Origin: Bacillota bacterium
GTDB taxonomy: Bacteria > Bacillota > Sulfobacillia > JACIYH01
Assembly (NCBI GenBank): GCA_040757085.1
Contig: JBFLXJ010000023.1
Location: forward strand, 1-64,000
DNA: 64,000 nt
Direction of reading: 5' to 3'
Positions 1 to 64,000 of this stretch are shown here, in pieces (the first letter of the stretch is position 1; each line of letters starts with the position of its first letter). The translations under genes and the position numbers were made by a program. The notes under the pieces were generated by a model, which ran no database searches, was not told the origin of the DNA, and saw only the letters and a program-made list of their open reading frames with translations.

Positions 1-9
1 CTGGCGGGG

Positions 10-1104
10 ATGAGCAGGAAGATGCGGGAGAGGCTCACCACGCCGCGGGCAGTGCTGGCCGTGGACCGCTACCTGCGGGGGGACGACCCGGCCACCATCC
101 GGCGGGAGCTGGCGGTGTCGCGGCACCCGTTCAGCAAGTGGTACCTGGGGTTCCAGTACGCGGTGGCCCTTTCCGACCGGCCACTGGAGGAGATCGCCCA
201 AGCGATCGACGAACCCCCCGAGGTGGTGGCCGGCTGGCTGGGACTCTGGGCCCGCTACCGAGAGAGCAAAGACGGTGCCCGGGAGAGGGTGCCCCAAAAG
301 GGCGTGCTACCCCCGCCCAAAGCACCCCCGGGGCAGGAGCGGGAAGCCTTCTTGGCCCTGCTGAGGCAGCGGCACGGGTACACCCCCGCCTCCTCGGAGC
401 GGTTCTGCCAGGAGATCAGCGACCTCGCCTACCGGATCTCCCGCCGGCACCGGGCCTCGGGCCAGGTGGTGTACTTCGGGGTCTCAAGCACGGAACCTCC
501 GGGGAAGAGCCTGCGCGACTGCACCCTCCGGGAGGTCATCCTGGACTACGTCACCCCGGAAGATTGGGCCCTGGTGAACCGGGAGAGTCCCCAGGCGCTC
601 AAGTGGGCGCGCCTGGAGCGTCTTGCCACCTCTGCCTACGCCCAGGGCGTGGCCCTGTCGCTGGCCGACCTCGGCTTCCTGCTGGGGCTGTCCACCGACG
701 CGGTGGCCGACTGCATGAAGGAACACCCGAAGGTGGTGCTGCCCATCCGGGGCCGGGTGGCCGACATGGGCCCGACGCTGTCGCACGCGGAGAAGATCAT
801 CCGGCTGTACATGGACGGCTACACGGAGACGGACATCGTGCGCCGCACCGGCCACAGCTACGAGAGCATCGAGCGGTACCTGATCGACTTTGCCCGCGTC
901 ACCTACTGCCTGGACCTCGGGATGCCCGTGCCCGCGGTGCGGATGGCCGTAGGCAGGTCGCGCAGGCTGGTGGAAAAGTACGCGGCCCTCTACCGGGAGT
1001 TCACGGCCACGGACGACTACATCTTCCGCATGGCCAGGATCCGCCGGATGGCCGAGGCCCACCCCCCGGAGAAAAAAGGGGCGCAAAGGGAGGAGATACA
1101 GTGA
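10..1104 (+). CDS. DUF1670-family protein
   Basis: A 364-aa protein with no catalytic motif that I recognise. It resembles the DUF1670 family, whose function is unknown. The C-terminal third contains two helix-turn-helix-like stretches: one around LADLGFLLGLSTDAVADCM and one around GYTETDIVRRTGHSYESIE. A conserved block, GRVADMGPTLSHAEKI, sits between them. The same layout recurs in the broken paralogue at 3660-4534 (DMGRTLTHKTIVVELALEG, then LSTTEIA), which supports both being real coding sequence. The HTH-like layout suggests a DNA-binding or transposition-linked role, but that is inference. The stop codon overlaps the GTG start of the next gene, so the two are translationally coupled. The start at 10 is near the window edge, and an upstream start cannot be excluded. 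Confidence 0.75.
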   Translation: MSRKMRERLTTPRAVLAVDRYLRGDDPATIRRELAVSRHPFSKWYLGFQYAVALSDRPLEEIAQAIDEPPEVVAGWLGLWARYRESKDGARERVPQKGVLPPPKAPPGQEREAFLALLRQRHGYTPASSERFCQEISDLAYRISRRHRASGQVVYFGVSSTEPPGKSLRDCTLREVILDYVTPEDWALVNRESPQALKWARLERLATSAYAQGVALSLADLGFLLGLSTDAVADCMKEHPKVVLPIRGRVADMGPTLSHAEKIIRLYMDGYTETDIVRRTGHSYESIERYLIDFARVTYCLDLGMPVPAVRMAVGRSRRLVEKYAALYREFTATDDYIFRMARIRRMAEAHPPEKKGAQREEIQ

Positions 1105-1439
1105 CCCGAGAGCGGAAGGGGAGCGAAAGGTACGCGACCCTTCCCGCAAGGGACCTTCTGCCAGTCCGGGTGTCCCACCTCAGGGCGCGGTTCGAACTGG
1201 CGCCCCAGTCGTACCTCGCGGAGGCCGTGGCCCGGATGACCAACGAGGCCATGGAGGCCTGGGAGAAGCAGCACGGGATCGAGAGGGTCAGGCCGGGCGA
1301 GATGCTCGTTGCCTACCAGGGCAAGAACGCGAGGCTGCCCCTGCTCGATCCCGGGACTATCTCCCGCCTCGGGGAGCTCAGGGTGGAGGCGGTGAAGCGC
1401 CAGATCGGTGCGAACCGTTGGAACAAACTTGCTGCCTAG
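1101..1439 (+). CDS. Small DUF1670-related protein
   Basis: A 112-aa protein that starts at a GTG overlapping the stop of the preceding gene (the shared bases are GTGA), preceded by the purine-rich GGGAGGAGATAC. Residues 30-75 (LRARFELAPQSYLAEAVARM followed by a VRPGEMLVAYQGK block) resemble the middle of the DUF1670 paralogue at 3660-4534 (LESEYGCKPAQAEGLV, then LEPGQVVWLAHG). It therefore looks like a partial or split DUF1670 domain. The reading frame is open 5' of this GTG, but that part is a shadow of the upstream gene. The gene ends 61 bp before the IS3-family element and may have been shortened by that insertion. Function unknown. Confidence 0.6.
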   Translation: MTRERKGSERYATLPARDLLPVRVSHLRARFELAPQSYLAEAVARMTNEAMEAWEKQHGIERVRPGEMLVAYQGKNARLPLLDPGTISRLGELRVEAVKRQIGANRWNKLAA

Positions 1440-1499
1440 TCAGCAGCCAGGGACAATTCCCTCTCCAACGTGGAGAGAAGCCGAATCGGGAATATGGAG

Positions 1500-1520
1500 T
1501 TGCCCCGCTTTCGTGGACAG
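1500..1520 (+). repeat. Left terminal inverted repeat of IS3-family element
   Basis: Reads TTGCCCCGCTTTCGTGGACA plus a final G. It matches the reverse complement of 2755-2775 at 18 of 21 positions. Confidence 0.88.
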
Positions 1521-2411
1521 CTAAGCGGTTGATGCAGCTAGGTTCTCTATGCCCTCCCTCCACCTCCTCTCGAACTCCTCCGGGGTGAGGTAACCGAGTG
1601 TGGAATGACGCCGATGACGGTTGTAGAACACCTCGATGTACTCGAAGAGCGCAAGCGACAGGGCAGCACGCGTGGGCCAGTGCCGGCGGTCCAGCAGCTC
1701 GGTCTGGAGGCTGGCGAAGAAGCTTTCAGCTACGGCATTGTCCAGAGCGTCGCCTACAGTTCCCATGGAGCCGGTGATACCCGCCTCCCTGAGCCTGCGC
1801 GTGAACGCCAAAGAAGTGTACTGCACACCGTGATCGGAGTGGTGAATGAGCCCGCCAGCCGGCCGACGGTTCCTGATGGCCATGTTCAGCGCGTCGAGCA
1901 CGAGGTCTACCGCGGGACGGTCTCCCATGGCCCACCCCACCACCCGGCGCGAAAACACGTCCATCACGGTCGCCAGGTACAGCCACCCCTCATCCGTGCC
2001 ATGCTGGGTCAGGTCCGCCACCCAGAGCTGGTCGGGAGCAGTGGCCGTGAAGCTGCGTTTGACCAGATCCGGGTACACTGACCCTTCCGCCCGGGGACGT
2101 GCCCTTGCCTGCCCGTTTCGCCGGTGCACACCCGTGATGCCTGCGTCACGCATAAGCCTGGCCACGCGCTTTCTCGAGCACCGGATACCGTGTACGAGCC
2201 TCAGTTCAGCCATAACCCTCGGTGCCCCGTACGTGCCCCGGCTCGCCCGGTGGATCTGGATGATGCGCTCCCTGAGTTCGAGGTCGCTGCGCTCCCTCCG
2301 GGACGGCGGGCGCCCGCGCCAAGCGTAGTAATCACTCCGGGAAACCCTCAATACGCGGCACATGGTCGCTACGCGGTGAGTTGGCCTCTGGGCATGCAAG
2401 AACCTGAACAC
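1521..2411 (-). CDS. IS3-family transposase OrfB (DDE integrase)
   Basis: A 296-aa catalytic subunit of the IS3-family transposase. Residues 1-100 hold the HTH_21-type region (SRSDYYAWRGRPPS, then YGAPRVMAELR). The retroviral-integrase-like core follows with the DDE triad: D in WVADLT, D in IHHSDHGVQYTS and E in DNAVAESFFASLQTEL. The C-terminal YNRHRRHSTLGYLTPEEFE block is typical of the family. The frame continues upstream of the annotated GTG to the slippery heptamer, so the active protein is probably the OrfAB fusion. It ends one base inside the left terminal repeat, at 1521. No stop codons or frameshifts are visible. Confidence 0.95.
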   Translation of the reverse strand: MFRFLHAQRPTHRVATMCRVLRVSRSDYYAWRGRPPSRRERSDLELRERIIQIHRASRGTYGAPRVMAELRLVHGIRCSRKRVARLMRDAGITGVHRRNGQARARPRAEGSVYPDLVKRSFTATAPDQLWVADLTQHGTDEGWLYLATVMDVFSRRVVGWAMGDRPAVDLVLDALNMAIRNRRPAGGLIHHSDHGVQYTSLAFTRRLREAGITGSMGTVGDALDNAVAESFFASLQTELLDRRHWPTRAALSLALFEYIEVFYNRHRRHSTLGYLTPEEFERRWREGIENLAASTA

Positions 2412-2413
2412 CG

Positions 2414-2719
2414 CTACCGCGTCCTTTCCGCCTCCTTGGCGAAAAAAGCTGCTGCCTTCCTCAGGATCTCACGCTCTTCCCGCAGTACCCGGACCTCCCT
2501 GCGCAGCCGCTCGAGTTCTTTCTTCTCATCGGTCGTGAGCCCTTCGCGCTTGCCCTCGTCGATCTCCTGCTGCCTGATCCAGTGGCGCAGCGACTCCACC
2601 GATACGCCGAGGCGACGGGCCACCTCGGTCATGGTCTTGCCAGCTTCCTTCACGAGACGGATAGCCTGCTCCCTGAACTCCGGCGGGTATGGGGGTCTTG
2701 TCCTCGGCATGTGGACCAC
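2414..2719 (-). CDS. IS3-family transposase OrfA
   Basis: A 101-aa protein that binds the insertion sequence ends. The N-terminus (residues 5-60) is an HTH_Tnp_1 domain: YPPEFREQAIRLVKEAGKT is followed by EVARRLGVSVESLRHWIRQQ. Residues 63-90 form a leucine-zipper coiled coil (ELERLRREVRVLREEREILR) used for multimerisation in this family. Near its end a T-TTT-TTC heptamer lies in the zero frame, so the ribosome can slip by -1 into orfB. Its length and domain order are normal for IS3 OrfA. The start chosen is the first in-frame start upstream of the HTH; an ATG at codon 4 is an alternative. Confidence 0.93.
   Translation of the reverse strand: MVHMPRTRPPYPPEFREQAIRLVKEAGKTMTEVARRLGVSVESLRHWIRQQEIDEGKREGLTTDEKKELERLRREVRVLREEREILRKAAAFFAKEAERTR
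2441..2447 (-). promoter_or_regulatory. Probable -1 ribosomal frameshift site
   Basis: On the minus strand the heptamer is TTTTTTC, phased as T-TTT-TTC relative to orfA codons (GCT TTT TTC). The orfB frame is exactly -1 to orfA. I read it open from this site to the OrfB domain (CGC CAA GGA GGC and onward), so an OrfAB fusion can form, as in other IS3-family elements. Confidence 0.7.
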
Positions 2720-2754
2720 CTTTCCTCCTCAGGTACTTGCCTCCAAGTATCCCA

Positions 2755-2775
2755 CTGTCCACTGAACCGGGGCAA
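2755..2775 (-). repeat. Right terminal inverted repeat of IS3-family element
   Basis: On the minus strand it reads TTGCCCCGGTTCAGTGGACA plus a final G. Only three positions differ from the left end, all in the middle of the repeat. Confidence 0.88.
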
Positions 2776-2985
2776 GCCCGATTGGGTGGAATTCCCGGGC
2801 CGCAGAGATGCTACGCCGATGAAGGGGCTGGCCGCCCCAGGCGCTGCGCGGGCTGAGGACTGACCCCTGGCGAAGACGCCCGGTACGGCGTCGGAGTCGG
2901 AGAGCGGGTTACAAGTCGTAACCTAATCGGCCATGTCCACTACCAGCCGCAAGGCAAAGTAGGGGCCGTAATGGTGCGGGCCTCT

Positions 2986-3657
2986 GTGCGTGCCCATGGT
3001 GAGAACCGGTCCAAAAAACCGAGACGAAGAGGCGACTGAGGCATCGTAACGCTTCGCCCTGCTTGGACATGAAGCGGGGAAACATTAGGGCTGATGGCAT
3101 ACCCCCGATTTTGGTATACCATCCTGCCGGAGCAAGACCGGCAAGTCGAGGGCGGCAAAGCTGAGCATCACACCGCCCCAGGAGCCCCCGGTGTATAGCC
3201 TCCACCTAAAGGCACGACAAAAGGATAACCGATTCGGCAACGGACGATCGCCTGCCGCCTGGAGTGGTACCGCGCGAGGAACGGCGGCAGGCGACAGAGG
3301 CGCCATAGTAGTCTGAGGGTAGGAAAGCCGCCCACGTGGCGAAGGGCGCCAGTCAGCAGACCAGGCAAGCACACGAACGAACCGTACTGACTAACCGGCG
3401 ACCGGAGAACCGCAAAACCGGTCCTGAGCCAACGAATGGACACTCCTCCCCCCTAACAGGAAGGAGGTGGTGACCATGCGGGTCAAGGGGCGGTTCAATT
3501 CGAGAAGTGTGCAAGCCTGAGCACTCCCGGCCGTAAGGCGGAAAGTGCTGTCCCACGGACAGTCTGTTGATGGAAAGCCGGATGACTCGAAAGGGTCCCG
3601 TCCGGTTTGGAGCGGGGGAAAAGCCGGAGATCACATCAAAGGCTTACCTATCGCTAT
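2986..3657 (+). mobile_element. ORF-less group II intron
   Basis: A non-coding stretch of about 672 bp with group II intron hallmarks. It starts with GTGCGTGCCC, fitting the conserved 5' GUGYG. A canonical domain V lies at 3575-3608. It is followed by a short domain VI hairpin (AAGCC at 3621-3625 pairing with GGCTT at 3641-3645) and a 3' end CTATCGCTAT, with an unpaired A at 3650 placed seven nucleotides before the end as expected for the branch point. No reverse transcriptase reading frame is present, so any splicing or mobility would need a maturase encoded elsewhere. Boundaries are inferred from consensus: the 5' end could be 2974 and the 3' end may be off by a few bases. It lies immediately upstream of the DUF1670 pseudogene. 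Confidence 0.72.
3575..3608 (+). ncRNA. Group II intron domain V hairpin
   Basis: A 34-nt hairpin with the catalytic AGC triad at 3576-3578. The lower stem pairs 3575-3583 with 3600-3608. A two-nucleotide CC bulge lies at 3598-3599. The upper stem GACTC/GGGTC is capped by a GAAA tetraloop at 3589-3592. This matches group II domain V in length, bulge and loop. Confidence 0.85.
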
Positions 3658-3659
3658 AG

Positions 3660-4534
3660 CACCTGGAACTGGAGCGGCTGCAGGCGGAAAACCCCGCCGC
3701 CACCGTGCAGGACGTGTGGCAACTCCTGGACCAGGGCGAACTGGCCAGGCAGCGGGGAGCCAAGGGCCAGGGCTTCCTCCCCGAGGAGCCCATCTCCGCC
3801 GACCAGTTGCCCCAGGTGCCCAGGAGGCCCGAGGCCGCCGACCCGCCCAGGGAGGTCCTCACCCTCCTGGTCAGCAAGCTCGAGTCGGAGTACGGGTGCA
3901 AGCCCGCCCAGGCCGAGGGACTGGTCAGGACGGCGGCCGAGATCCGGGCCTGGTGCTGCCCGGAGGTGTCGGAGCTCGAGCCCGGGCAGGTGGTGTGGCT
4001 GGCCCACGGTACCCACCGCAGCCGCCGCACCGACCCCCGCCTGTTCGTCCCCGTGGTGCTCACGCTCCTGACCCCGGAGGAGATGGAGCACCCGCCGTCG
4101 AGCAGGGCGGAACTGAAGCGGTTCAAGATGAGGCAGCTCGAGCGCATCACGGCCGAGGCGTGGCGGCAGGACGGGGTGCTCACCACCGTGGACCTGGAGT
4201 GGATACTGCACATCAGCCCGGGGGCTCATCCGCGAACTCCTCGAGGCGTACCAGGAGCGCTTCGGGGTGCTGCTGCCCACGGCCGGCACCGTGCTGGACA
4301 TGGGCAGGACGCTGACGCACAAGACGATCGTGGTGGAGTTGGCCCTCGAGGGTCTTTCCACCACCGAGATCGCGCAGGATCTACCATGCCCCCTCATCGA
4401 TCACCAGCACCAGCCCCGCTCTCGTGAAGGAGCACCTGGAACTGGCCAGGAAACACTTCCCCGACCCGGACGCCATCAAGAACTACCGGGTCAGCCGGGG
4501 CGTCAAGGTCGAGGAACTGGCTTCGGGAGTTTAG
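3660..4534 (+). pseudogene. DUF1670-family pseudogene
   Basis: Three consecutive reading frames together give a protein like the intact DUF1670 protein at 10-1104. Frame one (3660 to about 4219) reads HLELERLQAENPA through VDLEWILHISPG. Frame two (about 4220-4378) reads LLEAYQERFGVLLP and DMGRTLTHKTIVVELALEG. Frame three (4379-4534) reads IYHAPSSI, then LELARKHFPDPDAIKNY, to a stop at 4532-4534. At least two frameshifts therefore break it. No start is visible, because the 5' side runs straight into the group II intron end at 3657. The intron may have inserted into or just before this gene. Confidence 0.75.
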
Positions 4535-5333
4535 CTATAATGCTAGTCTTGTGGTGCCCACGGCGGCAGCATGGGCTATGTCCCACGTATGCGCTCGCCG
4601 GAACGGGCGTTTCGAGGTGGGGCCGGTTGTGGTGCAGACTCACGATCTTGGAATCACCGGCACACTCGCGGACAGCCCGAAGCGGCTCCACCTCAGGCAC
4701 CGGCGATCTGGAACAACCGTGGCCCGGAAGGGTAGAGGATTGAAACCTAGCGGTGCGGCAGTGCAGCGCCGCAAATTGTTTTAGCAATCATGGCCCCGAA
4801 GAACAGGGGGAACCGAACCTGGTCGATGTAGCGCAGTGGCGTTCGACGAAGGGCCAGAGTAGTAAGCATGCGCCCGAATGACAGAGGGTAGAAACCCAGG
4901 AGTGTCCGGCGTCCTACGAGGGGGCCTGGTGCATTGGCGCTGGTCTTTGTCGGGCCGGGGCAATGGTACGCTGTCTGGAGCCCGGGGAGCCGCCCAGGCG
5001 AACCGAGGTCAGTCTGAACGAGAGTCGCGGCTGCATGTAACCGAGGATCTGTGGCACCACCGAACCAACGTCCTCGTGCGGCACTACCTTCCGGCGGCAA
5101 TGCTGCGCCCAAGAGGTGCGGTATCCCGCCATGATCAGGGCCCGTGCTGAGCTGCCACAAGGAGGCCCTAGAAAGGCCGGGAATCGGTCGGGGGTATGTC
5201 TTGTAGGGAGGAGGGCTTGCCCGGCCCGACGGGAGTGGGGGCCCAGTGCCCGGGCGGAAAACCCCGTGGCCCCGGAAAGGTTGCAGACCGTCGCCAGGGC
5301 TAAGGGGCGGTTGTCTGGTTCCCGCGGCGGTGG
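4535..5333 (+). other. Stretch without a recognisable gene
   Basis: About 800 bp in which no frame shows a convincing protein; the open frames here are shadow-like in composition. A TATAAT-like hexamer occurs at about 4536-4541, right after the pseudogene. A lone GGATTGAAACC occurs near 4737 but has no repeat partner. I see no terminal repeats or RNA gene. Confidence 0.4.
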
Positions 5334-5840
5334 CTACAAGCGGCCAGGGTCCGCGGGCAGGCCTGCAATCCAGTCGATCACTTGCTGGGAGTCCAGGAGC
5401 TGGACGGTCGTGCCGGGCTTGAGCGTATAGGGCGCGAACCGCTTCGGTTCGCCGCTGCACTTCCACAGCCAGCGGACGCGCCGTACGTGCTGGAGGCTCC
5501 AGCCGCATACGTCGGCGAACTCGCTGCACCACAGGTAGCTGCCGACCACCACTCCCACCCCGTACACCTCGGCCGTACCGACCCGGAGCACCACCAGGTC
5601 GCCGTCCCGCATCTCCTCGCAGAACTGCCGGAGGTCGGCGAGTTTCCGGGCAGAAAGCCCCCACTTTGAGCGGAGCGCTTCTGCACAGTCCGGCCAGGGC
5701 CCCTCTGACCCGGGTCCGTTGAGTACCACGCCCCGGTTCAGGCAGAGGCCAGCGTAGTTGTGTTCTGCGTCACCGGCTGCGATCTGCCAGACCTTCTTCC
5801 CGGAGACGTCCACGCCTTTCACCACTGATCGTGCGGGCAA
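5334..5840 (-). CDS. PUA/EVE-like small protein
   Basis: A 168-aa protein. After an N-terminal KKVWQIAAGDAEHNYAGLCL, residues 30-125 follow the pattern of a modified-base-recognising PUA/EVE-like domain often fused to restriction or nuclease proteins: GVVLNGPGSEGPWP, then LRQFCEEMRDGDLVVLRVG, then VYGVGVVVGSYLWC, then LQHVRRVRWLW. That assignment is pattern-based and tentative. It is short and has no visible nuclease domain, so it may be a stand-alone sensor or a broken-off N-terminus. The TTG at 5840 is the longest start; a GTG seven codons downstream is equally possible. It lies at the left edge of the defence-like cluster, divergent from the genes to its right. Confidence 0.65.
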   Translation of the reverse strand: MPARSVVKGVDVSGKKVWQIAAGDAEHNYAGLCLNRGVVLNGPGSEGPWPDCAEALRSKWGLSARKLADLRQFCEEMRDGDLVVLRVGTAEVYGVGVVVGSYLWCSEFADVCGWSLQHVRRVRWLWKCSGEPKRFAPYTLKPGTTVQLLDSQQVIDWIAGLPADPGRL

Positions 5841-6287
5841 TCCCCGCCCTGCGGTCTCTGGCTTGCCGCGGCCGCGTTGCCTGCCGGGGTGCTGCCCGCT
5901 TCCAGTCGAGTTTGACGCTGGCCCGGGTCCTTCGACGGTCTGTCGGTCCGGTCCTGCACGGCATCCCAGGTGGGCCGGCAGCGTGCGAGAGGGAAAGGGG
6001 CCGTTTGAGGTGGAGGGCAGCAGGTTCTCGTGGCAGCCGCGAGATCCGTCACTTGATGACGGAGGTAACGTGCTACGCTGGAGAGGGGTGCGCGTTTACA
6101 GGCAGGGGCGGTGGGTAGGGGAGGAGACGGTGGGCGACGGGTTAGACGCAGGTGCGCCGCTTACCCCGTTCAGCCGCTCCCTCCTGTGGGCGGGCAGGAA
6201 CGCAGTGCCAAAGAGTAGAACCCAATGCTCGAGTTGGCACAGACTTCGTAGAACAAGACGCCGGGTAGCTCTTGCACAAGTGTCGCG
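5841..6287 (+). other. Intergenic region between divergent genes
   Basis: About 450 bp between the divergent genes at 5334-5840 and 6288. I see no supported protein. A possible sigma-70-like element (TTGATG near 6052, then TACGCT about 17 bp later) could drive the rightward genes. This is weak evidence. Confidence 0.3.
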
Positions 6288-7581
6288 GTGGCAGTTCAGG
6301 GGGCTGTCGGGGTGGTCACCGTGAGCGAGTGCGACGAGTCCTTACCAACCGGAATCGTCGCAAAACTTTGTGAGGGTGCGGTCGCCGTGGGAATCCCGTG
6401 TGCCGGGGGCACCGGACTGCGCGCTAAGGACGTGCTCGCCTGGCTGGACGGGGAGGGATGGCCCTGGCAGGTAGACGACGCACCGGGCGGCCCCTGGACC
6501 TGCCTCCTCGGGCGCGAAACCTGGCCGGGTCTAGTTTACAGGCGTATTGATTTCCTCGGTGCTGAACGGGAATCCCTTGCAGAGGCGGTTGTCGCCGCTT
6601 CTTTCTACGCCCTGGGGTGCGCCGGCCTAGCCAAGGACTTCCTGCGGTGGGGCGCATCTGGACTTGTGGCCGACCCTGGAGTCTCTGGCGGGCCGGGCGG
6701 GGCGTTGCTGGGTGCGGATCAGGTACGCGTCCTCAAGCGCGCCTTTGCACTAGCCGGGCTGAGGTGGCCGTTCGGGCGGCAGGTTGCCGTCGAGGCGGTG
6801 CTCGTGTGGTTGCGGGGATGCGGTTGGGAAGTGACCCTTGACGGGTCAGAGGGTGCAGGGGTGAGGTTGCGGCGGGCGGTGTGGCTTGCAGACGACGAAG
6901 TAGTGCTGGAGCGATACTGTTCGGGCGTGAGGGGCAGCGAAGGAGATGTATCGCTGGAGGAGGCCGTGACGGAGGCGGCACTGTGGGCCGTTGCGGTGGC
7001 TCAGTGTGAGCCGAAGGGGTTCCCGCTGGCACGCGAGGGCGGGTACGGGCGCCTGGACCAGGATAGTTCCATGGCCCTGCTGGCGCTCCTGAGCAGGGCG
7101 GGGGAGAGCCCTGGCCCTTCAGCATGTCCCCGGGGATGTTCGAGTTGACCGGGTGGCTGGAACAGCGCGGCTGGGAGTGGAGCCTGTGCAGGAACAACCT
7201 GCCCGAGCAGGTGCTGGATGACCCGGAGTGGCGCAGGCACCAGTGGGTTCTGATCCTGTCCGGCGAGGGATACCACGGGCTGGGTTACCGGGGGGAGAAG
7301 CCGGAGGATCTGTTCCTGGGAGTGTTCCGCGACCTCCTCGAAGGCGGGGAGGGGTCGAGCTGCCCGACTTCGATAACCCGCCTAATGACGGGGAACTGCT
7401 GGATACTCCTCTACTGGATGACGAGCAGGTCATCCTGGTGATTCCGGCGGCGGACCAGAGGTTTGAGCCACCTCCCTGGATGGTAGAGTACCTGCGGGAA
7501 AACGACCGGGGTCAAGCCTTAGGCCTGGTTCCGGTGTCGTTATGTGGCAGGCTCAGCCGAGAAGAAAGCAAGTACTGGTGA
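6288..7581 (+). pseudogene. Three-repeat hypothetical protein broken by two frameshifts
   Basis: Three overlapping frames (6288-7148, 7124-7441 and a third ending at 7581) read as one protein of about 430 aa if two single-base shifts are corrected, both inside G-runs near 7098-7103 and 7345-7353. The conceptual protein has three diverged repeats of about 90 residues. Each carries a tryptophan-rich signature: KDVLAWLDGEGWPWQV in the first, VEAVLVWLRGCGWEVTL in the second and FELTGWLEQRGWEWSL in the third. The second and third are each preceded by a WPF tripeptide. The last frame adds an acidic C-terminus (LPDFDNPPNDGELLDTPLLD). Either the assembly has two indels or the gene is decaying. I do not recognise the family. 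GTG at 6321 is an alternative start. It sits 20 bp before the next gene in the same direction. Confidence 0.5.
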
Positions 7582-7601
7582 GATAAGGGGGGAAGACTGT
7601 G

Positions 7602-8219
7602 ATGGATCCGAGGGCTGTGATTGCCGCGACGCTCGAGAACATGAACAGGATTTACAGGGACATCGGGCAGATTGTCCAGATAATCGAGGAGAAGATGCGG
7701 AATGAGGGTTTTCAGGCTATCGGAGATGCCGCGGTGACCTGGGAAGTATCGACTGCCTACCACAGCCCATCAAGTTGGCTCTACAGGTGGTTCGCTCGCA
7801 TCTTTTGGGACGACGAGCATCCAACGAAGGCCGTCGGGTACTGCCTCCACCTCGGGAATTACGCGCGTCGCGATGAAGAGACATTGATTCAAATGGGTGT
7901 TTCGTTCCCGTTCGTAAATGTCTCTCTGCTTGAGGGTTTCGAGAAGGCTGTGAATACATTCAAGAGACGCTCCGACCTGTACAATTGCTTGTGGGGGGCG
8001 GGGTGGTACGAGGGGAGAGAGAAGGTAACCAACCAAGCCATAGTAGAGAGTCGGGTCACATACGGAGAGGTAGCCGCGCTCGCGACCACGTACTTCGTGG
8101 ATATGCTGGCCCTCGTCGACGACTCAACGATAGGAAGACTGGTCGTCGAGCCTATGGTCAAGATGTTTCAGGGAGACAAAGCGGTTGCCTCTACTCTCCC
8201 GGTAATAAGACTGCCTTGA
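7602..8219 (+). CDS. Hypothetical protein in defence-like operon
   Basis: A 205-aa, probably mostly helical protein that I cannot place in a family. The N-terminus (IAATLENMNRIYRDIGQIVQ) is amphipathic. The middle is aromatic-rich (YHSPSSWLYRWFARIFWDDE). No catalytic motif, signal peptide or membrane segment is obvious. The ATG at 7602 follows a GGGGGGAAG ribosome binding site; a GTG just before it is an alternative. Its stop is 15 bp before the nuclease-like gene at 8235, so the two are very likely co-transcribed and may act together. Base composition is lower in GC than the chromosomal half, which fits horizontal transfer. Confidence 0.72.
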   Translation: MDPRAVIAATLENMNRIYRDIGQIVQIIEEKMRNEGFQAIGDAAVTWEVSTAYHSPSSWLYRWFARIFWDDEHPTKAVGYCLHLGNYARRDEETLIQMGVSFPFVNVSLLEGFEKAVNTFKRRSDLYNCLWGAGWYEGREKVTNQAIVESRVTYGEVAALATTYFVDMLALVDDSTIGRLVVEPMVKMFQGDKAVASTLPVIRLP

Positions 8220-8234
8220 GCAGGAGGTGGCCCG

Positions 8235-9098
8235 ATGCTGGCGGCAGAACTCCACGGCAAGGTTGCTGCTAACGAGGATATTTTGACGTCTCACGTGTTT
8301 TCGATCTTTCGGTACATTAGCGACCTGTCCATTCCTCTTGCGTTCTTGAGCTGCGCTCGGAACCTCCATAATCAGGCCTTGTCGTTGGATTCGTTGGCAG
8401 AGGCCGAAGTGGTCTTCTGGCCCCGGTTTTCCCTTCGCGGAGGATCTCGGTGGCGGGAAGCAGATGCTCTACTTCGCCTCACTGATGCACAGGGCCGGCG
8501 GGTAGCCGTGGTGGTGGAGGCCAAATGTCACTCCGGCTTGAGCAATGTCCCCGGCGGCGGTGTGGGAGGCGAGGAGAAATCGCCTGAGGACGATCTCGCA
8601 CGGTCCACGTTTGGCCACCAACTGGCAGATGAATTCTGCGGAATCAAGTGCGGCGACTGGCAGGGGCTGGAGCACCCGCTGAAGCCTGGCGAGGCGCGGT
8701 TTCTTATCTACGTCACGCAGCACTACGAAATGCCTAGACCTGAGCTTGAAGAGGCCGTTACCGAGATCACGAAGCGGCCGTGTCAAGGGCCAGATTGCAG
8801 GCTACACGCTGAGAATAGCATCTATTGGGTTAGCTGGCGCGACTTGCACGGAGTTCTGTCACAAGGTAATCGATTGAAATACTGCAATCATGGGCAGGGG
8901 CGACTGTTGGGCGACTTGCGACAGGTTCTAGAGGCGCGCGGGCTGATGCGGTATTCGCTGTCTTTGAGCCGACTCGCTACACCGGGTGCCTATGAGCGAA
9001 TATGCCAGTACGGTTTCTGGTCCCGGCTGGTGTCGGTGGGGACGTACGAAGGACCCTTCCATCAGGACTCTACGCCGGGAGCACAGGCCAAGTGTTAG
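8235..9098 (+). CDS. PD-(D/E)XK-type nuclease-like protein
   Basis: A 287-aa protein with the core pattern of the PD-(D/E)XK nuclease superfamily: an acidic WREADALLRL strand (about residues 75-84), then VAVVVEAKCHSG (about 92-103) with the E-x-K pair, then a helix FGHQLADEF with the Q-x-x-x-E seen in many members. Later strands ARFLIYVTQHYE and IYWVSWRDLHGVL complete an alpha/beta core. I infer a DNA-cutting role; the closest known subfamily is not clear to me. It follows the 205-aa unknown protein by 15 bp with a GAGCAGGAGG ribosome binding site, and precedes a dGTPase-family gene. This context suggests phage defence. Confidence 0.7.
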   Translation: MLAAELHGKVAANEDILTSHVFSIFRYISDLSIPLAFLSCARNLHNQALSLDSLAEAEVVFWPRFSLRGGSRWREADALLRLTDAQGRRVAVVVEAKCHSGLSNVPGGGVGGEEKSPEDDLARSTFGHQLADEFCGIKCGDWQGLEHPLKPGEARFLIYVTQHYEMPRPELEEAVTEITKRPCQGPDCRLHAENSIYWVSWRDLHGVLSQGNRLKYCNHGQGRLLGDLRQVLEARGLMRYSLSLSRLATPGAYERICQYGFWSRLVSVGTYEGPFHQDSTPGAQAKC

Positions 9099-9355
9099 TA
9101 GTGATGTGGATGCTTGCTACAGCGTTGTTTTCGGTACGCGGTGGTTGCTCTAGTGCTCTTCGGCTGGACAGGCGGTTGCGCTGGTTACTCACGCCATTAG
9201 TTGATGATGCTCTGCCGACTTCTCGTGGCGCCTGACCATTGTTGACTTGAGCAGCACCCGGAGGGTGTACGGGTCTCGAGCCCATCGTGACGTGCGGCCG
9301 GGCCTTGGAGATTGCAATGAGGTGATTCAAGAGCAGTTCAGGGGGTGAAGAGTCT

Positions 9356-10606
9356 TTGCGGGAATTCATCGAAGCGAGTGAGGAGCAAACGCTAGCATCA
9401 TACGCCGCTTTCTCTCGCGGAGCGACCAGGCGCTACCGTGAGGCCGGAGAGGTCGAACACCTACGATCGAACTATCAGCTAGACCGCGATCGGATTCTCT
9501 ACTCCACGGCGTTCAGGCGTCTCCAGTATAAGACACAGGTTTACGTTGTCCACGAGGGGGATTTCTACCGCACGCGCCTTGCGCATACGCTTGAGGTAAT
9601 GCAAACTGCCCGTACACTGGCCCGTGCCCTGAAGTGCAACGAGGACCTTGCAGAGGCCATTGCTCTGGCGCACGATCTAGGCCACCCACCCTTCGGGCAC
9701 GCCGGGGAAGAAGAGTTGAGGCGATTGATGCGAGATGCAGGTGGGTTCGACCATAACCTGCAGAGCCTTCGTATCGTAGATGAGCTGGAGCGTAGGTACC
9801 CCGATTTTCCCGGTCTCAACCTGACCTATGACACCAGAGAGGGGCTCGCAAGGCATACAACGGACTACGATAACCCCATGGTTCCCCAAGAGTTCCGCAC
9901 GTATCCGCAACCCTCTTTGGAGGCCCAGATCGTTAGCATGGCGGACAGACTGGCGTATTGCACCCACGACTTGGATGATGCTCTGACGGGCGGATTGGTA
10001 TCGGAGGAAGAGTTGCGCGCCGAACGCATACCGTTTGTTGTCGAGTCCTACGAGAAGGCGTGCGACGAAGTATTCTCTTCTACGGACTCGTCCGTACGAA
10101 AAGACATTCGCATCCTCTCGCGGCGATGGGTGCGACACCTGATCGCCCTACTCAACAGGGAGGTAATCGAACAAACTCGGAGGAACCTGATGAGGTCCCA
10201 GGTCAAGACCATCGAGGACGTTCGTCGAACCCCGGCTTGCTTGGTGACACTTCCGCCTGATCTAGAGGGCCAGTTCAACGCGTTAAATGCATTCCTGCTC
10301 AACAGGGTTTATCGGAGTCATGTAGTTGAGGCCATGACGTTCAAGGGTAGGCTCATCATCCGTCGCCTCTTTCGCGCCTTTTTGCGCAACCCCCACCTGC
10401 TTCATCCCGTGACCCGCGCGCGTTTGGAAGCCTGCAGGTCAGTCGAAGATCGCAAGCGTGTCGTGTGCGATCATATTGCCGGAATGACGGATTCCTTCGC
10501 CCTTCACCTGTATACGGCGATTTTTGAACCGGAGGGCCGTGCCTTTCCCCTTCAAGTACCGAGACTACACGGCAGCAGGGTGCACGAGGCGAGAAAGGAT
10601 TCTTGA
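9356..10606 (+). CDS. dGTPase-family HD triphosphohydrolase
   Basis: A 416-aa deoxyguanosinetriphosphate triphosphohydrolase-like protein. Members cleave dNTPs to nucleoside plus triphosphate in the cytosol. The HD-domain metal ligands are visible: H in RTRLAHTLEV (about residue 77), HD in ALAHDLGHPPFGHAGEEE (about 103-118), and a later D in VSMADRLAYCTHDLDDAL (about 200). The N-terminal RDRILYSTAFRRLQYKTQV block is a strong family signature. Length is normal for the 340-450-aa dgt-like group. It starts at a TTG with AGGGGGTG upstream and is 257 bp from the nuclease gene. Housekeeping dgt genes exist, but known antiviral dGTPases deplete dNTPs during infection, and the neighbours here favour that role. 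Confidence 0.9.
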   Translation: MREFIEASEEQTLASYAAFSRGATRRYREAGEVEHLRSNYQLDRDRILYSTAFRRLQYKTQVYVVHEGDFYRTRLAHTLEVMQTARTLARALKCNEDLAEAIALAHDLGHPPFGHAGEEELRRLMRDAGGFDHNLQSLRIVDELERRYPDFPGLNLTYDTREGLARHTTDYDNPMVPQEFRTYPQPSLEAQIVSMADRLAYCTHDLDDALTGGLVSEEELRAERIPFVVESYEKACDEVFSSTDSSVRKDIRILSRRWVRHLIALLNREVIEQTRRNLMRSQVKTIEDVRRTPACLVTLPPDLEGQFNALNAFLLNRVYRSHVVEAMTFKGRLIIRRLFRAFLRNPHLLHPVTRARLEACRSVEDRKRVVCDHIAGMTDSFALHLYTAIFEPEGRAFPLQVPRLHGSRVHEARKDS

Positions 10607-10771
10607 ATTGGAGACAAGGGAGACGCAAGGATGCGCAGGGCAACCTTCCCAGGTTCCAGGCTGTTACGTGGGGGAGTCCGGACGGCCTACTCTACGGAAC
10701 AGGGTGGTCCTCTTACAGGGCAGGCAGTCGGCCTGCTAGGGGTGCGCGTTGTGTACTAGATGTCGACCACC

Positions 10772-10813
10772 GTTGCACGTGATCTCGACCAGGATTGCAC
10801 GCGATGGCGACCA
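10772..10813 (+). repeat. IS21-type terminal direct repeats
   Basis: Two 20-bp copies, GTTGCACGTGATCTCGACCA and ATTGCACGCGATGGCGACCA, separated by 2 bp. These are the multiple transposase-binding repeats found near IS21-family ends. Confidence 0.65.
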
Positions 10814-10841
10814 GTCGGAGCGAAGCGACGCTGGGTGGTGG

Positions 10842-11059
10842 TTACAAATCGTGCTGGTCGGCTTCGCGTGTACTGTTCTTCACCCTTCTCATCGATTCCC
10901 CCTTCATTGTGATCTTGTGGCTGTTATGAACGAGCCGGTCGAGGATGGCATCCGCCACGGTGGGGTCGGAGATGGTGGCGTGCCAGTGCTCAGTGGGAAT
11001 CTGGCTGACCACAATGGTCGACCGTGCCCCCGCCCGGTCGTCGATCACCTCCAGGTTCG
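10842..11059 (-). pseudogene. istB: istB fragment
   Basis: About 72 residues matching the C-terminus of IstB, the ATP-binding partner of the IS21 transposase. [19 protein letters not shown] is followed by [20 protein letters not shown] and MKGESMRR, which is the sensor-like end of the AAA+ domain. Walker A and B regions are absent because the 5' part of the gene is gone. Confidence 0.78.
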
Positions 11060-12231
11060 GGCAGGGGGACCGCTGCGTGTCCCCGTTAGTGACCGTTGGT
11101 CCGAGAGGAGTCGGTACCGGGAGGTGCCGGCAGGCGATCAGGGGCCTAAGCGGCTGTGCGGAGCGGTGGGGGTATAGTGCCGTAGCCCGGAGTGCTCGTG
11201 TGCCGGCGTGTCACGCGTGGCTTGGACCATCGCCGCTGGACAGGTGCTCGAGCCGAAGCCGACAGTTGTTTCCGCGTGGAGGAGACGGATAGTGGTCTTC
11301 CCTGAGGCACGCGGCACCGTACGTGTCAGGGAGGAGGATAATCGTGGTCAAAGAGACCGAGGTTCCTTCGGATCTGCCGGGGGTGGGTTCGGTCCGACCG
11401 CCCGGAGGAGCCCCATCCTGGTTCTGGGCCTTCCCTCCCCGGATTGCGACCGGCCGGGGGAGGGGTACCGGCGATGCACGTGGCGTCGTTCGTGGACGCC
11501 CCGGTGCTCGGCTCGCGGGTGGAGGTCGGCTCCTGATCCCTGCGGGTGACGTGCAGGGACGCTCGCGGAGCGGTGGCATGGGCCTGGGCGAGACGGCCGC
11601 TGAGTACGCGATGGGGGCGGTGTTCTCTTGGTGGCCTCCGGAGGCTTTCCGGTGGTTGGCCGGAGGAATGCAAAGCCTGGGCGGCCTCGTTCGGTAAGTG
11701 GAGATCCGTCTGGAAGCGGTGGGACGCCGTGGCTTAGCCGGAAGTGTGGCGTCTCGGGGCGATTCGGGGGATGCCGTGTGCTGGTGTTAGGGGGTGAGAC
11801 CCTCGGGTTGCTGGCGGAGTGCGCTGAGCTTGGGGTCTAGCCAGCCAGGGCCAGGTTGCCCAAATCCCCCCGAGGAGTCTTGGGTAATGCTGGCGAAGGC
11901 ACCACCTGAGGCCGGATTCGGTGGAATCGGGGACAGGGGGGGTGTGGCGAAGGTCGGAGGGTCCAAGATTGAACGGAAGGGGTGGGCCAGAGACGACCGG
12001 GTCTCATAACCGAGTAAGAACGGCAACGCATAGCGTGCTGAGTTGCTGCTATACCGACAGGGGCAGTACGAGAGGAACGTCAGCGTACTGCAGCCGACCA
12101 AGAGGGGGCTCGGGCGGGCCATAGGGATCATAAGCGGAATTCGCGGGGGGCCAGGAGTCGAGCGAGCGGCCCGGCTACCATCTCTCCATGAATATGAGCT
12201 GGGTGCCTGTGGTGAAAGGAGTCGGGTCAAG
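11060..12231 (+). other. Stretch without a convincing gene
   Basis: About 1.2 kb between the IS21 remnant and the large STAND gene. The open frames are short and GC-skewed. The best candidate is 11323-11697 (plus strand, ending in MGLGETAAEYAMGAVFSWWP), but I cannot support it as a gene. A run of short, possibly decayed coding segments is likely. A functional promoter for the gene at 12232 should lie in its last 200 bp; none stands out. Confidence 0.35.
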
Positions 12232-15200
12232 ATGAAGAGGCCTTCCTCGGCTTCAGGCGGATCGGCCGCAGCCGCCGGCATGGAGTTTCAACACCGCGTA
12301 GCAGCCTGGCTGGCCGTACACATCCTGGCGGAGAAGGGTGCAGAACCTCCGTGGGGTCTCCCCGTAGGGACGACCCTAGAGTGGCTCCAATGTGAGACCG
12401 AGCAGTCTGTCGACGACCTGCTGCTGGGTACGTCAGCGGAAGGTTACATCTTTGCACAGATTAAGCAGAAGGTTACCCGCGACAAGTCCACTGAGTCAGA
12501 CCTGGCATCGGCTCTTGACCAGTTCGTCCGCCAGTTTCTTGCCGGAGGTTCGAAAGCCAGTGGCATGCGGGCCGCAGAGCGATCTCTAGATGTAACCCGG
12601 GATCGCCTCGTGTTGATCACGTCGCCGAGGAGTTCCAGACCGATCCAGGAACAACTACGGGACATCTTATCCAGGTTGCGGAGTGACTCGCTGCAAGTGC
12701 TCGACGATGCAGCGAAGAACAGTGAGGAACGGCGTACACTCTCCTTAGTGAGAGAGCATGTCACGAGGTCCTGGCGAGAAACAACTGGAGCAGATCCGAC
12801 GGACGAGGACCTCCGGGAACTGCTCTCCCTGGTCCACGTGGAGGTCGTGGATGTGGAAGAGGGGCGGGGTCAAGAGCGTGAAGCGTTGAGTCTTTTGCGT
12901 AATACCGTTTTACGGGATCCCGACCAAGCTCAACTGGCATGGGCTCGGCTCATCAGCTTGACCGCATCATTGGCTGCGCGACGACGCGGAGCTCGGCGTA
13001 TAGACCTCCAGCGCGCGCTAGCGGACGCCGGTGTCGGAGTTAGAGCCGTTCGAAGCTATCGGGAGGATATCGAAAGGCTTAGGACATACTCCGCAACTAC
13101 GCTTAACATGCGCGCCGATTCTGCCCAGATCCGTCTGGGGTTTCTCACGATCAGAATCCAGCGGCCGTCCACTATGGCTCTAAGGCGGGCCGCTGAGGAA
13201 AACTCCATTCTCGTGGTGGGAGAGCCGGGGGCCGGAAAGTCGGGTACCTTATACAACCTGGGCGAGGCGCTTGAGGGGGAGGGCCGTGAGTTCATATTCC
13301 TGGCTGTCGATCGGCTCTCCGCTAGAAGCTTGGGCGAACTCCGGGCGGAGATCCGCCTCGAGCACGAGCTGGTGGAGGTGCTAGACAATTGGCCGGGCCA
13401 GCAACCGGCTTTCGTCATCATAGACGCCCTGGACGCGGCCCGTGGGGAACCGGCCGAGGGGGTGATCCAGGACTTGATCCGCCAGGTCATCCAAAAGGGC
13501 GGGCGGTGGCGGATCGTGGCTTCAATCCGTACTTTCGACCTACGGTACAGCGGAGAGCTGAAAGTCTTGTTTAGTGGGAGCCCTCCTACGGAATACCAGG
13601 ATCCGGAGTTCCCGGGTGTGCGGCACTTCAAAATTCGTGGGTTCTCCGATGAAGAGCTGAGCCAGGTCATCTCGCGGTCCGCCGAACTAGGTGCACTCGT
13701 ACGTAATGCATCCGAAGAACTGAAGGATCTTCTACGGGTCCCCTTCTACCTACGGATCATGGCTGAGCTACTCGGCGGCGGCCTGAGCCCAGATGAGCTT
13801 ACGCCGATAAGAACGCGGCTTGAGCTTCTCGATAAGTACTGGGAGCGCCGGGTCTGGCACGGAAAGCACGGAGGCGCGCGCGATGCGGTCTTGCGTGAGG
13901 TATGTGAGAAGATGGTAGCGGCGCGGGCGCTCCGGATTGACCGCTCGGCCGTTGAACGGGCCGAAACTAGCGTTGTGCTCGACGACCTCCTCAGTGCACA
14001 AGTTCTCGTGGAGTGGCAGCCTTTACCTGAAGCTCGGCCCGAACGGTACGTTCTGGCTTTTTCCCACCACGTAGTATTTGACTACGCAGTAGAACGACTG
14101 TTACTGAGAGGAACCCCCGACCAATTAATCCGTCGCTTGGGTGAAGAACCCGACCTTACGGTCTTTATTCGGCCCAGCCTCGTGCTTCACTTCTACCACC
14201 TCTGGAGAGCTGATAGCTGTCATGGCCAGTTCTGGGACCTTGTCTTCCGTGTGATTCCCAATGACCGGCTGCCGGAGATAGCTAAGCTGATCGGGCCTTC
14301 AGTTGGAGCAGAGATTGCACTGGTGCTCTCGGATCTCAAACCCCTGTGCGCCGCCCTCAATGACATGAACTCTCCCGATCATGTCGCTGCGGAACAGGCG
14401 CTGCGGCACCTTGTTGGTGCCCTGTTAGCGGGAGCCCCAGACCGACTCGTGGGTCCCGGCGCTGGCCCTTGGAGTGAACTCCTCGAACGTTTAAGCGGCA
14501 ACCTCACGCCGTCTCTGGCTTACCCGGTTCTGTCGCTTCTCAAGACCATGTGCGACCGCCCGGAGGACTTTACCCCTGAGCAGCGAGCCGCTGCAGGGCA
14601 GGCGGCCCGGCGACTCCTTGAGTTTTCCTGGACCCTTGACCCGAGAGACAGCCGGCTGGTCATCCACTCCATACGCTGCGTATGCCGTACTTTCGAGAGC
14701 GACCCATCTGCGTCTGCGGCGCTAATCCGGCGTTGCCTCGAGCCTGCGCACCTCGTGAACTATGGGTACGAAGAGATGCCGTGGCTTGCGCGAGAGGTTA
14801 AGCGCCTTATTGCCCTTGATCAGGAGCTCGTTGGGGAGATTTACCGCGCGGCCTTCACCTTCGAGGAGACTTCGGAGGAGCCTACGCCAATCGGTCAGAG
14901 CGGCATCCTGCCATTAGTCTCCACTCGTCGGCAGGACTACCGCATGGCGCGGTACGAGTTGGCCGAAGCCTTCCCGGAATTCTTAGAACGTGAGCCGGAT
15001 ACGGCCGCTCGCACGCTCGTCGCGGTTATGGAAGCATACGTCGATAAGCATCAACGTCCGGCTACCGGGGAATGGCAGGAAGAAACGTTCGATTTCGAAG
15101 GTCGCCGTGCACGCCTCCTCGTTGACTACAGCGCCATTTGGGACGAGGGCGATACGTACCGCCATGACGAGCCTCTCAAAATGCTTGACGCTTTCCAGCA

Positions 15201-17211
15201 TTACATGGAGGGGCTTGCTGGGCGGGAAAGCCGTGTTGAGCAGCTTCGCACACTCCTGCACATTCTGGTCTTTGAAAACCGCCTTGCCGTCCTCTGGCGT
15301 CGCGTTCTTTCCTTGGGCGCCCGCTTCCCTGTCATTGTTGGTAAGGTCATCCTACCTCTTGCCTGGGCAACACCCATCCTTACTGCTTTCGACACAACCG
15401 TGCCGGCCGGTGACTTTATCCGAGCGGTTTTTCCGTACCTCGACCACCAGGAGCGGCGGCGCATTGAGCAGGCTATTTTGGGCATTCCTCAGGCGGTACC
15501 GGCGGAGGAACGTGACGAGGCTGAGCACATACGTAATCGTCTCCTCGGGTGCCTTACGGTCGAGAAGCTCGTCACCGGCGAGGCTAGGCGTCTCATTGAG
15601 GAGCTTAAGCGCAAGAACGCGATCCCCGCTAACGAACCGTTGGTGTCGTTCGAGTTCGGGACTGAGGCGTACGATGAGGAAAGGCATTTAAAGGACCGCG
15701 GAGTACCGGTAGACGCTGGGGCGAATCGAAAGATCCGGGAATTGGAGGGCCCGGTGAAGGGGTTTGCTGACAAGCACCTTAACTCTGTCCCCACGCGTGA
15801 GGAAGTCAACGGTGTCCTCCCGGCCCTGCGAGCCCTTCACCAGGCGCTCTCCCGCGCCGACATTGACGGCGTCCATCCGATGCAGCGTGACTACGCTTGG
15901 GGTCACCTCGCTGCTGCGTGCGCCTGTATTGCCAGAACCGATGGGATCTCATGTGCTGCCGAACCAGGTTCGTTCGTGAAGCATGTTCTTCTCGAAGCGA
16001 GCTGTCACCACCAACCTGCTCATCATCCTGAATACGATGCTCAGTTCGATGAGCGCCCGGGGTGGGGGAGCCCCGCAGCACGGCTGGAGGCGGCAAGAGG
16101 GCTGGTCGTGCTTGCCGGGCATGCCGAATGTGCAGACAGTGAGGTCTTAAGGGCGATTGAACGCCTGAGCTGTGATCCCGTGCCCGCTGTCCGCTTCCAG
16201 ATAGCCAGGTATCTTCAGGCGCTGTGCAGCACCGCACCCGACTTGATGTGGGATGTCATCGAGCGCATGTCTCGGCGTGAAGAGAGCCGTGGAGTTCTGC
16301 AAGGACTTCTAGCAGGCCCGCTTCGGGGGTTGGCAGGTGCTGAGCCGGACCGGGTCGCGGATTTGACAAAGGCGATCTTCGACCGTGTATGCGAGGGCCC
16401 CGGGGCGAAGGCGGTCCGGAGATTCTGCATGGGGATCTTCGCTGGGCTATACATCTGGCGAGATCACCCTTTTTGCCGCGAGGTGGTTTTGGAGATTGCC
16501 TCGGATCCTGCTCCCTTTGTTGAGGAGGTAACTCACATCTTGACCAGCCTCGGCGAGGCGGCTACGCATGGCTCGGTGACTCGTCCCGAGCCCAGAGCGG
16601 ACGCTGTTCGCCAACGAGCGCTGGATTTGGTTGAACGACTCTTGCGTTCCGCACGCCGCGATCTACGCGACCTTGAACAACGCAGCCGCAATGTCCCCTT
16701 CAAACAGTGGCCTCAGCAAAACCAGGACAAGGCCAAGTCGCTGGCGCAACTGATCGATAGGATCGGCACTCATGTGTACTTTACCTCCGGGGCACATGAC
16801 AGTCAGCGTCAAAGCGGGTCTGTTGCGGCGCAACGGCCGAAACCTGAGTCGGAGAGGTTCTATCGGGAAGCGACCACCATTTTAGACGAGCTCGCGGAGG
16901 CAGCGCTACCGAGCGTGACCCATCACCTCGTGGAAACCCTGGAGTTCTTCATCCCCATAGACCCCCGGGGCGTTTTTCTGCGGATCGGCCAGGTCGTTCG
17001 GTACGGGGAGCAAGGGGGGTATCAGTATGAGTCTCTTGCAGCCGATTGCGTTGTAAGGCTTATTGAACGCTACCTGGGCGACAACCGGACCCTATTGCGT
17101 GAAGACGCAGAATGCCGGCAGACTTTGATCGAAATACTCGACGTTCTTATCCGTGCGGGTTGGCCAAACGCACGGCGACTCGTTTACCGTTTGGAGGACA
17201 TCTTCCGGTGA
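12232..17211 (+). CDS. Avs-like STAND NTPase with N-terminal Cap4-like nuclease
   Basis: A 1659-aa protein with three parts. Residues 15-110 match the Cap4-like dsDNA endonuclease domain: MEFQHRVAAWLAVHIL, then ETEQSVDDLLL with acidic residues at 61-62, then FAQIKQK with Q76-x-K78, a (D/E)-QxK active site. Residues about 310-480 are a P-loop NTPase with Walker A GEPGAGKS (330-337) and Walker B AFVIIDALD (D398), followed by WRIVASIRTFDLRY, of the STAND type. The remaining roughly 1100 residues are helical repeats without enzyme motifs, the expected sensor region. This order is that of Avs antiphage proteins, which recognise a phage protein, multimerise and cut DNA. I cannot tell which type. 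The ATG at 12232 is chosen because AAAGGAG lies 10 bp upstream; the open frame extends 63 codons further. GC content is clearly below that of the chromosomal half. Confidence 0.88.
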   Translation: MKRPSSASGGSAAAAGMEFQHRVAAWLAVHILAEKGAEPPWGLPVGTTLEWLQCETEQSVDDLLLGTSAEGYIFAQIKQKVTRDKSTESDLASALDQFVRQFLAGGSKASGMRAAERSLDVTRDRLVLITSPRSSRPIQEQLRDILSRLRSDSLQVLDDAAKNSEERRTLSLVREHVTRSWRETTGADPTDEDLRELLSLVHVEVVDVEEGRGQEREALSLLRNTVLRDPDQAQLAWARLISLTASLAARRRGARRIDLQRALADAGVGVRAVRSYREDIERLRTYSATTLNMRADSAQIRLGFLTIRIQRPSTMALRRAAEENSILVVGEPGAGKSGTLYNLGEALEGEGREFIFLAVDRLSARSLGELRAEIRLEHELVEVLDNWPGQQPAFVIIDALDAARGEPAEGVIQDLIRQVIQKGGRWRIVASIRTFDLRYSGELKVLFSGSPPTEYQDPEFPGVRHFKIRGFSDEELSQVISRSAELGALVRNASEELKDLLRVPFYLRIMAELLGGGLSPDELTPIRTRLELLDKYWERRVWHGKHGGARDAVLREVCEKMVAARALRIDRSAVERAETSVVLDDLLSAQVLVEWQPLPEARPERYVLAFSHHVVFDYAVERLLLRGTPDQLIRRLGEEPDLTVFIRPSLVLHFYHLWRADSCHGQFWDLVFRVIPNDRLPEIAKLIGPSVGAEIALVLSDLKPLCAALNDMNSPDHVAAEQALRHLVGALLAGAPDRLVGPGAGPWSELLERLSGNLTPSLAYPVLSLLKTMCDRPEDFTPEQRAAAGQAARRLLEFSWTLDPRDSRLVIHSIRCVCRTFESDPSASAALIRRCLEPAHLVNYGYEEMPWLAREVKRLIALDQELVGEIYRAAFTFEETSEEPTPIGQSGILPLVSTRRQDYRMARYELAEAFPEFLEREPDTAARTLVAVMEAYVDKHQRPATGEWQEETFDFEGRRARLLVDYSAIWDEGDTYRHDEPLKMLDAFQHYMEGLAGRESRVEQLRTLLHILVFENRLAVLWRRVLSLGARFPVIVGKVILPLAWATPILTAFDTTVPAGDFIRAVFPYLDHQERRRIEQAILGIPQAVPAEERDEAEHIRNRLLGCLTVEKLVTGEARRLIEELKRKNAIPANEPLVSFEFGTEAYDEERHLKDRGVPVDAGANRKIRELEGPVKGFADKHLNSVPTREEVNGVLPALRALHQALSRADIDGVHPMQRDYAWGHLAAACACIARTDGISCAAEPGSFVKHVLLEASCHHQPAHHPEYDAQFDERPGWGSPAARLEAARGLVVLAGHAECADSEVLRAIERLSCDPVPAVRFQIARYLQALCSTAPDLMWDVIERMSRREESRGVLQGLLAGPLRGLAGAEPDRVADLTKAIFDRVCEGPGAKAVRRFCMGIFAGLYIWRDHPFCREVVLEIASDPAPFVEEVTHILTSLGEAATHGSVTRPEPRADAVRQRALDLVERLLRSARRDLRDLEQRSRNVPFKQWPQQNQDKAKSLAQLIDRIGTHVYFTSGAHDSQRQSGSVAAQRPKPESERFYREATTILDELAEAALPSVTHHLVETLEFFIPIDPRGVFLRIGQVVRYGEQGGYQYESLAADCVVRLIERYLGDNRTLLREDAECRQTLIEILDVLIRAGWPNARRLVYRLEDIFR

Positions 17212-17383
17212 TCCCGCCTTCCTCTCTCTTGGGCAGCCCCGCTTTCGGGTGGGAGCAATTTGGGAGCAAACGCGCGCAAACCAGCGCCCAAAACGCACCC
17301 CCCATGCCACCCCACCCCGCGAAGAATCCAACAGCGGCAACGGTTTACAAACTGGAACAAACTGCAAACAGGCCATTTTTCCA

Positions 17384-17429
17384 ATTCGTAATGCGCGGGC
17401 TGTGGGTTCGATTCCCTCCACCGGCTCCA
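17384..17429 (+). repeat. attL: tRNA-Thr(CGU) 3'-half repeat
   Basis: Carries the anticodon loop TTCGTAA, the T-arm GGGTTCGATTCCC and the acceptor end CACCGGC-T-CCA. It matches 29551-29596 at 43 of 46 positions. The upstream sequence does not form the 5' half of a tRNA, so this is not an intact gene. Confidence 0.88.
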
Positions 17430-17493
17430 CTTTTTCAACAGCCCCAAGGGTTTCCGGGCTGGAAGCCCTTGGGATTTGCGCTCCGGGGGGCCT

Positions 17494-17515
17494 TTTGCTA
17501 ACCGTTTGCTAACCG
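17494..17515 (+). repeat. Left arm-type integrase sites (probable)
   Basis: Two tandem TTTGCTAACCG units 11 bp apart, overlapping the last codons of the integrase gene. The same pair occurs near the right end at 29391. The position just inside both att sites fits arm-type integrase binding sites. Confidence 0.65.
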
Positions 17516-18664
17516 CGGCCCGCGGAGCAGAAGGGACTCCAGCCACGACGCCGCCTCCCTCTGCATCCCCGGCATCGCGTGGGCGTACAGGTCCAGCGTG
17601 ATCCCGACCCCCGAGTGGCCGAGCCTCGCGGAGAGCAGCTTCGGGTGCAGCCCCCGCTGGGCCAGGAGCGTGGCGTGGGCGTGGCGGAGGTCGTGGAACC
17701 GCGCCTTGATCCCCGCCCGCCGCACGAGGTCGGCGAACCGCGAGCTGACCGACTGGGGCAGGAGCGGCGAGCCGTCCTCCCGGCAGCACACCAGGCCCCA
17801 GTCGTGCCACCGCTCGCCCGCGGCCAGGCGCGCGCGGGCCTGCTCGGCCCTGTGCCGCCGCAGGGCGGCCGCGAGGTCGGGGCCGATCTCTATGGCCCGC
17901 CGGGAAGCGGCGCTCTTGGGCTCCTTGAAGACGTGCTGGCCCTTCGCGGGGCTGTAGAGAGACCGCCGGACGCTGATGAGCCCGGCCTCCAGGTCGACGT
18001 CCTCCCACCGCAGGGCCAGGACCTCCCCCAGCCGCATCCCGGTCGCCAGCGACAGCAGCGCGGGCATGTAGGCGTTCGTCCCGCGGACGGCGTCCAGCAC
18101 GGCCCTGGCCTGCTCCGCGTCCAGGGCCGCGAACTCCCGCCGCGGGGGGCGCGGCGGCTCCGCCCCGTCGCAGGGGTTCCTCGCCAGCAGGCCCCACTTG
18201 ACGGCTTGGGCGAGCGCCCTGTGCAGCACCCTGAAGTGGTATAGCGCGGTGGCCGGGTGCAGCCCCGGCTTGCCCTTCTGGTCCCTGCGCCCCTGTTGGA
18301 TGTCGTAGGCGAGAAACTGCTGCACATGGGCGGGGGTGAGCCTTGCGAGGCGCACCGCCCCCAGGCGCGGGATGATGTGCATCTCTACTGCCACCTCGTA
18401 CCGCCGCCTGGTGGCGGGCGAGAGGTTGGGCCCGTGCGCCGCCAGCCACTGCCGCAGGAAGTCCGCGACCGTGAGCTTCCCCGGGTCGGCCCACTCTCCG
18501 CGCTCGAGCTGGCTTATCATCTCCGCCAGCACCCTCTCCGCGTCCCTCTTCGTTCCCTTCACCGTCACCCACTTCTGCCGCCGCTTCCCGGTCTCCGGGT
18601 CGCGGGGCAGCTCCACCACGACCGTCCACGAGTCCTTCGATCTCTTCCTGACGTGCCCTCTCAC
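17498..18664 (-). CDS. int: Tyrosine recombinase (phage-type integrase)
   Basis: A 388-aa site-specific recombinase that would insert and excise the element at tRNA-Thr. Residues 1-50 are an arm-binding AP2-like domain (SKDSWTVVVELPRDPETGKR). Residues 60-150 are the SAM-like core-binding domain (LTVADFLRQWLAAHGPNLSP). The C-terminal catalytic domain shows R in ATGMRLGEVLALRW, H-x-x-R in FHDLRHAHATLL, the LGHSGVGITLDLY box and the nucleophile Y in LDLYAHA. I choose the GTG at 18664 because the open frame upstream is low-complexity and overlaps the excisionase region. Its 3' end overlaps the left arm-type sites. Confidence 0.95.
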   Translation of the reverse strand: MRGHVRKRSKDSWTVVVELPRDPETGKRRQKWVTVKGTKRDAERVLAEMISQLERGEWADPGKLTVADFLRQWLAAHGPNLSPATRRRYEVAVEMHIIPRLGAVRLARLTPAHVQQFLAYDIQQGRRDQKGKPGLHPATALYHFRVLHRALAQAVKWGLLARNPCDGAEPPRPPRREFAALDAEQARAVLDAVRGTNAYMPALLSLATGMRLGEVLALRWEDVDLEAGLISVRRSLYSPAKGQHVFKEPKSAASRRAIEIGPDLAAALRRHRAEQARARLAAGERWHDWGLVCCREDGSPLLPQSVSSRFADLVRRAGIKARFHDLRHAHATLLAQRGLHPKLLSARLGHSGVGITLDLYAHAMPGMQREAASWLESLLLRGPRLANG

Positions 18665-18714
18665 CTCTTTCGGCGCCCTCCTCTCCCAGAAAGGGCCGGG
18701 CGGGGCGCCGCCCG

Positions 18715-18930
18715 CTATTTCGCCCCGCCCGCCGCCTGCACCTTCTGCCCGGCCTGCTCCGCCATCCTCAGCAGGGCGTCCCGGGGGACCCGGATGAACC
18801 GCCCGATCCGGAACGCGGGTATCTGCCCCTGCCGGACCAGCTCGTAGGCCGTGCTCCGCTTGAGCCTCAGCAGGGCCGCTGCTTCCTCCACGGTCAGGAA
18901 GCGGGGCAGGCCGCTCTCTTCCGGCTCCAC
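18715..18930 (-). CDS. Excisionase-like HTH protein
   Basis: A 71-aa DNA-binding protein of the excisionase (HTH_17/MerR-like) family. LTVEEAAALLRLKRSTAYEL is the helix-turn-helix and GQIPAFRIGRFIRVPRDAL is the wing, both at normal positions. It starts at a GTG after GGAGGGGGTGAT and lies 50 bp upstream of the integrase on the same strand. That is the usual xis-int order, so it probably controls the direction of recombination and may also regulate transcription. Confidence 0.9.
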   Translation of the reverse strand: MEPEESGLPRFLTVEEAAALLRLKRSTAYELVRQGQIPAFRIGRFIRVPRDALLRMAEQAGQKVQAAGGAK

Positions 18931-19048
18931 GCGCGATCACCCCCTCCGGCGAACCCCGAATCGTATGCGGCGTTCCGAACCCGCCTTAGCCCCCCGCTTT
19001 TGCCGTCCGTATGCGGCGTAACCGGCCCCCGAACGCCGCATACCGCCC

Positions 19049-19443
19049 ATTGGGCGGCGTCCGGCGGAAGGGCCGAAAGCGGGCATGCGGCCGTTTCCAG
19101 AAAGTGCTAAAGCGTGACATCCAGACCGCGCGTATCCAGGGTAAGGGGGGTCTGCCGGAGCCCCTTTTCCGGGGCCGGAAACCCTTGCGGCTGTAGCTCC
19201 CAGAAAGTGCTAAAGCGTGACATCCGGGAGAAGCCGGCTCCCGCGGGGTCGGCCGGCGCGAAGCGTTGGGCGGCGTCCGGGGGCCGGAAGCGGGCGCATG
19301 GCCCTTGCCAGAAAGTGTTAAACGTGGAATCCCGCACCCCCCGTCTCCGGTAAGGGGGGCGCGAGCGAGCCGGTTTTGGGGCCCAGCGAACCCTTGCGCC
19401 GCAAGGGTTTCTGGCTGCCAGAAACTGTTAAACGTGGAACGCC
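19049..19443 (+). repeat. Array of four alternating ~107-bp repeats
   Basis: Four units each end in a 25-26-bp box with the core CCAGAAAGTGCTAAAGCGTG. Boxes are at 19097-19122, 19200-19225, 19308-19332 and 19418-19443, a period of 103-110 bp. Units alternate between two types: one contains TTGGGCGGCGTCCGG before the box (first and third), the other contains GTAAGGGGGG followed later by GAACCCTTGCG or GAAACCCTTGCGG (second and fourth). A further unit of the second type lies at 20598-20683. No protein in this stretch is convincing. Confidence 0.75.
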
Positions 19444-19476
19444 GGCGAGCCGGCGTTCCGCGCCCGTCTCCCTCCG

Positions 19477-20193
19477 TCACGGCCCGCCGCCCGCCGCCCC
19501 TTGGGCCTCGGCGGCGCGCACGGGCCGGTCCGGGTCGTCCGACGTCTCCGCGTACAGCAACAATACCCGCTCGATGTAACCCACGGTTTCAGGAAACGGC
19601 GGCACCCCGCCCCACCGGTCGACCGCGCCCGGCCCCGAGTTGTACGCCGCCAAGGCCAGCTCCAGGTCGCCCCCGTAGCGGTCGAGCATTTTCCTGAGAT
19701 ACGCGCAGCCCGCCCGCAGGTTGGTTTCGGGGTCGAACGGGTCTTCGTGCGGCGAAAACTTGTCCGGCATCACCTGCATGAGCCCCAGGGCCCCCGCGGG
19801 GCTCACCGCCAGCGGGTCGCCCCCGGACTCAGCCTGGATCACGGCCAGGACGAGGGCGGGGTCGAGGCCGTGCTCGGCGGCGATCTGTCCCGCGAGCGGA
19901 GCCCACGCTTGGACGGCCGGCGCGATGGCGCGCTGGCCCTGCGCCCCCGCGGCGGGAAGGCCGGGGGCGAAGGCCCCCACCTGCTGCTGGAGCGCGAAGA
20001 AAAACCATCCCATGCCCAAAACGCACCAGCCCACGGGGGCAGCAATCAGGGAGCCGACCAAGACCCAAACCAGAAGGAACTGGCGCAGGCCCGGGTCAAG
20101 CCGCCGCCAGCGGCTCAAAAACCCCCTGGCGGCCTTGCGGACCGCCCATTCTGCCGCCTTTTTGGCGATCCACGCCGAGACCGGGTCGCCCAC
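19477..20193 (-). CDS. Membrane-anchored lytic transglycosylase
   Basis: A 238-aa SLT-family murein hydrolase, probably opening the cell wall for DNA transfer (VirB1-like role). A transmembrane segment lies at about residues 30-65 (LRQFLLVWVLVGSLIAAPVG, then FFFALQQQV). The SLT domain runs from about residue 95, with the catalytic Glu in AVIQAESGGDP, the ALGLMQVMP motif and AAYNSGPGAVDRW. I choose the GTG at 20193 because GGAGGTG precedes it by 6 bp. The longer frame upstream runs through the repeat-rich region. A lone transglycosylase with a relaxase-like gene but no pilus genes is a feature of mobilizable elements. Confidence 0.9.
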   Translation of the reverse strand: MGDPVSAWIAKKAAEWAVRKAARGFLSRWRRLDPGLRQFLLVWVLVGSLIAAPVGWCVLGMGWFFFALQQQVGAFAPGLPAAGAQGQRAIAPAVQAWAPLAGQIAAEHGLDPALVLAVIQAESGGDPLAVSPAGALGLMQVMPDKFSPHEDPFDPETNLRAGCAYLRKMLDRYGGDLELALAAYNSGPGAVDRWGGVPPFPETVGYIERVLLLYAETSDDPDRPVRAAEAQGAAGGGP

Positions 20194-20597
20194 GATTCCA
20201 CCTCCAAAAGACAATCCGCCGGCCGTGGGGTCCGGCCGGCCCGATGCCGCATTCTGGCAGTAATTGGCGGAAAATGGCAGCCCGAAACCCTTGCGCCGCA
20301 AGGCTTCCAGGCCGTGCCCTTCACTACCACAGACTTCCAGCCGAAAAATTGCCCTCTGGTGGGGGTTTCAGGGAGGGGGGCATATCTCGATATCCCCCCG
20401 CCCAAACGCTCGACGTCCCGGGCGCAGGCGGGCCCCGGAAGCGCCGGGGCCCGGCGCAATCGGCAGTAACCGTTCCTGAAAACGCTCCTGGGGCAACGTC
20501 GCGGCAGGCAGGGGCTCGGAGCCTACGGCCCCAACGGTTATCGCCGACGCCAACGGGCGCAACGGTTTCGGCCCTCTCCGCACCCCCCAATATCGGG

Positions 20598-20683
20598 GTA
20601 GGGGGGGGTCTGGCGGAGCCCGGTTTCGGGGGCCGGAAACCGTTGCGGCTGTAGCTCCCAGAAAGCGCTAAAGTATTACATCC
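20598..20683 (+). repeat. Fifth, detached copy of the ~86-bp repeat unit
   Basis: Closely matches 19141-19225: a GTAGGGGGGG lead, then GGGCCGGAAACC-like and CGGCTGTAGCTCC segments, then the box CCAGAAAGCGCTAAAG. It lies between the transglycosylase gene and the exported protein gene. The rest of 20194-20720 holds no gene that I can support. Confidence 0.7.
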
Positions 20684-20720
20684 GGCCCCCAGGCGGAGGA
20701 AACTATGGCGGCGCGCCCGG

Positions 20721-22364
20721 CTACCGCCCGGGTTTCACCAGCTCGAACCCGTACAGCTTCGCCAGCTCTTCGTCGCTCAACACCCGCATCGCCCGCGCCA
20801 GCGCGGTGCCTTCGAGCCCCAGGAGCTTGGCTTGGATCTCCCTGCGGTACCGCGAGTAGTTCGACCACTCGTATTTTTCGGCGTCGGCAATCGTGATCAC
20901 AGGCACGACCTTCGGCGGCTTCACGCCCTGCGCCGGGGGCTCGACGTCCCACCCGACGTACTGCACAAGCTTGTCGTACGCCGTGCGCGCCTCGAGCGGG
21001 CCGTACTCGACGAAGGACTTCGCCGCCCACGGGCCGTGGGCCACCGAGGCCTCCACGCGCCGGCTCACGCGGTGCGGCGTCGCGGTGTCGTACCGCGAGG
21101 CCACTTCCGTCCAGGACCTCTCCGGCACCCACACGTCCCTCTCGACCATGACCGTGTAGGGCTCCCGGACCGTGCGCTCCACCGTCACGGTCTGGTACTC
21201 CGTCCAGGTGACGGTCCGCCAGCCCGCCAGCCTGCGCTCGGGGTACATGACCGTCTTGGTGCGCGTCACGGGGACGAGCCTGGTGGTGTGCCCGACCAGC
21301 TCGTAGCGCGTGACGGTGTACGGCACCCGCTCGTAGTACCAGAACCCGCCGCCCCACGGGAACGAGTACCACTTCCTCACCGTGCGGTACCGCGTTTCGG
21401 CCACGAGCCTGTACTGCGGCACCCGCTCCTCGACCCACTCCGTGTACGTGTACGTGTAGGGCACCATGACCGTCTCGTAGACCGGCTCCTGCCGCGTCCT
21501 GGTCACGGGGATCTGCACCGTCTCGCGCACGGCCCTGGTCCAGTACCGCGTCTCGGGCACCAGCCGCTTCTCCCAGTGCCCGGGCACGGTGACGTCCCGG
21601 TACACGGTGACGCGGTAGTAGTACGGCGTCTCGTACACCCGCGCGGTTTCGGTGACCAGCCGCTCGCGCCAAGTGTACGTCGTCACGGGCCGGGTGGCCG
21701 TGGTGCGGTAGACGTCGGTGACCAGCCACGGCCCCTCGCGGCGCGGCCCGTCCCTCCGCTCGCCCAGGTCCAGCGCCTCCGTGCGGGTCTGTTGCCGGAT
21801 GTCCGCGTACTCCGTCCACGTCCGCGTCCGGGTGTCGACCAGCCGCTCCGGCCCCGCGAACTCCTGCCTCGCCGTGCGGTAGCTGACCCGCGCGCTCGCG
21901 CCGTACTGCCGCTCGGGCTGCGCGGGCCAGTCCACGGGCTCGGGCGCGGCGGCCTGGGCGGGCAGGCTCACGGGGTGCCGCTGCTGGTAGAACGTGCCGT
22001 CAGCGTTGGGCAGGTTCAGCCCGGCGGCCGGGTCGGAGCCGAGGACTTCCCAAGGCCTCTGCACCCTCGGGAGCAGGGCCTCGGCGGAGCCGACCGTGTG
22101 GAAGCCCGGCAGGTTCGCGCTTCCGGGGGCGCGGGCCAGCCCCGGCGTGGTCGGCACCCAGCCCACGCTGGAGTACGTGTACGTCCCGCGGGTCACCACG
22201 GTCTGGCCGGTGGCGAGGCCTTGGACGGACTGCGCGTCCCGCTGCTCCCCGATGCCCGTGTCCCACGCCGCACCCGCGGCCAGGGCCGTCCCGGGGGCCA
22301 GCAGGACGAGCGCCGCGGCGGCAGCCGCCAGGAGGAAAACCAGCCGCGTCCTGCTGCGTCGCAC
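20721..22364 (-). CDS. Exported Tyr/Thr/Val/Arg-rich repetitive protein
   Basis: A 547-aa secreted protein of unknown function. It starts at a GTG with AAAGGAGG upstream. A signal peptide (VFLLAAAAAALVLLAPGTALA) ends near residue 30. From about residue 150 to 450 it consists of degenerate short repeats with alternating basic/acidic and aromatic or beta-branched residues, for example VTETARVYETPYYYRVTVYR, RYWTRAVRETVQIPVTRTRQ and PYTYTYTEWVEERVPQYRLV. The pattern predicts long beta strands, perhaps a fibre or surface adhesin. The C-terminal 90 residues are not repetitive and end in a helical segment (DEELAKLYGFELVKPG). No cysteine pairs, sortase motif or enzyme motif is visible. It is the largest exported product of the element. 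Confidence 0.82.
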   Translation of the reverse strand: MRRSRTRLVFLLAAAAAALVLLAPGTALAAGAAWDTGIGEQRDAQSVQGLATGQTVVTRGTYTYSSVGWVPTTPGLARAPGSANLPGFHTVGSAEALLPRVQRPWEVLGSDPAAGLNLPNADGTFYQQRHPVSLPAQAAAPEPVDWPAQPERQYGASARVSYRTARQEFAGPERLVDTRTRTWTEYADIRQQTRTEALDLGERRDGPRREGPWLVTDVYRTTATRPVTTYTWRERLVTETARVYETPYYYRVTVYRDVTVPGHWEKRLVPETRYWTRAVRETVQIPVTRTRQEPVYETVMVPYTYTYTEWVEERVPQYRLVAETRYRTVRKWYSFPWGGGFWYYERVPYTVTRYELVGHTTRLVPVTRTKTVMYPERRLAGWRTVTWTEYQTVTVERTVREPYTVMVERDVWVPERSWTEVASRYDTATPHRVSRRVEASVAHGPWAAKSFVEYGPLEARTAYDKLVQYVGWDVEPPAQGVKPPKVVPVITIADAEKYEWSNYSRYRREIQAKLLGLEGTALARAMRVLSDEELAKLYGFELVKPGR

Positions 22365-22512
22365 TCCCTCTTCCCTCCTTTCCGCCCCCCGGGAAGGGGG
22401 GTAGGTGATCGCCCACCAAGCCGACCGCCCCGCCGGGATCCCTTTTGGCGGGCTCCCGCGCGGGGCGGCTTCCTTCGTCGGCGCGATTGTAGCACGCGGG
22501 GCGGGACGCTGT

Positions 22513-23181
22513 CTACCTGGGCGGCCAGGGCTGGACGTGGGCGGGCGGCCACCTGTCCGGGCAGGTCTCGAGGATCTCGTCCCCGTGGCCCTTCCCGATG
22601 GGATCCTCGATCACCCACGCGCCGTTCGCCCTCGCGAGGGGGTACTCGAACGTCGTGCGGCCCCGCCCTCCCCAGTACTTCATGTTCCAGTAGGCCCGCG
22701 TCTGCGGGGACGGCTCGTACCAGTACTCGTACGTGACCAGAACCACGGCGCGGTCGGGGTTGCTGTTCCCCGGCGGCTTGGCCGCCTCGGTTGTCTGCCA
22801 GACGAAGTAGTGCTTGTCTCCCCGCTTCGGGGTGTCCTCCCGGATCACCTGGAGCCGCTGCCGGGCGACGGCGGTCGGGGCCACGAACTCCTCCGCCCGG
22901 TCGAGCTGCCCCGTCCACATGAGCGCGTTGTACGCGTACGCCACTTCCTCGGGCGCCCTCTGCTCCGGCCTCTTGCGCATGATGTCGTAGATCCGCTCGG
23001 CCATCTCGCGGGTCATGGTCCCGTACGGCCCGTTCATGATGCTCGCCACCGTGATGTCACGCAGCTTCGCGGACGCGGCCCGGGCCAGCCCGTCGAGCCG
23101 CCCGGACTGCCACGCCCACGCGCACGAGAGCAAGATCAGCAGCGCAAGCATCGCGGCAAGGAACTTCCGGTCCACTTCCAT
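22513..23181 (-). CDS. Membrane-anchored or exported protein of unknown function
   Basis: A 222-aa protein with an N-terminal hydrophobic segment (FLAAMLALLILLSCAWAW, residues 7-24) and a soluble remainder outside the membrane. Residues 50-90 are helical (MTREMAERIYDIMRKRPEQR) and residues 130-205 look like a beta-rich domain (AVVLVTYEYWYEPSP, then NGAWVIEDP). I do not recognise the family. The ATG is 4 bp after the stop of the Replic_Relax gene and has GGGGAGGTGACGAA upstream, so the two genes are tightly coupled in an operon. A part in surface or transfer functions is plausible but unproven. Confidence 0.75.
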   Translation of the reverse strand: MEVDRKFLAAMLALLILLSCAWAWQSGRLDGLARAASAKLRDITVASIMNGPYGTMTREMAERIYDIMRKRPEQRAPEEVAYAYNALMWTGQLDRAEEFVAPTAVARQRLQVIREDTPKRGDKHYFVWQTTEAAKPPGNSNPDRAVVLVTYEYWYEPSPQTRAYWNMKYWGGRGRTTFEYPLARANGAWVIEDPIGKGHGDEILETCPDRWPPAHVQPWPPR

Positions 23182-23185
23182 TTCG

Positions 23186-24199
23186 TCACCTCCCCTCCTC
23201 GCGGGGTGATGTCATACCATCAGCCGCGCCCCGCGCCCTCGGGGCCAACAGCCCCCGCACGCGTGCGGGGGCGCGCCGGGGCGCGCCGATGAACTCGGCC
23301 ACCTCAGGATCCGGCCCCCCTTCCCCGGCCGCCGGGGCCAGGGCCAAGTCGCGCAGGGCAACCTCGGCCGCTTCCCCGTCCAGCAGGGCAAGCCACCTCG
23401 CCGCCAGCACGCCCCCCGCCCAGGCAAACTCTTCCCAACTGCTCACGGCGGGGGCGGGGTCGCCCGGGCCCCACAAATCGCCGTCACGCACGAGGGCATC
23501 GAACACCCCCCGGGCGCGCCGCCGCGTGGGGCACACGAACAGCGCGGCCCAGCCCTCAAGGCGGTCCTGCAGCTCGTGCGAGCAGTACCGCCGCGCCTTC
23601 AGCGCGATCTTCTCGAGCCCGGCCGTCCCGCGATCCAGCTCGAGGCAAAACCGCAGCTTGGTTCCGTCCTCGAACCGGTACTCTCCCGTGGCGTCGGGCC
23701 TCAGCAGGCACTTGGGCGGTTGGCCCTCGCGGGACTTGAGAAACCGCTGCGCCGCCAACAGCGGGCCCTCCCACAACACGAGCCCCCGCCCGACCGCCGG
23801 GTCGGACTCGCGGATCAGCGCGACGAAGAACTCGCTGGCCGCGACGTTGTGCCGCGCCTGCGCCGCCAGCGTCTTCGCCGTCCGCCGGGGCATCGCTTTG
23901 TAGAGAGCGCGGGCGCGCTCGTCGTCCTCGCACAGCTCCGCCACCGCAGACATGCCAGCAGGGGTCAGGCAGTACGCGAAGAGGCGGGGCCGCAGGGGGT
24001 CGCCGACCGGAAACCGCACGGCGAGCCTCTCAGACAGCAAGGCCGAAAGGACGCGGCGCGCAACAGTCTTTTGGCATGGGATGGCGGTGCAGAGCTGGTC
24101 GATGGTAAGCGTCTGCGCCTGGTACAGCCTCGCCAAGACCAGCTCGCGGAGGGTGAACGCCGCGTAAGCCTCAAACGCCGTTGCGGCGGAGACGGCCAT
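23186..24199 (-). CDS. Replication-relaxation (Replic_Relax) family protein
   Basis: A 337-aa protein of the Replic_Relax family, found on Gram-positive plasmids and integrative elements and thought to nick or relax DNA for replication or transfer. The N-terminus is a winged-helix domain (LTIDQLCTAIPCQKTVARRV, then CLTPAGMSAVAEL). The core has HNVAASEFFVALIRE, then LLRPDATGEYRFEDG and FCLELDRGTAGLEKIALKAR, the family's conserved beta-strand block with D and E residues. The length is typical. The ATG has an AGGTGA ribosome binding site 9 bp upstream. It probably acts on the nearby origin-like repeats at 24489-24836 or 25285-25900. Confidence 0.85.
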   Translation of the reverse strand: MAVSAATAFEAYAAFTLRELVLARLYQAQTLTIDQLCTAIPCQKTVARRVLSALLSERLAVRFPVGDPLRPRLFAYCLTPAGMSAVAELCEDDERARALYKAMPRRTAKTLAAQARHNVAASEFFVALIRESDPAVGRGLVLWEGPLLAAQRFLKSREGQPPKCLLRPDATGEYRFEDGTKLRFCLELDRGTAGLEKIALKARRYCSHELQDRLEGWAALFVCPTRRRARGVFDALVRDGDLWGPGDPAPAVSSWEEFAWAGGVLAARWLALLDGEAAEVALRDLALAPAAGEGGPDPEVAEFIGAPRRAPARVRGLLAPRARGAADGMTSPREEGR

Positions 24200-24488
24200 G
24201 GGGGCATCACCTCGCCTCGATCTTGCCTCGGATTGGAAGAAAAGTCAAGGCAGGTCAAAAGGGCAGGGAAGGTCAGGAGCGAGTGAAAGAAGGCTCAAGC
24301 CGCGGGGCACTCGATTGCGGGGCAACGACTTGCGGGCGGCGGTTTCGCCCGGACGGAAGGCACGCAAAGCGCACACAAAGCGCACGCAAAATGGCCGTCC
24401 CGACCAAGACATGATGGGAGATGGGATCGCGGGAGCCGGGAAAGAGGGGCACGGCGCCGCGGCTTTTGCCCGTAGCGACGCGGGCTGG

Positions 24489-24836
24489 GCACGCTTTCCC
24501 GCCGGAAGTCGACGCCGATCTCCTCCACGGTTTCGGAATCGGCGTCGACTTCTCAGGCAAACGCACGCTTTAGCTTAGAGCCGCATGGGCTCAGCACGAC
24601 GCCGTGCCCCGGCCGCCAGGCGAGGCGGAAGCGGAACGCGCGGTTTTGCTTGGAGCCATCGGAGATCGGCGCGCTTTCCCGCGCGCCCCGCTGGAGGCAA
24701 CGGGGGAGAGGAAAGCGCGGTTTCGCCCGGGCTCATCGGGCCTCAGCGCGCTTTCCGGCCGCCCCCGCCCCCGGGAGCCGGGAGGGGGGCGAACGCCAAC
24801 CTTTGCCTACGGCATCACGGCATCGGCGCGCTTTCC
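24489..24836 (+). repeat. GCGCGCTTTCC direct-repeat array upstream of Replic_Relax
   Basis: GCGCGCTTTCC-type boxes recur at about 24669, 24747 and 24827 (period 78-80 bp), with weaker copies near 24489 and 24563 (GCACGCTTT). In the second and third units each is preceded by GCGCGGTTTTGC (24638) or GCGCGGTTTCGC (24715), 77 bp apart. The array sits between the Replic_Relax and HU-like genes and its last copy overlaps the 3' end of the HU-like gene. It is a candidate oriT or regulatory array. The 24200-24814 region holds no protein that I can support. Confidence 0.6.
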
Positions 24837-25231
24837 TCCGTGCCGGCCCCCGCCGCGGCGGCCAGTCGGTCCGCCAAGGCCGCCACGCCCCCCGGCTCCG
24901 CGCGGAGCCTCGGGGCCCGGGCCGCCGCCTCGCGCAGGCGCTTGGCCGCCAAGAATTTCACGGTCTGCCGCCGGCGGTGGGGGAGGGGCTTGAACGTGCC
25001 CAGCCCAATAAGCCGCACTTCCTTGCCCGCGGCGAGGGACTCTGCGATGAGGTCGGCATAGATGTGCAGCAGCCGCCTCGCGTCCACGATGAAGCAGCCC
25101 ATCCGGGCGGCGGCTTGGCGGGCCAGGTCGCCCGCCAGCACGCGCCCCCGGCGGCTCCGGCCGCCCCGCGGCCTCCGCCCCGCCGCGGCCCCGGGCTCGC
25201 CCGCAGCCACAGCTACGTTTGCACACGCCAT
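24815..25231 (-). CDS. HU-family DNA-binding protein
   Basis: A 138-aa protein related to HU/IHF. The central part follows the HU fold: LLHIYADLIAESLAAGKEVR is the second helix and turn, LIGLGTFKPLP matches the conserved GxGTF strand, and the end (VKFLAAKRLREAA) matches the usual C-terminal strand and helix. The arm that inserts into DNA is short here. An Arg/Ala/Gly-rich N-terminal extension of about 45 residues and a C-terminal tail (residues 115-138) are additions to the usual 90-residue HU. It starts at an ATG with GGGGGGAAA upstream. It lies between the two repeat arrays and probably helps to bend DNA at an origin. Confidence 0.75.
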   Translation of the reverse strand: MACANVAVAAGEPGAAAGRRPRGGRSRRGRVLAGDLARQAAARMGCFIVDARRLLHIYADLIAESLAAGKEVRLIGLGTFKPLPHRRRQTVKFLAAKRLREAAARAPRLRAEPGGVAALADRLAAAAGAGTEESAPMP

Positions 25232-25284
25232 GCGTCTTTCCCCCCTTTCCCGCTTAGGCTTGCTTGACTTCCGAAAGGCACGAA

Positions 25285-25900
25285 GTTCCCGGGATTCCCG
25301 GAAAAGTTCCCGAAAAGTTCCCGGTGCCCGGATCCCCGCGAATCCGCCGCGCCCCGCCCCTATATAGTCACGTCACGAGGAGCGGGATCCCCAAGCGTGA
25401 GCGTGATATATAACCCCGCCCGGCGCACCCTGTTTCCAGGTTTTTACGTTCCCGGTAGGTTCCCGGTTTTGCACTTTTCTCACAATCGTTTCCGTGCCTT
25501 GTCGCCGTAAGCGTGAACTTCATTTTCCAGTTCCTTACGTTCCCGGTGAGTTCCCGGTAAAGTTCCCGGCCCGAAAACCTTGTCGCTGTAAGGTTTGAGC
25601 GCATTTTTGGGCGCGAGTTCCCGGTCGAAAATCGCCTTATATATACGCGCGCGATATCACCATCTCTATTCCCCCTCGTGTGTTCTCTCGCCATATAAGG
25701 CATATCCTTTTCTCGCTTTTTACCGGGAACCCTACCCCCAGGGGTATCGCAAAATCGTTCCGCCCCAAGGGTTTGAGGCCGATCAGCCGCCGGGAACTTT
25801 GCCGGGAACCCACCGGGAACCCACAGGATTTTCCAGAGGCAAGTTCCCTTGCGGCACAAGGAAAACATGCCTTTGGCGCGCCAGGAACCTTGCCGGGAAC
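25285..25900. other. Dyad-symmetric GTTCCCGG array, candidate replication origin
   Basis: Eight exact GTTCCCGG copies (starting at 25285, 25317, 25448, 25459, 25539, 25550, 25562 and 25617) are followed by five exact inverted copies CCGGGAAC (25723, 25790, 25802, 25813 and 25893). The two sets converge on an AT-rich core at about 25625-25720 containing TTATATATA and CCATATAAGGCATAT. Several neighbours are 11 or 12 bp apart, one helical turn. The array lies directly between the HU-like gene and the end of the DUF927 helicase-like gene, and no protein is encoded. This is the layout of an iteron-type origin. Confidence 0.75.
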
Positions 25901-25942
25901 CCGGGCCGATCCCCCGGGGGGTATCGGCCGGCCTGCGCTTGG

Positions 25943-28300
25943 CTAGAAGTTGAGCTCCTCGTCCTCGCGCTCTCGCTCTTCGTCTTCCTGCCGCCGGCGC
26001 AGCACATATCCGTACGCGAGCTGGTCGCCGATCTTGATTCGGCGAGTGAACGGATGTTCTTCATCCTGGCCCGGGGCCAGCAAACCGGCGTCGCGCCAAG
26101 CCGCCCGGACTGCGTTGAGGTTGTACCCCCGGTCTTTCAGCTCTAGTTCGAGCGCGCGCGGGATGAAGGCGATGCAGCCGTCAGCGAAGCCGCGCACGGT
26201 CCATTCCCACACGCCCAGCCAGCCCTCTGCCGGCTCGCGGGCAGCCGGGTCGCCGCCGTAGAACCTGTGACGGTTGGCCGCAGCCCAAGCCATGACATGG
26301 TCGTACGCCTCTTCGTGCTCGTGCCGCGGGGATTCGCTCCTCAGCGTGTCCGCCAGCGTGCCCTTTACCATGTCGAACAGCTCGTCGTCTCCGACCTCTT
26401 CCAGCCACGTGCCCCTGCCGGCCTCGCGGTGGAACACTTCCGCGGCGAGCGCGACGGCGGCGAAAGGGGCGATGTATCGGCCCGACAGGTCGTCGACCCT
26501 TCTCCGCCCGCCAATTGCGGTCCGCAGCCTCTCCGCCAGCTCCGCGTGCCGGGCCTTCAGGTCCGCCCACGGCATTCCGGCCACGGCCTGGACGAAGCGG
26601 GGCCCTGCGTGGCCGTAATGGCTGCCAACCAAAGCCCGCACCTGCTCCGCCGAGGAGGCGTCCGCGAAAGGCGGGGCCCAGATGTCCACCGCCCGGACTT
26701 GCAGGCCGCCCCGCCTGCACGCGGCGTGCAGGGGCACCTCGCCGGTCGAGACCGCCAGGAGCTGCCATGTCGCGGTGTGGCGCGAGCCGCGGGGCGCGCC
26801 GCGGAGCTTGCCCACCCCGTCGGCGACCATGTACGCCAGCTCGGCGATCTCTTTGCTCGCGCGTTTCTCGTCCAAGACCGCGGCCTCAAGGCCATCGAAG
26901 AAGGCGGGGAGGTGGCGGAGGAACCCGCACGTCTGCTCCCGCCCGACCCTCGTGCTGATCCAGCCCAGCAACAGCCTCGCCGCCCCGGGCAGGCCGACGC
27001 CCCCGGGGTAGCCCCAGCACGACGCGCCCAGCTGGGCGGCCGTGGTTTTGCCCCGGCTCGTCAGGTTGCACAGGTGGAGTATGACGCCGCCCAAGCCGAG
27101 CGGGGCGAAGAGGATCGACGCCAGCGAGGCGTATGTGGCGACCGCGGCGACCGGGTGCCCGGAGAAGGCGATCCGGAACGCGTCGAGCCACCCTTCCCAG
27201 GTCCCGCCCCGCTTCATCGCGTCCAGCAGCTGGGCCTCGCCCGGGCCCGGCGGGTCGACCGCGACGGCGGGGGCTGCGGCCCCAGGCGCGGCGATCACTT
27301 CTCTGCCCCAGACGAAGTAGACGGGATCGGGCGGCGGCCCGCCGCGCCAGCCGAGGGCCGACACCCCCCGCACGAGGGGGAGGCGCGTGTAGTTGGCCTG
27401 CTCAAAAGCGGTCAGGTAGCGGGCCAGCTCGCGGGCGATGTCGGAGCTTGCGACCAGGTCGGCCTCCCGGGCCAAGCGCGTGATGAGCTTCGAGTCCTGC
27501 ACGGTCTGGCGGTCGGTCACGACGGTCTGCCAGCCCGCCGCCGGGGTCCGCCGCCAAGCCAGCTCCACCTTGATCTCGGTCGTGTCCTCGTCCTTCATTC
27601 GCCGGGCAATGATGATCGGGCACGGGCTTACCGGGTACGAGACCGGCTCCCCCTGCCCCAAGGCCTCCCGCAGGATCACGCCCGCCCCGTCGATGTAGTA
27701 CCCGCGCGGCAGCACGAGGCCGTCGGGGCACGGGGCGTCGGGCAGGGCCGCCCGCACCAGGACGCGGCCCTGCTCGTCTACGCCGTCCCGCCCCGGGGCC
27801 TCCGCCGCCTCGGCCTCGGCGGCCCGGGCCTCCATGTTGCGGCGGGCGTCCTCGACCCACCGGCGGATGTCCGTCCTCGGCAGGCCCGTGCGCCGCGCCA
27901 AGGCTTGAATCAGGCGCGCCCGCGTGATTTCGTCCTGCTCCGCGATGCCGTTCAGGATCTCCTGCAGCCGCTCGGCCGGGGGGACTTCGTTCCGCGGCAG
28001 GGATTCGATCCGCTCGAGCAGCGCGTCCGGGCTCGGGGCGGCTTCGGCCAGGCGGCCCGCGGCGGCCTCCAGCCCCCGCACGACCTCCTCGACGCCGACC
28101 CCGAATCGGGCGGCGACTTCCGCCGCCAGCCGGTCCCTGGCCGCCCCGCGCTCCCCTTCCCCCAGCCCCTCCAAGACGCGGGCGAGCTGGGCGAGCGTCG
28201 TGTTCCAGAGCGTCCCGCGGGGAGGCGAGCCTTCAGGAACCCGCGCCAGCCGGGCGAGGAAGTCCTTGACCTTGTCGGCGCTGTCGGGTAAAATAAGCAC
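25943..28300 (-). CDS. DUF927-type helicase/primase-like protein
   Basis: A 785-aa protein. Residues up to about 190 are helical and charged (ITRARLIQALARRTGLPRTD). The middle and C-terminal part match the DUF927 family, a P-loop ATPase group linked to replicative helicases of mobile elements: VSALGWRGGPPPDPVYFVWG, then a phosphate-binding loop CNLTSRGKTTAAQL (near residue 415), then FFDGLEAAVLDEKRASKE as a Walker-B-like acidic region. The last 150 residues include a winged-helix-like segment and an acidic tail (EEREREDEELNF). I choose the GTG at 28300 because AAGGAGG lies 10 bp upstream. It probably unwinds the adjacent GTTCCCGG origin. It is the likely replication protein of the element. 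Confidence 0.85.
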   Translation of the reverse strand: MLILPDSADKVKDFLARLARVPEGSPPRGTLWNTTLAQLARVLEGLGEGERGAARDRLAAEVAARFGVGVEEVVRGLEAAAGRLAEAAPSPDALLERIESLPRNEVPPAERLQEILNGIAEQDEITRARLIQALARRTGLPRTDIRRWVEDARRNMEARAAEAEAAEAPGRDGVDEQGRVLVRAALPDAPCPDGLVLPRGYYIDGAGVILREALGQGEPVSYPVSPCPIIIARRMKDEDTTEIKVELAWRRTPAAGWQTVVTDRQTVQDSKLITRLAREADLVASSDIARELARYLTAFEQANYTRLPLVRGVSALGWRGGPPPDPVYFVWGREVIAAPGAAAPAVAVDPPGPGEAQLLDAMKRGGTWEGWLDAFRIAFSGHPVAAVATYASLASILFAPLGLGGVILHLCNLTSRGKTTAAQLGASCWGYPGGVGLPGAARLLLGWISTRVGREQTCGFLRHLPAFFDGLEAAVLDEKRASKEIAELAYMVADGVGKLRGAPRGSRHTATWQLLAVSTGEVPLHAACRRGGLQVRAVDIWAPPFADASSAEQVRALVGSHYGHAGPRFVQAVAGMPWADLKARHAELAERLRTAIGGRRRVDDLSGRYIAPFAAVALAAEVFHREAGRGTWLEEVGDDELFDMVKGTLADTLRSESPRHEHEEAYDHVMAWAAANRHRFYGGDPAAREPAEGWLGVWEWTVRGFADGCIAFIPRALELELKDRGYNLNAVRAAWRDAGLLAPGQDEEHPFTRRIKIGDQLAYGYVLRRRQEDEEREREDEELNF

Positions 28301-28444
28301 GGCTGTCAGCCTCCTTTTTTGCCCGGAGCCGCCAGCCGCGCCAAAGCCAGCCGGCCCGGGCACTAAGTTTTCTCTCGGCATTTTTGTCGACGCGATTGTT
28401 GCTCGTGTCCCGCGCCCCAGTCAAACGATCAGCCGATCGCGGGT

Positions 28445-28696
28445 TCAGGCGGGCCGCGTCCACCATCGGCCGGCCCGCCACCCGCAGCTGGCCCAAGCGT
28501 CCCGGTGTGCTTGCTGCGCCAGCAACGCGCCGCTGTCGAACTCCAAGCCCAGCAGCCTCCGGATTTCCTCGCCTTTCCACCATCTGCCGGTCAGCTGTTT
28601 GAGTAGCCCCCGGGCCGCCCGCGTCCCCTTCCGCCGCGCGAGGTCGCGCAACCGGGCGATTTGTTCGCGACTCAGGCTTGCCTTTTCCGCCGCCAC
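28445..28696 (-). CDS. Small basic helical protein of the element
   Basis: An 83-aa protein read from a GTG at 28696 with AAGGGGGGCGAG upstream. It is rich in Arg and Ala (EKASLSREQIARLRDLARRK, then GLLKQLTGRWWKGEEIRRLL) and would form two or three helices. It has no known motif. The longer upstream frame is Lys/Arg low-complexity and not supported. It sits 144 bp upstream of the DUF927 gene on the same strand and could be an accessory replication or regulatory protein. Confidence 0.5.
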   Translation of the reverse strand: MAAEKASLSREQIARLRDLARRKGTRAARGLLKQLTGRWWKGEEIRRLLGLEFDSGALLAQQAHRDAWASCGWRAGRWWTRPA

Positions 28697-29004
28697 GCGC
28701 TCGCCCCCCTTGCTCGGATTGCTGTGTCGGGGGCAAAGATGCCCCCGTGTATGTGCGGCGATGTCTGGGCCGTCTTCCCGCGCCGATCTTGTTCGTGTTC
28801 GCTTGTCAATCCCCCGCGGCGCAAAGCGAAAGCCCGCCGCGAGGCGACGAGAAGCGGGATGCAACCAGCTTGATCCCTTTTTCGCCTTTTGGCGGGCTTT
28901 TTGTTCTTTTTTCGCTTTTGGTTTGCTTGTCGGGCTTTTGCCTTTTTGCTTCCGCTTCCCTCCTTCCCGCCAATCAAATCTGCGGGAAGGGGATCTGCGC
29001 AATC
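28697..29004 (-). other. Lys/Arg-biased non-coding stretch
   Basis: About 310 bp between two small element genes. All minus-strand frames read as Lys/Arg low-complexity and none has a good start. It is T-rich on the plus strand (near TTTTTCGCCTTTTGG at 28878), so promoters for the two downstream small genes may lie here. Confidence 0.35.
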
Positions 29005-29199
29005 TTATTCTAAACGGCCGGCGGCCGGCTTGTCAAACAGCAGGTAGTGCTTGAGGACGGACACGCGGAGCAGCTCCTTGCCGCCGGCCGCGCCGCCGTA
29101 CAGCCTCCGCGCCAGCCGCGTGCGGTCCGTCTCCCCCTCCGCGAGGAGCCGCGCGAGCCGCGCCGTCTTCTTGACGATACTCTTTGCCACAACCCTCAC
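29005..29199 (-). CDS. Small hypothetical protein at right end of element
   Basis: A 64-aa basic protein starting at a GTG with GGAGGTGGGGG directly upstream, a strong ribosome binding site that supports it. The sequence is helical (KSIVKKTARLARLLAEGETD, then LLRVSVLKHYLLFDKP). ETDRTRLARRLYG may be part of a small helix-turn-helix, but I cannot assign a family. It is the first gene of the long minus-strand series of the element and lies about 190 bp from the right arm-type sites, a position often held by regulators. Confidence 0.55.
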   Translation of the reverse strand: MRVVAKSIVKKTARLARLLAEGETDRTRLARRLYGGAAGGKELLRVSVLKHYLLFDKPAAGRLE

Positions 29200-29390
29200 C
29201 CCCCACCTCCAAGAATTGACCCCGGCGGGAAGGCCGGGGGCCGTGTTCGTATCGTATCCTGTCGGGGCGGCGGTGCGCCTACCCCCCGTCGTTCATGGAC
29301 TGTTACCCGATTCGGGTAACTGCTTTCGGGTAACTGCTCACTTCCGAAAACGCCTAAGATCTGCCCTTCCAGGCAGCTCCGCGCCTCGCC

Positions 29391-29421
29391 TTTGCTAACC
29401 GTTTGCTAACGCCCTGCTAAC
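29391..29421 (+). repeat. Right arm-type integrase sites (probable)
   Basis: TTTGCTAACC then GTTTGCTAAC then GCCCTGCTAAC: three related sites spaced about 10-11 bp apart, 130-160 bp inside attR. They match the pair at 17494-17515. Confidence 0.65.
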
Positions 29422-29550
29422 GAACCCATCTGGACCCGTTGGGACTCAAGGCTTTCCGCCCGCACTGTTCTGGACTTCCACTTCCTGGGGAGCCCCGCCC
29501 GGCCCTTGCGCGTCAAGCGTTTTCGCTTTCTCCCCGGGTTTCCGCGCGGT

Positions 29551-29596
29551 ATTCGTAATGCGTAGGTTGTGGGTTCGATTCCCTCCACCGGCTCCA
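29551..29596 (+). repeat. attR: tRNA-Thr(CGU) 3'-half repeat
   Basis: The second copy of the 46-bp core. It differs from attL at three positions, all in the variable region. It again lacks the tRNA 5' half and ends in the encoded CCA. Confidence 0.88.
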
Positions 29597-29761
29597 AACT
29601 TTCCAGGAATGGCAAGGGTTTTGAGATGGATGCCCTTGCCGTTCCCGCTTGAGGCCGGGTTATAGTCGCAATTTGGTGACCGAGTTCATGCGCCGCTTGT
29701 GCCGGATTCCGATCAGTGCGGGCTATGTGACGATCCGTGCGGGCAGAGGAGAGAGCTGGCA

Positions 29762-30694
29762 GTGCAGCATCTTGGGTGTAACTGGGACAACCTCGCCACC
29801 ACCGTGCGGGAGGTGGCGGCGCGCCTGGAGGGCAACCTGTCGGTGCGGGTTGCCGACCCGCTGGTGGAAGGCGCCTGGGGATGGCGGGCCGAGGAGAGGT
29901 GCCCCTCGGCCAGCGTGATCAAGATCCTCATCGCCTGGGAAGCCTACCGCCAGGCGGAGGCGGGGATGCTTGGGCTGGACGAAAGCGCCCGGGTTCCCCC
30001 GGACGGAGTGGTGGGCGGTACGGGAGTGCTCCACCTGCTCTCCCCGGGCGTCTCGCTGGCGTGGCGCGACCTGGTCGCCCTCATGCTGGCCGTGAGCGAC
30101 AACACTGCCACCAACCTGCTCATCGACCGCCTCGGTTTTGACGCCATCAACGCGACCGCCCGGGCCCTGGGCCTCGCCCAGACGGTGCTCCAGCGCAAGA
30201 TGATGGACTTCGGGGCCCGCGCCGCCGGGCGGGATAACTTCATGAGCGCGACCGACGCCGCCCGCCTGCTCGGGCTGCTCGCCCGTGGGGCACAGGGTGC
30301 GCCCAACGGAGCTCCCCGTGACCGCCGGGGCGAGGGCACGGCTGCCGCGCGGGCCGCGGCAGACCGCCGCGGTGAAGGCACGGCTGCCGCACGGGCTGCC
30401 GGAAACCGGCAGATATCGGCGGCATCATGCAGGGAGTTACTGGCCGTACTGGAAAAACAGCAGTTCAACCACAAGCTTCCGTCGCTGCTGCCCGGGGTGA
30501 GGTGCGCCCACAAGACGGGGGAGCTGCCCGGACTGGAGCACGACGCTGGCGTAGTCTACCTTGCCGACGGTCGTCCGCTGGTGGTAGCCGTATTCACCTG
30601 GGATCTCAAACGGAACTCCGACGGCGTGCGCGCCATCGCCGAGGTAGCACGCGCCGCTTACGAAGCCTGCACTGCCCCCACCTGCTGCGGCTGA
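29762..30694 (+). CDS. Class A beta-lactamase-fold serine hydrolase
   Basis: A 310-aa serine hydrolase of the beta-lactamase 2 (PF13354-like) group. The S-x-x-K nucleophile motif is in SASVIKILIAWEAYR (about residue 53), the SDN motif in AVSDNTATNLLIDRL (about 113) and the KTG motif in CAHKTGELPGLEHDAG (about 257). The Glu of the ExxLN loop that true class A beta-lactamases use for deacylation is not visible; this region reads LQRKMMDFGARAAGRDNF. It is therefore probably not a resistance enzyme and may act on cell-wall peptides. An in-frame 42-bp tandem duplication adds an Arg/Ala-rich loop. GTG 29762 is chosen because of AGAGGAGAGAG upstream; GTG 29699 is possible. No signal peptide is apparent. 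Confidence 0.82.
   Translation: MQHLGCNWDNLATTVREVAARLEGNLSVRVADPLVEGAWGWRAEERCPSASVIKILIAWEAYRQAEAGMLGLDESARVPPDGVVGGTGVLHLLSPGVSLAWRDLVALMLAVSDNTATNLLIDRLGFDAINATARALGLAQTVLQRKMMDFGARAAGRDNFMSATDAARLLGLLARGAQGAPNGAPRDRRGEGTAAARAAADRRGEGTAAARAAGNRQISAASCRELLAVLEKQQFNHKLPSLLPGVRCAHKTGELPGLEHDAGVVYLADGRPLVVAVFTWDLKRNSDGVRAIAEVARAAYEACTAPTCCG
30320..30403 (+). repeat. 42-bp tandem duplication inside the serine hydrolase
   Basis: Two adjacent units (30320-30361 and 30362-30403) code for DRRGEGTAAARAAA and DRRGEGTAAARAAG. Few bases differ between units, so the duplication is recent. It keeps the frame. Confidence 0.8.
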
Positions 30695-31283
30695 CCACGC
30701 CTGCATCCCCCACGCTGGCTGCGATTAGTGACGACACACCGGCTAGGAAGGGTGGCCACGTCCGCGCCGCGTGCAGCGGCTAAGGTGGGTGGCCAGGTCC
30801 GCACGGCTATGGTGGCTGCGACGCCTGCACCACCCGCACCGGGGCACCTGTACCGCCAGCCCGCCCGGGTGACAGGTCATCCACACGCGCGGAAATTTCG
30901 GCGGTCCAGCCCAAACCGACCGGCGATTTTTTCGCCAGGGGGAGCCTGCCAGGGTCTTTCGGCACAGATGCGCAACCCTGGGCGGGTTTTTGACCCGGAT
31001 GCAACATCCGCCCCGGGTGTTCGGGCACCTCCGGTGACGGATGCCGAGCCAAGGGTCGAGAGGTTTGGACATAAGATCCGTATGGCCAAATTATGTTACA
31101 CAGTTGACGCACTCGCCGCGCTCGGCCGTCATCTCCCTGGACATTTTTTCGTCAGTCGCCTGGCCGGGAAGTGCCGAAGAAATGACCAGAACCACATAAG
31201 CCGGGTCGGATGGGGACCGGCCGCCGGAGCGCGCCGTCCGGAGCCACGCGCGGCGGGTCCACCCGTGCCGTGCACGCGCCGGG
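30695..31283 (+). other. Intergenic region between convergent genes
   Basis: About 590 bp between the serine hydrolase gene and the minus-strand racemase gene. No protein is convincing. Short T-runs (near 30927 and 31144) follow GC-rich segments and could belong to terminators, but I cannot fold a clean hairpin by eye. Confidence 0.35.
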
Positions 31284-31928
31284 TCAGCGCCTGCCGACCA
31301 GGGCGGCCACCGCCACGGCACCTCCGGCATCTACGGGGTCGACCACCTGCACCCCCAGGCGCTCGCGCAGCCGGGCAGCCATCCCCACGGTAGCGTAACC
31401 CGTGCAGGCCAGGAGCACCGCGTCCGCGCCGCTCGTCCGCACCAGGCGCTCCGCCGCCTGCAGGGCTGCCCTCTGCCCGGCCTCGCCGAGCAGGTCGGTG
31501 GCGTCCCTGACCCCTTCCGGAGCTGCTTCCCCCACCAGCCGGGGACCCAGGATGGCACGCACGGGACCCGGTGTGGCTTCCGTCAGGTTGAGGACTCCGA
31601 CGCGCTCCCCAAGGGCAAGGGCCACGCCCGCCGCTGCCGAGCCCGCTCCCACGACCGGTATCCGCACCAGAGAGCGGGCCTCCCGCACGGCCGGATCGGC
31701 CGCGCAGCTGATGAAGATGGCCCCCACGCCCTCGTCGGCCAGCCTCCTGACCGCCTCCAGGATCTTCGGTACCGCCTGGCGCTCGGTCTCTTCGTCGTAG
31801 ATACCGCGGGGCTGGTCGGGAATGCACACCGTACGCGTGGGCACCCCGTACCTGGCCTCGATCTGCCTGCCATGGGCAGCCAGCACGTCCGCATCCTCGG
31901 TGGTCAGCACGCGCACAATGCCAATCAT
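31284..31928 (-). CDS. Asp/Glu/hydantoin racemase-family protein
   Basis: A 214-aa cytosolic protein of the aspartate/glutamate racemase superfamily, which moves a proton at C-alpha with two cysteines. Both are visible: Cys in AIFISCAADPAV (about residue 84) and Cys in AVLLACTGYATVG (about residue 180). The length fits the hydantoin racemase and Asp/Glu racemase subgroup. The ATG at 31928 is chosen because GAGGTGGTGAGGGA precedes it; the longer frame is not supported. It is divergent from an acetamidase/formamidase-like gene, which suggests a role in amino acid or amide catabolism. The substrate cannot be read from the sequence. Confidence 0.85.
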   Translation of the reverse strand: MIGIVRVLTTEDADVLAAHGRQIEARYGVPTRTVCIPDQPRGIYDEETERQAVPKILEAVRRLADEGVGAIFISCAADPAVREARSLVRIPVVGAGSAAAGVALALGERVGVLNLTEATPGPVRAILGPRLVGEAAPEGVRDATDLLGEAGQRAALQAAERLVRTSGADAVLLACTGYATVGMAARLRERLGVQVVDPVDAGGAVAVAALVGRR

Positions 31929-32208
31929 TCCCTCACCACCTCTCGGCCCTATTATACTGCGCTGGCGCACCGTGCCTTCGGCCAACCCGCACCAGAACCG
32001 ACGCCGCTACCCGTGTGCTCCGCGCCAACCGACAGCCGCTCAAGGGAAAGGGGACGACATCGCTGGCAGGCAGGGGAACCAGTACCACCAGGATACCGGC
32101 CCGCCCTCGGGGAATTCTTCCACCAGGGCATTTTCTACTTCGTCGCGGCCCGTACGTTGCGGCGTTGCTGGATGGCCCAGAACAGCGTTTCCGAGGAGGC
32201 AAAGCAAC

Positions 32209-33096
32209 ATGAAGATCATCAGGGATGATCAGGTAGTATACGCTCTGTCCCCGGAGAACCCGCCGGTTGCCGTAGCCGAACCGGGGGAAGAAGTGGTCTT
32301 CGAAACCAAAGACTGCTTCTCCAACCAGATCCGGTCGGAGAAGGACCTCTTCGCCAGCGTGAACTGGGCCACCATCAACCCGGCCACCGGTCCCCTGGCG
32401 GTCAAGGGAGCGGAACCAGGGGATGTCCTCGTGGTGGACGTTCTCCGCATCGAGATAGCCTCTCAGGGTGTGATGGTCGCGGTACCGGGACTGGGTGCCC
32501 TTGGCCACCTCATCTCCGAGCCCGAGACGAAGGTGATACCCATACGGGAGGGCAAGGCCCTCTTCAACGAGACGGTGGCTTTCCCCGTCAAGCCCATGAT
32601 CGGGGTCATAGGCACTGCTCCAGAGAAAGAGGTACCCTGCGGGACGCCGGGTCCCCACGGCGGCAACATGGACACCAGACTCATAACTGAGGGAGCCAGG
32701 CTGTACCTGCCGGTTTTCGTCCCCGGAGCCAACCTGTGCCTGGGCGACCTGCACGCTGTGATGGGGGACGGCGAGGTGGTCGTCTGCGGAGTGGAGATCC
32801 CGGGGAGAGTCACCGTGAGAGTGGATGTCCGCAAAGCCAGGCGACTTGACTCCCCCATGCTGGAAACCTCCGATGCCTGGTACACGATCGCCTCGGCCAA
32901 AGACCTCGATGAGGCGGCACAGATGGCCCTTGAGCACATGCTGGCGTTCGTGCGAGAAAGGACGGGACTTTCCCTGAACCACGCCGGCATGCTCCTCAGT
33001 ATTGCGGCACACCTGGAGATCAGCCAGGTGGTCGATCCCCTGAAGACCGTGCGCATGCGGCTGCCCAAGTCTGTCGGATACAACTTCGAGGTGTGA
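32209..33096 (+). CDS. Acetamidase/formamidase family protein
   Basis: A 295-aa amidase that would hydrolyse short-chain amides to ammonia and an acid. The family is recognised from the early block VVFETKDCFSNQI, the NPATGPLAVKGAEPGDVLVV segment, the central PCGTPGPHGGNMDTR followed by LYLPVFVPGANLCLGDLHA, and the C-terminal NHAGMLLSIAAHLEISQVVD. The length is normal. The ATG at 32209 has GAGGAGGCAAAG 8 bp upstream. Downstream is a DUF1028 gene on the same strand and upstream is a divergent racemase, which together look like a small amide or peptide catabolism group. Confidence 0.92.
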   Translation: MKIIRDDQVVYALSPENPPVAVAEPGEEVVFETKDCFSNQIRSEKDLFASVNWATINPATGPLAVKGAEPGDVLVVDVLRIEIASQGVMVAVPGLGALGHLISEPETKVIPIREGKALFNETVAFPVKPMIGVIGTAPEKEVPCGTPGPHGGNMDTRLITEGARLYLPVFVPGANLCLGDLHAVMGDGEVVVCGVEIPGRVTVRVDVRKARRLDSPMLETSDAWYTIASAKDLDEAAQMALEHMLAFVRERTGLSLNHAGMLLSIAAHLEISQVVDPLKTVRMRLPKSVGYNFEV

Positions 33097-33303
33097 GGGG
33101 TCGGGGTGGACGCAGTAGGTGTGTAGAGCGTTGCCAGAGAGCGGTCGGACCGGAACCGGAAGGCGGCGGCAGCGAGGCGTTCGAGGGGCGCTTTGGGCAT
33201 GTCCTCGTGCTGCTGGTGCTGAACTTGCCAGGGGACGGGCTGAGGGACGCACTTGATCCCCGCTTGCGCAGCATTCGGGTCTGAGCGGGAGGGAGGAACT
33301 ACC

Positions 33304-34218
33304 GTGCGCAGGACGAGAACTTATGCGGGGACCTTTTCCATCGTAGCCTGCGATCTGGAGGCAGGCGAATGGGGTGGCGCGGTCGCCTCCAAGTTCCTGG
33401 CGGCAGGCGCGCTGGTACTGTACGCCCGAGCCGGGGTGGGTGCGGTGGCTACGCAGTCCTTCGTCAACACCAGCTACGGACCGCGCGGGCTGGATCTGAT
33501 GGCCGCAGGGGCCAGCGCCCACGACGCGCTGCGCATCCTGACCGAAGGCGACGATCAGCGCTACCTGCGGCAGGCCGGCATGGTGGACAGCCAGGGCCGA
33601 AGCGCCACGTTCACCGGGGAACGGTGCTTCCCCTGGGCTGGGGGTATCACCGGTGACGGGTTCGCCTGCCAGGGCAACATCCTGGTGGGGGAGGAGGTAG
33701 TACAGGCCATGGCGGAGGCGTTCCGGAGCACGGCCGGACCCTTGTCGCGACGTCTGCTTGCTGCCCTGCGCGCTGGAGATCTGGCGGGCGGGGACCGCCG
33801 CGGGCGACAATCAGCCGCATTGCTGGTGATGCGTGCCGGTGGCGGATACGGCGGCATGAGCGACAGGTATATCGACCTGCGCATCGACGACCACCCGGAT
33901 CCCGTCGCTGAGCTGGCCCGGCTGCTGGACCTGCACGAGCTTTACTTCCTGCCTCCGGAGCCGGACGATATCCTGCCGGCAGATGCAGAGCTCACCAGAC
34001 AAATCCAGGATGGTCTCAGGCACCTTGGGTACTGGCAGGGTCCTTCGGATGGGGTTTGGTCGCCCGATCTGGAAAAAGCGTTCTTTGAGTACGCGGGAAC
34101 CGAGAACCTGGAAGAGAGAATCCACCCTGGCCCACAGGTGGATCGCAAGGTCATCGAATACATGCGCGCCCACTTGCGCCGATTGGGCGCCCGGCGGGAT
34201 GCAAACCCGGTCGCGTAA
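33304..34218 (+). CDS. DUF1028 protein with peptidoglycan-binding-like C-terminus
   Basis: A 304-aa protein. Residues 1-205 match DUF1028, an Ntn-hydrolase-like family of unknown substrate: TFSIVACDLEAGEWGGAVAS, then GVGAVATQSFVNTSYGPRGL, then FACQGNILVGEEVVQAM and GGYGGMSDRYIDLRIDDHPD. Residues 220-290 resemble a putative peptidoglycan-binding domain appended in part of this family (LTRQIQDGLRHLGYWQGPSD). The GTG at 33304 follows GGGAGGGAGGAACTACC and gives the usual N-terminus near RTYAGTFSIVA. It probably acts in breakdown of amides or peptides with the upstream amidase. Confidence 0.88.
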   Translation: MRRTRTYAGTFSIVACDLEAGEWGGAVASKFLAAGALVLYARAGVGAVATQSFVNTSYGPRGLDLMAAGASAHDALRILTEGDDQRYLRQAGMVDSQGRSATFTGERCFPWAGGITGDGFACQGNILVGEEVVQAMAEAFRSTAGPLSRRLLAALRAGDLAGGDRRGRQSAALLVMRAGGGYGGMSDRYIDLRIDDHPDPVAELARLLDLHELYFLPPEPDDILPADAELTRQIQDGLRHLGYWQGPSDGVWSPDLEKAFFEYAGTENLEERIHPGPQVDRKVIEYMRAHLRRLGARRDANPVA

Positions 34219-34419
34219 CGATCGAGGATGGCGTGGGCATGGTGGGCCAGACCCCGGAGCCGGGGCTCCTCTGCCCTGGCAAGCGTCGCCTGACAGTGGC
34301 TTGGGAAAGTCATGCGGGCATAGCGGCGGCGGACATCGCCTGGGCGGTTACTATCCGGTGGCGGTGCTGGGGGTCAGCACGGTGCATCCCCGTGTGGTCC
34401 GGGCTCTACGCGCCGGGCC

Positions 34420-35154
34420 CTATCTGCGGGAAAGGTATGGGAGCGGGTCTACCGCCTCGCCGTCCAGGCGCAATTCGAAATGGAGGTGGGGACCGGTCAC
34501 CCGGCCGGTTTCGCCCACCTTGCCGATGGGCTGGCCCTTTTCGACGTCCTGCCCGGTGCCTACCAGGACCCGGGAAAGATGGGCGTAAAAAGTAGTCACG
34601 CCTCCCCCGTGGTCGATTTCCAGCGTGTACCCGTAGCCTCGCATCCAGGCCACGCGCTTGATCACGCCGGAAGATGCGGCCTGGACGGGTGTCCCCGCCG
34701 GCGAGCCAATGTCGATTCCGCAGTGCATCCTGCCCCACCGGGGCCCAAACCCCGAAGTCACCGGGCCATTGACCGGCCACGTCAGCACGGGACGGCTGCG
34801 AGTCGCTAGCTGCACCAGCCCGCGGATCGGTGGCCCGGGGCGTGCTGCGACCGGGCGAAGCCGGTCTGAGGTGCCCGCGACGTAGCCGGCGTTCAGGCGG
34901 GTTACCGCAACGGCTTCTTCCAGCACCGCGGGCGAGGGCCAGGGCAGCGGCGGCACCGGATCTGGCCGTCCCGCCAGGGGCACCTGCGCGATGCAGATGA
35001 AGAGGGCCAGCAGTACGTGTGCCATCCTGCGCTGAGAGAGCGTACCGGCCTTTCTGCCCGGGCCGGGTACATCTCGGGGCGGGTGAGCTGCGCCGGCGCG
35101 CCGGGCCAGGTTGACCGTGCCCCGGCGGAGAACAACCGTACCCAAGTGCGACAT
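34420..35154 (-). CDS. M23-family metallopeptidase
   Basis: A 244-aa peptidoglycan endopeptidase of the LytM/M23 group. An N-terminal hydrophobic segment (MAHVLLALFICIAQVPLAG, about residues 44-62) acts as signal or anchor. The catalytic domain is at about residues 130-240: GFGPRWGRMHCGIDIGSPAG supplies the H-x-x-x-D zinc ligands, then GVIKRVAWMRGYGYTLEIDH, then GPHLHFELRLDG with the H-L-H ligands. ATG 35154 is chosen; a longer frame to 35220 exists and the ribosome binding site is weak for both. It is convergent with the DUF1028 gene. Possible roles are cell separation or sporulation. Confidence 0.88.
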   Translation of the reverse strand: MSHLGTVVLRRGTVNLARRAGAAHPPRDVPGPGRKAGTLSQRRMAHVLLALFICIAQVPLAGRPDPVPPLPWPSPAVLEEAVAVTRLNAGYVAGTSDRLRPVAARPGPPIRGLVQLATRSRPVLTWPVNGPVTSGFGPRWGRMHCGIDIGSPAGTPVQAASSGVIKRVAWMRGYGYTLEIDHGGGVTTFYAHLSRVLVGTGQDVEKGQPIGKVGETGRVTGPHLHFELRLDGEAVDPLPYLSRR

Positions 35155-35279
35155 CACCGCTTTATGATTTGCGCGCGGGTGCCCGTCGATGCATTTCCCC
35201 TTATCAGGATATGCTGGCATCGTCGTGTCCGGGGACGCTGTGTCTGGGGAGGCTGGTGACGTGTACCCCGTGGCCGTAG

Positions 35280-35285
35280 TATAAT
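35280..35285 (+). promoter_or_regulatory. -10 element of the SCIFF promoter (probable)
   Basis: A perfect TATAAT lies 48 bp upstream of the SCIFF start. A weak -35 (TGGTGA, about 20 bp upstream) is possible. It fits a sigma-A promoter for the peptide and its maturase. Confidence 0.55.
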
Positions 35286-35333
35286 CCGGCGGAGGGCGTA
35301 CTGGTCAATTTGCGCGTTCGGGAGGTGTGTCTG

Positions 35334-35522
35334 GTGGGACGCCCTGTGGACACCGGAAATTATGAACACGTGAGGGTAGTGTTTTCCGTGGGCTGGCAGG
35401 CCGATCTGCCCCGTGAGTGTCAGGAGTGCCAGACCTCGTGCCAGTCGGCGTGCAAGACTTCGTGTACGGTAAGCAACCAGCCCTGTCCCCTGCGTGATGA
35501 AGGGGCCGGCCGAACCCCCTGA
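35334..35522 (+). CDS. scfA: SCIFF ribosomal peptide precursor
   Basis: A 62-aa precursor of the six-cysteine peptide (SCIFF) that is nearly universal in Clostridia. The C-terminal part holds six cysteines at residues 29, 32, 36, 40, 44 and 51 (ECQECQTSCQSACKTSCT, then VSNQPC). The N-terminal leader is YEHVRVVFSVGWQADLP. In this family the radical-SAM enzyme encoded next door joins cysteine sulphur to threonine carbons as thioethers. The GTG at 35334 follows GGGAGGTGTGTCTG. Eight bases separate it from the open frame of the maturase. The biological role of SCIFF is not established. Confidence 0.93.
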   Translation: MGRPVDTGNYEHVRVVFSVGWQADLPRECQECQTSCQSACKTSCTVSNQPCPLRDEGAGRTP

Positions 35523-35599
35523 GAAGAAAGGTGAGGCTGGCAGGCGGGCCACCGCGAATGGCGAGGAGCGGAACAGCGCTATCGACGGGCGACAGGGCC

Positions 35600-36946
35600 A
35601 TGCATTGCTTGCCATCGTGCGTGCACATGTTTCAGCGGGGCGGCCTCTACCTGGCCTTTGACGCCGGCAGCGGTACCCTCCTGGTGCTGGACGAGGCGGG
35701 TTGGGAGGCCCTGGGCGAGATCCTGCAGGGCTCCCCACCGGCAGCCACGGGCGCCTCGCTGCCCGCGCGGCGGGAACTGGAAGACCTGATGAGGCGGGGG
35801 CTGCTTCTCTCCTCTGTACCGGTGCCGGTGCCCCCCCGTCCCGTCCTCAAGGCGCTGTGCCTGCACGTGGCCCACGCCTGCCAGATGCGCTGTGCCTACT
35901 GCTTTGCCGCGGGAGGTGGTTACGGCGGCAGGGCGGAGTTGATGCCCCGCCAGGTGGCGCGGGCGGCCGTGGACTTGCTGCTGGACCCTTCGTCGGGGGT
36001 GAGGCGGTGGGCCATTGACTTCTTCGGCGGGGAGCCGCTGCTCAACTGGCCGGTTGTGGTGGATACTATCCTCTACGCTCGGGAGAGGGCTCACCGACTG
36101 GGAGGACAGGTGCAGTTCACCCTCACCACCAACGCCCTCGAGCTTTCCCGGGAACGAGCTGGCTTTCTGGAAGAGCACGGAGTCAACCTGGTGGTCAGCC
36201 TGGATGGGAGGCCCGAGGTGCACGACGCCGTGCGGCAGCTGGCCGACCAAAGCCCCACCTGGCACCGTGCCCTCCGGGGCGCCCTGCGGGCGGTCTCCGC
36301 CCTGCGGGGGGCAGCTGGTCCTTCCCTGTGGGTGCGGGGCACTTTTACCCGGCGCAACCTGGACTTCGCCTGCGATGCCATCTTCCTTTTCGGTCTGGGC
36401 TTTCCGCAGGTTTCCCTGGAGCCGGTATGCGGGGGGCCGCCCGAGCTGGCCCTCAGGCCGGATGACCTGCCCGTCCTGGCGGAGCAGTATGGAGAGCTTG
36501 CCCTCTGGTGCGCCGAGCGCGCCCGGGCGGGTCGGCCCGTCCGTTTCTACCATTTCGAGCTGGACCCGGCCGGGGGACCCTGTTTGGCCCGGCGCCTGGC
36601 CGCCTGTGGTGCTGGCCGGGAGTACCTGGCGGTGACTCCCACGGGAGAACTGTACGCCTGTCACCAACTGGTGGGAGTCGAACAATTCCTTGTGGGCGAC
36701 GTGTACCGGGGGATCACGCGCCCCGAGGTGGCCGACCGGATGGGGGAGCACGAGGTCTCCCGCCTGGAGCAATGCCGCCAGTGCTGGGCGCGGTTCCTGT
36801 GCGGCGGCGGATGCCGGGCCCAGGCGTTCTTCGAGCATGGTACCCTGGGACAGCCTCCCACGCTGGAGTGCGCTCTGCAGAAAGTCCGCTGGGAATGGGC
36901 CCTCTGGCTGCGGGCTCAGCGGCACATGACTGACCAGGAAGCGTGA
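35600..36946 (+). CDS. scfB: SCIFF maturase, radical SAM/SPASM protein
   Basis: A 448-aa thioether-forming maturase for the adjacent SCIFF peptide. The N-terminal PqqD-like domain binds the leader (VHMFQRGGLYLAFDAGSGTL). The radical SAM cluster motif is CQMRCAYCFA (about residues 93-102). The partial barrel follows (WAIDFFGGEPLLNWPVVVDT). The C-terminal SPASM region has several cysteines (EYLAVTPTGELYACHQLVG, then CRQCWARFLCGGGC) for two more iron-sulphur clusters. The start is uncertain: the frame is open from GTG 35531, but the conserved family N-terminus begins near VHMF, so ATG 35600 is chosen. It is co-transcribed with the peptide gene. Confidence 0.93.
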   Translation: MHCLPSCVHMFQRGGLYLAFDAGSGTLLVLDEAGWEALGEILQGSPPAATGASLPARRELEDLMRRGLLLSSVPVPVPPRPVLKALCLHVAHACQMRCAYCFAAGGGYGGRAELMPRQVARAAVDLLLDPSSGVRRWAIDFFGGEPLLNWPVVVDTILYARERAHRLGGQVQFTLTTNALELSRERAGFLEEHGVNLVVSLDGRPEVHDAVRQLADQSPTWHRALRGALRAVSALRGAAGPSLWVRGTFTRRNLDFACDAIFLFGLGFPQVSLEPVCGGPPELALRPDDLPVLAEQYGELALWCAERARAGRPVRFYHFELDPAGGPCLARRLAACGAGREYLAVTPTGELYACHQLVGVEQFLVGDVYRGITRPEVADRMGEHEVSRLEQCRQCWARFLCGGGCRAQAFFEHGTLGQPPTLECALQKVRWEWALWLRAQRHMTDQEA

Positions 36947-37068
36947 CCGGAACGTGCGGTCGAGGGATGCGGTGCCCGGCGCGGTTCAGGGCCGGAGGCC
37001 ATGGGAGCGGCTTTTGCGTGAATGCATAAGGTGGTAAGGGAGGAAAACTAGCTCGAGTGTAGAAGAAT

Positions 37069-38487
37069 ATGGCGCCAAAGCCCGGCCTGGAGGGGGTGAT
37101 AACGCTGGTTAGCCCGGAGGGCCCCGCCTCTCGCCGGCGGTGGGTCGGGGCCGTGACGATGTTTCTGGGCATCGGTATTCTGGTCGCAGCGATATGGGCG
37201 CTGCCGGGCTACATAGCGCGTGCCTACCAGGTGACGGTAGATGGTCAGCCGGTAGGTGCGGTCCGTTCGCCCGGAGTGGTGGATGAGGTCGTGGCATCGC
37301 TGTTGGGCGAGGCCCGCGCCAGTTCTGGGGTGGAAGTGTCTCTTGCCTCTTCGGTGGATGTGCAGAGGGTGAGGAAACCCCAGGGGCCCCTTCTTGAACA
37401 GGAGCAGCTCAGGTCGGCCCTCGAGGGCAAGCTCAGGTTTTCCGCTGAGGCCTGGTCCGTCAGGGTGAACGGCACCAGCGTGGTGGCCCTACCCAGAGAA
37501 GAGGATGCCCGCCGCGTAATCGAGGAAATCAAGGCTGCGTACTGCCGTCCCGCCACAGGGACAGTCCTGGTGGACGTGCGTTTCCTCCAGGGGGTGGAAG
37601 TGGTCCGGGAAGCCGTTGACCTCTCCCGGCTCAGGTCGCCCGAAGAAGCCAAGCGGATCCTCATGCGGGGGACGGATAAGCTGGTCACCTATACCGTCAA
37701 GCGGGGAGATTCCCTCTGGCGCATCGCTCAGCAGCACGGGCTTACCGTGGAGGATCTCCGCCGGGCGAACCCCGGCATTGCCCGGAGCGACCTCCTGCAG
37801 ATAGGCCAGGAACTCACCGTGGTAAAGGCCGAGCCGTACGTGACGGTGGCCACCGTGGAGAGGCTGGTGCAGGAAGTAGCCATCCCCTGCCCGGTAGAAG
37901 TGAAGTTCAGTCAGGATCGCTGGCCGTGGGAAGAGGTCGTGGAGAAGCCGGGTAAGAACGGCAGAAAGCAGATCGTCTACGAAATCTACCGCCAGGCGGG
38001 GGTAGAGGTGGAACGCCGGGTGGTGGAAGAGGTTATCCTGGAGGAGCCGGTCACGCGGGTGATCGTGCGGGGCTCCCGGGAGGTTCCAGCCCTGGGTACG
38101 GGTAAGTTCTACTGGCCCGTCGAGGGCGGCGGTCACATCACCTCCGGTTTCGGATGGCGCCGCCGCGACTGGCACCCGGCCATAGACATTGCTGCCCCGG
38201 AGGGCACCCCGGTCAGGGCGGCCGACAGCGGTGTGGTCACATACGTCGGCTGGCAGGGCGGTTACGGTCGCCTGATCATCATTGACCACGGGCAGGGCGT
38301 GACTACCCGGTACGGGCATCTGTCCCGGGTGAGCGTGCGTCCGGGAGACCAGGTAGAGAGGGGGCAGGTGATAGGGGCGGTCGGTGAAACCGGCAGGGCT
38401 ACCGGGCCCCATCTGCACTTCGAGGTCAGGGTTGGCGGCGAAGCCCGCAATCCGCTCCAGTATTATCCCAGTTCCGCCTCCAGGTAG
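37069..38487 (+). CDS. M23 peptidase with LysM and G5 domains
   Basis: A 472-aa membrane-anchored wall hydrolase. A transmembrane helix (VTMFLGIGILVAAIWALPGY) lies at about residues 29-48. A LysM domain (TYTVKRGDSLWRIAQQHGLT) starts near residue 205. A G5-like domain (ILEEPVTRVIVRGSREVP) ends near 340. The LytM/M23 catalytic domain occupies the last 130 residues, with zinc ligands in RRRDWHPAIDIAAPEG and in GPHLHFEVRVGG. This order is common in Clostridia and spore-formers. The LysM domain anchors the enzyme to glycan while the M23 domain cuts cross-bridges. A clean terminator follows at 38532-38553. Confidence 0.95.
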   Translation: MAPKPGLEGVITLVSPEGPASRRRWVGAVTMFLGIGILVAAIWALPGYIARAYQVTVDGQPVGAVRSPGVVDEVVASLLGEARASSGVEVSLASSVDVQRVRKPQGPLLEQEQLRSALEGKLRFSAEAWSVRVNGTSVVALPREEDARRVIEEIKAAYCRPATGTVLVDVRFLQGVEVVREAVDLSRLRSPEEAKRILMRGTDKLVTYTVKRGDSLWRIAQQHGLTVEDLRRANPGIARSDLLQIGQELTVVKAEPYVTVATVERLVQEVAIPCPVEVKFSQDRWPWEEVVEKPGKNGRKQIVYEIYRQAGVEVERRVVEEVILEEPVTRVIVRGSREVPALGTGKFYWPVEGGGHITSGFGWRRRDWHPAIDIAAPEGTPVRAADSGVVTYVGWQGGYGRLIIIDHGQGVTTRYGHLSRVSVRPGDQVERGQVIGAVGETGRATGPHLHFEVRVGGEARNPLQYYPSSASR

Positions 38488-38531
38488 CCCACCGGCCCAG
38501 CCGGTCATGCTCGTGGGTCAGAAGAATACCC

Positions 38532-38553
38532 GGGCTCTCCCGAGGGAGAGCCC
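38532..38553 (+). terminator. Intrinsic terminator after the M23 peptidase gene
   Basis: A perfect 10-bp inverted repeat, GGGCTCTCCC and GGGAGAGCCC, with a two-base loop at the tip and GTTTCC after it. It lies 45 bp after the stop codon. The T-run is short, so termination strength is uncertain. Confidence 0.7.
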
Positions 38554-38619
38554 GTTTCCGTGTCCCCGCATATTATGGCAACGGTGAGGCGCCTCCCACA
38601 AAGAAAGGGAGGGATAGCG

Positions 38620-39459
38620 ATGCCTGCCATGCCGTCGGAAGGGGCATGGGATGACGTTATCACCAGGCCGCTCAAGGGCAGGGTGGGGAAACCCCGGCAG
38701 GTGGGCCTCACCATGGTCCTGGACAAGGGCCTGGGCATTGCAGAGACCCGCGATCTGCTGGAAATGGCGGCCCCGTACCTGGACATCTACAAGTTGACCT
38801 TCGGTACACCGGCATTTTACCCGGGCGACCGCCTGCGCGAGAAAATAGCCCTCATCCGGGCCTACGGCGTGGACGTATGCCCCGGGGGGACCCTGCTGGA
38901 GATTGCGGTCCTGCAGGGCGCGGCGGAGGCGTTTCTGGAGCGCACCGCCGAGCTGAAGTTCTCGTGCGTGGAGGTTTCCGACGGGACCATCAGCATGGCC
39001 CCGTCCCTGCGGACGTGGTGCATCCGGAAGGCACTGGCGCTGGGGTTCAAGGTGATCACCGAGGTGGGCAAGAAGGACCCCGCCCACCGCATGAACCCCC
39101 AGGACATGAGGGAGGTAGCGCAGCACGACCTGGCCGAGGGCGCCTGGAAAGTGATCGTGGAGGCGCGCGAGTCGGGCAAGGGAGTGGGCATCTACGACTC
39201 CTCGGGGTCGGTGAAGCCGGGGGAGCTTGAGGCGCTGGTGGAAGGTATGAATGAGGAGGATCTCATCTGGGAGGCTCCCCTCAAGGACCAGCAGGTGGCT
39301 CTCATCCGGCGTTTCGGACCCAATGTCAATCTGGGGAATGTCCCCCCGCATGACGTAATCGCCCTGGAGGCGCTGCGGGCTGGCATGCGAGCGGATACGC
39401 TCCGTGACCTGGTTCTGGCAAACGGAGGGAAACTCATAGCGGTCCCCGACGCTCCATAG
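38620..39459 (+). CDS. comA: Phosphosulfolactate synthase
   Basis: A 279-aa enzyme of the phosphosulfolactate synthase family, which adds sulfite to phosphoenolpyruvate. The TIM-barrel family signature is clear: GLTMVLDKGLGIAETRDLLE, then YLDIYKLTFGTPAFYPGDRL, then VDVCPGGTLLEIAVLQGAAE, FKVITEVGKKDPAHRM and VGIYDSSGSVKPGELEAL. In archaea this starts coenzyme M synthesis; in Bacillus the YitD homologue leads to sulfolactate in spores. No later pathway gene lies beside it here. The ATG at 38620 follows GGGAGGGATAGCG. The gene is 12 bp from a DUF441 membrane protein gene on the same strand. Confidence 0.92.
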   Translation: MPAMPSEGAWDDVITRPLKGRVGKPRQVGLTMVLDKGLGIAETRDLLEMAAPYLDIYKLTFGTPAFYPGDRLREKIALIRAYGVDVCPGGTLLEIAVLQGAAEAFLERTAELKFSCVEVSDGTISMAPSLRTWCIRKALALGFKVITEVGKKDPAHRMNPQDMREVAQHDLAEGAWKVIVEARESGKGVGIYDSSGSVKPGELEALVEGMNEEDLIWEAPLKDQQVALIRRFGPNVNLGNVPPHDVIALEALRAGMRADTLRDLVLANGGKLIAVPDAP

Positions 39460-39470
39460 CCTGAACAGGG

Positions 39471-39938
39471 GTGGGCGCGGTCGCGGAGGCCCTCATCGTA
39501 GGCGGGATCCTTATCGTGGCGTGGCTGGGCAAGAACCACCTGGTGGTGTGGGCATGCCTGGCCCTTCTTGCCCTAATGGCGACCGGCTGGACGCAGCACC
39601 TGCATAGCCTGGAGGAACCCACCCTGAAGGCGGGCCTGACTCTCCTCACCCTCTCCATCCTCATCCCGTTTGTCAGGCGGGTAAAGGACGTGGCCGGGCT
39701 GTGGGAGTCCCTGGCCAGCCCTCTGGGCTTCTTCGCTGCCCTGACCGGGGCAGTGGCTGCCTACCTGGCGGGCAAGGGCGTGCCGGCCCTGCGGGCCCAC
39801 CCGGAAATGGCCATCGGGCTCATCGTGGGTTCCGTGCTGGGAGCTACCCTTCTACGCGGGGTTCCCACCGGTCCCCTGATCGCTGCCGGCGTTACCGGCA
39901 TCCTGCTGGAGCTGTGGAGCCGGATTCTGCGGGGCTGA
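39471..39938 (+). CDS. DUF441-family membrane protein
   Basis: A 155-aa protein with four probable membrane helices (ALIVGGILIVAWLGKNHLVV, LKAGLTLLTLSILIPFVRRV, GFFAALTGAVAAYLAG and IGLIVGSVLGATLLRG). It matches the DUF441 (YeaL/YtwI-like) family in length and in the RGVPTGPLIAAGVTGILLE end. The function of the family is unknown. It starts at a GTG 12 bp after the phosphosulfolactate synthase stop, so it is co-transcribed. Its last 87 bp overlap the end of the convergent MFS gene. Confidence 0.9.
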   Translation: MGAVAEALIVGGILIVAWLGKNHLVVWACLALLALMATGWTQHLHSLEEPTLKAGLTLLTLSILIPFVRRVKDVAGLWESLASPLGFFAALTGAVAAYLAGKGVPALRAHPEMAIGLIVGSVLGATLLRGVPTGPLIAAGVTGILLELWSRILRG

Positions 39939-41276
39939 TCCTGCCGGCCGGGGTGTGGCTGACCCGGCCGCCGCTGACTCTGCCGGTTGAGGCGCGGTTG
40001 TCCTTGTATCGGCCTTGCCTTTGAGTTGAGCCGGCAGGATCCTCCCGGTGTCCAGCAGCACGGCCACGGCGGCCGCCACCGCCAGGGCCAGGGCCGCTAC
40101 TACCCAGAACACCGGACCGAGCCCCACCCGCTCTGCCAAACCGAAGGCGGGCGGGCCCATGGCTACCGCCCAGAACCGGGCGGTGCCGTACACCGCGGTA
40201 ACGAGTCCCCGCTCCTGTTCCGGCACCGAACTGGTGAACAGCAGATTGAGGGATGGCAGCACCAGGCCAGTACCTGCTCCGATGGCACTCATCACGGCTA
40301 GCCAGGGGCGGTGGGCAACCGCCAGGGGAGCCCAGGCGAGGGAACCGGCCACCAGGGCCAATCCTACCAGGAGCACCGGTTTGGCAATGCGGGTCAGGAT
40401 CTTCTGGAGCATGATGCCGGTGGCGTAGGACAGAGTGGCCATCACGGTGACGGGTACCGCCAGGATCAGACCCTTGCTGAACCCCTTGACACCGAACCGG
40501 GCCTCCAGGAGGTCGGAGTAGGTAGCCAGGGCGCCGAACAGGACGAAGAGCACTGCCATGCCGGCTGCCAGGCCGCTGAGCAGGCTTACCCCCTTGTCTC
40601 GGAAGGTCTGGGCGAGGACGCGGGAGTAGTGGGAGAGAGGCGGGGCGGACCGGCGGCGAGGTGGTTCCCGCACCAGGAACCACACGGCGGCCGCGGCCGG
40701 GAGGGCAAGAAACCCGTAGGCAAAAAAGACGGCGAACCAGCTGAGCAGGCCCAGGGCCGCCCCGGCAACAGGCGATACCACCTTCCCCAGGCCGTTGGCC
40801 GACTCCAGGATGCCTAGCGAGCGCGCCCGCCGGCGGCTTTGCTCGGCATCCCCCACCAGGGCCATGGCGAGCTGGTAGGTACCGCCCGCCCCCAGGCCCT
40901 GGATGCCCCGGCCCAGCAGCATGAGGGAGAAAGGCCGTGGCGTCACGACGGCTGCCAGCCCGCAAATCAGACCTCCCACGCCGTAGGTCACCAGGGCGGG
41001 GGCGATGACCTTCTTGCGGCCCACCCGGTCAGAGAGGAATCCGGTGAAGGGGATGGTGATGCCGGCCACCAGGGAAAAGGCCGTGATGAGGAGACCGACG
41101 CCGGAGTCACTACGCCCCACCGCCCGCTGGATGGCGGGTAGCACCGGGATGAGCATGGAATTACCCAGAACCATGATGAACGGCACCAGCGAAAGCGCCG
41201 CGAGCTCGAGGGGTCTCAATGCCTGCCTCCCGGGGCCCGTGGAGGCCCCCGCATCAGGTTCCCCCGCCTCTGCCAC
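39852..41276 (-). CDS. MFS transporter
   Basis: A 474-aa major facilitator transporter with about 12 membrane helices. The family signature after helix 2 is GFLSDRVGRKKVIAPALVTY and there is a conserved GIQGLGAGGTYQLAMALVGD segment in the helix 4 region. It resembles drug-efflux DHA1-type proteins. The substrate cannot be inferred. The last 65 residues are an Ala/Pro/Gln-rich tail (TTAPQPAESAAAGSATPRPA) that is not membrane-spanning and runs antisense into the DUF441 gene. The start is a GTG at 41276; an N-terminal extension of about 20 residues precedes the first helix. Confidence 0.92.
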   Translation of the reverse strand: MAEAGEPDAGASTGPGRQALRPLELAALSLVPFIMVLGNSMLIPVLPAIQRAVGRSDSGVGLLITAFSLVAGITIPFTGFLSDRVGRKKVIAPALVTYGVGGLICGLAAVVTPRPFSLMLLGRGIQGLGAGGTYQLAMALVGDAEQSRRRARSLGILESANGLGKVVSPVAGAALGLLSWFAVFFAYGFLALPAAAAVWFLVREPPRRRSAPPLSHYSRVLAQTFRDKGVSLLSGLAAGMAVLFVLFGALATYSDLLEARFGVKGFSKGLILAVPVTVMATLSYATGIMLQKILTRIAKPVLLVGLALVAGSLAWAPLAVAHRPWLAVMSAIGAGTGLVLPSLNLLFTSSVPEQERGLVTAVYGTARFWAVAMGPPAFGLAERVGLGPVFWVVAALALAVAAAVAVLLDTGRILPAQLKGKADTRTTAPQPAESAAAGSATPRPAGSAPQNPAPQLQQDAGNAGSDQGTGGNPA

Positions 41277-41294
41277 GCCCTATGCGTGCCCGGC

Positions 41295-41564
41295 CTAGCT
41301 TCGCGTACCCAGGATGATGAGAATGACCCCCGCGACGACCAGCAATATCCTGGGTCCCGGTAGTTCGCGCGCGAGGCCCGCCAGGCCCAGGCAACTCACG
41401 GTGACGAAGATCAGAGGTCCAACCAGCCCGAGAATGGCATTGAGGCGGAGTGCCTCTGCCGGCGTTCGGAAGTGAAACACCATGAGCATGGCCGCGCAAA
41501 ACTCCAGACTCGCGGACAGCAAGCGGACCAGAGCCATACCCGCCACAGCGTGGTGCAGAAACAT
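41295..41564 (-). CDS. yqhV: YqhV-like small membrane protein (DUF2619)
   Basis: An 89-aa protein with three hydrophobic helices, matching the YqhV/DUF2619 family of Bacillota. MFLHHAVAGMALVRLLSASL is followed by EFCAAMLMVFHFRTPAEALR and then two helices ending in LLVVAGVILIILGTRS. In Bacillus the gene lies by the spoIIIA operon and has no known biochemical role. The ATG at 41564 is preceded by GGGGGTGGGCGC. It lies 18 bp upstream of the MFS gene on the same strand, so both may be one transcript. Confidence 0.85.
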   Translation of the reverse strand: MFLHHAVAGMALVRLLSASLEFCAAMLMVFHFRTPAEALRLNAILGLVGPLIFVTVSCLGLAGLARELPGPRILLVVAGVILIILGTRS

Positions 41565-41822
41565 GCGCCCACCCCCGGTTACCGGACTTTTAAGCGGTTG
41601 TAACATGCCTGAAACATTGAGGGCGTACTATACAGCCAGCAGGCGAGCCTCCAGTGCGCCGCTGTGTTGACCCCCTCTTCATATATCCTGGGTGATACGC
41701 ACGTATCACCCGCTTTCTTTTTGACGTCGGCCCTGTGCTGATGTGGCGGTCGGAGCAGGGTCACGCCGCTCGCGGCATCTCAGGTGGCAAGAAGAGTTGA
41801 ATAGAGGTAGAATATTTGTGTC

Positions 41823-42734
41823 ATGCCGGCTATTACTTGGGGGGCGCCGGCTCGTCCCCGCTGCAACAACCGGATACTGAAGGGCGTTGCCGCACTGCTG
41901 TTGTGCCTGCTGGCGACCTGCATCATCCGCGATCTGGCTCCAGATTTGGGCCGGGCCGTGCTCGGTCTCCGGGCGTGGTACGGGGTGCGGGAGCTGCCCG
42001 GCGAGCCACTCCAGGCAGGGCATTTTCATGTCTGGGTGATGTTGTCTTCCCGTGGGAAAGACGATCCCATGCGGCGGGGAGCCGGCGGGGGAGGAATCCC
42101 GTCAGGAACGGCAGTACGGCTAGACCAGCAGGTGGTAGAACAACTTGAGCGCGCGTACGCGAGGGTGACCGCCGATCTGGGCGTGCAGCCCCGGGGCCCG
42201 GTACCGGTAGTGCTGCATCCCGATCTGGTTTCCCTGGAAGAATATGCTGGTGGCGCGGCGGCCAGGGCATCTTCAGGGGTATACTCTGGGGGCATCATTC
42301 ACCTGCTGTACCGCGGAGATCTGTCCGGGCCGCTGGCCCACGAACTCACTCATTACCTGCTGGGCCTGGTGGCACCCGACCGGGTCCCCCGCTGGTTTCA
42401 GGAAGGGCTGGCGCAACTGGAGGAATGGCGACTGACGGGGGACGTGCTGTACGATCCGGATCGTGCTCCGCTCCTGCCCTGGCCGCGGCTGGAGCGGGAG
42501 TTCCCGCGCCTGCCGGACGACACGGCTTACGGGGCCTCGATTTCGGCGGTATCTTTCCTGTACCATGAGGGGGGAGACCAGGCCTTGCGCCTGCTGATTT
42601 CCGAACTGGCCGCGGGGACCTCGTTCCCCGACGCAGTACGGCTGGCCTGGGGACGGAGCCTGGCCGACTTGGAGCAGGAGTGGATGGCGAGAGGCGAGGG
42701 GGTAGCAGGTGGCGCAGAAGGTCCTGATCGTTGA
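41823..42734 (+). CDS. Peptidase MA-like zinc metallopeptidase
   Basis: A 303-aa protein with one N-terminal membrane segment (ILKGVAALLLCLLATCIIRD, residues 18-37) and an outside-facing metallopeptidase domain. The HExxH zinc site is in GPLAHELTHYLLGLVAPD (about residue 177), and the third ligand Glu is probably in WFQEGLAQLEEW about 20 residues later, the gluzincin pattern. The C-terminus (AVSFLYHEGGDQALRLLISE) is typical of the peptidase MA family. The stop overlaps the walR start by 26 bp, so it is translated with the wal operon. The start ATG has a weak site; AGAGG is 16 bp away. Confidence 0.88.
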   Translation: MPAITWGAPARPRCNNRILKGVAALLLCLLATCIIRDLAPDLGRAVLGLRAWYGVRELPGEPLQAGHFHVWVMLSSRGKDDPMRRGAGGGGIPSGTAVRLDQQVVEQLERAYARVTADLGVQPRGPVPVVLHPDLVSLEEYAGGAAARASSGVYSGGIIHLLYRGDLSGPLAHELTHYLLGLVAPDRVPRWFQEGLAQLEEWRLTGDVLYDPDRAPLLPWPRLEREFPRLPDDTAYGASISAVSFLYHEGGDQALRLLISELAAGTSFPDAVRLAWGRSLADLEQEWMARGEGVAGGAEGPDR

Positions 42735-43392
42735 AGATGAAAAGCCCATCGCTGAGCTGGTGCGCTTCAACCTCGAGAAAGAAGGTTTCCAGGTGGAAAC
42801 TTGCTTTGACGGGCAGGAAGCGCTGCGGCGTGTCCAGGCCGATCCTCCCCACCTGGTGATCCTGGACCTCATGCTGCCGGGGCTGGACGGACTCGCGGTG
42901 TGCCGGGAGATACGCAAGAATTCCCAGGTGCCCATTCTCATGCTAACGGCGCGGGCCGACGAGGTTGACCGGGTGGTGGGGCTGGAACTGGGGGCCGACG
43001 ACTACGTCACCAAGCCCTTCAGCCCCAGGGAACTGGTGGCGCGGGTGAGGGCCATCCTGAGACGGGCCGCTGCTCCTCGAGCGGAGGGTACCCCCATCCG
43101 GGCCGCGGACCTCGTCATCGATCCCGGCACGTACGAGGTGACAAAGGCCGGCCGACGCATCCCCCTGAGCGTCAAGGAGTTCGAGCTGCTGCGCATCCTG
43201 GCCTCGCGGCCGGGTCAGATCCTGACCAGACAGGTGTTGCTGGACGAGGTGTGGGGATACCAGTACTTCGGCGACGCCCGCACGGTGGACGTGACCGTGC
43301 GGCGCCTGCGGGAGAAGATCGAGGATGATCCGGCGAACCCCCAGTACATCCTCACCAAGCGGGGGGCAGGATACTATTTCCGCAAAGACTGA
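42709..43392 (+). CDS. walR: WalR-type response regulator
   Basis: A 227-aa OmpR/PhoB-family regulator. The receiver domain (residues 1-115) has the phospho-acceptor Asp in LVILDLMLPGLDGLAV, acidic residues in IVEDEKPIAE, and the conserved LTARADEVD and YVTKPFSPRELVARV. The winged-helix DNA-binding domain is at 130-225 (RQVLLDEVWGYQYFGDARTV, then VDVTVRRLREKIEDDPANPQ). Its place upstream of walK, yycH and yycI identifies it as WalR, the essential regulator of cell-wall metabolism. The start is a GTG (V-A-Q-K-V-L) overlapping the upstream peptidase gene. Targets are likely to include the wall hydrolases in this window. Confidence 0.94.
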   Translation: MAQKVLIVEDEKPIAELVRFNLEKEGFQVETCFDGQEALRRVQADPPHLVILDLMLPGLDGLAVCREIRKNSQVPILMLTARADEVDRVVGLELGADDYVTKPFSPRELVARVRAILRRAAAPRAEGTPIRAADLVIDPGTYEVTKAGRRIPLSVKEFELLRILASRPGQILTRQVLLDEVWGYQYFGDARTVDVTVRRLREKIEDDPANPQYILTKRGAGYYFRKD

Positions 43393-45340
43393 CGGGTTCT
43401 CCACAAAGAACGGTCGACCCCGGACGGCGGCCGTTGCACCCGAAACGAACGGTGCACGCGCGGGGACCGGTGCGCCTTCCGCGGAGAGCGGCGCAGGCGG
43501 ACGCGGGAGGTTCCGGCTGCGCTGGGAACGCATGGTCCAGAGCCTGCAGTGGCGGCTGGTGCTCATCTACCTCCTGCTGCTGCTGCTGGCCGTCGAGGTT
43601 ACCGGCGGATACCTGCTTCAGGCCCTGGAGCATTATTACCTGCGCGGATTTGTCTCTGCCGTGGACGCCCAGGGTCAGTTGGTGGCGAGCTTCCTGGAAC
43701 GCTACCTCGTGCCAGAGCCTGACCGTGATTATGTGCAGCGCCTGGTGAACCAGTTCGCCGTGCAATCCGGGAACGAGATCGCCGTGCTGGGAGCGGGGGG
43801 AGAACTTGTCGCTTACGGTTCCGGTGGCGCGGTGGGCGGCCAGCCCCACATCCTGCAGGCCCAGGTGGCGCGGGCGCTGGCCGGGGGACGGGCGGAGGCG
43901 GTCCGCCTGAATCCCGTTACCGAGCAGAGGCAGCTTCACCTGGCCCGGCCCATCCGGTCGGGGGACCGGGTGCTGGGGGCCGTCTACATCGCGTCCTCGC
44001 TGGAGAGCACGTACCGCGTGCTGGGGGATATCCGCCGGCTATTGCTGGTGGGAACGTCCCTGGCCCTGGCCGTCACTGCCGGGCTGGGGTATCTTCTCTC
44101 TCTCAGCATCACCCGGCCCATCAGGGAGGTCACGTCCAAGGCGGGGCGGATGGCATCCGGGGACTTCTCGCAACGCATATCCGTCCTATCCAATGACGAG
44201 ATCGGACAACTGGGCTCCATGTTCAACTTCCTCACCTCGCGCCTGGCGCAGACACTTGAGGAGATCAGGGCGGAGAAGGCCAAGCTCGAGGCGGTGCTCA
44301 CCTACATGGCGGAGGGGCTGCTGGCCCTCGACCCTGAGGGACGGGTGGTGCTCATGAACCCGGCCTGCGCCAGGCTGTTGGGGCTGGCCGCCCCGGTGGT
44401 GGACTGTCCCGTGGACGAACTGTTGCCCGGCCTGTTGCCCGACGGGTACTCCGCCGCAGAGGGGAGCGCCCGGGGCGGTGGTGCCGCAGCAAAGGGCGGG
44501 AGCGGAGAGGTGCCGGCCGAGCGGACCATCAGGCGGGACGGTCGCGTCCTGCACGCGTACTTCGCGCCCCTGCGCCTGGAGGGAGGGGACCGGGGGCTGG
44601 TGGTGGTGATGCGCGACGTCACCGAGGAGACCAGGCTTCAGGAGATGCGGCGGGATTTCGTGGCCAACGTCTCCCACGAGCTGCGCACGCCCCTGGCCAC
44701 CGTGAAGGGCTACGTGGAAACGCTACTCGACGGGGCCATGGACGACCGGGAGGTGTGTGAGCGTTTCCTGCATACGGTGGCTGCCGAGACAGAGAGGATG
44801 ACCCACCTGGTGCAGGACCTGCTGCTGCTGTCCCAACTGGAGCACGGGCAGGCCTCCTGGCACATGGAGCCCGTCGACATGCGCGATCCCGCCGAGCAGG
44901 CCCTGGAGAGGTTGCGCCCGGCAGCCGAGCGCAAGGGGTTGAAACTTACCCTTGACGCCCCCGACGATTTGCCCATGGTGGTGGGGGACGAGGTAAGGTT
45001 GACGCAGGTGTTCTCAAACCTGCTCTCCAATGCCGTTGAGTTTACGCCGCCTGGGGGCAGGGTCACTGTGTCCCTGCATGTGGAGGCGCGGCGGCTCGTG
45101 TGTGCCGTGGAAGACACGGGCGTGGGCATCCCGGCCGAGGACCTACCGCGGGTTTTCGAGCGTTTTTACCGGGTGGACAAGGGTCGCTCCCGGGAACTGG
45201 GTGGAACCGGACTGGGCCTCTCTATTGCCCAGGAAATAGTGCAGGCCCACGGCGGAGATATCTGGATTACCAGCACCGTGGGGCAGGGTACCCGGGTCAC
45301 CTTCTGGGTTCCCCTGGGGGATGATGCCAGTGGGCGATAA
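43325..45340 (+). CDS. walK: WalK-type sensor histidine kinase
   Basis: A kinase of up to 671 aa. A first membrane helix (WRLVLIYLLLLLLAVEVTGG), an extracellular sensor domain of about 145 residues, and a second helix (LLLVGTSLALAVTAGLGYLL) precede HAMP (ITRPIREVTSKAGRMASGDF), PAS (MAEGLLALDPEGRVVLMNPA), HisKA with the phospho-His in VANVSHELRTPLATVKGYVE, and HATPase with N, G1 and G2 boxes (FSNLLSNAVEF, then VEDTGVGIP and GGTGLGLSIAQ). The start is uncertain: ATG 43325 overlaps walR by 68 bp and has GGAG upstream, while ATG 43529 would begin just before the first helix. It ends overlapping yycH by 20 bp. Confidence 0.94.
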   Translation: MIRRTPSTSSPSGGQDTISAKTDGFSTKNGRPRTAAVAPETNGARAGTGAPSAESGAGGRGRFRLRWERMVQSLQWRLVLIYLLLLLLAVEVTGGYLLQALEHYYLRGFVSAVDAQGQLVASFLERYLVPEPDRDYVQRLVNQFAVQSGNEIAVLGAGGELVAYGSGGAVGGQPHILQAQVARALAGGRAEAVRLNPVTEQRQLHLARPIRSGDRVLGAVYIASSLESTYRVLGDIRRLLLVGTSLALAVTAGLGYLLSLSITRPIREVTSKAGRMASGDFSQRISVLSNDEIGQLGSMFNFLTSRLAQTLEEIRAEKAKLEAVLTYMAEGLLALDPEGRVVLMNPACARLLGLAAPVVDCPVDELLPGLLPDGYSAAEGSARGGGAAAKGGSGEVPAERTIRRDGRVLHAYFAPLRLEGGDRGLVVVMRDVTEETRLQEMRRDFVANVSHELRTPLATVKGYVETLLDGAMDDREVCERFLHTVAAETERMTHLVQDLLLLSQLEHGQASWHMEPVDMRDPAEQALERLRPAAERKGLKLTLDAPDDLPMVVGDEVRLTQVFSNLLSNAVEFTPPGGRVTVSLHVEARRLVCAVEDTGVGIPAEDLPRVFERFYRVDKGRSRELGGTGLGLSIAQEIVQAHGGDIWITSTVGQGTRVTFWVPLGDDASGR

Positions 45341-46688
45341 CAGGCGCTGGGAGAAGGTAAAAGGTGGCGTCCTGGTCCTGCTGGTCGTCCTCAGCCTGGT
45401 CCTTTCCTTCGGCGTGTGGTGGAGCGCTGCTGGTCCTCTCACCGGAGAGGAACTGTGGAGGCAGGAGCCACCCTCGGTACCACCGCCCCCCGAGTGGTCC
45501 CAGGTGGTCAAGCCCACCCGCCTTTTCGTCCACCTGGGGGGAGATCGCCACGCCCTGTTCCTGCCCGGTTCGGGCGGGTACCAGGACCTCTGGGAGGGGG
45601 GCTGTGTGCGCGCGGGGCTCCTGGCCCAACTGGGGCCGCCTGCGCAGGAGCCGTTGCGGGACGCGGACGCGCGGGCGCTGGAAGATGGTGCCTTCTTCGA
45701 AGTGCGGTTTGGCGCCCCCCTGCCAGGGAGTGTAGTCGCGCGGGCCTACGGTCTGCGCGGTGGCAGTGAGGATCCGGTAGAGGGGTTTGTGGTCAGCCCC
45801 CAGCGTTGGCCTTACGTGGCCGTGCGACGCCAGGGCCGGGTCTACCCGCTGGAAGGGGGGGCTGATCGGGACTATCGCACGCTGGCCCAGCTTCTCTCCG
45901 GCCTGGCAGCGCCCGAGGTCCTGGCGAAGCAAGGTGGTATCCCCCTGGTGGCCCCCGCCCTGCCGGAAGGGTGGGAAGCCGGCCCCGGCCTGTGGGTACC
46001 CAAACTGGGTGCCGTGCCCCGGCTGGCAGCCGGCTTCGTTCCCCCGCCGGGTTACGGGCACACCCTGGTGAGCGAATTCTTCGCCGACCCCACCGTGGTG
46101 CGCCGCATCGAGGAGCGGGATGGCGCCACCATCTTCACCGATGGCCGGTCGGGCCTGAGGGTTTACCCCTCGGGGGCGCTCGAGTACAACACCCCGCGCG
46201 CGACGGCGGCGCGCGGGAGTATTGAGCCCGATTCTGCTTTCTCCGTGGCCCTCTCCTTCGTTACCGCCCACGGCGGGGTCCCGGAGGGGATGGTCCTGTG
46301 GGGATGCTGGTCCGTCCGGCCGGAAGGGGAACGGGCGTGGAGACTGGGTATGGGCCTGCTGGCGAACGGCCTGGTGGCAGTGGCGCCCGGGGGAGCGGTG
46401 AGCCTGGCGGTGGGAGAGCACGGGCTGTACGAGTACCGGGCTGCTGCCTGGATCCCCTGGGAAAAGGCGACCGGTTCTCACCGCATCATGCCCGCCCAGG
46501 AGGCTCTGGCCCGGCTGGCCGCCCGGCATCCCGACCGAACACGGGTGGCGGATGTATACCTGGCGTACGTGGGCCATCCCGCGGCGGGCGGCGAACTGCG
46601 CCCCGCCTGGATCGTCCGCACGGACGAGGAGTCCTGGGCCGTGGACGGTGTCACCGGCCAGGTGCAATCCCTGGGAGGAAGGTGGTAG
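45321..46688 (+). CDS. yycH: YycH/WalH-like regulatory protein
   Basis: A 455-aa protein with one N-terminal membrane helix (GGVLVLLVVLSLVLSFGVWW, residues 14-33) and a large extracytoplasmic part. In Bacillota YycH and YycI bind WalK at the membrane and hold it in check. Sequence similarity is low by nature in this family; the call rests on position (overlapping walK by 20 bp and followed by yycI), topology and length. The ATG at 45321 is inside the walK 3' end, with GGGGGAT upstream. Confidence 0.82.
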   Translation: MMPVGDNRRWEKVKGGVLVLLVVLSLVLSFGVWWSAAGPLTGEELWRQEPPSVPPPPEWSQVVKPTRLFVHLGGDRHALFLPGSGGYQDLWEGGCVRAGLLAQLGPPAQEPLRDADARALEDGAFFEVRFGAPLPGSVVARAYGLRGGSEDPVEGFVVSPQRWPYVAVRRQGRVYPLEGGADRDYRTLAQLLSGLAAPEVLAKQGGIPLVAPALPEGWEAGPGLWVPKLGAVPRLAAGFVPPPGYGHTLVSEFFADPTVVRRIEERDGATIFTDGRSGLRVYPSGALEYNTPRATAARGSIEPDSAFSVALSFVTAHGGVPEGMVLWGCWSVRPEGERAWRLGMGLLANGLVAVAPGGAVSLAVGEHGLYEYRAAAWIPWEKATGSHRIMPAQEALARLAARHPDRTRVADVYLAYVGHPAAGGELRPAWIVRTDEESWAVDGVTGQVQSLGGRW

Positions 46689-46691
46689 AAA

Positions 46692-47672
46692 TTGGACTGG
46701 CCGCGGGCCAAGAATATCTTGATCATCGCCTTCCTCGGAGTTAATCTTTTGCTTGGCTACCGCCTGTGGGCGGGGCCGGCAACGCCAAATGCCTCCCTCT
46801 ACAGGGTGACCGCCCGGGAAGTGCGGGAGGTGACGGCTCAGTTGCGGGAACGGGGCGTCGTTCTCGCAGCGGAGATCCCCCGGCGGGCCCGTCCCCTGCC
46901 CCTGCTCACCGTGAGTAACCCCCAACCGGATCCCGCTGCCCTGGCTGCCCGGTTCCTGGGAGCGGGCGCAAAGGTGGTTGCCCAGGGTGAGGTCTGGGTG
47001 GGGCGGAAGGGCCAGGAGGCCGTGGTGATATATCCGGGGGGAGAGGTGTTTTACCGCCGGCTGCCAGCGTCCTCGGCGGGTGCCGCGCCCGGGTCTCTGG
47101 CCCCGGCTGGAGCGGCAGCCGGGTCGCCCGCTGCAACTGGCGGGGGAGAGCCGGATGCGACCCGGGCGGTGCAGCTGGCGCGTGAGTTCTGGGCCCAGCG
47201 TGGTGGGCTGCCTGCCGGTGGGGAGCTGGACTACCGCACCCCCGTCGGGGGGGGACGGTACCTGGTGGTGTTCACCTGCAAGACCGCAGGCCACCGCTTC
47301 TTCGGCAGCCGTGCCATGGCCCTGGTCGGTCCGCACGGGGTGGAGGAAGCGTATGCCGCCTGGCCGGTCCCGGAGAAGCCCTCCGGTAGCGCCCGACCCA
47401 TCCTGCCCGCCACCGAGGCGCTGGTGCGGGCGGTCCCCTTCCTGGTGAAGAAGGGGGCAGTGGTGGTGCAGGTGGAAGCGGGGTTCTACAGCCCCGTGTA
47501 TGACGCCCGCGAGTGGGAGGCGGTCCCGGTGTGGCGGGTGCGGCTTGGCTCGGGCACGGTGCTCTACGTGAACGCCTACACCGGCGAACTGGAAGGCCTG
47601 GATCAGCCTTATCCTCGCCAGGGGCAGGAGATGTTCGGACCCCTGCAGAAGCAAACAAGCCAGGCAAGGTGA
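46692..47672 (+). CDS. yycI: YycI/WalI-like regulatory protein
   Basis: A 326-aa membrane-anchored partner of YycH. The N-terminus MDWPRAKNILIIAFLGVNLL is close to the conserved YycI start (M-D-W-x-x-x-K-x-x-x-I-x-A-F). The rest is extracytoplasmic, with tail repeats of YycI type (FLVKKGAVVVQVEAGFYSPV, then WRVRLGSGTVLYVNAYTGEL). It starts at a TTG three bases after yycH and has GGAAGGTGGTAG upstream. It probably modulates WalK activity. Confidence 0.88.
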   Translation: MDWPRAKNILIIAFLGVNLLLGYRLWAGPATPNASLYRVTAREVREVTAQLRERGVVLAAEIPRRARPLPLLTVSNPQPDPAALAARFLGAGAKVVAQGEVWVGRKGQEAVVIYPGGEVFYRRLPASSAGAAPGSLAPAGAAAGSPAATGGGEPDATRAVQLAREFWAQRGGLPAGGELDYRTPVGGGRYLVVFTCKTAGHRFFGSRAMALVGPHGVEEAYAAWPVPEKPSGSARPILPATEALVRAVPFLVKKGAVVVQVEAGFYSPVYDAREWEAVPVWRVRLGSGTVLYVNAYTGELEGLDQPYPRQGQEMFGPLQKQTSQAR

Positions 47673-47684
47673 GGATGGTGCATA

Positions 47685-48941
47685 TTGTCTAAACTCAGGG
47701 TGGTGGGGGGGCGTCCCCTCCACGGCACAATCAGAGCGTCGGGATCCAAGAATGCGACGGTGGCGGCTATTCCCGCCGCGCTGCTGGCGCGGGGCCCCAG
47801 CCGCCTTGAGAACGTCCCTGCTATAGGCGACGTGCATGTGTTCATCAACATCCTGCGGGAGTTGGGGGCCGACATATCCTGGCGGGGGCCGGGCATGCTG
47901 GAGATAAATCCCAACGGGTTCCAGTGCTGGAAGGCCCCCTACGACCTGGTGAAGAGGCTGCGGGCCTCCTACTACTTGCTGGGGGTGCTGCTGGCCAGGT
48001 TCGGACAGGCCGAGGTCGCCCTTCCCGGGGGATGCGACATCGGTGTTCGCCCCATTGACCTGCACATTAAGGGTTTCAGGGCCCTGGGGGCAGAGGTGAG
48101 CCTGGAGTACGGGGTGGTCAAGGCGCGCGCCGAGCGCCTGCGGGGCGCCACCATCTACCTGGATGACGCCAGCGTGGGGGCCACCATCAACATCATGCTG
48201 GCGGCGTGCGTGGCCGAGGGCACCACGGTTATCGAGAACGCAGCCCGCGAACCCCACGTGGCCGACGTGGCGAACTACCTCAACGCCATGGGGGCCCGCA
48301 TCCACGGTGCCGGTACCGAATTCATTCGCATCCAGGGCGTCCCTTACCTGGTGGGTGGCGAGCACGCCATCATCCCAGACGAGATCGAAGTGGGCACCTA
48401 CATGATGGCTGCGGTCGCCACCGGGGGCGAAGTTTGCATAGAGAACGCCATCGCCAAGCACCTGGAGGCGGTGGCGGCCAAATTGAGGGAGACGGGCGCG
48501 GAGGTGGAAACCAACGGCGACTGGATTCGGGTGAGGGGCCCTCGCAGGCCCCGGGCTGCCAACGTGCGCACCCTGCGCTACCCCGGATTCCCCACTGACC
48601 TGCAGCAGCCCTACGTATCCGTAGCGGCACTGGCTGAGGGAGTGAGCGTGATCCACGAGACCATATACGAGAACCGTTTCACCTTCGTGAGCGAACTTCT
48701 GCGCATGGGGGCCAGGATCAAGGTGGAAGGCCGCACGGCCATCGTGGAGGGTGTGGAGCGGCTGCTGGGGGCGCCGGTGCGGGCCCGCAACGATCTGCGG
48801 GGTGGAGCTGCCCTGGTGGTGGCAGCCCTGGCTGCCGAGGGGGAATCGGAGATCGACGACCTGCAGTACATCGAACGCGGCTACGAGCGCCTGGACGAAA
48901 AGCTGCGCGCGCTGGGCGCTCAGGTGACGCGCGTGCCTTAA
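47685..48941 (+). CDS. murA: UDP-N-acetylglucosamine 1-carboxyvinyltransferase
   Basis: A 418-aa cytosolic enzyme that transfers enolpyruvate from PEP to UDP-GlcNAc, the first committed step of peptidoglycan synthesis and the fosfomycin target. The N-terminal motif RASGSKNATVAAIPAALLA contains the substrate-binding Lys/Asn. The catalytic Cys lies in ALPGGCDIGVRPIDLHIKGF. Later motifs include FPTDLQQPYVSVAALAEG and NRFTFVSELLRMGA. The length matches the family. It starts at a TTG with GGTGAGGATGG upstream, 12 bp after yycI. murA within the wal operon, in place of the usual walJ, links wall synthesis with its stress control. Confidence 0.96.
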   Translation: MSKLRVVGGRPLHGTIRASGSKNATVAAIPAALLARGPSRLENVPAIGDVHVFINILRELGADISWRGPGMLEINPNGFQCWKAPYDLVKRLRASYYLLGVLLARFGQAEVALPGGCDIGVRPIDLHIKGFRALGAEVSLEYGVVKARAERLRGATIYLDDASVGATINIMLAACVAEGTTVIENAAREPHVADVANYLNAMGARIHGAGTEFIRIQGVPYLVGGEHAIIPDEIEVGTYMMAAVATGGEVCIENAIAKHLEAVAAKLRETGAEVETNGDWIRVRGPRRPRAANVRTLRYPGFPTDLQQPYVSVAALAEGVSVIHETIYENRFTFVSELLRMGARIKVEGRTAIVEGVERLLGAPVRARNDLRGGAALVVAALAAEGESEIDDLQYIERGYERLDEKLRALGAQVTRVP

Positions 48942-49046
48942 TCGGGGGTGGGTGCCCCGCCCGCGGTGTTCCCTGCCCCCGGGCAGGGGGTGTGCGGGCG
49001 GCCCCGGAGGGATTCAATCAGGCCACCCGGTTCTGGAGGTGGAAGT

Positions 49047-50153
49047 GTGAGCTACTTCTATGGTCCGCTGGAACCAAAGAGACGCATATTCTCGGTCCGA
49101 TTCCTGGCCGTCGTGGTACTGGTAGCCTGTGTCCTGGGGGCCCTCGGTTTCGGAGTCCTGGCCCCTGATGCCTGGGTTGCATCGGTGCGCGGTATCCGCA
49201 GGCCCCAGCCGGTGACCGTGGCTCCGGTCCACGCCTCTCCCGTTTTGCCGGGGGCAGAGTGGCCGGTGGTGGCCGTGGCCGAGAGAGTGGGCCCCTCGGT
49301 CGTGGGCATCGAGGCGACGGTGTACTACTGGGGTTGGTCCCGCGAGACCAAGGGAGGCTCGGGCGTCATCCTGACCCAGGACGGGTACATCGTCACCAAC
49401 CATCACGTGATAGAGGGAGCCCGCGAGGTCACGGTCATCCTGCCCGACAAGCGCCGGGTTCCCGCCCGCGTGGTGGGTTCCGATGGCCTCTACGACCTGG
49501 CCGTGCTGAAGGTGGACGTGGTCGGCCTCAAGCCGGCTGCGTTCGGCGATTCCGACGCCCTCAAGGTGGGGGAGCTGGCGGTGGCCATTGGGAACCCGGT
49601 GGGTCCGGCCTTTGAGCGCACGGTGACCGCCGGCATCATCAGCGGGTTGAACCGGGCTGTACAGATCGAGGAGAGGGACTACATCCTCGAGCTGATCCAG
49701 ACCGATGCCGCGATCAACCCCGGCAACAGCGGTGGCCCCCTGTGCAACTCCCGGGGTGAGGTAATCGGCATAAACACCATCAAGGTCATCGTACCCAACG
49801 TGGAGGGCATGGGACTGGCCATCCCGTCCAAGATGGTGCTGCGGGTGGTCAACGAGCTCATGCAGTACGGCCGAGTGATCCGGCCTCGTCTGGGGGTGGG
49901 CCTGTACGATCCGCGCGCGCTGAACATCCCGAAGGGGGTTCCCGTGCAGGAGGTCGATCCCCGTGGCCCGGCGGCAGCGGCCGGCATCAGGGCAGGGGAC
50001 ATCATCCTCGCCCTGGGCGGGCGCGAGGTGAACTCCCTGGCCGAGTTCCGCACCGCCCTGTACGAGCACCGTCCCGGCGACAAGCTGCAGGTGGTGGTCC
50101 AGCGCGGCAACCGGCGCCTTGAGTTCACCGTCACCCTCGCAGAAGCCCCGTAA
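49047..50153 (+). CDS. htrA: HtrA/DegP-like serine protease
   Basis: A 368-aa membrane-anchored quality-control protease. One N-terminal helix (FLAVVVLVACVLGALGFGVL, about residues 18-37) leaves the protease outside the cell. The catalytic triad is visible: His in YIVTNHHVIEGA, Asp in GLYDLAVLKVDV and Ser in INPGNSGGPLCNSRG. One PDZ domain follows (GVPVQEVDPRGPAAAAGIRA, then GDIILALGGREV). The GTG at 49047 has GGAGGTGGAA upstream. htrA at the end of the walRK-yycHI operon is the usual Bacillota arrangement. It is convergent with a PBP gene, with only 26 bp between them. Confidence 0.96.
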   Translation: MSYFYGPLEPKRRIFSVRFLAVVVLVACVLGALGFGVLAPDAWVASVRGIRRPQPVTVAPVHASPVLPGAEWPVVAVAERVGPSVVGIEATVYYWGWSRETKGGSGVILTQDGYIVTNHHVIEGAREVTVILPDKRRVPARVVGSDGLYDLAVLKVDVVGLKPAAFGDSDALKVGELAVAIGNPVGPAFERTVTAGIISGLNRAVQIEERDYILELIQTDAAINPGNSGGPLCNSRGEVIGINTIKVIVPNVEGMGLAIPSKMVLRVVNELMQYGRVIRPRLGVGLYDPRALNIPKGVPVQEVDPRGPAAAAGIRAGDIILALGGREVNSLAEFRTALYEHRPGDKLQVVVQRGNRRLEFTVTLAEAP

Positions 50154-50179
50154 CCGCGTGCCGCAGCCGCTGATTTGCG

Positions 50180-52354
50180 TCAGTTGCCGGTGGTTTCTTT
50201 GTCTGCCTCGGGGCTGGCTTCGGGCTCGGCACCGGGGTTGGCTTCGGGTTGTCCCGTTCCCGCTGAGCCATCCCGGTTGCCCCCCTGGGTGTGCGCGGGA
50301 GGTGGCGGAGGAGGCGGGGGGCGGTTGGCCAGGTAGCCGGGGGAGTCTTCCCACCCCCATTCGGGCGGGCTCCCCGACCACCACGCCGGGGAGACCGCGC
50401 TGGGCTCCGTGCCGGCAATGAACACCTCGGTCACCACGGGGGAAGAGGGGTTGGGGAGCAGACCGTCCACGGCGGAGACCTGTACCCAGGTGATTCCCTG
50501 GGGCACCGGGAATTCCCGCGGGGGAACGTTGTGTAACGCAGAACTCATGAAGGTTCCCCACACCGGGGCGGCGATGCCGCCTCCGGTGGACCACAGCGAG
50601 GTGGTGCCATCGTCGTACCCCACCCACACGGCCGCCAGCAGGTCGGGGGTGTAGCCCACGAACCAGGCGTCACGTAGCTCGTCGGTGGTCCCGGTTTTGC
50701 CGGCGGCCGGCCTGTTGATGACGGGACCGAGGCGGGCGGCAGTGCCGCCCGGTGAAAATACGCTGCGCAAAAGGTCGGTGACGATGTAGGCCACCCGCTC
50801 GTCCAGCACCTTTTCGCGGGGCGGTGGTGTCCGGCCGGGGTTGACCAGGACGCGGCCGCGGGAATCCTCCACCCGCAGGATGCAGGTGGGGGTGACCCGG
50901 TAGCCGCCGTTGGCCAGGGCACAGTACGCCGCGGCCAGTTCCAGCGGGGATACGGGGGAGGCTCCCAGGGCCAGGGGGCCAACTGCTTCCAGGGGGCTCT
51001 GGATACCCATGAGTTTGGCGTAGCGTACCAGGCGGGATGGTCCCAGGGCCATGCACCACCGGGATGCCACCACGTTATCCGAAATCTTCAGGGCCTCCCT
51101 CATCATGAGGGGGCGGTAATGGTAGGGTTCGTGGTTTTCCGAGGTGTAGTCGGTGGGGATCCAGGGGCGAGCGGGAGTGGGTCCCGGATACACTACTGGC
51201 TCACACACCTGCTGTTCCACCACGGTGTGACCGCTGTCGACCAGGGCCGCGTACAGAAAGGGCTTGAACGCCGACCCCGGCTGCCGGCGCACCGGCGGTG
51301 CGGCCCGGTTGAGCTGAGTCACTGAGAAGTCCTTACCGCCCACCATGGCCCGTATGTACCCCGTCAAGGGCTCCATGGCCACGAGAGCTGCCTGGGGCTG
51401 GGGGACACCGTTGGGGTCGCGCCCCCGCTCGGGTACCAGCTGGGCGATGGTCTTCTCCGCCGCCCGCTGCATGTCCAGGTCCAGGGTGGTGTAGATGCGG
51501 TATCCCGCCCGGTAGATGTCCCCCGTGAGGTCGGGGTAACGTTTCCCCAGTTCGGACAGCACGTAGGTGGCGAAGTATCCCGCTTCCCCGGGCGGACGCA
51601 ATCCGGCCAGGCGGATGGCAGTCGATTTGGCCTGCTGGGCCTGCAGGGGCGTGATCATGCCCGCCTGCACCATGCGGTCAAGCACCAGATTCCGCCTGCG
51701 CAGGGCCGCCTCGGGGTCCCGGTAGGGGGAGTAAATCTCGGGGGCCCGGATCAGCCCGGCCAGAAGCGCCGCTTCGGGGAGATCCACCTGGGAAACGTCG
51801 TGCCCAAAGTAGGTCTGGGCAGCCACCTCTACCCCGTAGGCCCCGTGACCGAAGTAGATGCTATTGAGGTACATCTCCAGGATGCGGGCCTTGCTGAACA
51901 GGATCTCCAGCCTGAGGGTTACAAGGGCTTCGTACGCCTTGCGCACCAGGGTACGCTCGGTACGCCCGGTGAGGTTCTTGGCCAGTTGCTGGGTGATGGT
52001 GCTACCGCCTTCCACGATGCGCCCGGCCAGCAGGTTGCGCCAGGCGGCCCGGGCGATGGCTGCCGGGTTGATGCCCGGGTGGCGGTAGAAGTGCTCGTCC
52101 TCTATGGCCAGCACCGCCTGCTGCAGGTGGCGCGGCACGCGCGACAGGGGGACTTCCACCCGCTTTTGCACGTAAAGGTGGACGGCGGGACGTCCATGGT
52201 GGTCGTAGATCACGCTCGCTTCCGGGACCTGGATTTGCGGAAGGGGAACGGCAAGCGCCGCCCCCAGCACCAGCAGCGCCAGTGCGGCCAGCAGGCCCAG
52301 GATGACCTTGCCGCTTCTGCCCGGCCTCTTTTTCCTTTCCCGCCGGCTCTGCAC
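50180..52354 (-). CDS. Class A penicillin-binding protein (PBP1A-like)
   Basis: A 724-aa bifunctional wall synthase. A membrane helix (KVILGLLAALALLVLGAALA, residues 17-36) is followed by the GT51 glycosyltransferase domain, with catalytic Glu in LAIEDEHFYRHPGINPAAIA and motifs EGGSTITQQLAKNL and RKAYEALVTLRLEILFSKAR. The transpeptidase domain has the active Ser in QPGSAFKPFLYAAL, SDN in KISDNVVASRW and KTG in AAGKTGTTDELRDAWFVG. The C-terminal 60 residues are a Pro/Gly/Glu-rich tail (NRPPPPPPPPAHTQGGN). GTG 52354 is chosen for the GGGAGG upstream; the frame extends 17 codons further. It is divergent from speE. Confidence 0.95.
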   Translation of the reverse strand: MQSRRERKKRPGRSGKVILGLLAALALLVLGAALAVPLPQIQVPEASVIYDHHGRPAVHLYVQKRVEVPLSRVPRHLQQAVLAIEDEHFYRHPGINPAAIARAAWRNLLAGRIVEGGSTITQQLAKNLTGRTERTLVRKAYEALVTLRLEILFSKARILEMYLNSIYFGHGAYGVEVAAQTYFGHDVSQVDLPEAALLAGLIRAPEIYSPYRDPEAALRRRNLVLDRMVQAGMITPLQAQQAKSTAIRLAGLRPPGEAGYFATYVLSELGKRYPDLTGDIYRAGYRIYTTLDLDMQRAAEKTIAQLVPERGRDPNGVPQPQAALVAMEPLTGYIRAMVGGKDFSVTQLNRAAPPVRRQPGSAFKPFLYAALVDSGHTVVEQQVCEPVVYPGPTPARPWIPTDYTSENHEPYHYRPLMMREALKISDNVVASRWCMALGPSRLVRYAKLMGIQSPLEAVGPLALGASPVSPLELAAAYCALANGGYRVTPTCILRVEDSRGRVLVNPGRTPPPREKVLDERVAYIVTDLLRSVFSPGGTAARLGPVINRPAAGKTGTTDELRDAWFVGYTPDLLAAVWVGYDDGTTSLWSTGGGIAAPVWGTFMSSALHNVPPREFPVPQGITWVQVSAVDGLLPNPSSPVVTEVFIAGTEPSAVSPAWWSGSPPEWGWEDSPGYLANRPPPPPPPPAHTQGGNRDGSAGTGQPEANPGAEPEASPEADKETTGN

Positions 52355-52395
52355 GGATTCCCTCCCATTGAGTATCCCCCTCGAGCGGCCTGTGC

Positions 52396-52401
52396 TATAA
52401 T
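52396..52401 (+). promoter_or_regulatory. -10 element upstream of speE
   Basis: A perfect TATAAT. Transcription would start near 52408, leaving only about 5 bp before the ATG at 52413. This favours the downstream TTG at 52431 as the real start (see speE). The -35 is weak. Confidence 0.55.
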
Positions 52402-52430
52402 GCACGGTGTAAATGGGGGTGAGACTGAAA

Positions 52431-53288
52431 TTGCGCTTCCGCTTTGAGGAGGAGCATGCTCCGGGGTTGTGGCTGGCATATCGCCTGGGATCGGTGCTTC
52501 GGCAGGAAAGGACGGCTTACCAGGAGCTTGCCGTGGTGGAAACCGAGGCCTTCGGACGCACCCTCATCCTGGACGGGGCAGTGCAGACTAGCGAGCGAGA
52601 CGAGTTTTTCTACCATGAAATGATCACCCACGTACCCATGTTCACGCACCCCTACCCCCGCCGGGTGCTTGTGGTGGGCGGGGGAGATGGGGGCGTGGTA
52701 CGGGAAGTGTTGAAGCATCCCACCGTGGAGAAAGTAGATCTGGTGGAAATCGACGCCCGGGTGCTGGATAGTGCCCGGGAATTCCTGCCTTTTCTGGCGG
52801 ACAGCCTGGAGGACCCGCGCGTGAACGTGGTGGTGGAGGACGGGGTGAAATTCGTGGCGGCGTGCGAGGCCGCTTACGACGTTGCCATCGTGGACTCCAC
52901 CGATCCCGTGGGGCCGGCGGTGGGGCTGTTCCGGCCCGAGTTTTACGCTTCCCTTGCCCGGGTGCTGGAGCCGGGCGGGATATTCACCTGCCAGGTGGAG
53001 TCACCCTTCTTCCGGCCCGACGTGCTGGTGAAGGCGCGCCAGGTGATCGGCCAGTACTTCCCCGTCACCCGCATATACTGGGGTCCGGTGCCTACCTATC
53101 CCGCCGGCTGGTGGGGATATGCGTCCGGGTCCCACGGACCCGACCCCGCCCGTCTGCCGGATGAGCACCGGCTGGACGGGATTGTGACCCGTTACTATAC
53201 ACGTGAGACGCACAGGGCTGCTTTTGCCCTGCCCCGCTACCTGCAGGAAATGCTCGCCCGCCAGGCTGCACCCTCCGGGGGCGGTTAG
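52431..53288 (+). CDS. speE: Spermidine synthase (polyamine aminopropyltransferase)
   Basis: A 285-aa enzyme transferring the aminopropyl group of decarboxylated SAM to putrescine. Family motifs are LILDGAVQTSERDEFFYHEM, then PYPRRVLVVGGGDGGVVREV (the SAM-binding glycine loop), VEKVDLVEIDARVLDSAREF and YDVAIVDSTDPVGPAVGLF with the catalytic Asp. The TTG at 52431 is chosen because GGGGGTGA lies 9 bp upstream and a TATAAT at 52396 would make the ATG at 52413 almost leaderless. It is followed by kamA and divergent from the PBP gene. A decarboxylase for dcSAM is not in the window. Confidence 0.93.
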   Translation: MRFRFEEEHAPGLWLAYRLGSVLRQERTAYQELAVVETEAFGRTLILDGAVQTSERDEFFYHEMITHVPMFTHPYPRRVLVVGGGDGGVVREVLKHPTVEKVDLVEIDARVLDSAREFLPFLADSLEDPRVNVVVEDGVKFVAACEAAYDVAIVDSTDPVGPAVGLFRPEFYASLARVLEPGGIFTCQVESPFFRPDVLVKARQVIGQYFPVTRIYWGPVPTYPAGWWGYASGSHGPDPARLPDEHRLDGIVTRYYTRETHRAAFALPRYLQEMLARQAAPSGGG

Positions 53289-53327
53289 CCAGGCACGGCC
53301 CGGGGCGCCTCCCAGGGAGGCCCCAAA

Positions 53328-54735
53328 ATGAGAAATTACCGGGAGATCCCGCTTTACCGGGACGTCACTCCCGAGCAGTGGAACGACTGGCGGTGGCAGT
53401 TGGCCCACCGCATTACCAGGGTGGATCAACTCAAGCAGGTCATCAACCTGATTCCCGAGGAGGAAGAGGGCATCCGGGCCAGCCTCCTGACCCTGCGCAT
53501 GGCAATCACCCCCTACTACGCCACCCTGATTGACCCCGACGATCCCACCTGCCCGGTCAGGCGGCAGGCGGTGCCCAGCAGCCGGGAACTGGAGCGGTCG
53601 CCGGGGGAGATGGACGACCCTCTTCACGAGGACCTGGACTCGCCGGTGCCCGGTCTCACCCACCGTTATCCGGACCGGGTATTGTTCCTGCTCACCGATC
53701 AGTGCTTCAACTACTGCCGGCACTGCACCCGCAAGCGCCTGGTGGGAGTGCGCGACAAGCCCGCTCCCCGCGAACGGGTCGAGAGGGCACTGGACTACAT
53801 CCGGGCCACTCCCCAGGTCAGCGATGTGCTGCTGTCGGGGGGCGATCCCCTCACCATGGCCGACGGGCGGCTGGAGTGGGTGCTGGGGGAACTGCGTCGC
53901 ATCCCCCACGTGGAGGTGATCCGGATCGGGACGCGGGCGCCAGTGGTGGTACCCATGCGCATCACCCCCCACCTGTGCCGGACGCTGGCCCGCTACCATC
54001 CCCTGTGGGTTAACACCCACTTCAACCACCCCCGGGAACTGACCCCGGCAGCCCGGCAGGCTGTGGGGATGCTGGTCGATCACGGCATCCCGGTGGGGAA
54101 CCAGACCGTGCTCCTGCGGGGGATCAACGACTGCCCGGTGGTGATGCGCGACCTCATGCGGGGGCTGGTGCGGGCCCGGGTGCGACCTTACTACATCTAC
54201 CAGTGCGACCTCACCTGGGGTCTGGGGCACTTCCGCACCAGTGTCCGCAAGGGTCTGGAGATCATGGAAATGCTCCGAGGTCACCTGTCCGGGTTCGCAG
54301 TGCCCACCTACGTGGTGGATGCGCCGGGCGGGGGTGGGAAAATCCCCCTCTCGCCCCAGTACCTGCTGGGCATGACGGAGGATCGCGTCATTCTGCGCAA
54401 TTTCGAAGGTGTCATCTGTGCCTACCGGGAGCCCTCTCCGTCACCCGATGCCACCCGCACCGCATGTCCGCTCTGCGGCGGGCGCTGCGGGCAACTGGGG
54501 GAAGGGTTGGGCAGGCTCATGTACGGGGGACAGGTGGCCATGGAGCCGGCCGAACTCGAGCGGGCCCGCCGCCGGCAATCATGGGCCCACCCGGGGGGGC
54601 CAGGCTCCCGGGCGGAGGCCACGCCGCCGGGATCGCAGGCGCTGGCTGAGTCAGCAGGCACGGGGCTGGCCGCCTTTGGAGTTGATCACGGGGAGGTTTT
54701 TGCTAAAATAGCGGAGGATGAGCGGAAGGGGAGAG

Positions 54736-54761
<26 letters not shown>
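53328..54761 (+). CDS. kamA: KamA-family radical SAM aminomutase
   Basis: A 477-aa lysine 2,3-aminomutase-like enzyme. The radical SAM motif C-x3-C-x2-C is in FNYCRHCTRKRLVG, preceded by RYPDRVLFLLTDQC with the first Cys. The PLP-binding lysine is in VVDAPGGGGKIPLSPQYLLG. A cysteine pair set near residue 380 (ACPLCGGRCG) is like the C-terminal zinc site of the family. The last 70 residues are an extra tail. The substrate may be L-lysine or glutamate. The ATG at 53328 has GGGAGGCC upstream. Its 3' end contains a promoter for rpoE and overlaps that gene by 26 bp. Confidence 0.93.
54682..54709 (+). promoter_or_regulatory. Internal promoter for rpoE (delta subunit)
   Basis: TTGATC (54682-54687), a 16-bp spacer, then TAAAAT (54704-54709). 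It lies inside the kamA 3' end, 27 bp before the rpoE ATG. Confidence 0.55.
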
Positions 54762-56875
<2,114 letters not shown>

Positions 56876-56895
56876 CCGCGAGGAGGTGAGAACGC

Positions 56896-57888
56896 ATGAG
56901 CCGGAAGAGCAAAGTGGTAGCAGTGGTACTGGCCCTGGTGGTGGTAGTTTCCATCGTGGCCGTGGCCCGCATCTCTGCCCCCGCGGGGCAGGCGCTGGCG
57001 GGACGGGGTGGGAAGGCCGTGGGTCTCATCTTCCTGGAGGGAGTCATCACCACGGGGTCATCCGGCAGCGGGCTGCTGGGTACCGTACTCGGCTCTGACT
57101 CGGTACTGGCCGAACTGCGCCGGGCCCGGGAAGATCCTGCCACCCGGGCGGTGGTCCTGCGCATTAACAGCCCGGGTGGCAGTGCCGCCGGATCCCAGGA
57201 GATCGCCCGGGAAGTTGCCCGCCTGCGGGAAGCGGGCAAGGTGGTGGTGGCCTCCATGGGCGACGTGGCTGCCTCGGGAGCGTACTGGGTTGCCTCGGCT
57301 GCCCAGCACATCGTGGCCAATCCCGGGACCATCACCGGTAGCATCGGGGTGATCCTCGAGGTTCAGAACCTGGAGGGGCTTTACGGTAAGCTGGGCATCA
57401 GGTACGAGACCATAAAGAGCGGCCCTCACAAGGACATGGGGTCTTCGAGCCGACCGCTGGATCCCCAGGAGCGCCAGATCCTGCAGGGCATGGTGGACGA
57501 TATTTTCCAGCAGTTCGTGGATGCGGTGGTTCAGGGGCGCGCAGGGAAGCTGACCCGCGACCAGGTGCTGGAACTCGCCGACGGCCGCATCTTCACCGGA
57601 CGGCAGGCGCTGGAGAAGGGGCTGGTGGATGAACTGGGCAACCTGCGCGATTCCATCCAGAAAGCGGCGGACCTGGCGGGAATAGGAGAGTCGTACGAGG
57701 TGAAGACGTACCGGGAGATTCATCCACTGCTTAAGTTGCTCGCAGACCTGGGGCTGTGGTTCGGCGGCTCGTTGCCGGGCGGGCTGCTGACGGGTGCATC
57801 GGATGCCGCCATCCCCGGGCTGCTCCAGCGGCTGGAGTGGGCCTGGTGGGCAGCCCGGCAGGTGCTGAGTCTCCCGGCCGGCCGCTAA
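56896..57888 (+). CDS. sppA: Signal peptide peptidase SppA
   Basis: A 330-aa membrane-bound serine peptidase that degrades left-over signal peptides and helps envelope stress resistance. One N-terminal helix (VVAVVLALVVVVSIVAVARI, residues 7-26) is followed by an ATP-dependent-Clp-like fold. Motifs are AVVLRINSPGGSAAGSQEIA, then GDVAASGAYWVASAAQHIVA with the catalytic Ser-Gly, and ANPGTITGSIGVILEVQNLE, then a catalytic Lys probably in IKSGPHKDMGSS. The length is that of the Bacillus enzyme. The ATG at 56896 has GAGGAGGTGAG upstream. It is 21 bp after pyrG. Confidence 0.94.
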   Translation: MSRKSKVVAVVLALVVVVSIVAVARISAPAGQALAGRGGKAVGLIFLEGVITTGSSGSGLLGTVLGSDSVLAELRRAREDPATRAVVLRINSPGGSAAGSQEIAREVARLREAGKVVVASMGDVAASGAYWVASAAQHIVANPGTITGSIGVILEVQNLEGLYGKLGIRYETIKSGPHKDMGSSSRPLDPQERQILQGMVDDIFQQFVDAVVQGRAGKLTRDQVLELADGRIFTGRQALEKGLVDELGNLRDSIQKAADLAGIGESYEVKTYREIHPLLKLLADLGLWFGGSLPGGLLTGASDAAIPGLLQRLEWAWWAARQVLSLPAGR

Positions 57889-57904
57889 TCGGGGAGGTGT
57901 AGAC

Positions 57905-58648
57905 TTGGAGGACCACAGGCGAGAAGGGTCTGTCACACCGCCGCAGCCGGACGCTACCCCGTCCGAGTCGCCGGGGCCCGCGCCCGAGGCTGGCGGCTCT
58001 GGTGCGCCCGCGCCGCCGCTGGGTGTGCTGGAGCTGATGTACGGGGCCCTCTTCAGCCCGGTTTCCACTTTCCGTCAGGTGGTGGCTCGTCCTCACCTGG
58101 GCCGGGCCGTTCTGGTGCTGGTGGTGGTGGCGGTGGTAGGTGCCACCGTGGGTGCCATCACGGGGAGCCGGGAAGCGGGCGCAGGCTTGGCCCAGGCGGG
58201 CATCCCCGTATCCGGGGTGTCCTTCGGTCCGCTAGCATTCCTCTTCGGCCTGGTGGGGCCGTTCTTGTTCTGGTACCTGCAGACGGCCGTGTTCTACCTG
58301 ACCGGAGTCCTCCTGGGAGGCAGGGGAGAGGTGGTGCCCCTGCTGGCCGCCCTGGCCGTCGCCGGCATGCCCCAGGTGTTTTCTGCGCCGGCGGCGTTGC
58401 TCAGTGCCGCGGTGCATCAGGGCCTGGGCATCTGGTTGTCTCTGGCCATCGGTATCTGGACCATCGTCCTGGACGTGCTGGCCGTCCGGGAAGGGCTGCA
58501 CTTCTCCACGGGGCGGGCCATCGCCACGCTGTGCGTGCCCCTGGCGGTTCTGGTAGTGCTGATCGTGGCAGGTGCCATCGCTTTTGTTGTCGCCCTCTTG
58601 CCCCTGTTTGAGCAATTCGTTCCCGGAACCATGCCACCTCTCCCCTGA
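57905..58648 (+). CDS. Yip1-domain-like membrane protein
   Basis: A 247-aa protein with a Pro/Ala-rich cytosolic N-terminus (about 40 residues) and five probable membrane helices, for example AVLVLVVVAVVGATVGAITG, FLFGLVGPFLFWYLQTAVFY and LWLSLAIGIWTIVLDVLAV-like segments. It fits the Yip1 domain family (LFSPVSTFRQVVARPHLGRA at the start of the domain). The role in bacteria is unknown. It starts at a TTG with GGGGAGGTG upstream, 16 bp after sppA, so it is likely in the same transcript. Confidence 0.8.
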   Translation: MEDHRREGSVTPPQPDATPSESPGPAPEAGGSGAPAPPLGVLELMYGALFSPVSTFRQVVARPHLGRAVLVLVVVAVVGATVGAITGSREAGAGLAQAGIPVSGVSFGPLAFLFGLVGPFLFWYLQTAVFYLTGVLLGGRGEVVPLLAALAVAGMPQVFSAPAALLSAAVHQGLGIWLSLAIGIWTIVLDVLAVREGLHFSTGRAIATLCVPLAVLVVLIVAGAIAFVVALLPLFEQFVPGTMPPLP

Positions 58649-58691
58649 CCTCGCTGGCGTTGCCGGCACACAACGGAGGTTCATAACGATC

Positions 58692-60101
58692 ATGTCCACG
58701 ACGCGAGCGGTACGCATCACCGATACCACCCTGCGCGATGGCCACCAGTCCCTGCTGGCCACGCGCCTGCGTCTGGAAGACATGCTCCCCATCATCGAGA
58801 AGATGGACCGGGTGGGTTTTCACTCCTTCGAGGTGTGGGGGGGAGCGACCTTCGACTCCTGCCTGAGGTTCCTGGGTGAGGATCCCTGGGAGCGCCTGCG
58901 CGCCTTGCGGCGGGCCTTCAAGAACTCCCGCCTGCAGATGTTGCTGCGAGGGCAGAACCTGGTGGGCTACCGCCACTACCCCGACGACGTGGTGGAGGCG
59001 TTCGTGCGCAGGGCGGTGTCCAACGGTCTGGACATCGTGCGGATCTTCGATGCCCTGAACGACACCCGCAACATGAGGAAGGCCATCGAGGTGACAAAGG
59101 AAGCGGGGGCGCACGTGCAGGCCACCGTGGTCTATACCACCAGCCCCATCCACACGGTAGACCACTTCGTGGAGGTGGCGCGGGAACTGGCGGGCATGGG
59201 CGCCGATTCCATCTGCCTGAAGGACATGGCCGGCATCCTCGACCCTTACACTGCCTTCACCCTGGTCAGCCGCTTGAAGGCGGAGGTGGGCCTGCCCGTC
59301 CAGGTGCACACCCACTATACCAGCGGGATGGCCTCCATGGCCCTGCTCAAGGCGGTGGAGGCCGGAGCCGACGTGATCGACACTGCCATCTCGTCCCTGG
59401 CCCTGGGGACGTCCCAGCCTGCCTGCGAGACCATGGTGGCCGCCCTGAAGGGTACGCCGTACGACACCGGGCTTGACCTGGGGCTTCTTAGCGAGATTGC
59501 GGAATACTTCCGGGAGGTGCGCAAGAAGTACGCCGAGTTCGACGTGGCGCCTCCGGGGGTTGATACCAACGTGCTGCGTTACCAGATCCCGGGCGGCATG
59601 ATATCCAACTTCATCTCCCAGCTCTCTCAGCAGAAGGCCCTCCACCGGCTGGGTGAGGTTCTGGACGAAGTCCCGCGCGTAAGGGAGGACCTGGGGTACC
59701 CGCCCCTGGTGACGCCGTCCAGCCAGATCGTGGGTGCCCAGGCGGTACTCAACGTCCTGGCCGGGGAGCGCTACAAGATGGTGACAAACGAAGTGCGGGC
59801 CTACCTGCGCGGCCTCTACGGACGGCCGCCCGGACCTGTGAACGAAGAGGTAAGGCGTAAGATAATAGGGGACGAGCGGGTGGTGGAGGGACGTCCCGCC
59901 GACGAGCTGGAGCCGGGTCTCCCGGAGGCGCGCAAGCTGGCCGCCCCCTACATGGAGCAGGAAGAGGACGTGATCTCGGTGGCCCTGTTCCCGCAGGTGG
60001 CGGTGAAGTTTCTGCAGGAACGCCTGGCCCGCCGCACCGGGGTGGACTACTCCCTGGTGGAGGAAGCGCACAAGAATGGCCCTCCCCACTACCCCGCCTG
60101 A
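58692..60101 (+). CDS. Pyruvate carboxylase subunit B / oxaloacetate decarboxylase alpha type
   Basis: A 469-aa carboxyltransferase-domain protein. The HMGL-like barrel begins RITDTTLRDGHQSLLATRLR with the metal-site Asp, then GVDSFE-like VGFHSFEVWGGATFDSCLRF, LLRGQNLVGYRHYPDDVVEA, SICLKDMAGILDPYTAFTLV and VHTHYTSGMASMALLKAVEA with the His-x-His metal ligands. The C-terminal conserved domain of PycB/OadA follows. It stops before any biotin-binding lysine (no A-M-K-M motif), so a separate carrier protein must exist elsewhere. It may form oxaloacetate from pyruvate or decarboxylate it. The ATG at 58692 has GGAGGTT 12 bp upstream. Confidence 0.93.
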   Translation: MSTTRAVRITDTTLRDGHQSLLATRLRLEDMLPIIEKMDRVGFHSFEVWGGATFDSCLRFLGEDPWERLRALRRAFKNSRLQMLLRGQNLVGYRHYPDDVVEAFVRRAVSNGLDIVRIFDALNDTRNMRKAIEVTKEAGAHVQATVVYTTSPIHTVDHFVEVARELAGMGADSICLKDMAGILDPYTAFTLVSRLKAEVGLPVQVHTHYTSGMASMALLKAVEAGADVIDTAISSLALGTSQPACETMVAALKGTPYDTGLDLGLLSEIAEYFREVRKKYAEFDVAPPGVDTNVLRYQIPGGMISNFISQLSQQKALHRLGEVLDEVPRVREDLGYPPLVTPSSQIVGAQAVLNVLAGERYKMVTNEVRAYLRGLYGRPPGPVNEEVRRKIIGDERVVEGRPADELEPGLPEARKLAAPYMEQEEDVISVALFPQVAVKFLQERLARRTGVDYSLVEEAHKNGPPHYPA

Positions 60102-60118
60102 GGAGCGCGCATTTCCCC

Positions 60119-61450
60119 GTGGTGCGCGACGATCTGTTGACGCGGATACCGGGTGAGGTGATGACGGTGGCCCGCCGGGTCAAGGAGGCGGGCCACGCCG
60201 TGTACGTGGTGGGGGGTGCCCTGCGCGACCTCCTGTTGGGGCAGCAACCCGCCGACTGGGATCTGGCCACCTCAGCCCGCCCAGAGGAGATGTACGCCGT
60301 CTTTGCGGGATGGCGTCTCATCGACGTAGGCGCCCGCCACGGTACCCTCGCCGTCATCCCGGCCGGCGCCTGCGGGGTGGTGCAGGTGACCACGTTCCGG
60401 GTCGAGGGGCCCTACGGGGACCACCGGCGTCCCGACTACGTGCGTTTCGTATCCAGCCTGTACGAGGACCTGTCCCGCCGCGATTTCACCGTCAATGCGC
60501 TGGCCCTCGACCCCTTCACCGGGGAACTCCACGATCCCTGGGAGGGGCAGCAGGACATCGAGCGGGGGCTGGTGCGAGCGGTGGGCGATGCGGAAACCCG
60601 GTTCCGCGAGGACGCCCTGCGCCCCCTGCGTGCCTTTCGCCTGGTGGCCGGACACGGGTGGGAAATCGAGCCCGCGACCTCGGAGGCCATCGCCCGGTGC
60701 GCGTCCCTGGTGGAAAAGGTGGCCCCCGAAAGGGTCCGCGTGGAACTGGAGCGCATCCTGCAGGGGCCTCGGGCGGGCAAGGCGCTGCGCCTGATGGGGG
60801 AGCACGGCTTGCTGGCGTACCTGTTTCCGGGCGCCGGATTCTCTCGGGTCTCCTGGGACGCCCTTGATCGCCTGCCCCCCCGGGTGGACCTGCGCCTGGC
60901 TGCCCTGCTGCAGATGGCGGACCTCCGTGTGGCGGGCCCGCCTCACACGGTGGAACTCACGCCGGCGGGGGGGAGACCGGCAATCCCCGCGCAGGCGCAG
61001 GCGCCGCTTGAAGCCCGGGTGGAGGCAATGGTGGCGAGGTGGCGTTTCCCTTCCCGGGTGGTGGAGGCCGTGGTCGCCCTGGTCATCCACCAGGCCGATG
61101 AAGCCCTGCTGGAGGCAACCCCGGTACGGCTACGCAGGTGGATCGCGGAGGTGGGCCGTGATCGCGCCTCTGACGTGGCCCGGATCGCGCAGGTTCGTTG
61201 GCCCGGGCGGGGCGATGCCCTGGCACGGCGGGTCAGAGCAGAACTGGAAGGCAGATTGCCTACCACGGTGGAGGAGCTACCGGTGTCGGGCCGGGACGTG
61301 ATGGAGTTACTTAATCTACCTCCCGGGCCGCGGGTGGGCCAGGTCTTGCGGGAACTCCTGGAGATGGTCTGGGACGACCCGTGCCTGAACGACCGTGAGA
61401 CCCTCTGCCGTCTCTTGCGCCGCCGCTGGGGGCCTGATGCCCGGGCTTGA
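60119..61450 (+). CDS. cca: CCA tRNA nucleotidyltransferase
   Basis: A 443-aa class II nucleotidyltransferase that adds or repairs CCA at tRNA 3' ends. The N-terminal domain has VYVVGGALRDLLLGQQPADW with the G-G-x-x-R-D motif and the catalytic D-x-D in DWDLATSARPEEM. Then come RRDFTVNALALDPFTGELHD and RFREDALRPLRAFRLVAGHG, the nucleotide-selecting motifs. The C-terminal 200 residues are helical, longer than in short Cca enzymes, so a poly(A) polymerase-like activity is not excluded. It starts at a GTG (60119, or 60122). It lies 17 bp after the carboxyltransferase gene. Confidence 0.94.
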   Translation: MVRDDLLTRIPGEVMTVARRVKEAGHAVYVVGGALRDLLLGQQPADWDLATSARPEEMYAVFAGWRLIDVGARHGTLAVIPAGACGVVQVTTFRVEGPYGDHRRPDYVRFVSSLYEDLSRRDFTVNALALDPFTGELHDPWEGQQDIERGLVRAVGDAETRFREDALRPLRAFRLVAGHGWEIEPATSEAIARCASLVEKVAPERVRVELERILQGPRAGKALRLMGEHGLLAYLFPGAGFSRVSWDALDRLPPRVDLRLAALLQMADLRVAGPPHTVELTPAGGRPAIPAQAQAPLEARVEAMVARWRFPSRVVEAVVALVIHQADEALLEATPVRLRRWIAEVGRDRASDVARIAQVRWPGRGDALARRVRAELEGRLPTTVEELPVSGRDVMELLNLPPGPRVGQVLRELLEMVWDDPCLNDRETLCRLLRRRWGPDARA

Positions 61451-61526
61451 TGGCGTCACAGGGGCGCGGGGCGGCTGAATGCCAGTCCCCGAATGACCCC
61501 ACCCAAAGCAGCAGTCTACCAGTAGC

Positions 61527-62486
61527 TCAGCGTCTTGTTCTTCCCGGTGGTGAGCCGGTGGGGTCGCCCGGGGGCGAAGGTTCCACGTGGATAACCACGT
61601 CGGTGCGGGGGAAGCGACCCTCTATTTCCCTTTCGATGGCATCGCACAGGGCGTGGGCTTCCGCGACGGTGTGGTCCCCGTGCACCACCAGGTGGAGGTC
61701 GATGTGCCGCTGCGGCCCAGCCCGGCGGGAGCGCATGCGGTGGAAATCGACGAAATCCGCGCGGTGTCGGGAGATGATGTCCTCGATGGCCTGCCGTTCC
61801 TCAGGGGGCAGGGAGGTATCCAGCAGGGGTGAGAAGGCCTCGCGGGTGAGGTCCCAGGCGGCATGGATGATGAGCACGGCCACAACCAGCGCGGCCACGG
61901 GGTCGACGATGTGGTATCCGGTCACCGCCATGATCACCAACCCCACGAACACGCCGGCCGACGTCCACACGTCCGTGGACAGGTGCAGGGCATCGGCCCG
62001 GAGCGCAACCGAATCCGCCTGCCTGGCCACGCGAAAGAGGTAGCGGGAGACCAGGAGGTTCACCACGGCGGCCAGCCCCATGACCAGCAGGCCGATCCCC
62101 AGGGATTCCACCCGCACGCCCCGGATCAGCTTCCGCGCCGCTTCTGCGATGATCCAGATGGCGGCAGCGAAGATTAGCAACGCTTCAACCGTGCCCGCTA
62201 TGTTCTCCACCTTGCCGTGGCCGAAGGGGTGGTGTTCGTCGGCCGGGCGGCGGGACTGCCGGACGGAATAGAAGGCGATCCCGGCGGCCACGAGGTCCAG
62301 GGCGGAGTGGATGGCTTCCGACAGCACGCTCACGGACCCCATGAGCAGCCCTGCTGCCAGCTTCAGGGCCACCAGGGCAGAGTTGGAGATCACCGAAAGG
62401 CGTGCTGCCCGTACGGCAAGGTCGGCGGCCCTGGGCATCTGGCCCGGCTGTGGCCGGGGCCGTTGTTCCGCGGCATCGCTTGCCAT
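61527..62486 (-). CDS. Cation diffusion facilitator (CDF) transporter
   Basis: A 319-aa metal exporter with about six membrane helices. The CDF zinc/iron/manganese site is visible in HSALDLVAAGIAFYSVRQSR (helix 2), then DEHHPFGHGKVENIAGTVEA, and VALRADALHLSTDVWTSAGV (helix 5 H-x-x-x-D). The C-terminal cytosolic metallochaperone-like domain has DVVIHVEPSPPGDPTGS at the end. The metal cannot be told from sequence. The ATG at 62486 has GGAGGAGAGCACG upstream. A terminator for the upstream phzF-like gene lies before it, so it has its own promoter. Confidence 0.94.
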   Translation of the reverse strand: MASDAAEQRPRPQPGQMPRAADLAVRAARLSVISNSALVALKLAAGLLMGSVSVLSEAIHSALDLVAAGIAFYSVRQSRRPADEHHPFGHGKVENIAGTVEALLIFAAAIWIIAEAARKLIRGVRVESLGIGLLVMGLAAVVNLLVSRYLFRVARQADSVALRADALHLSTDVWTSAGVFVGLVIMAVTGYHIVDPVAALVVAVLIIHAAWDLTREAFSPLLDTSLPPEERQAIEDIISRHRADFVDFHRMRSRRAGPQRHIDLHLVVHGDHTVAEAHALCDAIEREIEGRFPRTDVVIHVEPSPPGDPTGSPPGRTRR

Positions 62487-62510
62487 CGTGCTCTCCTCCG
62501 CACAAATAAA

Positions 62511-62537
62511 GGGACTTCATCTTTCCAGTGAAGTCCC
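62511..62537 (-). terminator. Intrinsic terminator of the PhzF-family gene
   Basis: On the minus strand GGGACTTCA pairs with TGAAGTCCC around a 9-base loop, followed by TTTATTTG. It lies between the phzF-like gene (end 62698) and the CDF start (62486). Confidence 0.8.
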
Positions 62538-62697
62538 ACGGGGTATCCCGCTGCCCGGGCGGGCCCGGCAGCCGCCCGCCACGTGGATCCTGTGCACCGT
62601 CATCCGCGGGGTGCGCTGCCTGACCGTCCGTTCTTCGGTTGCCCGTATTCTACCATATGTGCACGCCCACCTCAACGGGACTGCCCCGCACGCACGT

Positions 62698-63666
62698 TCA
62701 GAGCAGGATCCTTCCCTCCAGGACCAGGCGGGCGGCGCCACCGACCCACACGCGGGGCGGTCCTTCCGGGAACGCTTCCAGGCGCACGTGTATCAGGCTG
62801 GGCCGTGCCATGATGTGACCCTGCTCGCAGCGCAGACGGGCTACCCCATCGTAGAACGGGATGAGCCCGCGCAACGCCAGGTATCCGCCCAGGGCCCCGC
62901 TGGCGGTGCCGGTGGCGGCCTCTTCGTCTATCCCTACCGCCGGGGCGAAATCGCGGCAGTGCACCGCCACCTGGCCGCCGTTGCCGGTATCGATGGCATC
63001 GAAGGTGAAGCAGTGGACGCTGATCACCTCCAGCCTGCGGCACAGCCTGGCCAGGCGAGGGAAATCCGGCTCCAGCGCCCACAGCGTCTTGCGGTCGGGC
63101 AGGGGGACGATCAAGTCCCAAAGGCCAGTAGAGACGATCTCGGGAGTGGTGCGCGGTTCTCCGCTCAGCACTCCGGGATCCACCCCCAGGCACGCCGCCA
63201 ACTCGCTCAACGCCTCACTGCCCGGTTCCCCGCGGGATACCGGGGGTAGCTGCGCCATCATCACCTGGACCGGCTGGCCGTCCTCGTCGAACATCACCTG
63301 CACGGGTAGCACACCTGCCCGCGTGCGCTGGTGGCAAATTACGCTGGTTCCCCCCGACCCGCTGGCCGGCCCGCGCTCGCCGGGGCGACCGGGCAGGCGG
63401 TTGCGCGCGGCCAGGGCGAAGAACGTGGCGATGGTGGCGTGGCCGCACAGGTCCAGCTCGGTGGTGGGGGTGAAAAACCGCACCTCCACGTCGCTCCGGT
63501 CGGCGTTCCCCGGGAATACAAAGGCGGTTTCCGAGAGGTTCATCTCGCGGGCGATCTTCTGCATGAGGTCGTCGTGCAACCCGCGCGCATCCGGTACCAC
63601 TGCCGCCGGGTTGCCACCGAAGGGCACGGAAGTAAAGGCGTCTACCTGCCAGACCTCGATCTCCAT
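62698..63666 (-). CDS. PhzF-family epimerase/isomerase
   Basis: A 322-aa protein of the PhzF/DAP-epimerase fold. Signature blocks are QVDAFTSVPFGGNPAAVVPD, then MNLSETAFVFPG with the catalytic Glu, FFTPTTELDLCGHATIATFF and the second half IDTGNGGQVAVHCRDFAPAV followed by EEAATGTASGALGGYLALRG. Family members isomerise small acids, as in phenazine synthesis, but most bacterial copies have no known substrate, and no phenazine genes are nearby. The length is slightly above the usual 260-300. It starts at an ATG with a weak upstream site (GGAACGGTGAAGCC). Confidence 0.92.
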   Translation of the reverse strand: MEIEVWQVDAFTSVPFGGNPAAVVPDARGLHDDLMQKIAREMNLSETAFVFPGNADRSDVEVRFFTPTTELDLCGHATIATFFALAARNRLPGRPGERGPASGSGGTSVICHQRTRAGVLPVQVMFDEDGQPVQVMMAQLPPVSRGEPGSEALSELAACLGVDPGVLSGEPRTTPEIVSTGLWDLIVPLPDRKTLWALEPDFPRLARLCRRLEVISVHCFTFDAIDTGNGGQVAVHCRDFAPAVGIDEEAATGTASGALGGYLALRGLIPFYDGVARLRCEQGHIMARPSLIHVRLEAFPEGPPRVWVGGAARLVLEGRILL

Positions 63667-63971
63667 GGCTTCACCGTTCCTTTGGTCGCAGGCGTGGCTC
63701 GCTGTTGCCCGCCCGGGTAAACATACGTTTCACCGGGCACATCTTAACATGCCCAACACCGGGCCCGCAACCAATGCCGGCTGCCGGGAGTTCGTCAGGA
63801 ACCGCCGGATCTGGGTGTCCAGGGAGGCGGTGGGGTTCCGCCCTCCTCAAGGAGCAGGGGCGGGATTCGATATAAGTAGTAGGCGGGCGGCCCCGGCATG
63901 GGGCTTTTGACTTGGATCAGGGTTGGGGGATGCCCGGTGGTCGGAGGTCGAAGTCGACGGGAGGTTGGGCC

Positions 63972-64000
63972 ATGATGCGGAGATTAGCGGTACTCTGGGA
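63972..64000 (+). CDS. Start of a further gene, cut by the window end
   Basis: An ATG at 63972 preceded by GACGGGAGGTTGGGCC, a strong ribosome binding site. Only nine codons are visible (MMRRLAVLW), which could begin a signal peptide or other gene. The 250 bp upstream (63721-63971) show no other gene. Confidence 0.4.

Follow-up and report, generated by a model that had tools for sequence, protein, structure and literature searches.

In PICIs, the replication origin follows directly on the 3′ side of the initiator gene and in every case comprises two iteron sets with an AT-rich region between them, and the rep-ori segment of EcCICFT073 sustains a plasmid (PMC6092414). As PMC7581432 relates in citing the original SaPI work, SaPI Rep reads its iterons via the C-terminal domain, apparently as two hexamers. 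Here, we describe a repeat array in a 64,000-nucleotide stretch of DNA (hereafter, the window) from a Bacillota bacterium of the class Sulfobacillia (contig JBFLXJ010000023.1). The window has the traits of a SaPI/PICI Rep-ori: a Rep/Cch-type helicase, iterons directly 3′ of its gene, and two iteron sets around an AT-rich core. From sequence comparison, we consider it highly probable that a 12.17-kb integrative element starts its replication at this array and that the origin is of the SaPI/PICI type. A first-pass annotation of the window had already proposed the origin of an integrated element, which the comparison strongly supports, but it had added an ICE context, which was not supported (see below), and an arrangement not familiar from described ICE families. 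The latter is not supported either, since the published SaPI/PICI origin has just this form, with an AT-rich region set between two iteron groups on the 3′ side of an initiator gene (PMC6092414, PMC7581432). The structure is already known in kind; its wide occurrence outside PICIs and the pair formed by the window and its closest relative, L025, are less expected.

The SaPIbov1-type Rep-ori shares with the window a DUF927 helicase of the same fold (structure 8tch), iterons lying right behind the 3′ end of the gene, and an AT-rich core of approximately 100 bp with an iteron set on either side. The iteron of PT1028, an element whose Rep is near-identical to that of SaPIbov1, has its GTTCCC core in common with the window array. 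The window differs from the SaPIbov1 type in the iteron itself (GTTCCCGG versus AGTTCCC(G)), in its strictly facing sets with a total of 13 copies rather than 9, and in the protein, which has an extra helical N-terminal region of approximately 220 residues. Short repeats beside an AT-rich unwinding region are also found in iteron plasmid origins of the RepA/TrfA/RepE type. Those origins depend on a non-helicase Rep that has two winged helices and needs DnaA/DnaB, and their iterons are about 20 bp long and run in one direction, whereas the window has two iteron sets that face each other and a predicted initiator with a helicase of its own. A classical iteron plasmid replicon was rejected, as no Rep_3/RepA-type Pfam match was found in the ORFs scanned. 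Gram-negative PICI Rep-oris (EcCICFT073 and others) resemble the window in that an iteron set stands on each side of an AT-rich region beyond the 3′ end of the initiator gene, a comparison of layout only (PMC6092414). The putative SCCmec origin and its Cch2 protein offer a further likeness, in that a self-loading helicase binds, through its C-terminal domain, direct repeats that lie a short way past the end of its own gene; however, Cch2 belongs to the D5_N/Primase_Cterm family rather than DUF927, and its origin is described with only three 5-nt iterons and no two-set layout (PMC7581432).

Repeat array and AT-rich core

Thirteen exact copies of GTTCCCGG are present within 616 bp (positions 25285–25900), eight in the forward orientation followed by five in reverse. 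The plus-strand copies begin at 25285, 25317, 25448, 25459, 25539, 25550, 25562, and 25617, and the minus-strand copies at 25723, 25790, 25802, 25813, and 25893. The set distal to the DUF927 gene (25285–25624, plus strand) also contains one-mismatch copies at 25294, 25306, and 25324, and the set adjoining that gene (25723–25900, minus strand) contains one at 25881; all four are oriented as is their own side. Paired exact copies are spaced 11, 11, 12, 12, and 11 bp apart, and a whole-genome search found the paired arrangement GTTCCCGG-N3-GTTCCCGG at the array and nowhere else in the genome.

Such a cluster far exceeds what the background frequency of the 8-mer predicts. The window as a whole holds 23 copies, 13 of them in the array, against 5.7 expected from shuffled sequences, a calculation that the first-pass annotation had called for. 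Genome-wide, 464 copies in 2.67 Mb correspond to 0.107 expected per 616 bp (log10 P of about −22 for the observed 13, by a simple Poisson estimate). The genome at large does not carry the repeats at the density of the array; an even spread at that density would have spoken against an origin.

Between the facing sets lies a 98-bp core (25625–25722), the proposed melting site, which is 56 per cent AT compared to 30 per cent for the element. Scored by nearest-neighbour energy, no other 90-bp stretch of the element is less stable than 25635–25724, which the core overlaps; TATATA (starting at 25638 and 25640) and CCATATAAGG (starting at 25691) lie within the core. In the ORFs that overlap the array, the position-specific GC pattern seen in the element's real genes is missing, and the 166-aa ORF within it (25368–25868) has no Pfam match; we therefore take the array region to be non-coding. 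On all of these points the first-pass annotation was accurate: the 13 copies in 616 bp, with the first eight facing one way and the last five inverted, were verified at every position, as were the spacing of 11 or 12 bp between paired copies, an AT-rich core with both motifs between the converging repeats, and the non-coding status of the region.

The DUF927 helicase and its relatives

The array is bordered by a gene for an HU-like DNA-binding protein (24815–25231, minus strand; Pfam Bac_DNA_binding, E = 8.3e-7) and a DUF927 gene (25943–28381, minus strand; Pfam DUF927, E = 1.6e-27; PHROG primase/helicase, E = 2.1e-75), the two neighbors that had been named earlier. Because both genes are on the minus strand, the array follows the 3′ end of the DUF927 gene and precedes the 5′ end of the HU-like gene. 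The DUF927 gene is the only one in the genome, and its product is a predicted replication initiator helicase related to SaPIbov1 Rep and SCCmec Cch, matching both over nearly the full profile (8tch, E = 1.6e-73; 5dgk, E = 3.7e-50). In a fold search with an AlphaFold model, whose mean pLDDT of 71.8 is mediocre and falls under 50 in parts of the AAA+ domain, the same two structures were by far the best matches (8tch, Z = 25.6; 5dgk, Z = 22.3). For the helical region at the N-terminus, a weak match to Stathmin and further PDB hits with low scores were set aside. Toward the C-terminus, the model has a winged-helix part (residues 736–798; 25988–26176, minus strand) that we propose as the iteron reader. 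HTH_56, the Pfam helix-turn-helix of Cch, matches the window protein weakly, under the Pfam cut-off.

To place the locus among its relatives, we surveyed 46 loci with a DUF927 gene, drawn from whole genomes and viral contigs as well as from plasmids and phages. The loci were picked by similarity to the window protein, so the fractions given here apply to that protein's broader relatives rather than to the DUF927 family as a whole. The profile used to scan the collections was built from three sequences, a profile from seven diverse proteins being too divergent. A locus was scored as having an array when the 600 bp that follow the DUF927 stop codon held a single 7-mer at least seven times. Thirty of the 46 loci have such an array, compared to 6 of 1282 control 600-bp windows of the same loci. 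As a positive control, the same detector recovered the array of PT1028 (locus L016), with nine AGTTCCC copies, an inner gap of 97 bp, and a core that is 80 per cent AT.

The 30 arrays, which belong to plasmids, phages, a SaPI, and chromosomal elements, consist of 7–16 iterons just 3′ of the gene, with the first iteron at a median of +16 from the stop codon. For the largest inner gap, the median is 101 bp, and 25 of the 30 arrays fall within 85–125 bp; in 26 of the 30, the AT content of this gap exceeds that of its flanks. By comparison, the window array begins at +45 and has an inner gap of 107 bp in this survey, against the 98 bp of the core between the exact sets (56 per cent AT versus 37 per cent in the flanks). 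Among the carriers of the layout are a Geobacillus plasmid and a Thermoanaerobacterium phage of 42 kb with a terminase gene. HTH_56 was matched at 23 of the 30 array loci versus 5 of the other 16. Four of those 16 (L019, L033, L071, and L072) have five copies each, apparently weaker arrays, and the remainder fall mainly, on the tree, into one viral-contig clade and one proteobacterial clade. Relatives that keep the DUF927 gene without the array, which the first-pass annotation had regarded as evidence against an origin, were found only in more distant DUF927 clades among the 46 loci, and relatives in the window's own clade keep an array beside the gene.

In the 13-kb record of the Geobacillus plasmid pSJEF4-2-2 (CP128451.1; locus L012), the annotated gene set is repeated approximately 6.7 kb apart, and tblastn finds two DUF927 places; the record may be a dimer or two replicons.

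Across the 30 loci, the sequence of the iteron varies while the layout is kept. For this reason, the search that had been suggested, for DUF927 genes followed by arrays of GTTCCCGG, would mostly fail. GTTCC or GTTAC is nevertheless present on one strand of the iteron in 16 of the 30 arrays, versus a mean of 0.8 and a maximum of 5 when motif letters were shuffled, and GTTCCCGG scores nearest to the iteron of PT1028. One array with GTTCC or GTTAC belongs to a Streptomyces plasmid and another to an island from staphylococci.

The closest relative is L025, located on a 16,673-bp contig (the same contig as G237:C9, the two being counted as one relative). Its DUF927 protein is 78 per cent identical to that of the window, with 89 per cent identity in the AAA+ core and 53 per cent in the winged helix, the most diverged part. 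DNA similarity ends near the end of the gene. Beyond it, L025 has a TGTGCCC iteron in the same facing order as in the window, an inner gap of 265 bp that is wider than usual, and a different context, with RusA, RecD2-like, and phage Pam3 gp34-like genes. To judge from the sequences, this pair, one example, would look like a change of origin specificity. The Rep proteins of PT1028 and SaPIbov1 (8tch) are near-identical for 500 residues and differ mostly in the last approximately 70, a C-terminal-domain divergence with the same pattern as in the window and L025. Over the 30 array loci, iteron similarity did not follow winged-helix similarity once core similarity was allowed for (partial r = 0.05, permutation P-value = 0.23), so the link between reader and iteron rests on one close pair and on the published SaPI work.

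The same comparison bears on whether the array might instead be an operator or autoregulatory site, at which the DUF927 protein or a repressor would control the HU-like gene. The array does lie upstream of that gene on the minus strand, with the gene start 54 bp from the first repeat. Among the relatives with arrays, however, the genes downstream differ (a RusA nuclease gene in L025), and what they have in common is the helicase gene upstream; moreover, 13 copies over 616 bp, divided into facing sets around a destabilized core, far exceed the needs of an operator. We regard an operator function as very unlikely.

The integrative element

The array sits in an integrative element of 12.17 kb with exact 27-bp repeats at both ends. 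The left attachment-site copy (17402–17428, plus strand) is the 3′ part of a tRNA-Thr(CGT) gene, and the right copy (29569–29595, plus strand) is identical; no further copies are present in the whole genome. The repeat matches the tRNA-Thr(CGT) 3′ half, and two same-genus genomes carry this tRNA gene intact. A query with the DUF927 protein had no match in these two genomes, which argues that the element is accessory. Both attachment regions (17380–17430 and 29547–29597) contain only the 3′ half of the tRNA, and an intact tRNA-Thr with this 3′ end is absent from the assembly, whereas one is present in each of the two same-genus genomes. A same-genus contig, L104, has the left flank of the window (93 per cent identity over 194 bp) together with the same half tRNA, which suggests an older or stacked insertion at tRNA-Thr(CGT). 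To the left of the element, the GC content drops to 0.58–0.63 (window positions 7000–17000), and a 1722-aa ORF (12043–17211) ends just before the left attachment site; this region is perhaps another island.

All named genes of the element are on the minus strand, including two for orphan proteins with the appearance of exported or membrane-bound products. Next to the left end is a tyrosine integrase gene (17498–18940; Pfam Phage_integrase, E = 3.6e-22; PHROG integrase, E = 1.1e-75), followed by genes for a membrane-anchored lytic transglycosylase with an SLT domain (19477–20301; Pfam SLT, E = 6.4e-28, and sequence features) and for a 547-aa, exported-looking, Tyr/Arg-rich protein with a signal-like start (20721–22364). 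The latter belongs to no known family: it has no Pfam, PHROG, or NCBIfam match and no homolog among 154 genomes of the class. It contains many Tyr/Arg/Thr-Val repeats.

With an integrase, 27-bp attachment repeats, and a length of 12.17 kb, the element matches the PICI trait of an integrase and specific attachment site in about 15 kb. By Pfam, its ORFs contain no primase domain (the PICI pri, alone or fused to rep), which SaPIs usually carry, and its other gene content also differs from that of SaPIs. No terminase and no packaging or phage-interference gene, such as terS, was recognized, several ORFs being without a family. The ORFs likewise have no family match to a coupling protein or a type IV secretion ATPase, and the other ORFs lack a Walker A motif. 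These genes define a self-transmissible ICE, and for that reason the element does not look like one and the ICE context given in the first-pass annotation was rejected. We therefore class the element as neither an ICE nor a proven PICI.

One gene of the element could nonetheless point to transfer. A protein of the Replic_Relax (replication-relaxation) family is encoded at 23186–24199 (minus strand; Pfam PF13814, E = 2.9e-15), and in the AlphaFold model residues 684–801 of the DUF927 protein match the pCW3 TcpK wHTH-oriT complex (Z = 10.3, rmsd of 2.5 over 93 residues). The array could accordingly be read as an oriT that the Replic_Relax protein and the TcpK-like winged helix nick or mark for mobilization by a conjugative helper. 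Yet the same layout lies beside DUF927 genes in a SaPI and in the Thermoanaerobacterium phage, for which the annotation listed names no relaxase; the TcpK match reflects a common fold and shows no function; and among the 154 genomes of the class there is one weak Replic_Relax homolog (E = 1.2e-11), in a genome without a match to P0001. We consider an oriT extremely unlikely. A partition or incompatibility site is the least credible reading, and close to negligible: iteron arrays are able to act in copy control and partition, but the ORFs scanned include no ParA/ParB-like gene, and partition would not call for an AT-rich core flanked by facing sets.

Proposed mechanism and significance

For the window element, we infer the following course of events, from iteron binding through core melting to firing in both directions, with a part for the HU-like protein. 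The DUF927 protein would be a self-loading, MCM-like AAA+ helicase whose C-terminal winged helix binds the GTTCCCGG iterons, and the spacing of 11–12 bp between paired iterons would turn neighboring winged helices toward the same side of the double helix. Each facing set would recruit one helicase assembly, so that two helicases would stand head to head over the core. These assemblies would then open the 98 bp at 25625–25722 and produce two forks for bidirectional replication, presumably once the integrase has excised the element. The HU-like protein may bend the origin. Its role there is a guess, and in L025 it is a RusA nuclease gene that follows the array.

Beyond this element, we lean, by a modest degree, toward the view that the two-set origin is a general replicon of a large part of the DUF927 family and not a mark of PICIs, as was proposed in 2018. 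It would serve plasmids, complete phages, satellites, and integrative elements, among them the window element as neither PICI nor ICE, and it would change its iteron via the winged helix while the helicase stays nearly unchanged, the window and L025 being a natural specificity switch.

The window array gives a predicted mechanistic role, in a lineage far from staphylococci, to a family that Pfam lists as being of unknown function. The layout also supplies a rule for finding origins, namely two facing sets of 7–9-nt repeats, separated by a gap of approximately 100 bp, directly after a DUF927 gene, and the window and L025 pair provides a direct test case for change of origin specificity in a self-loading helicase.
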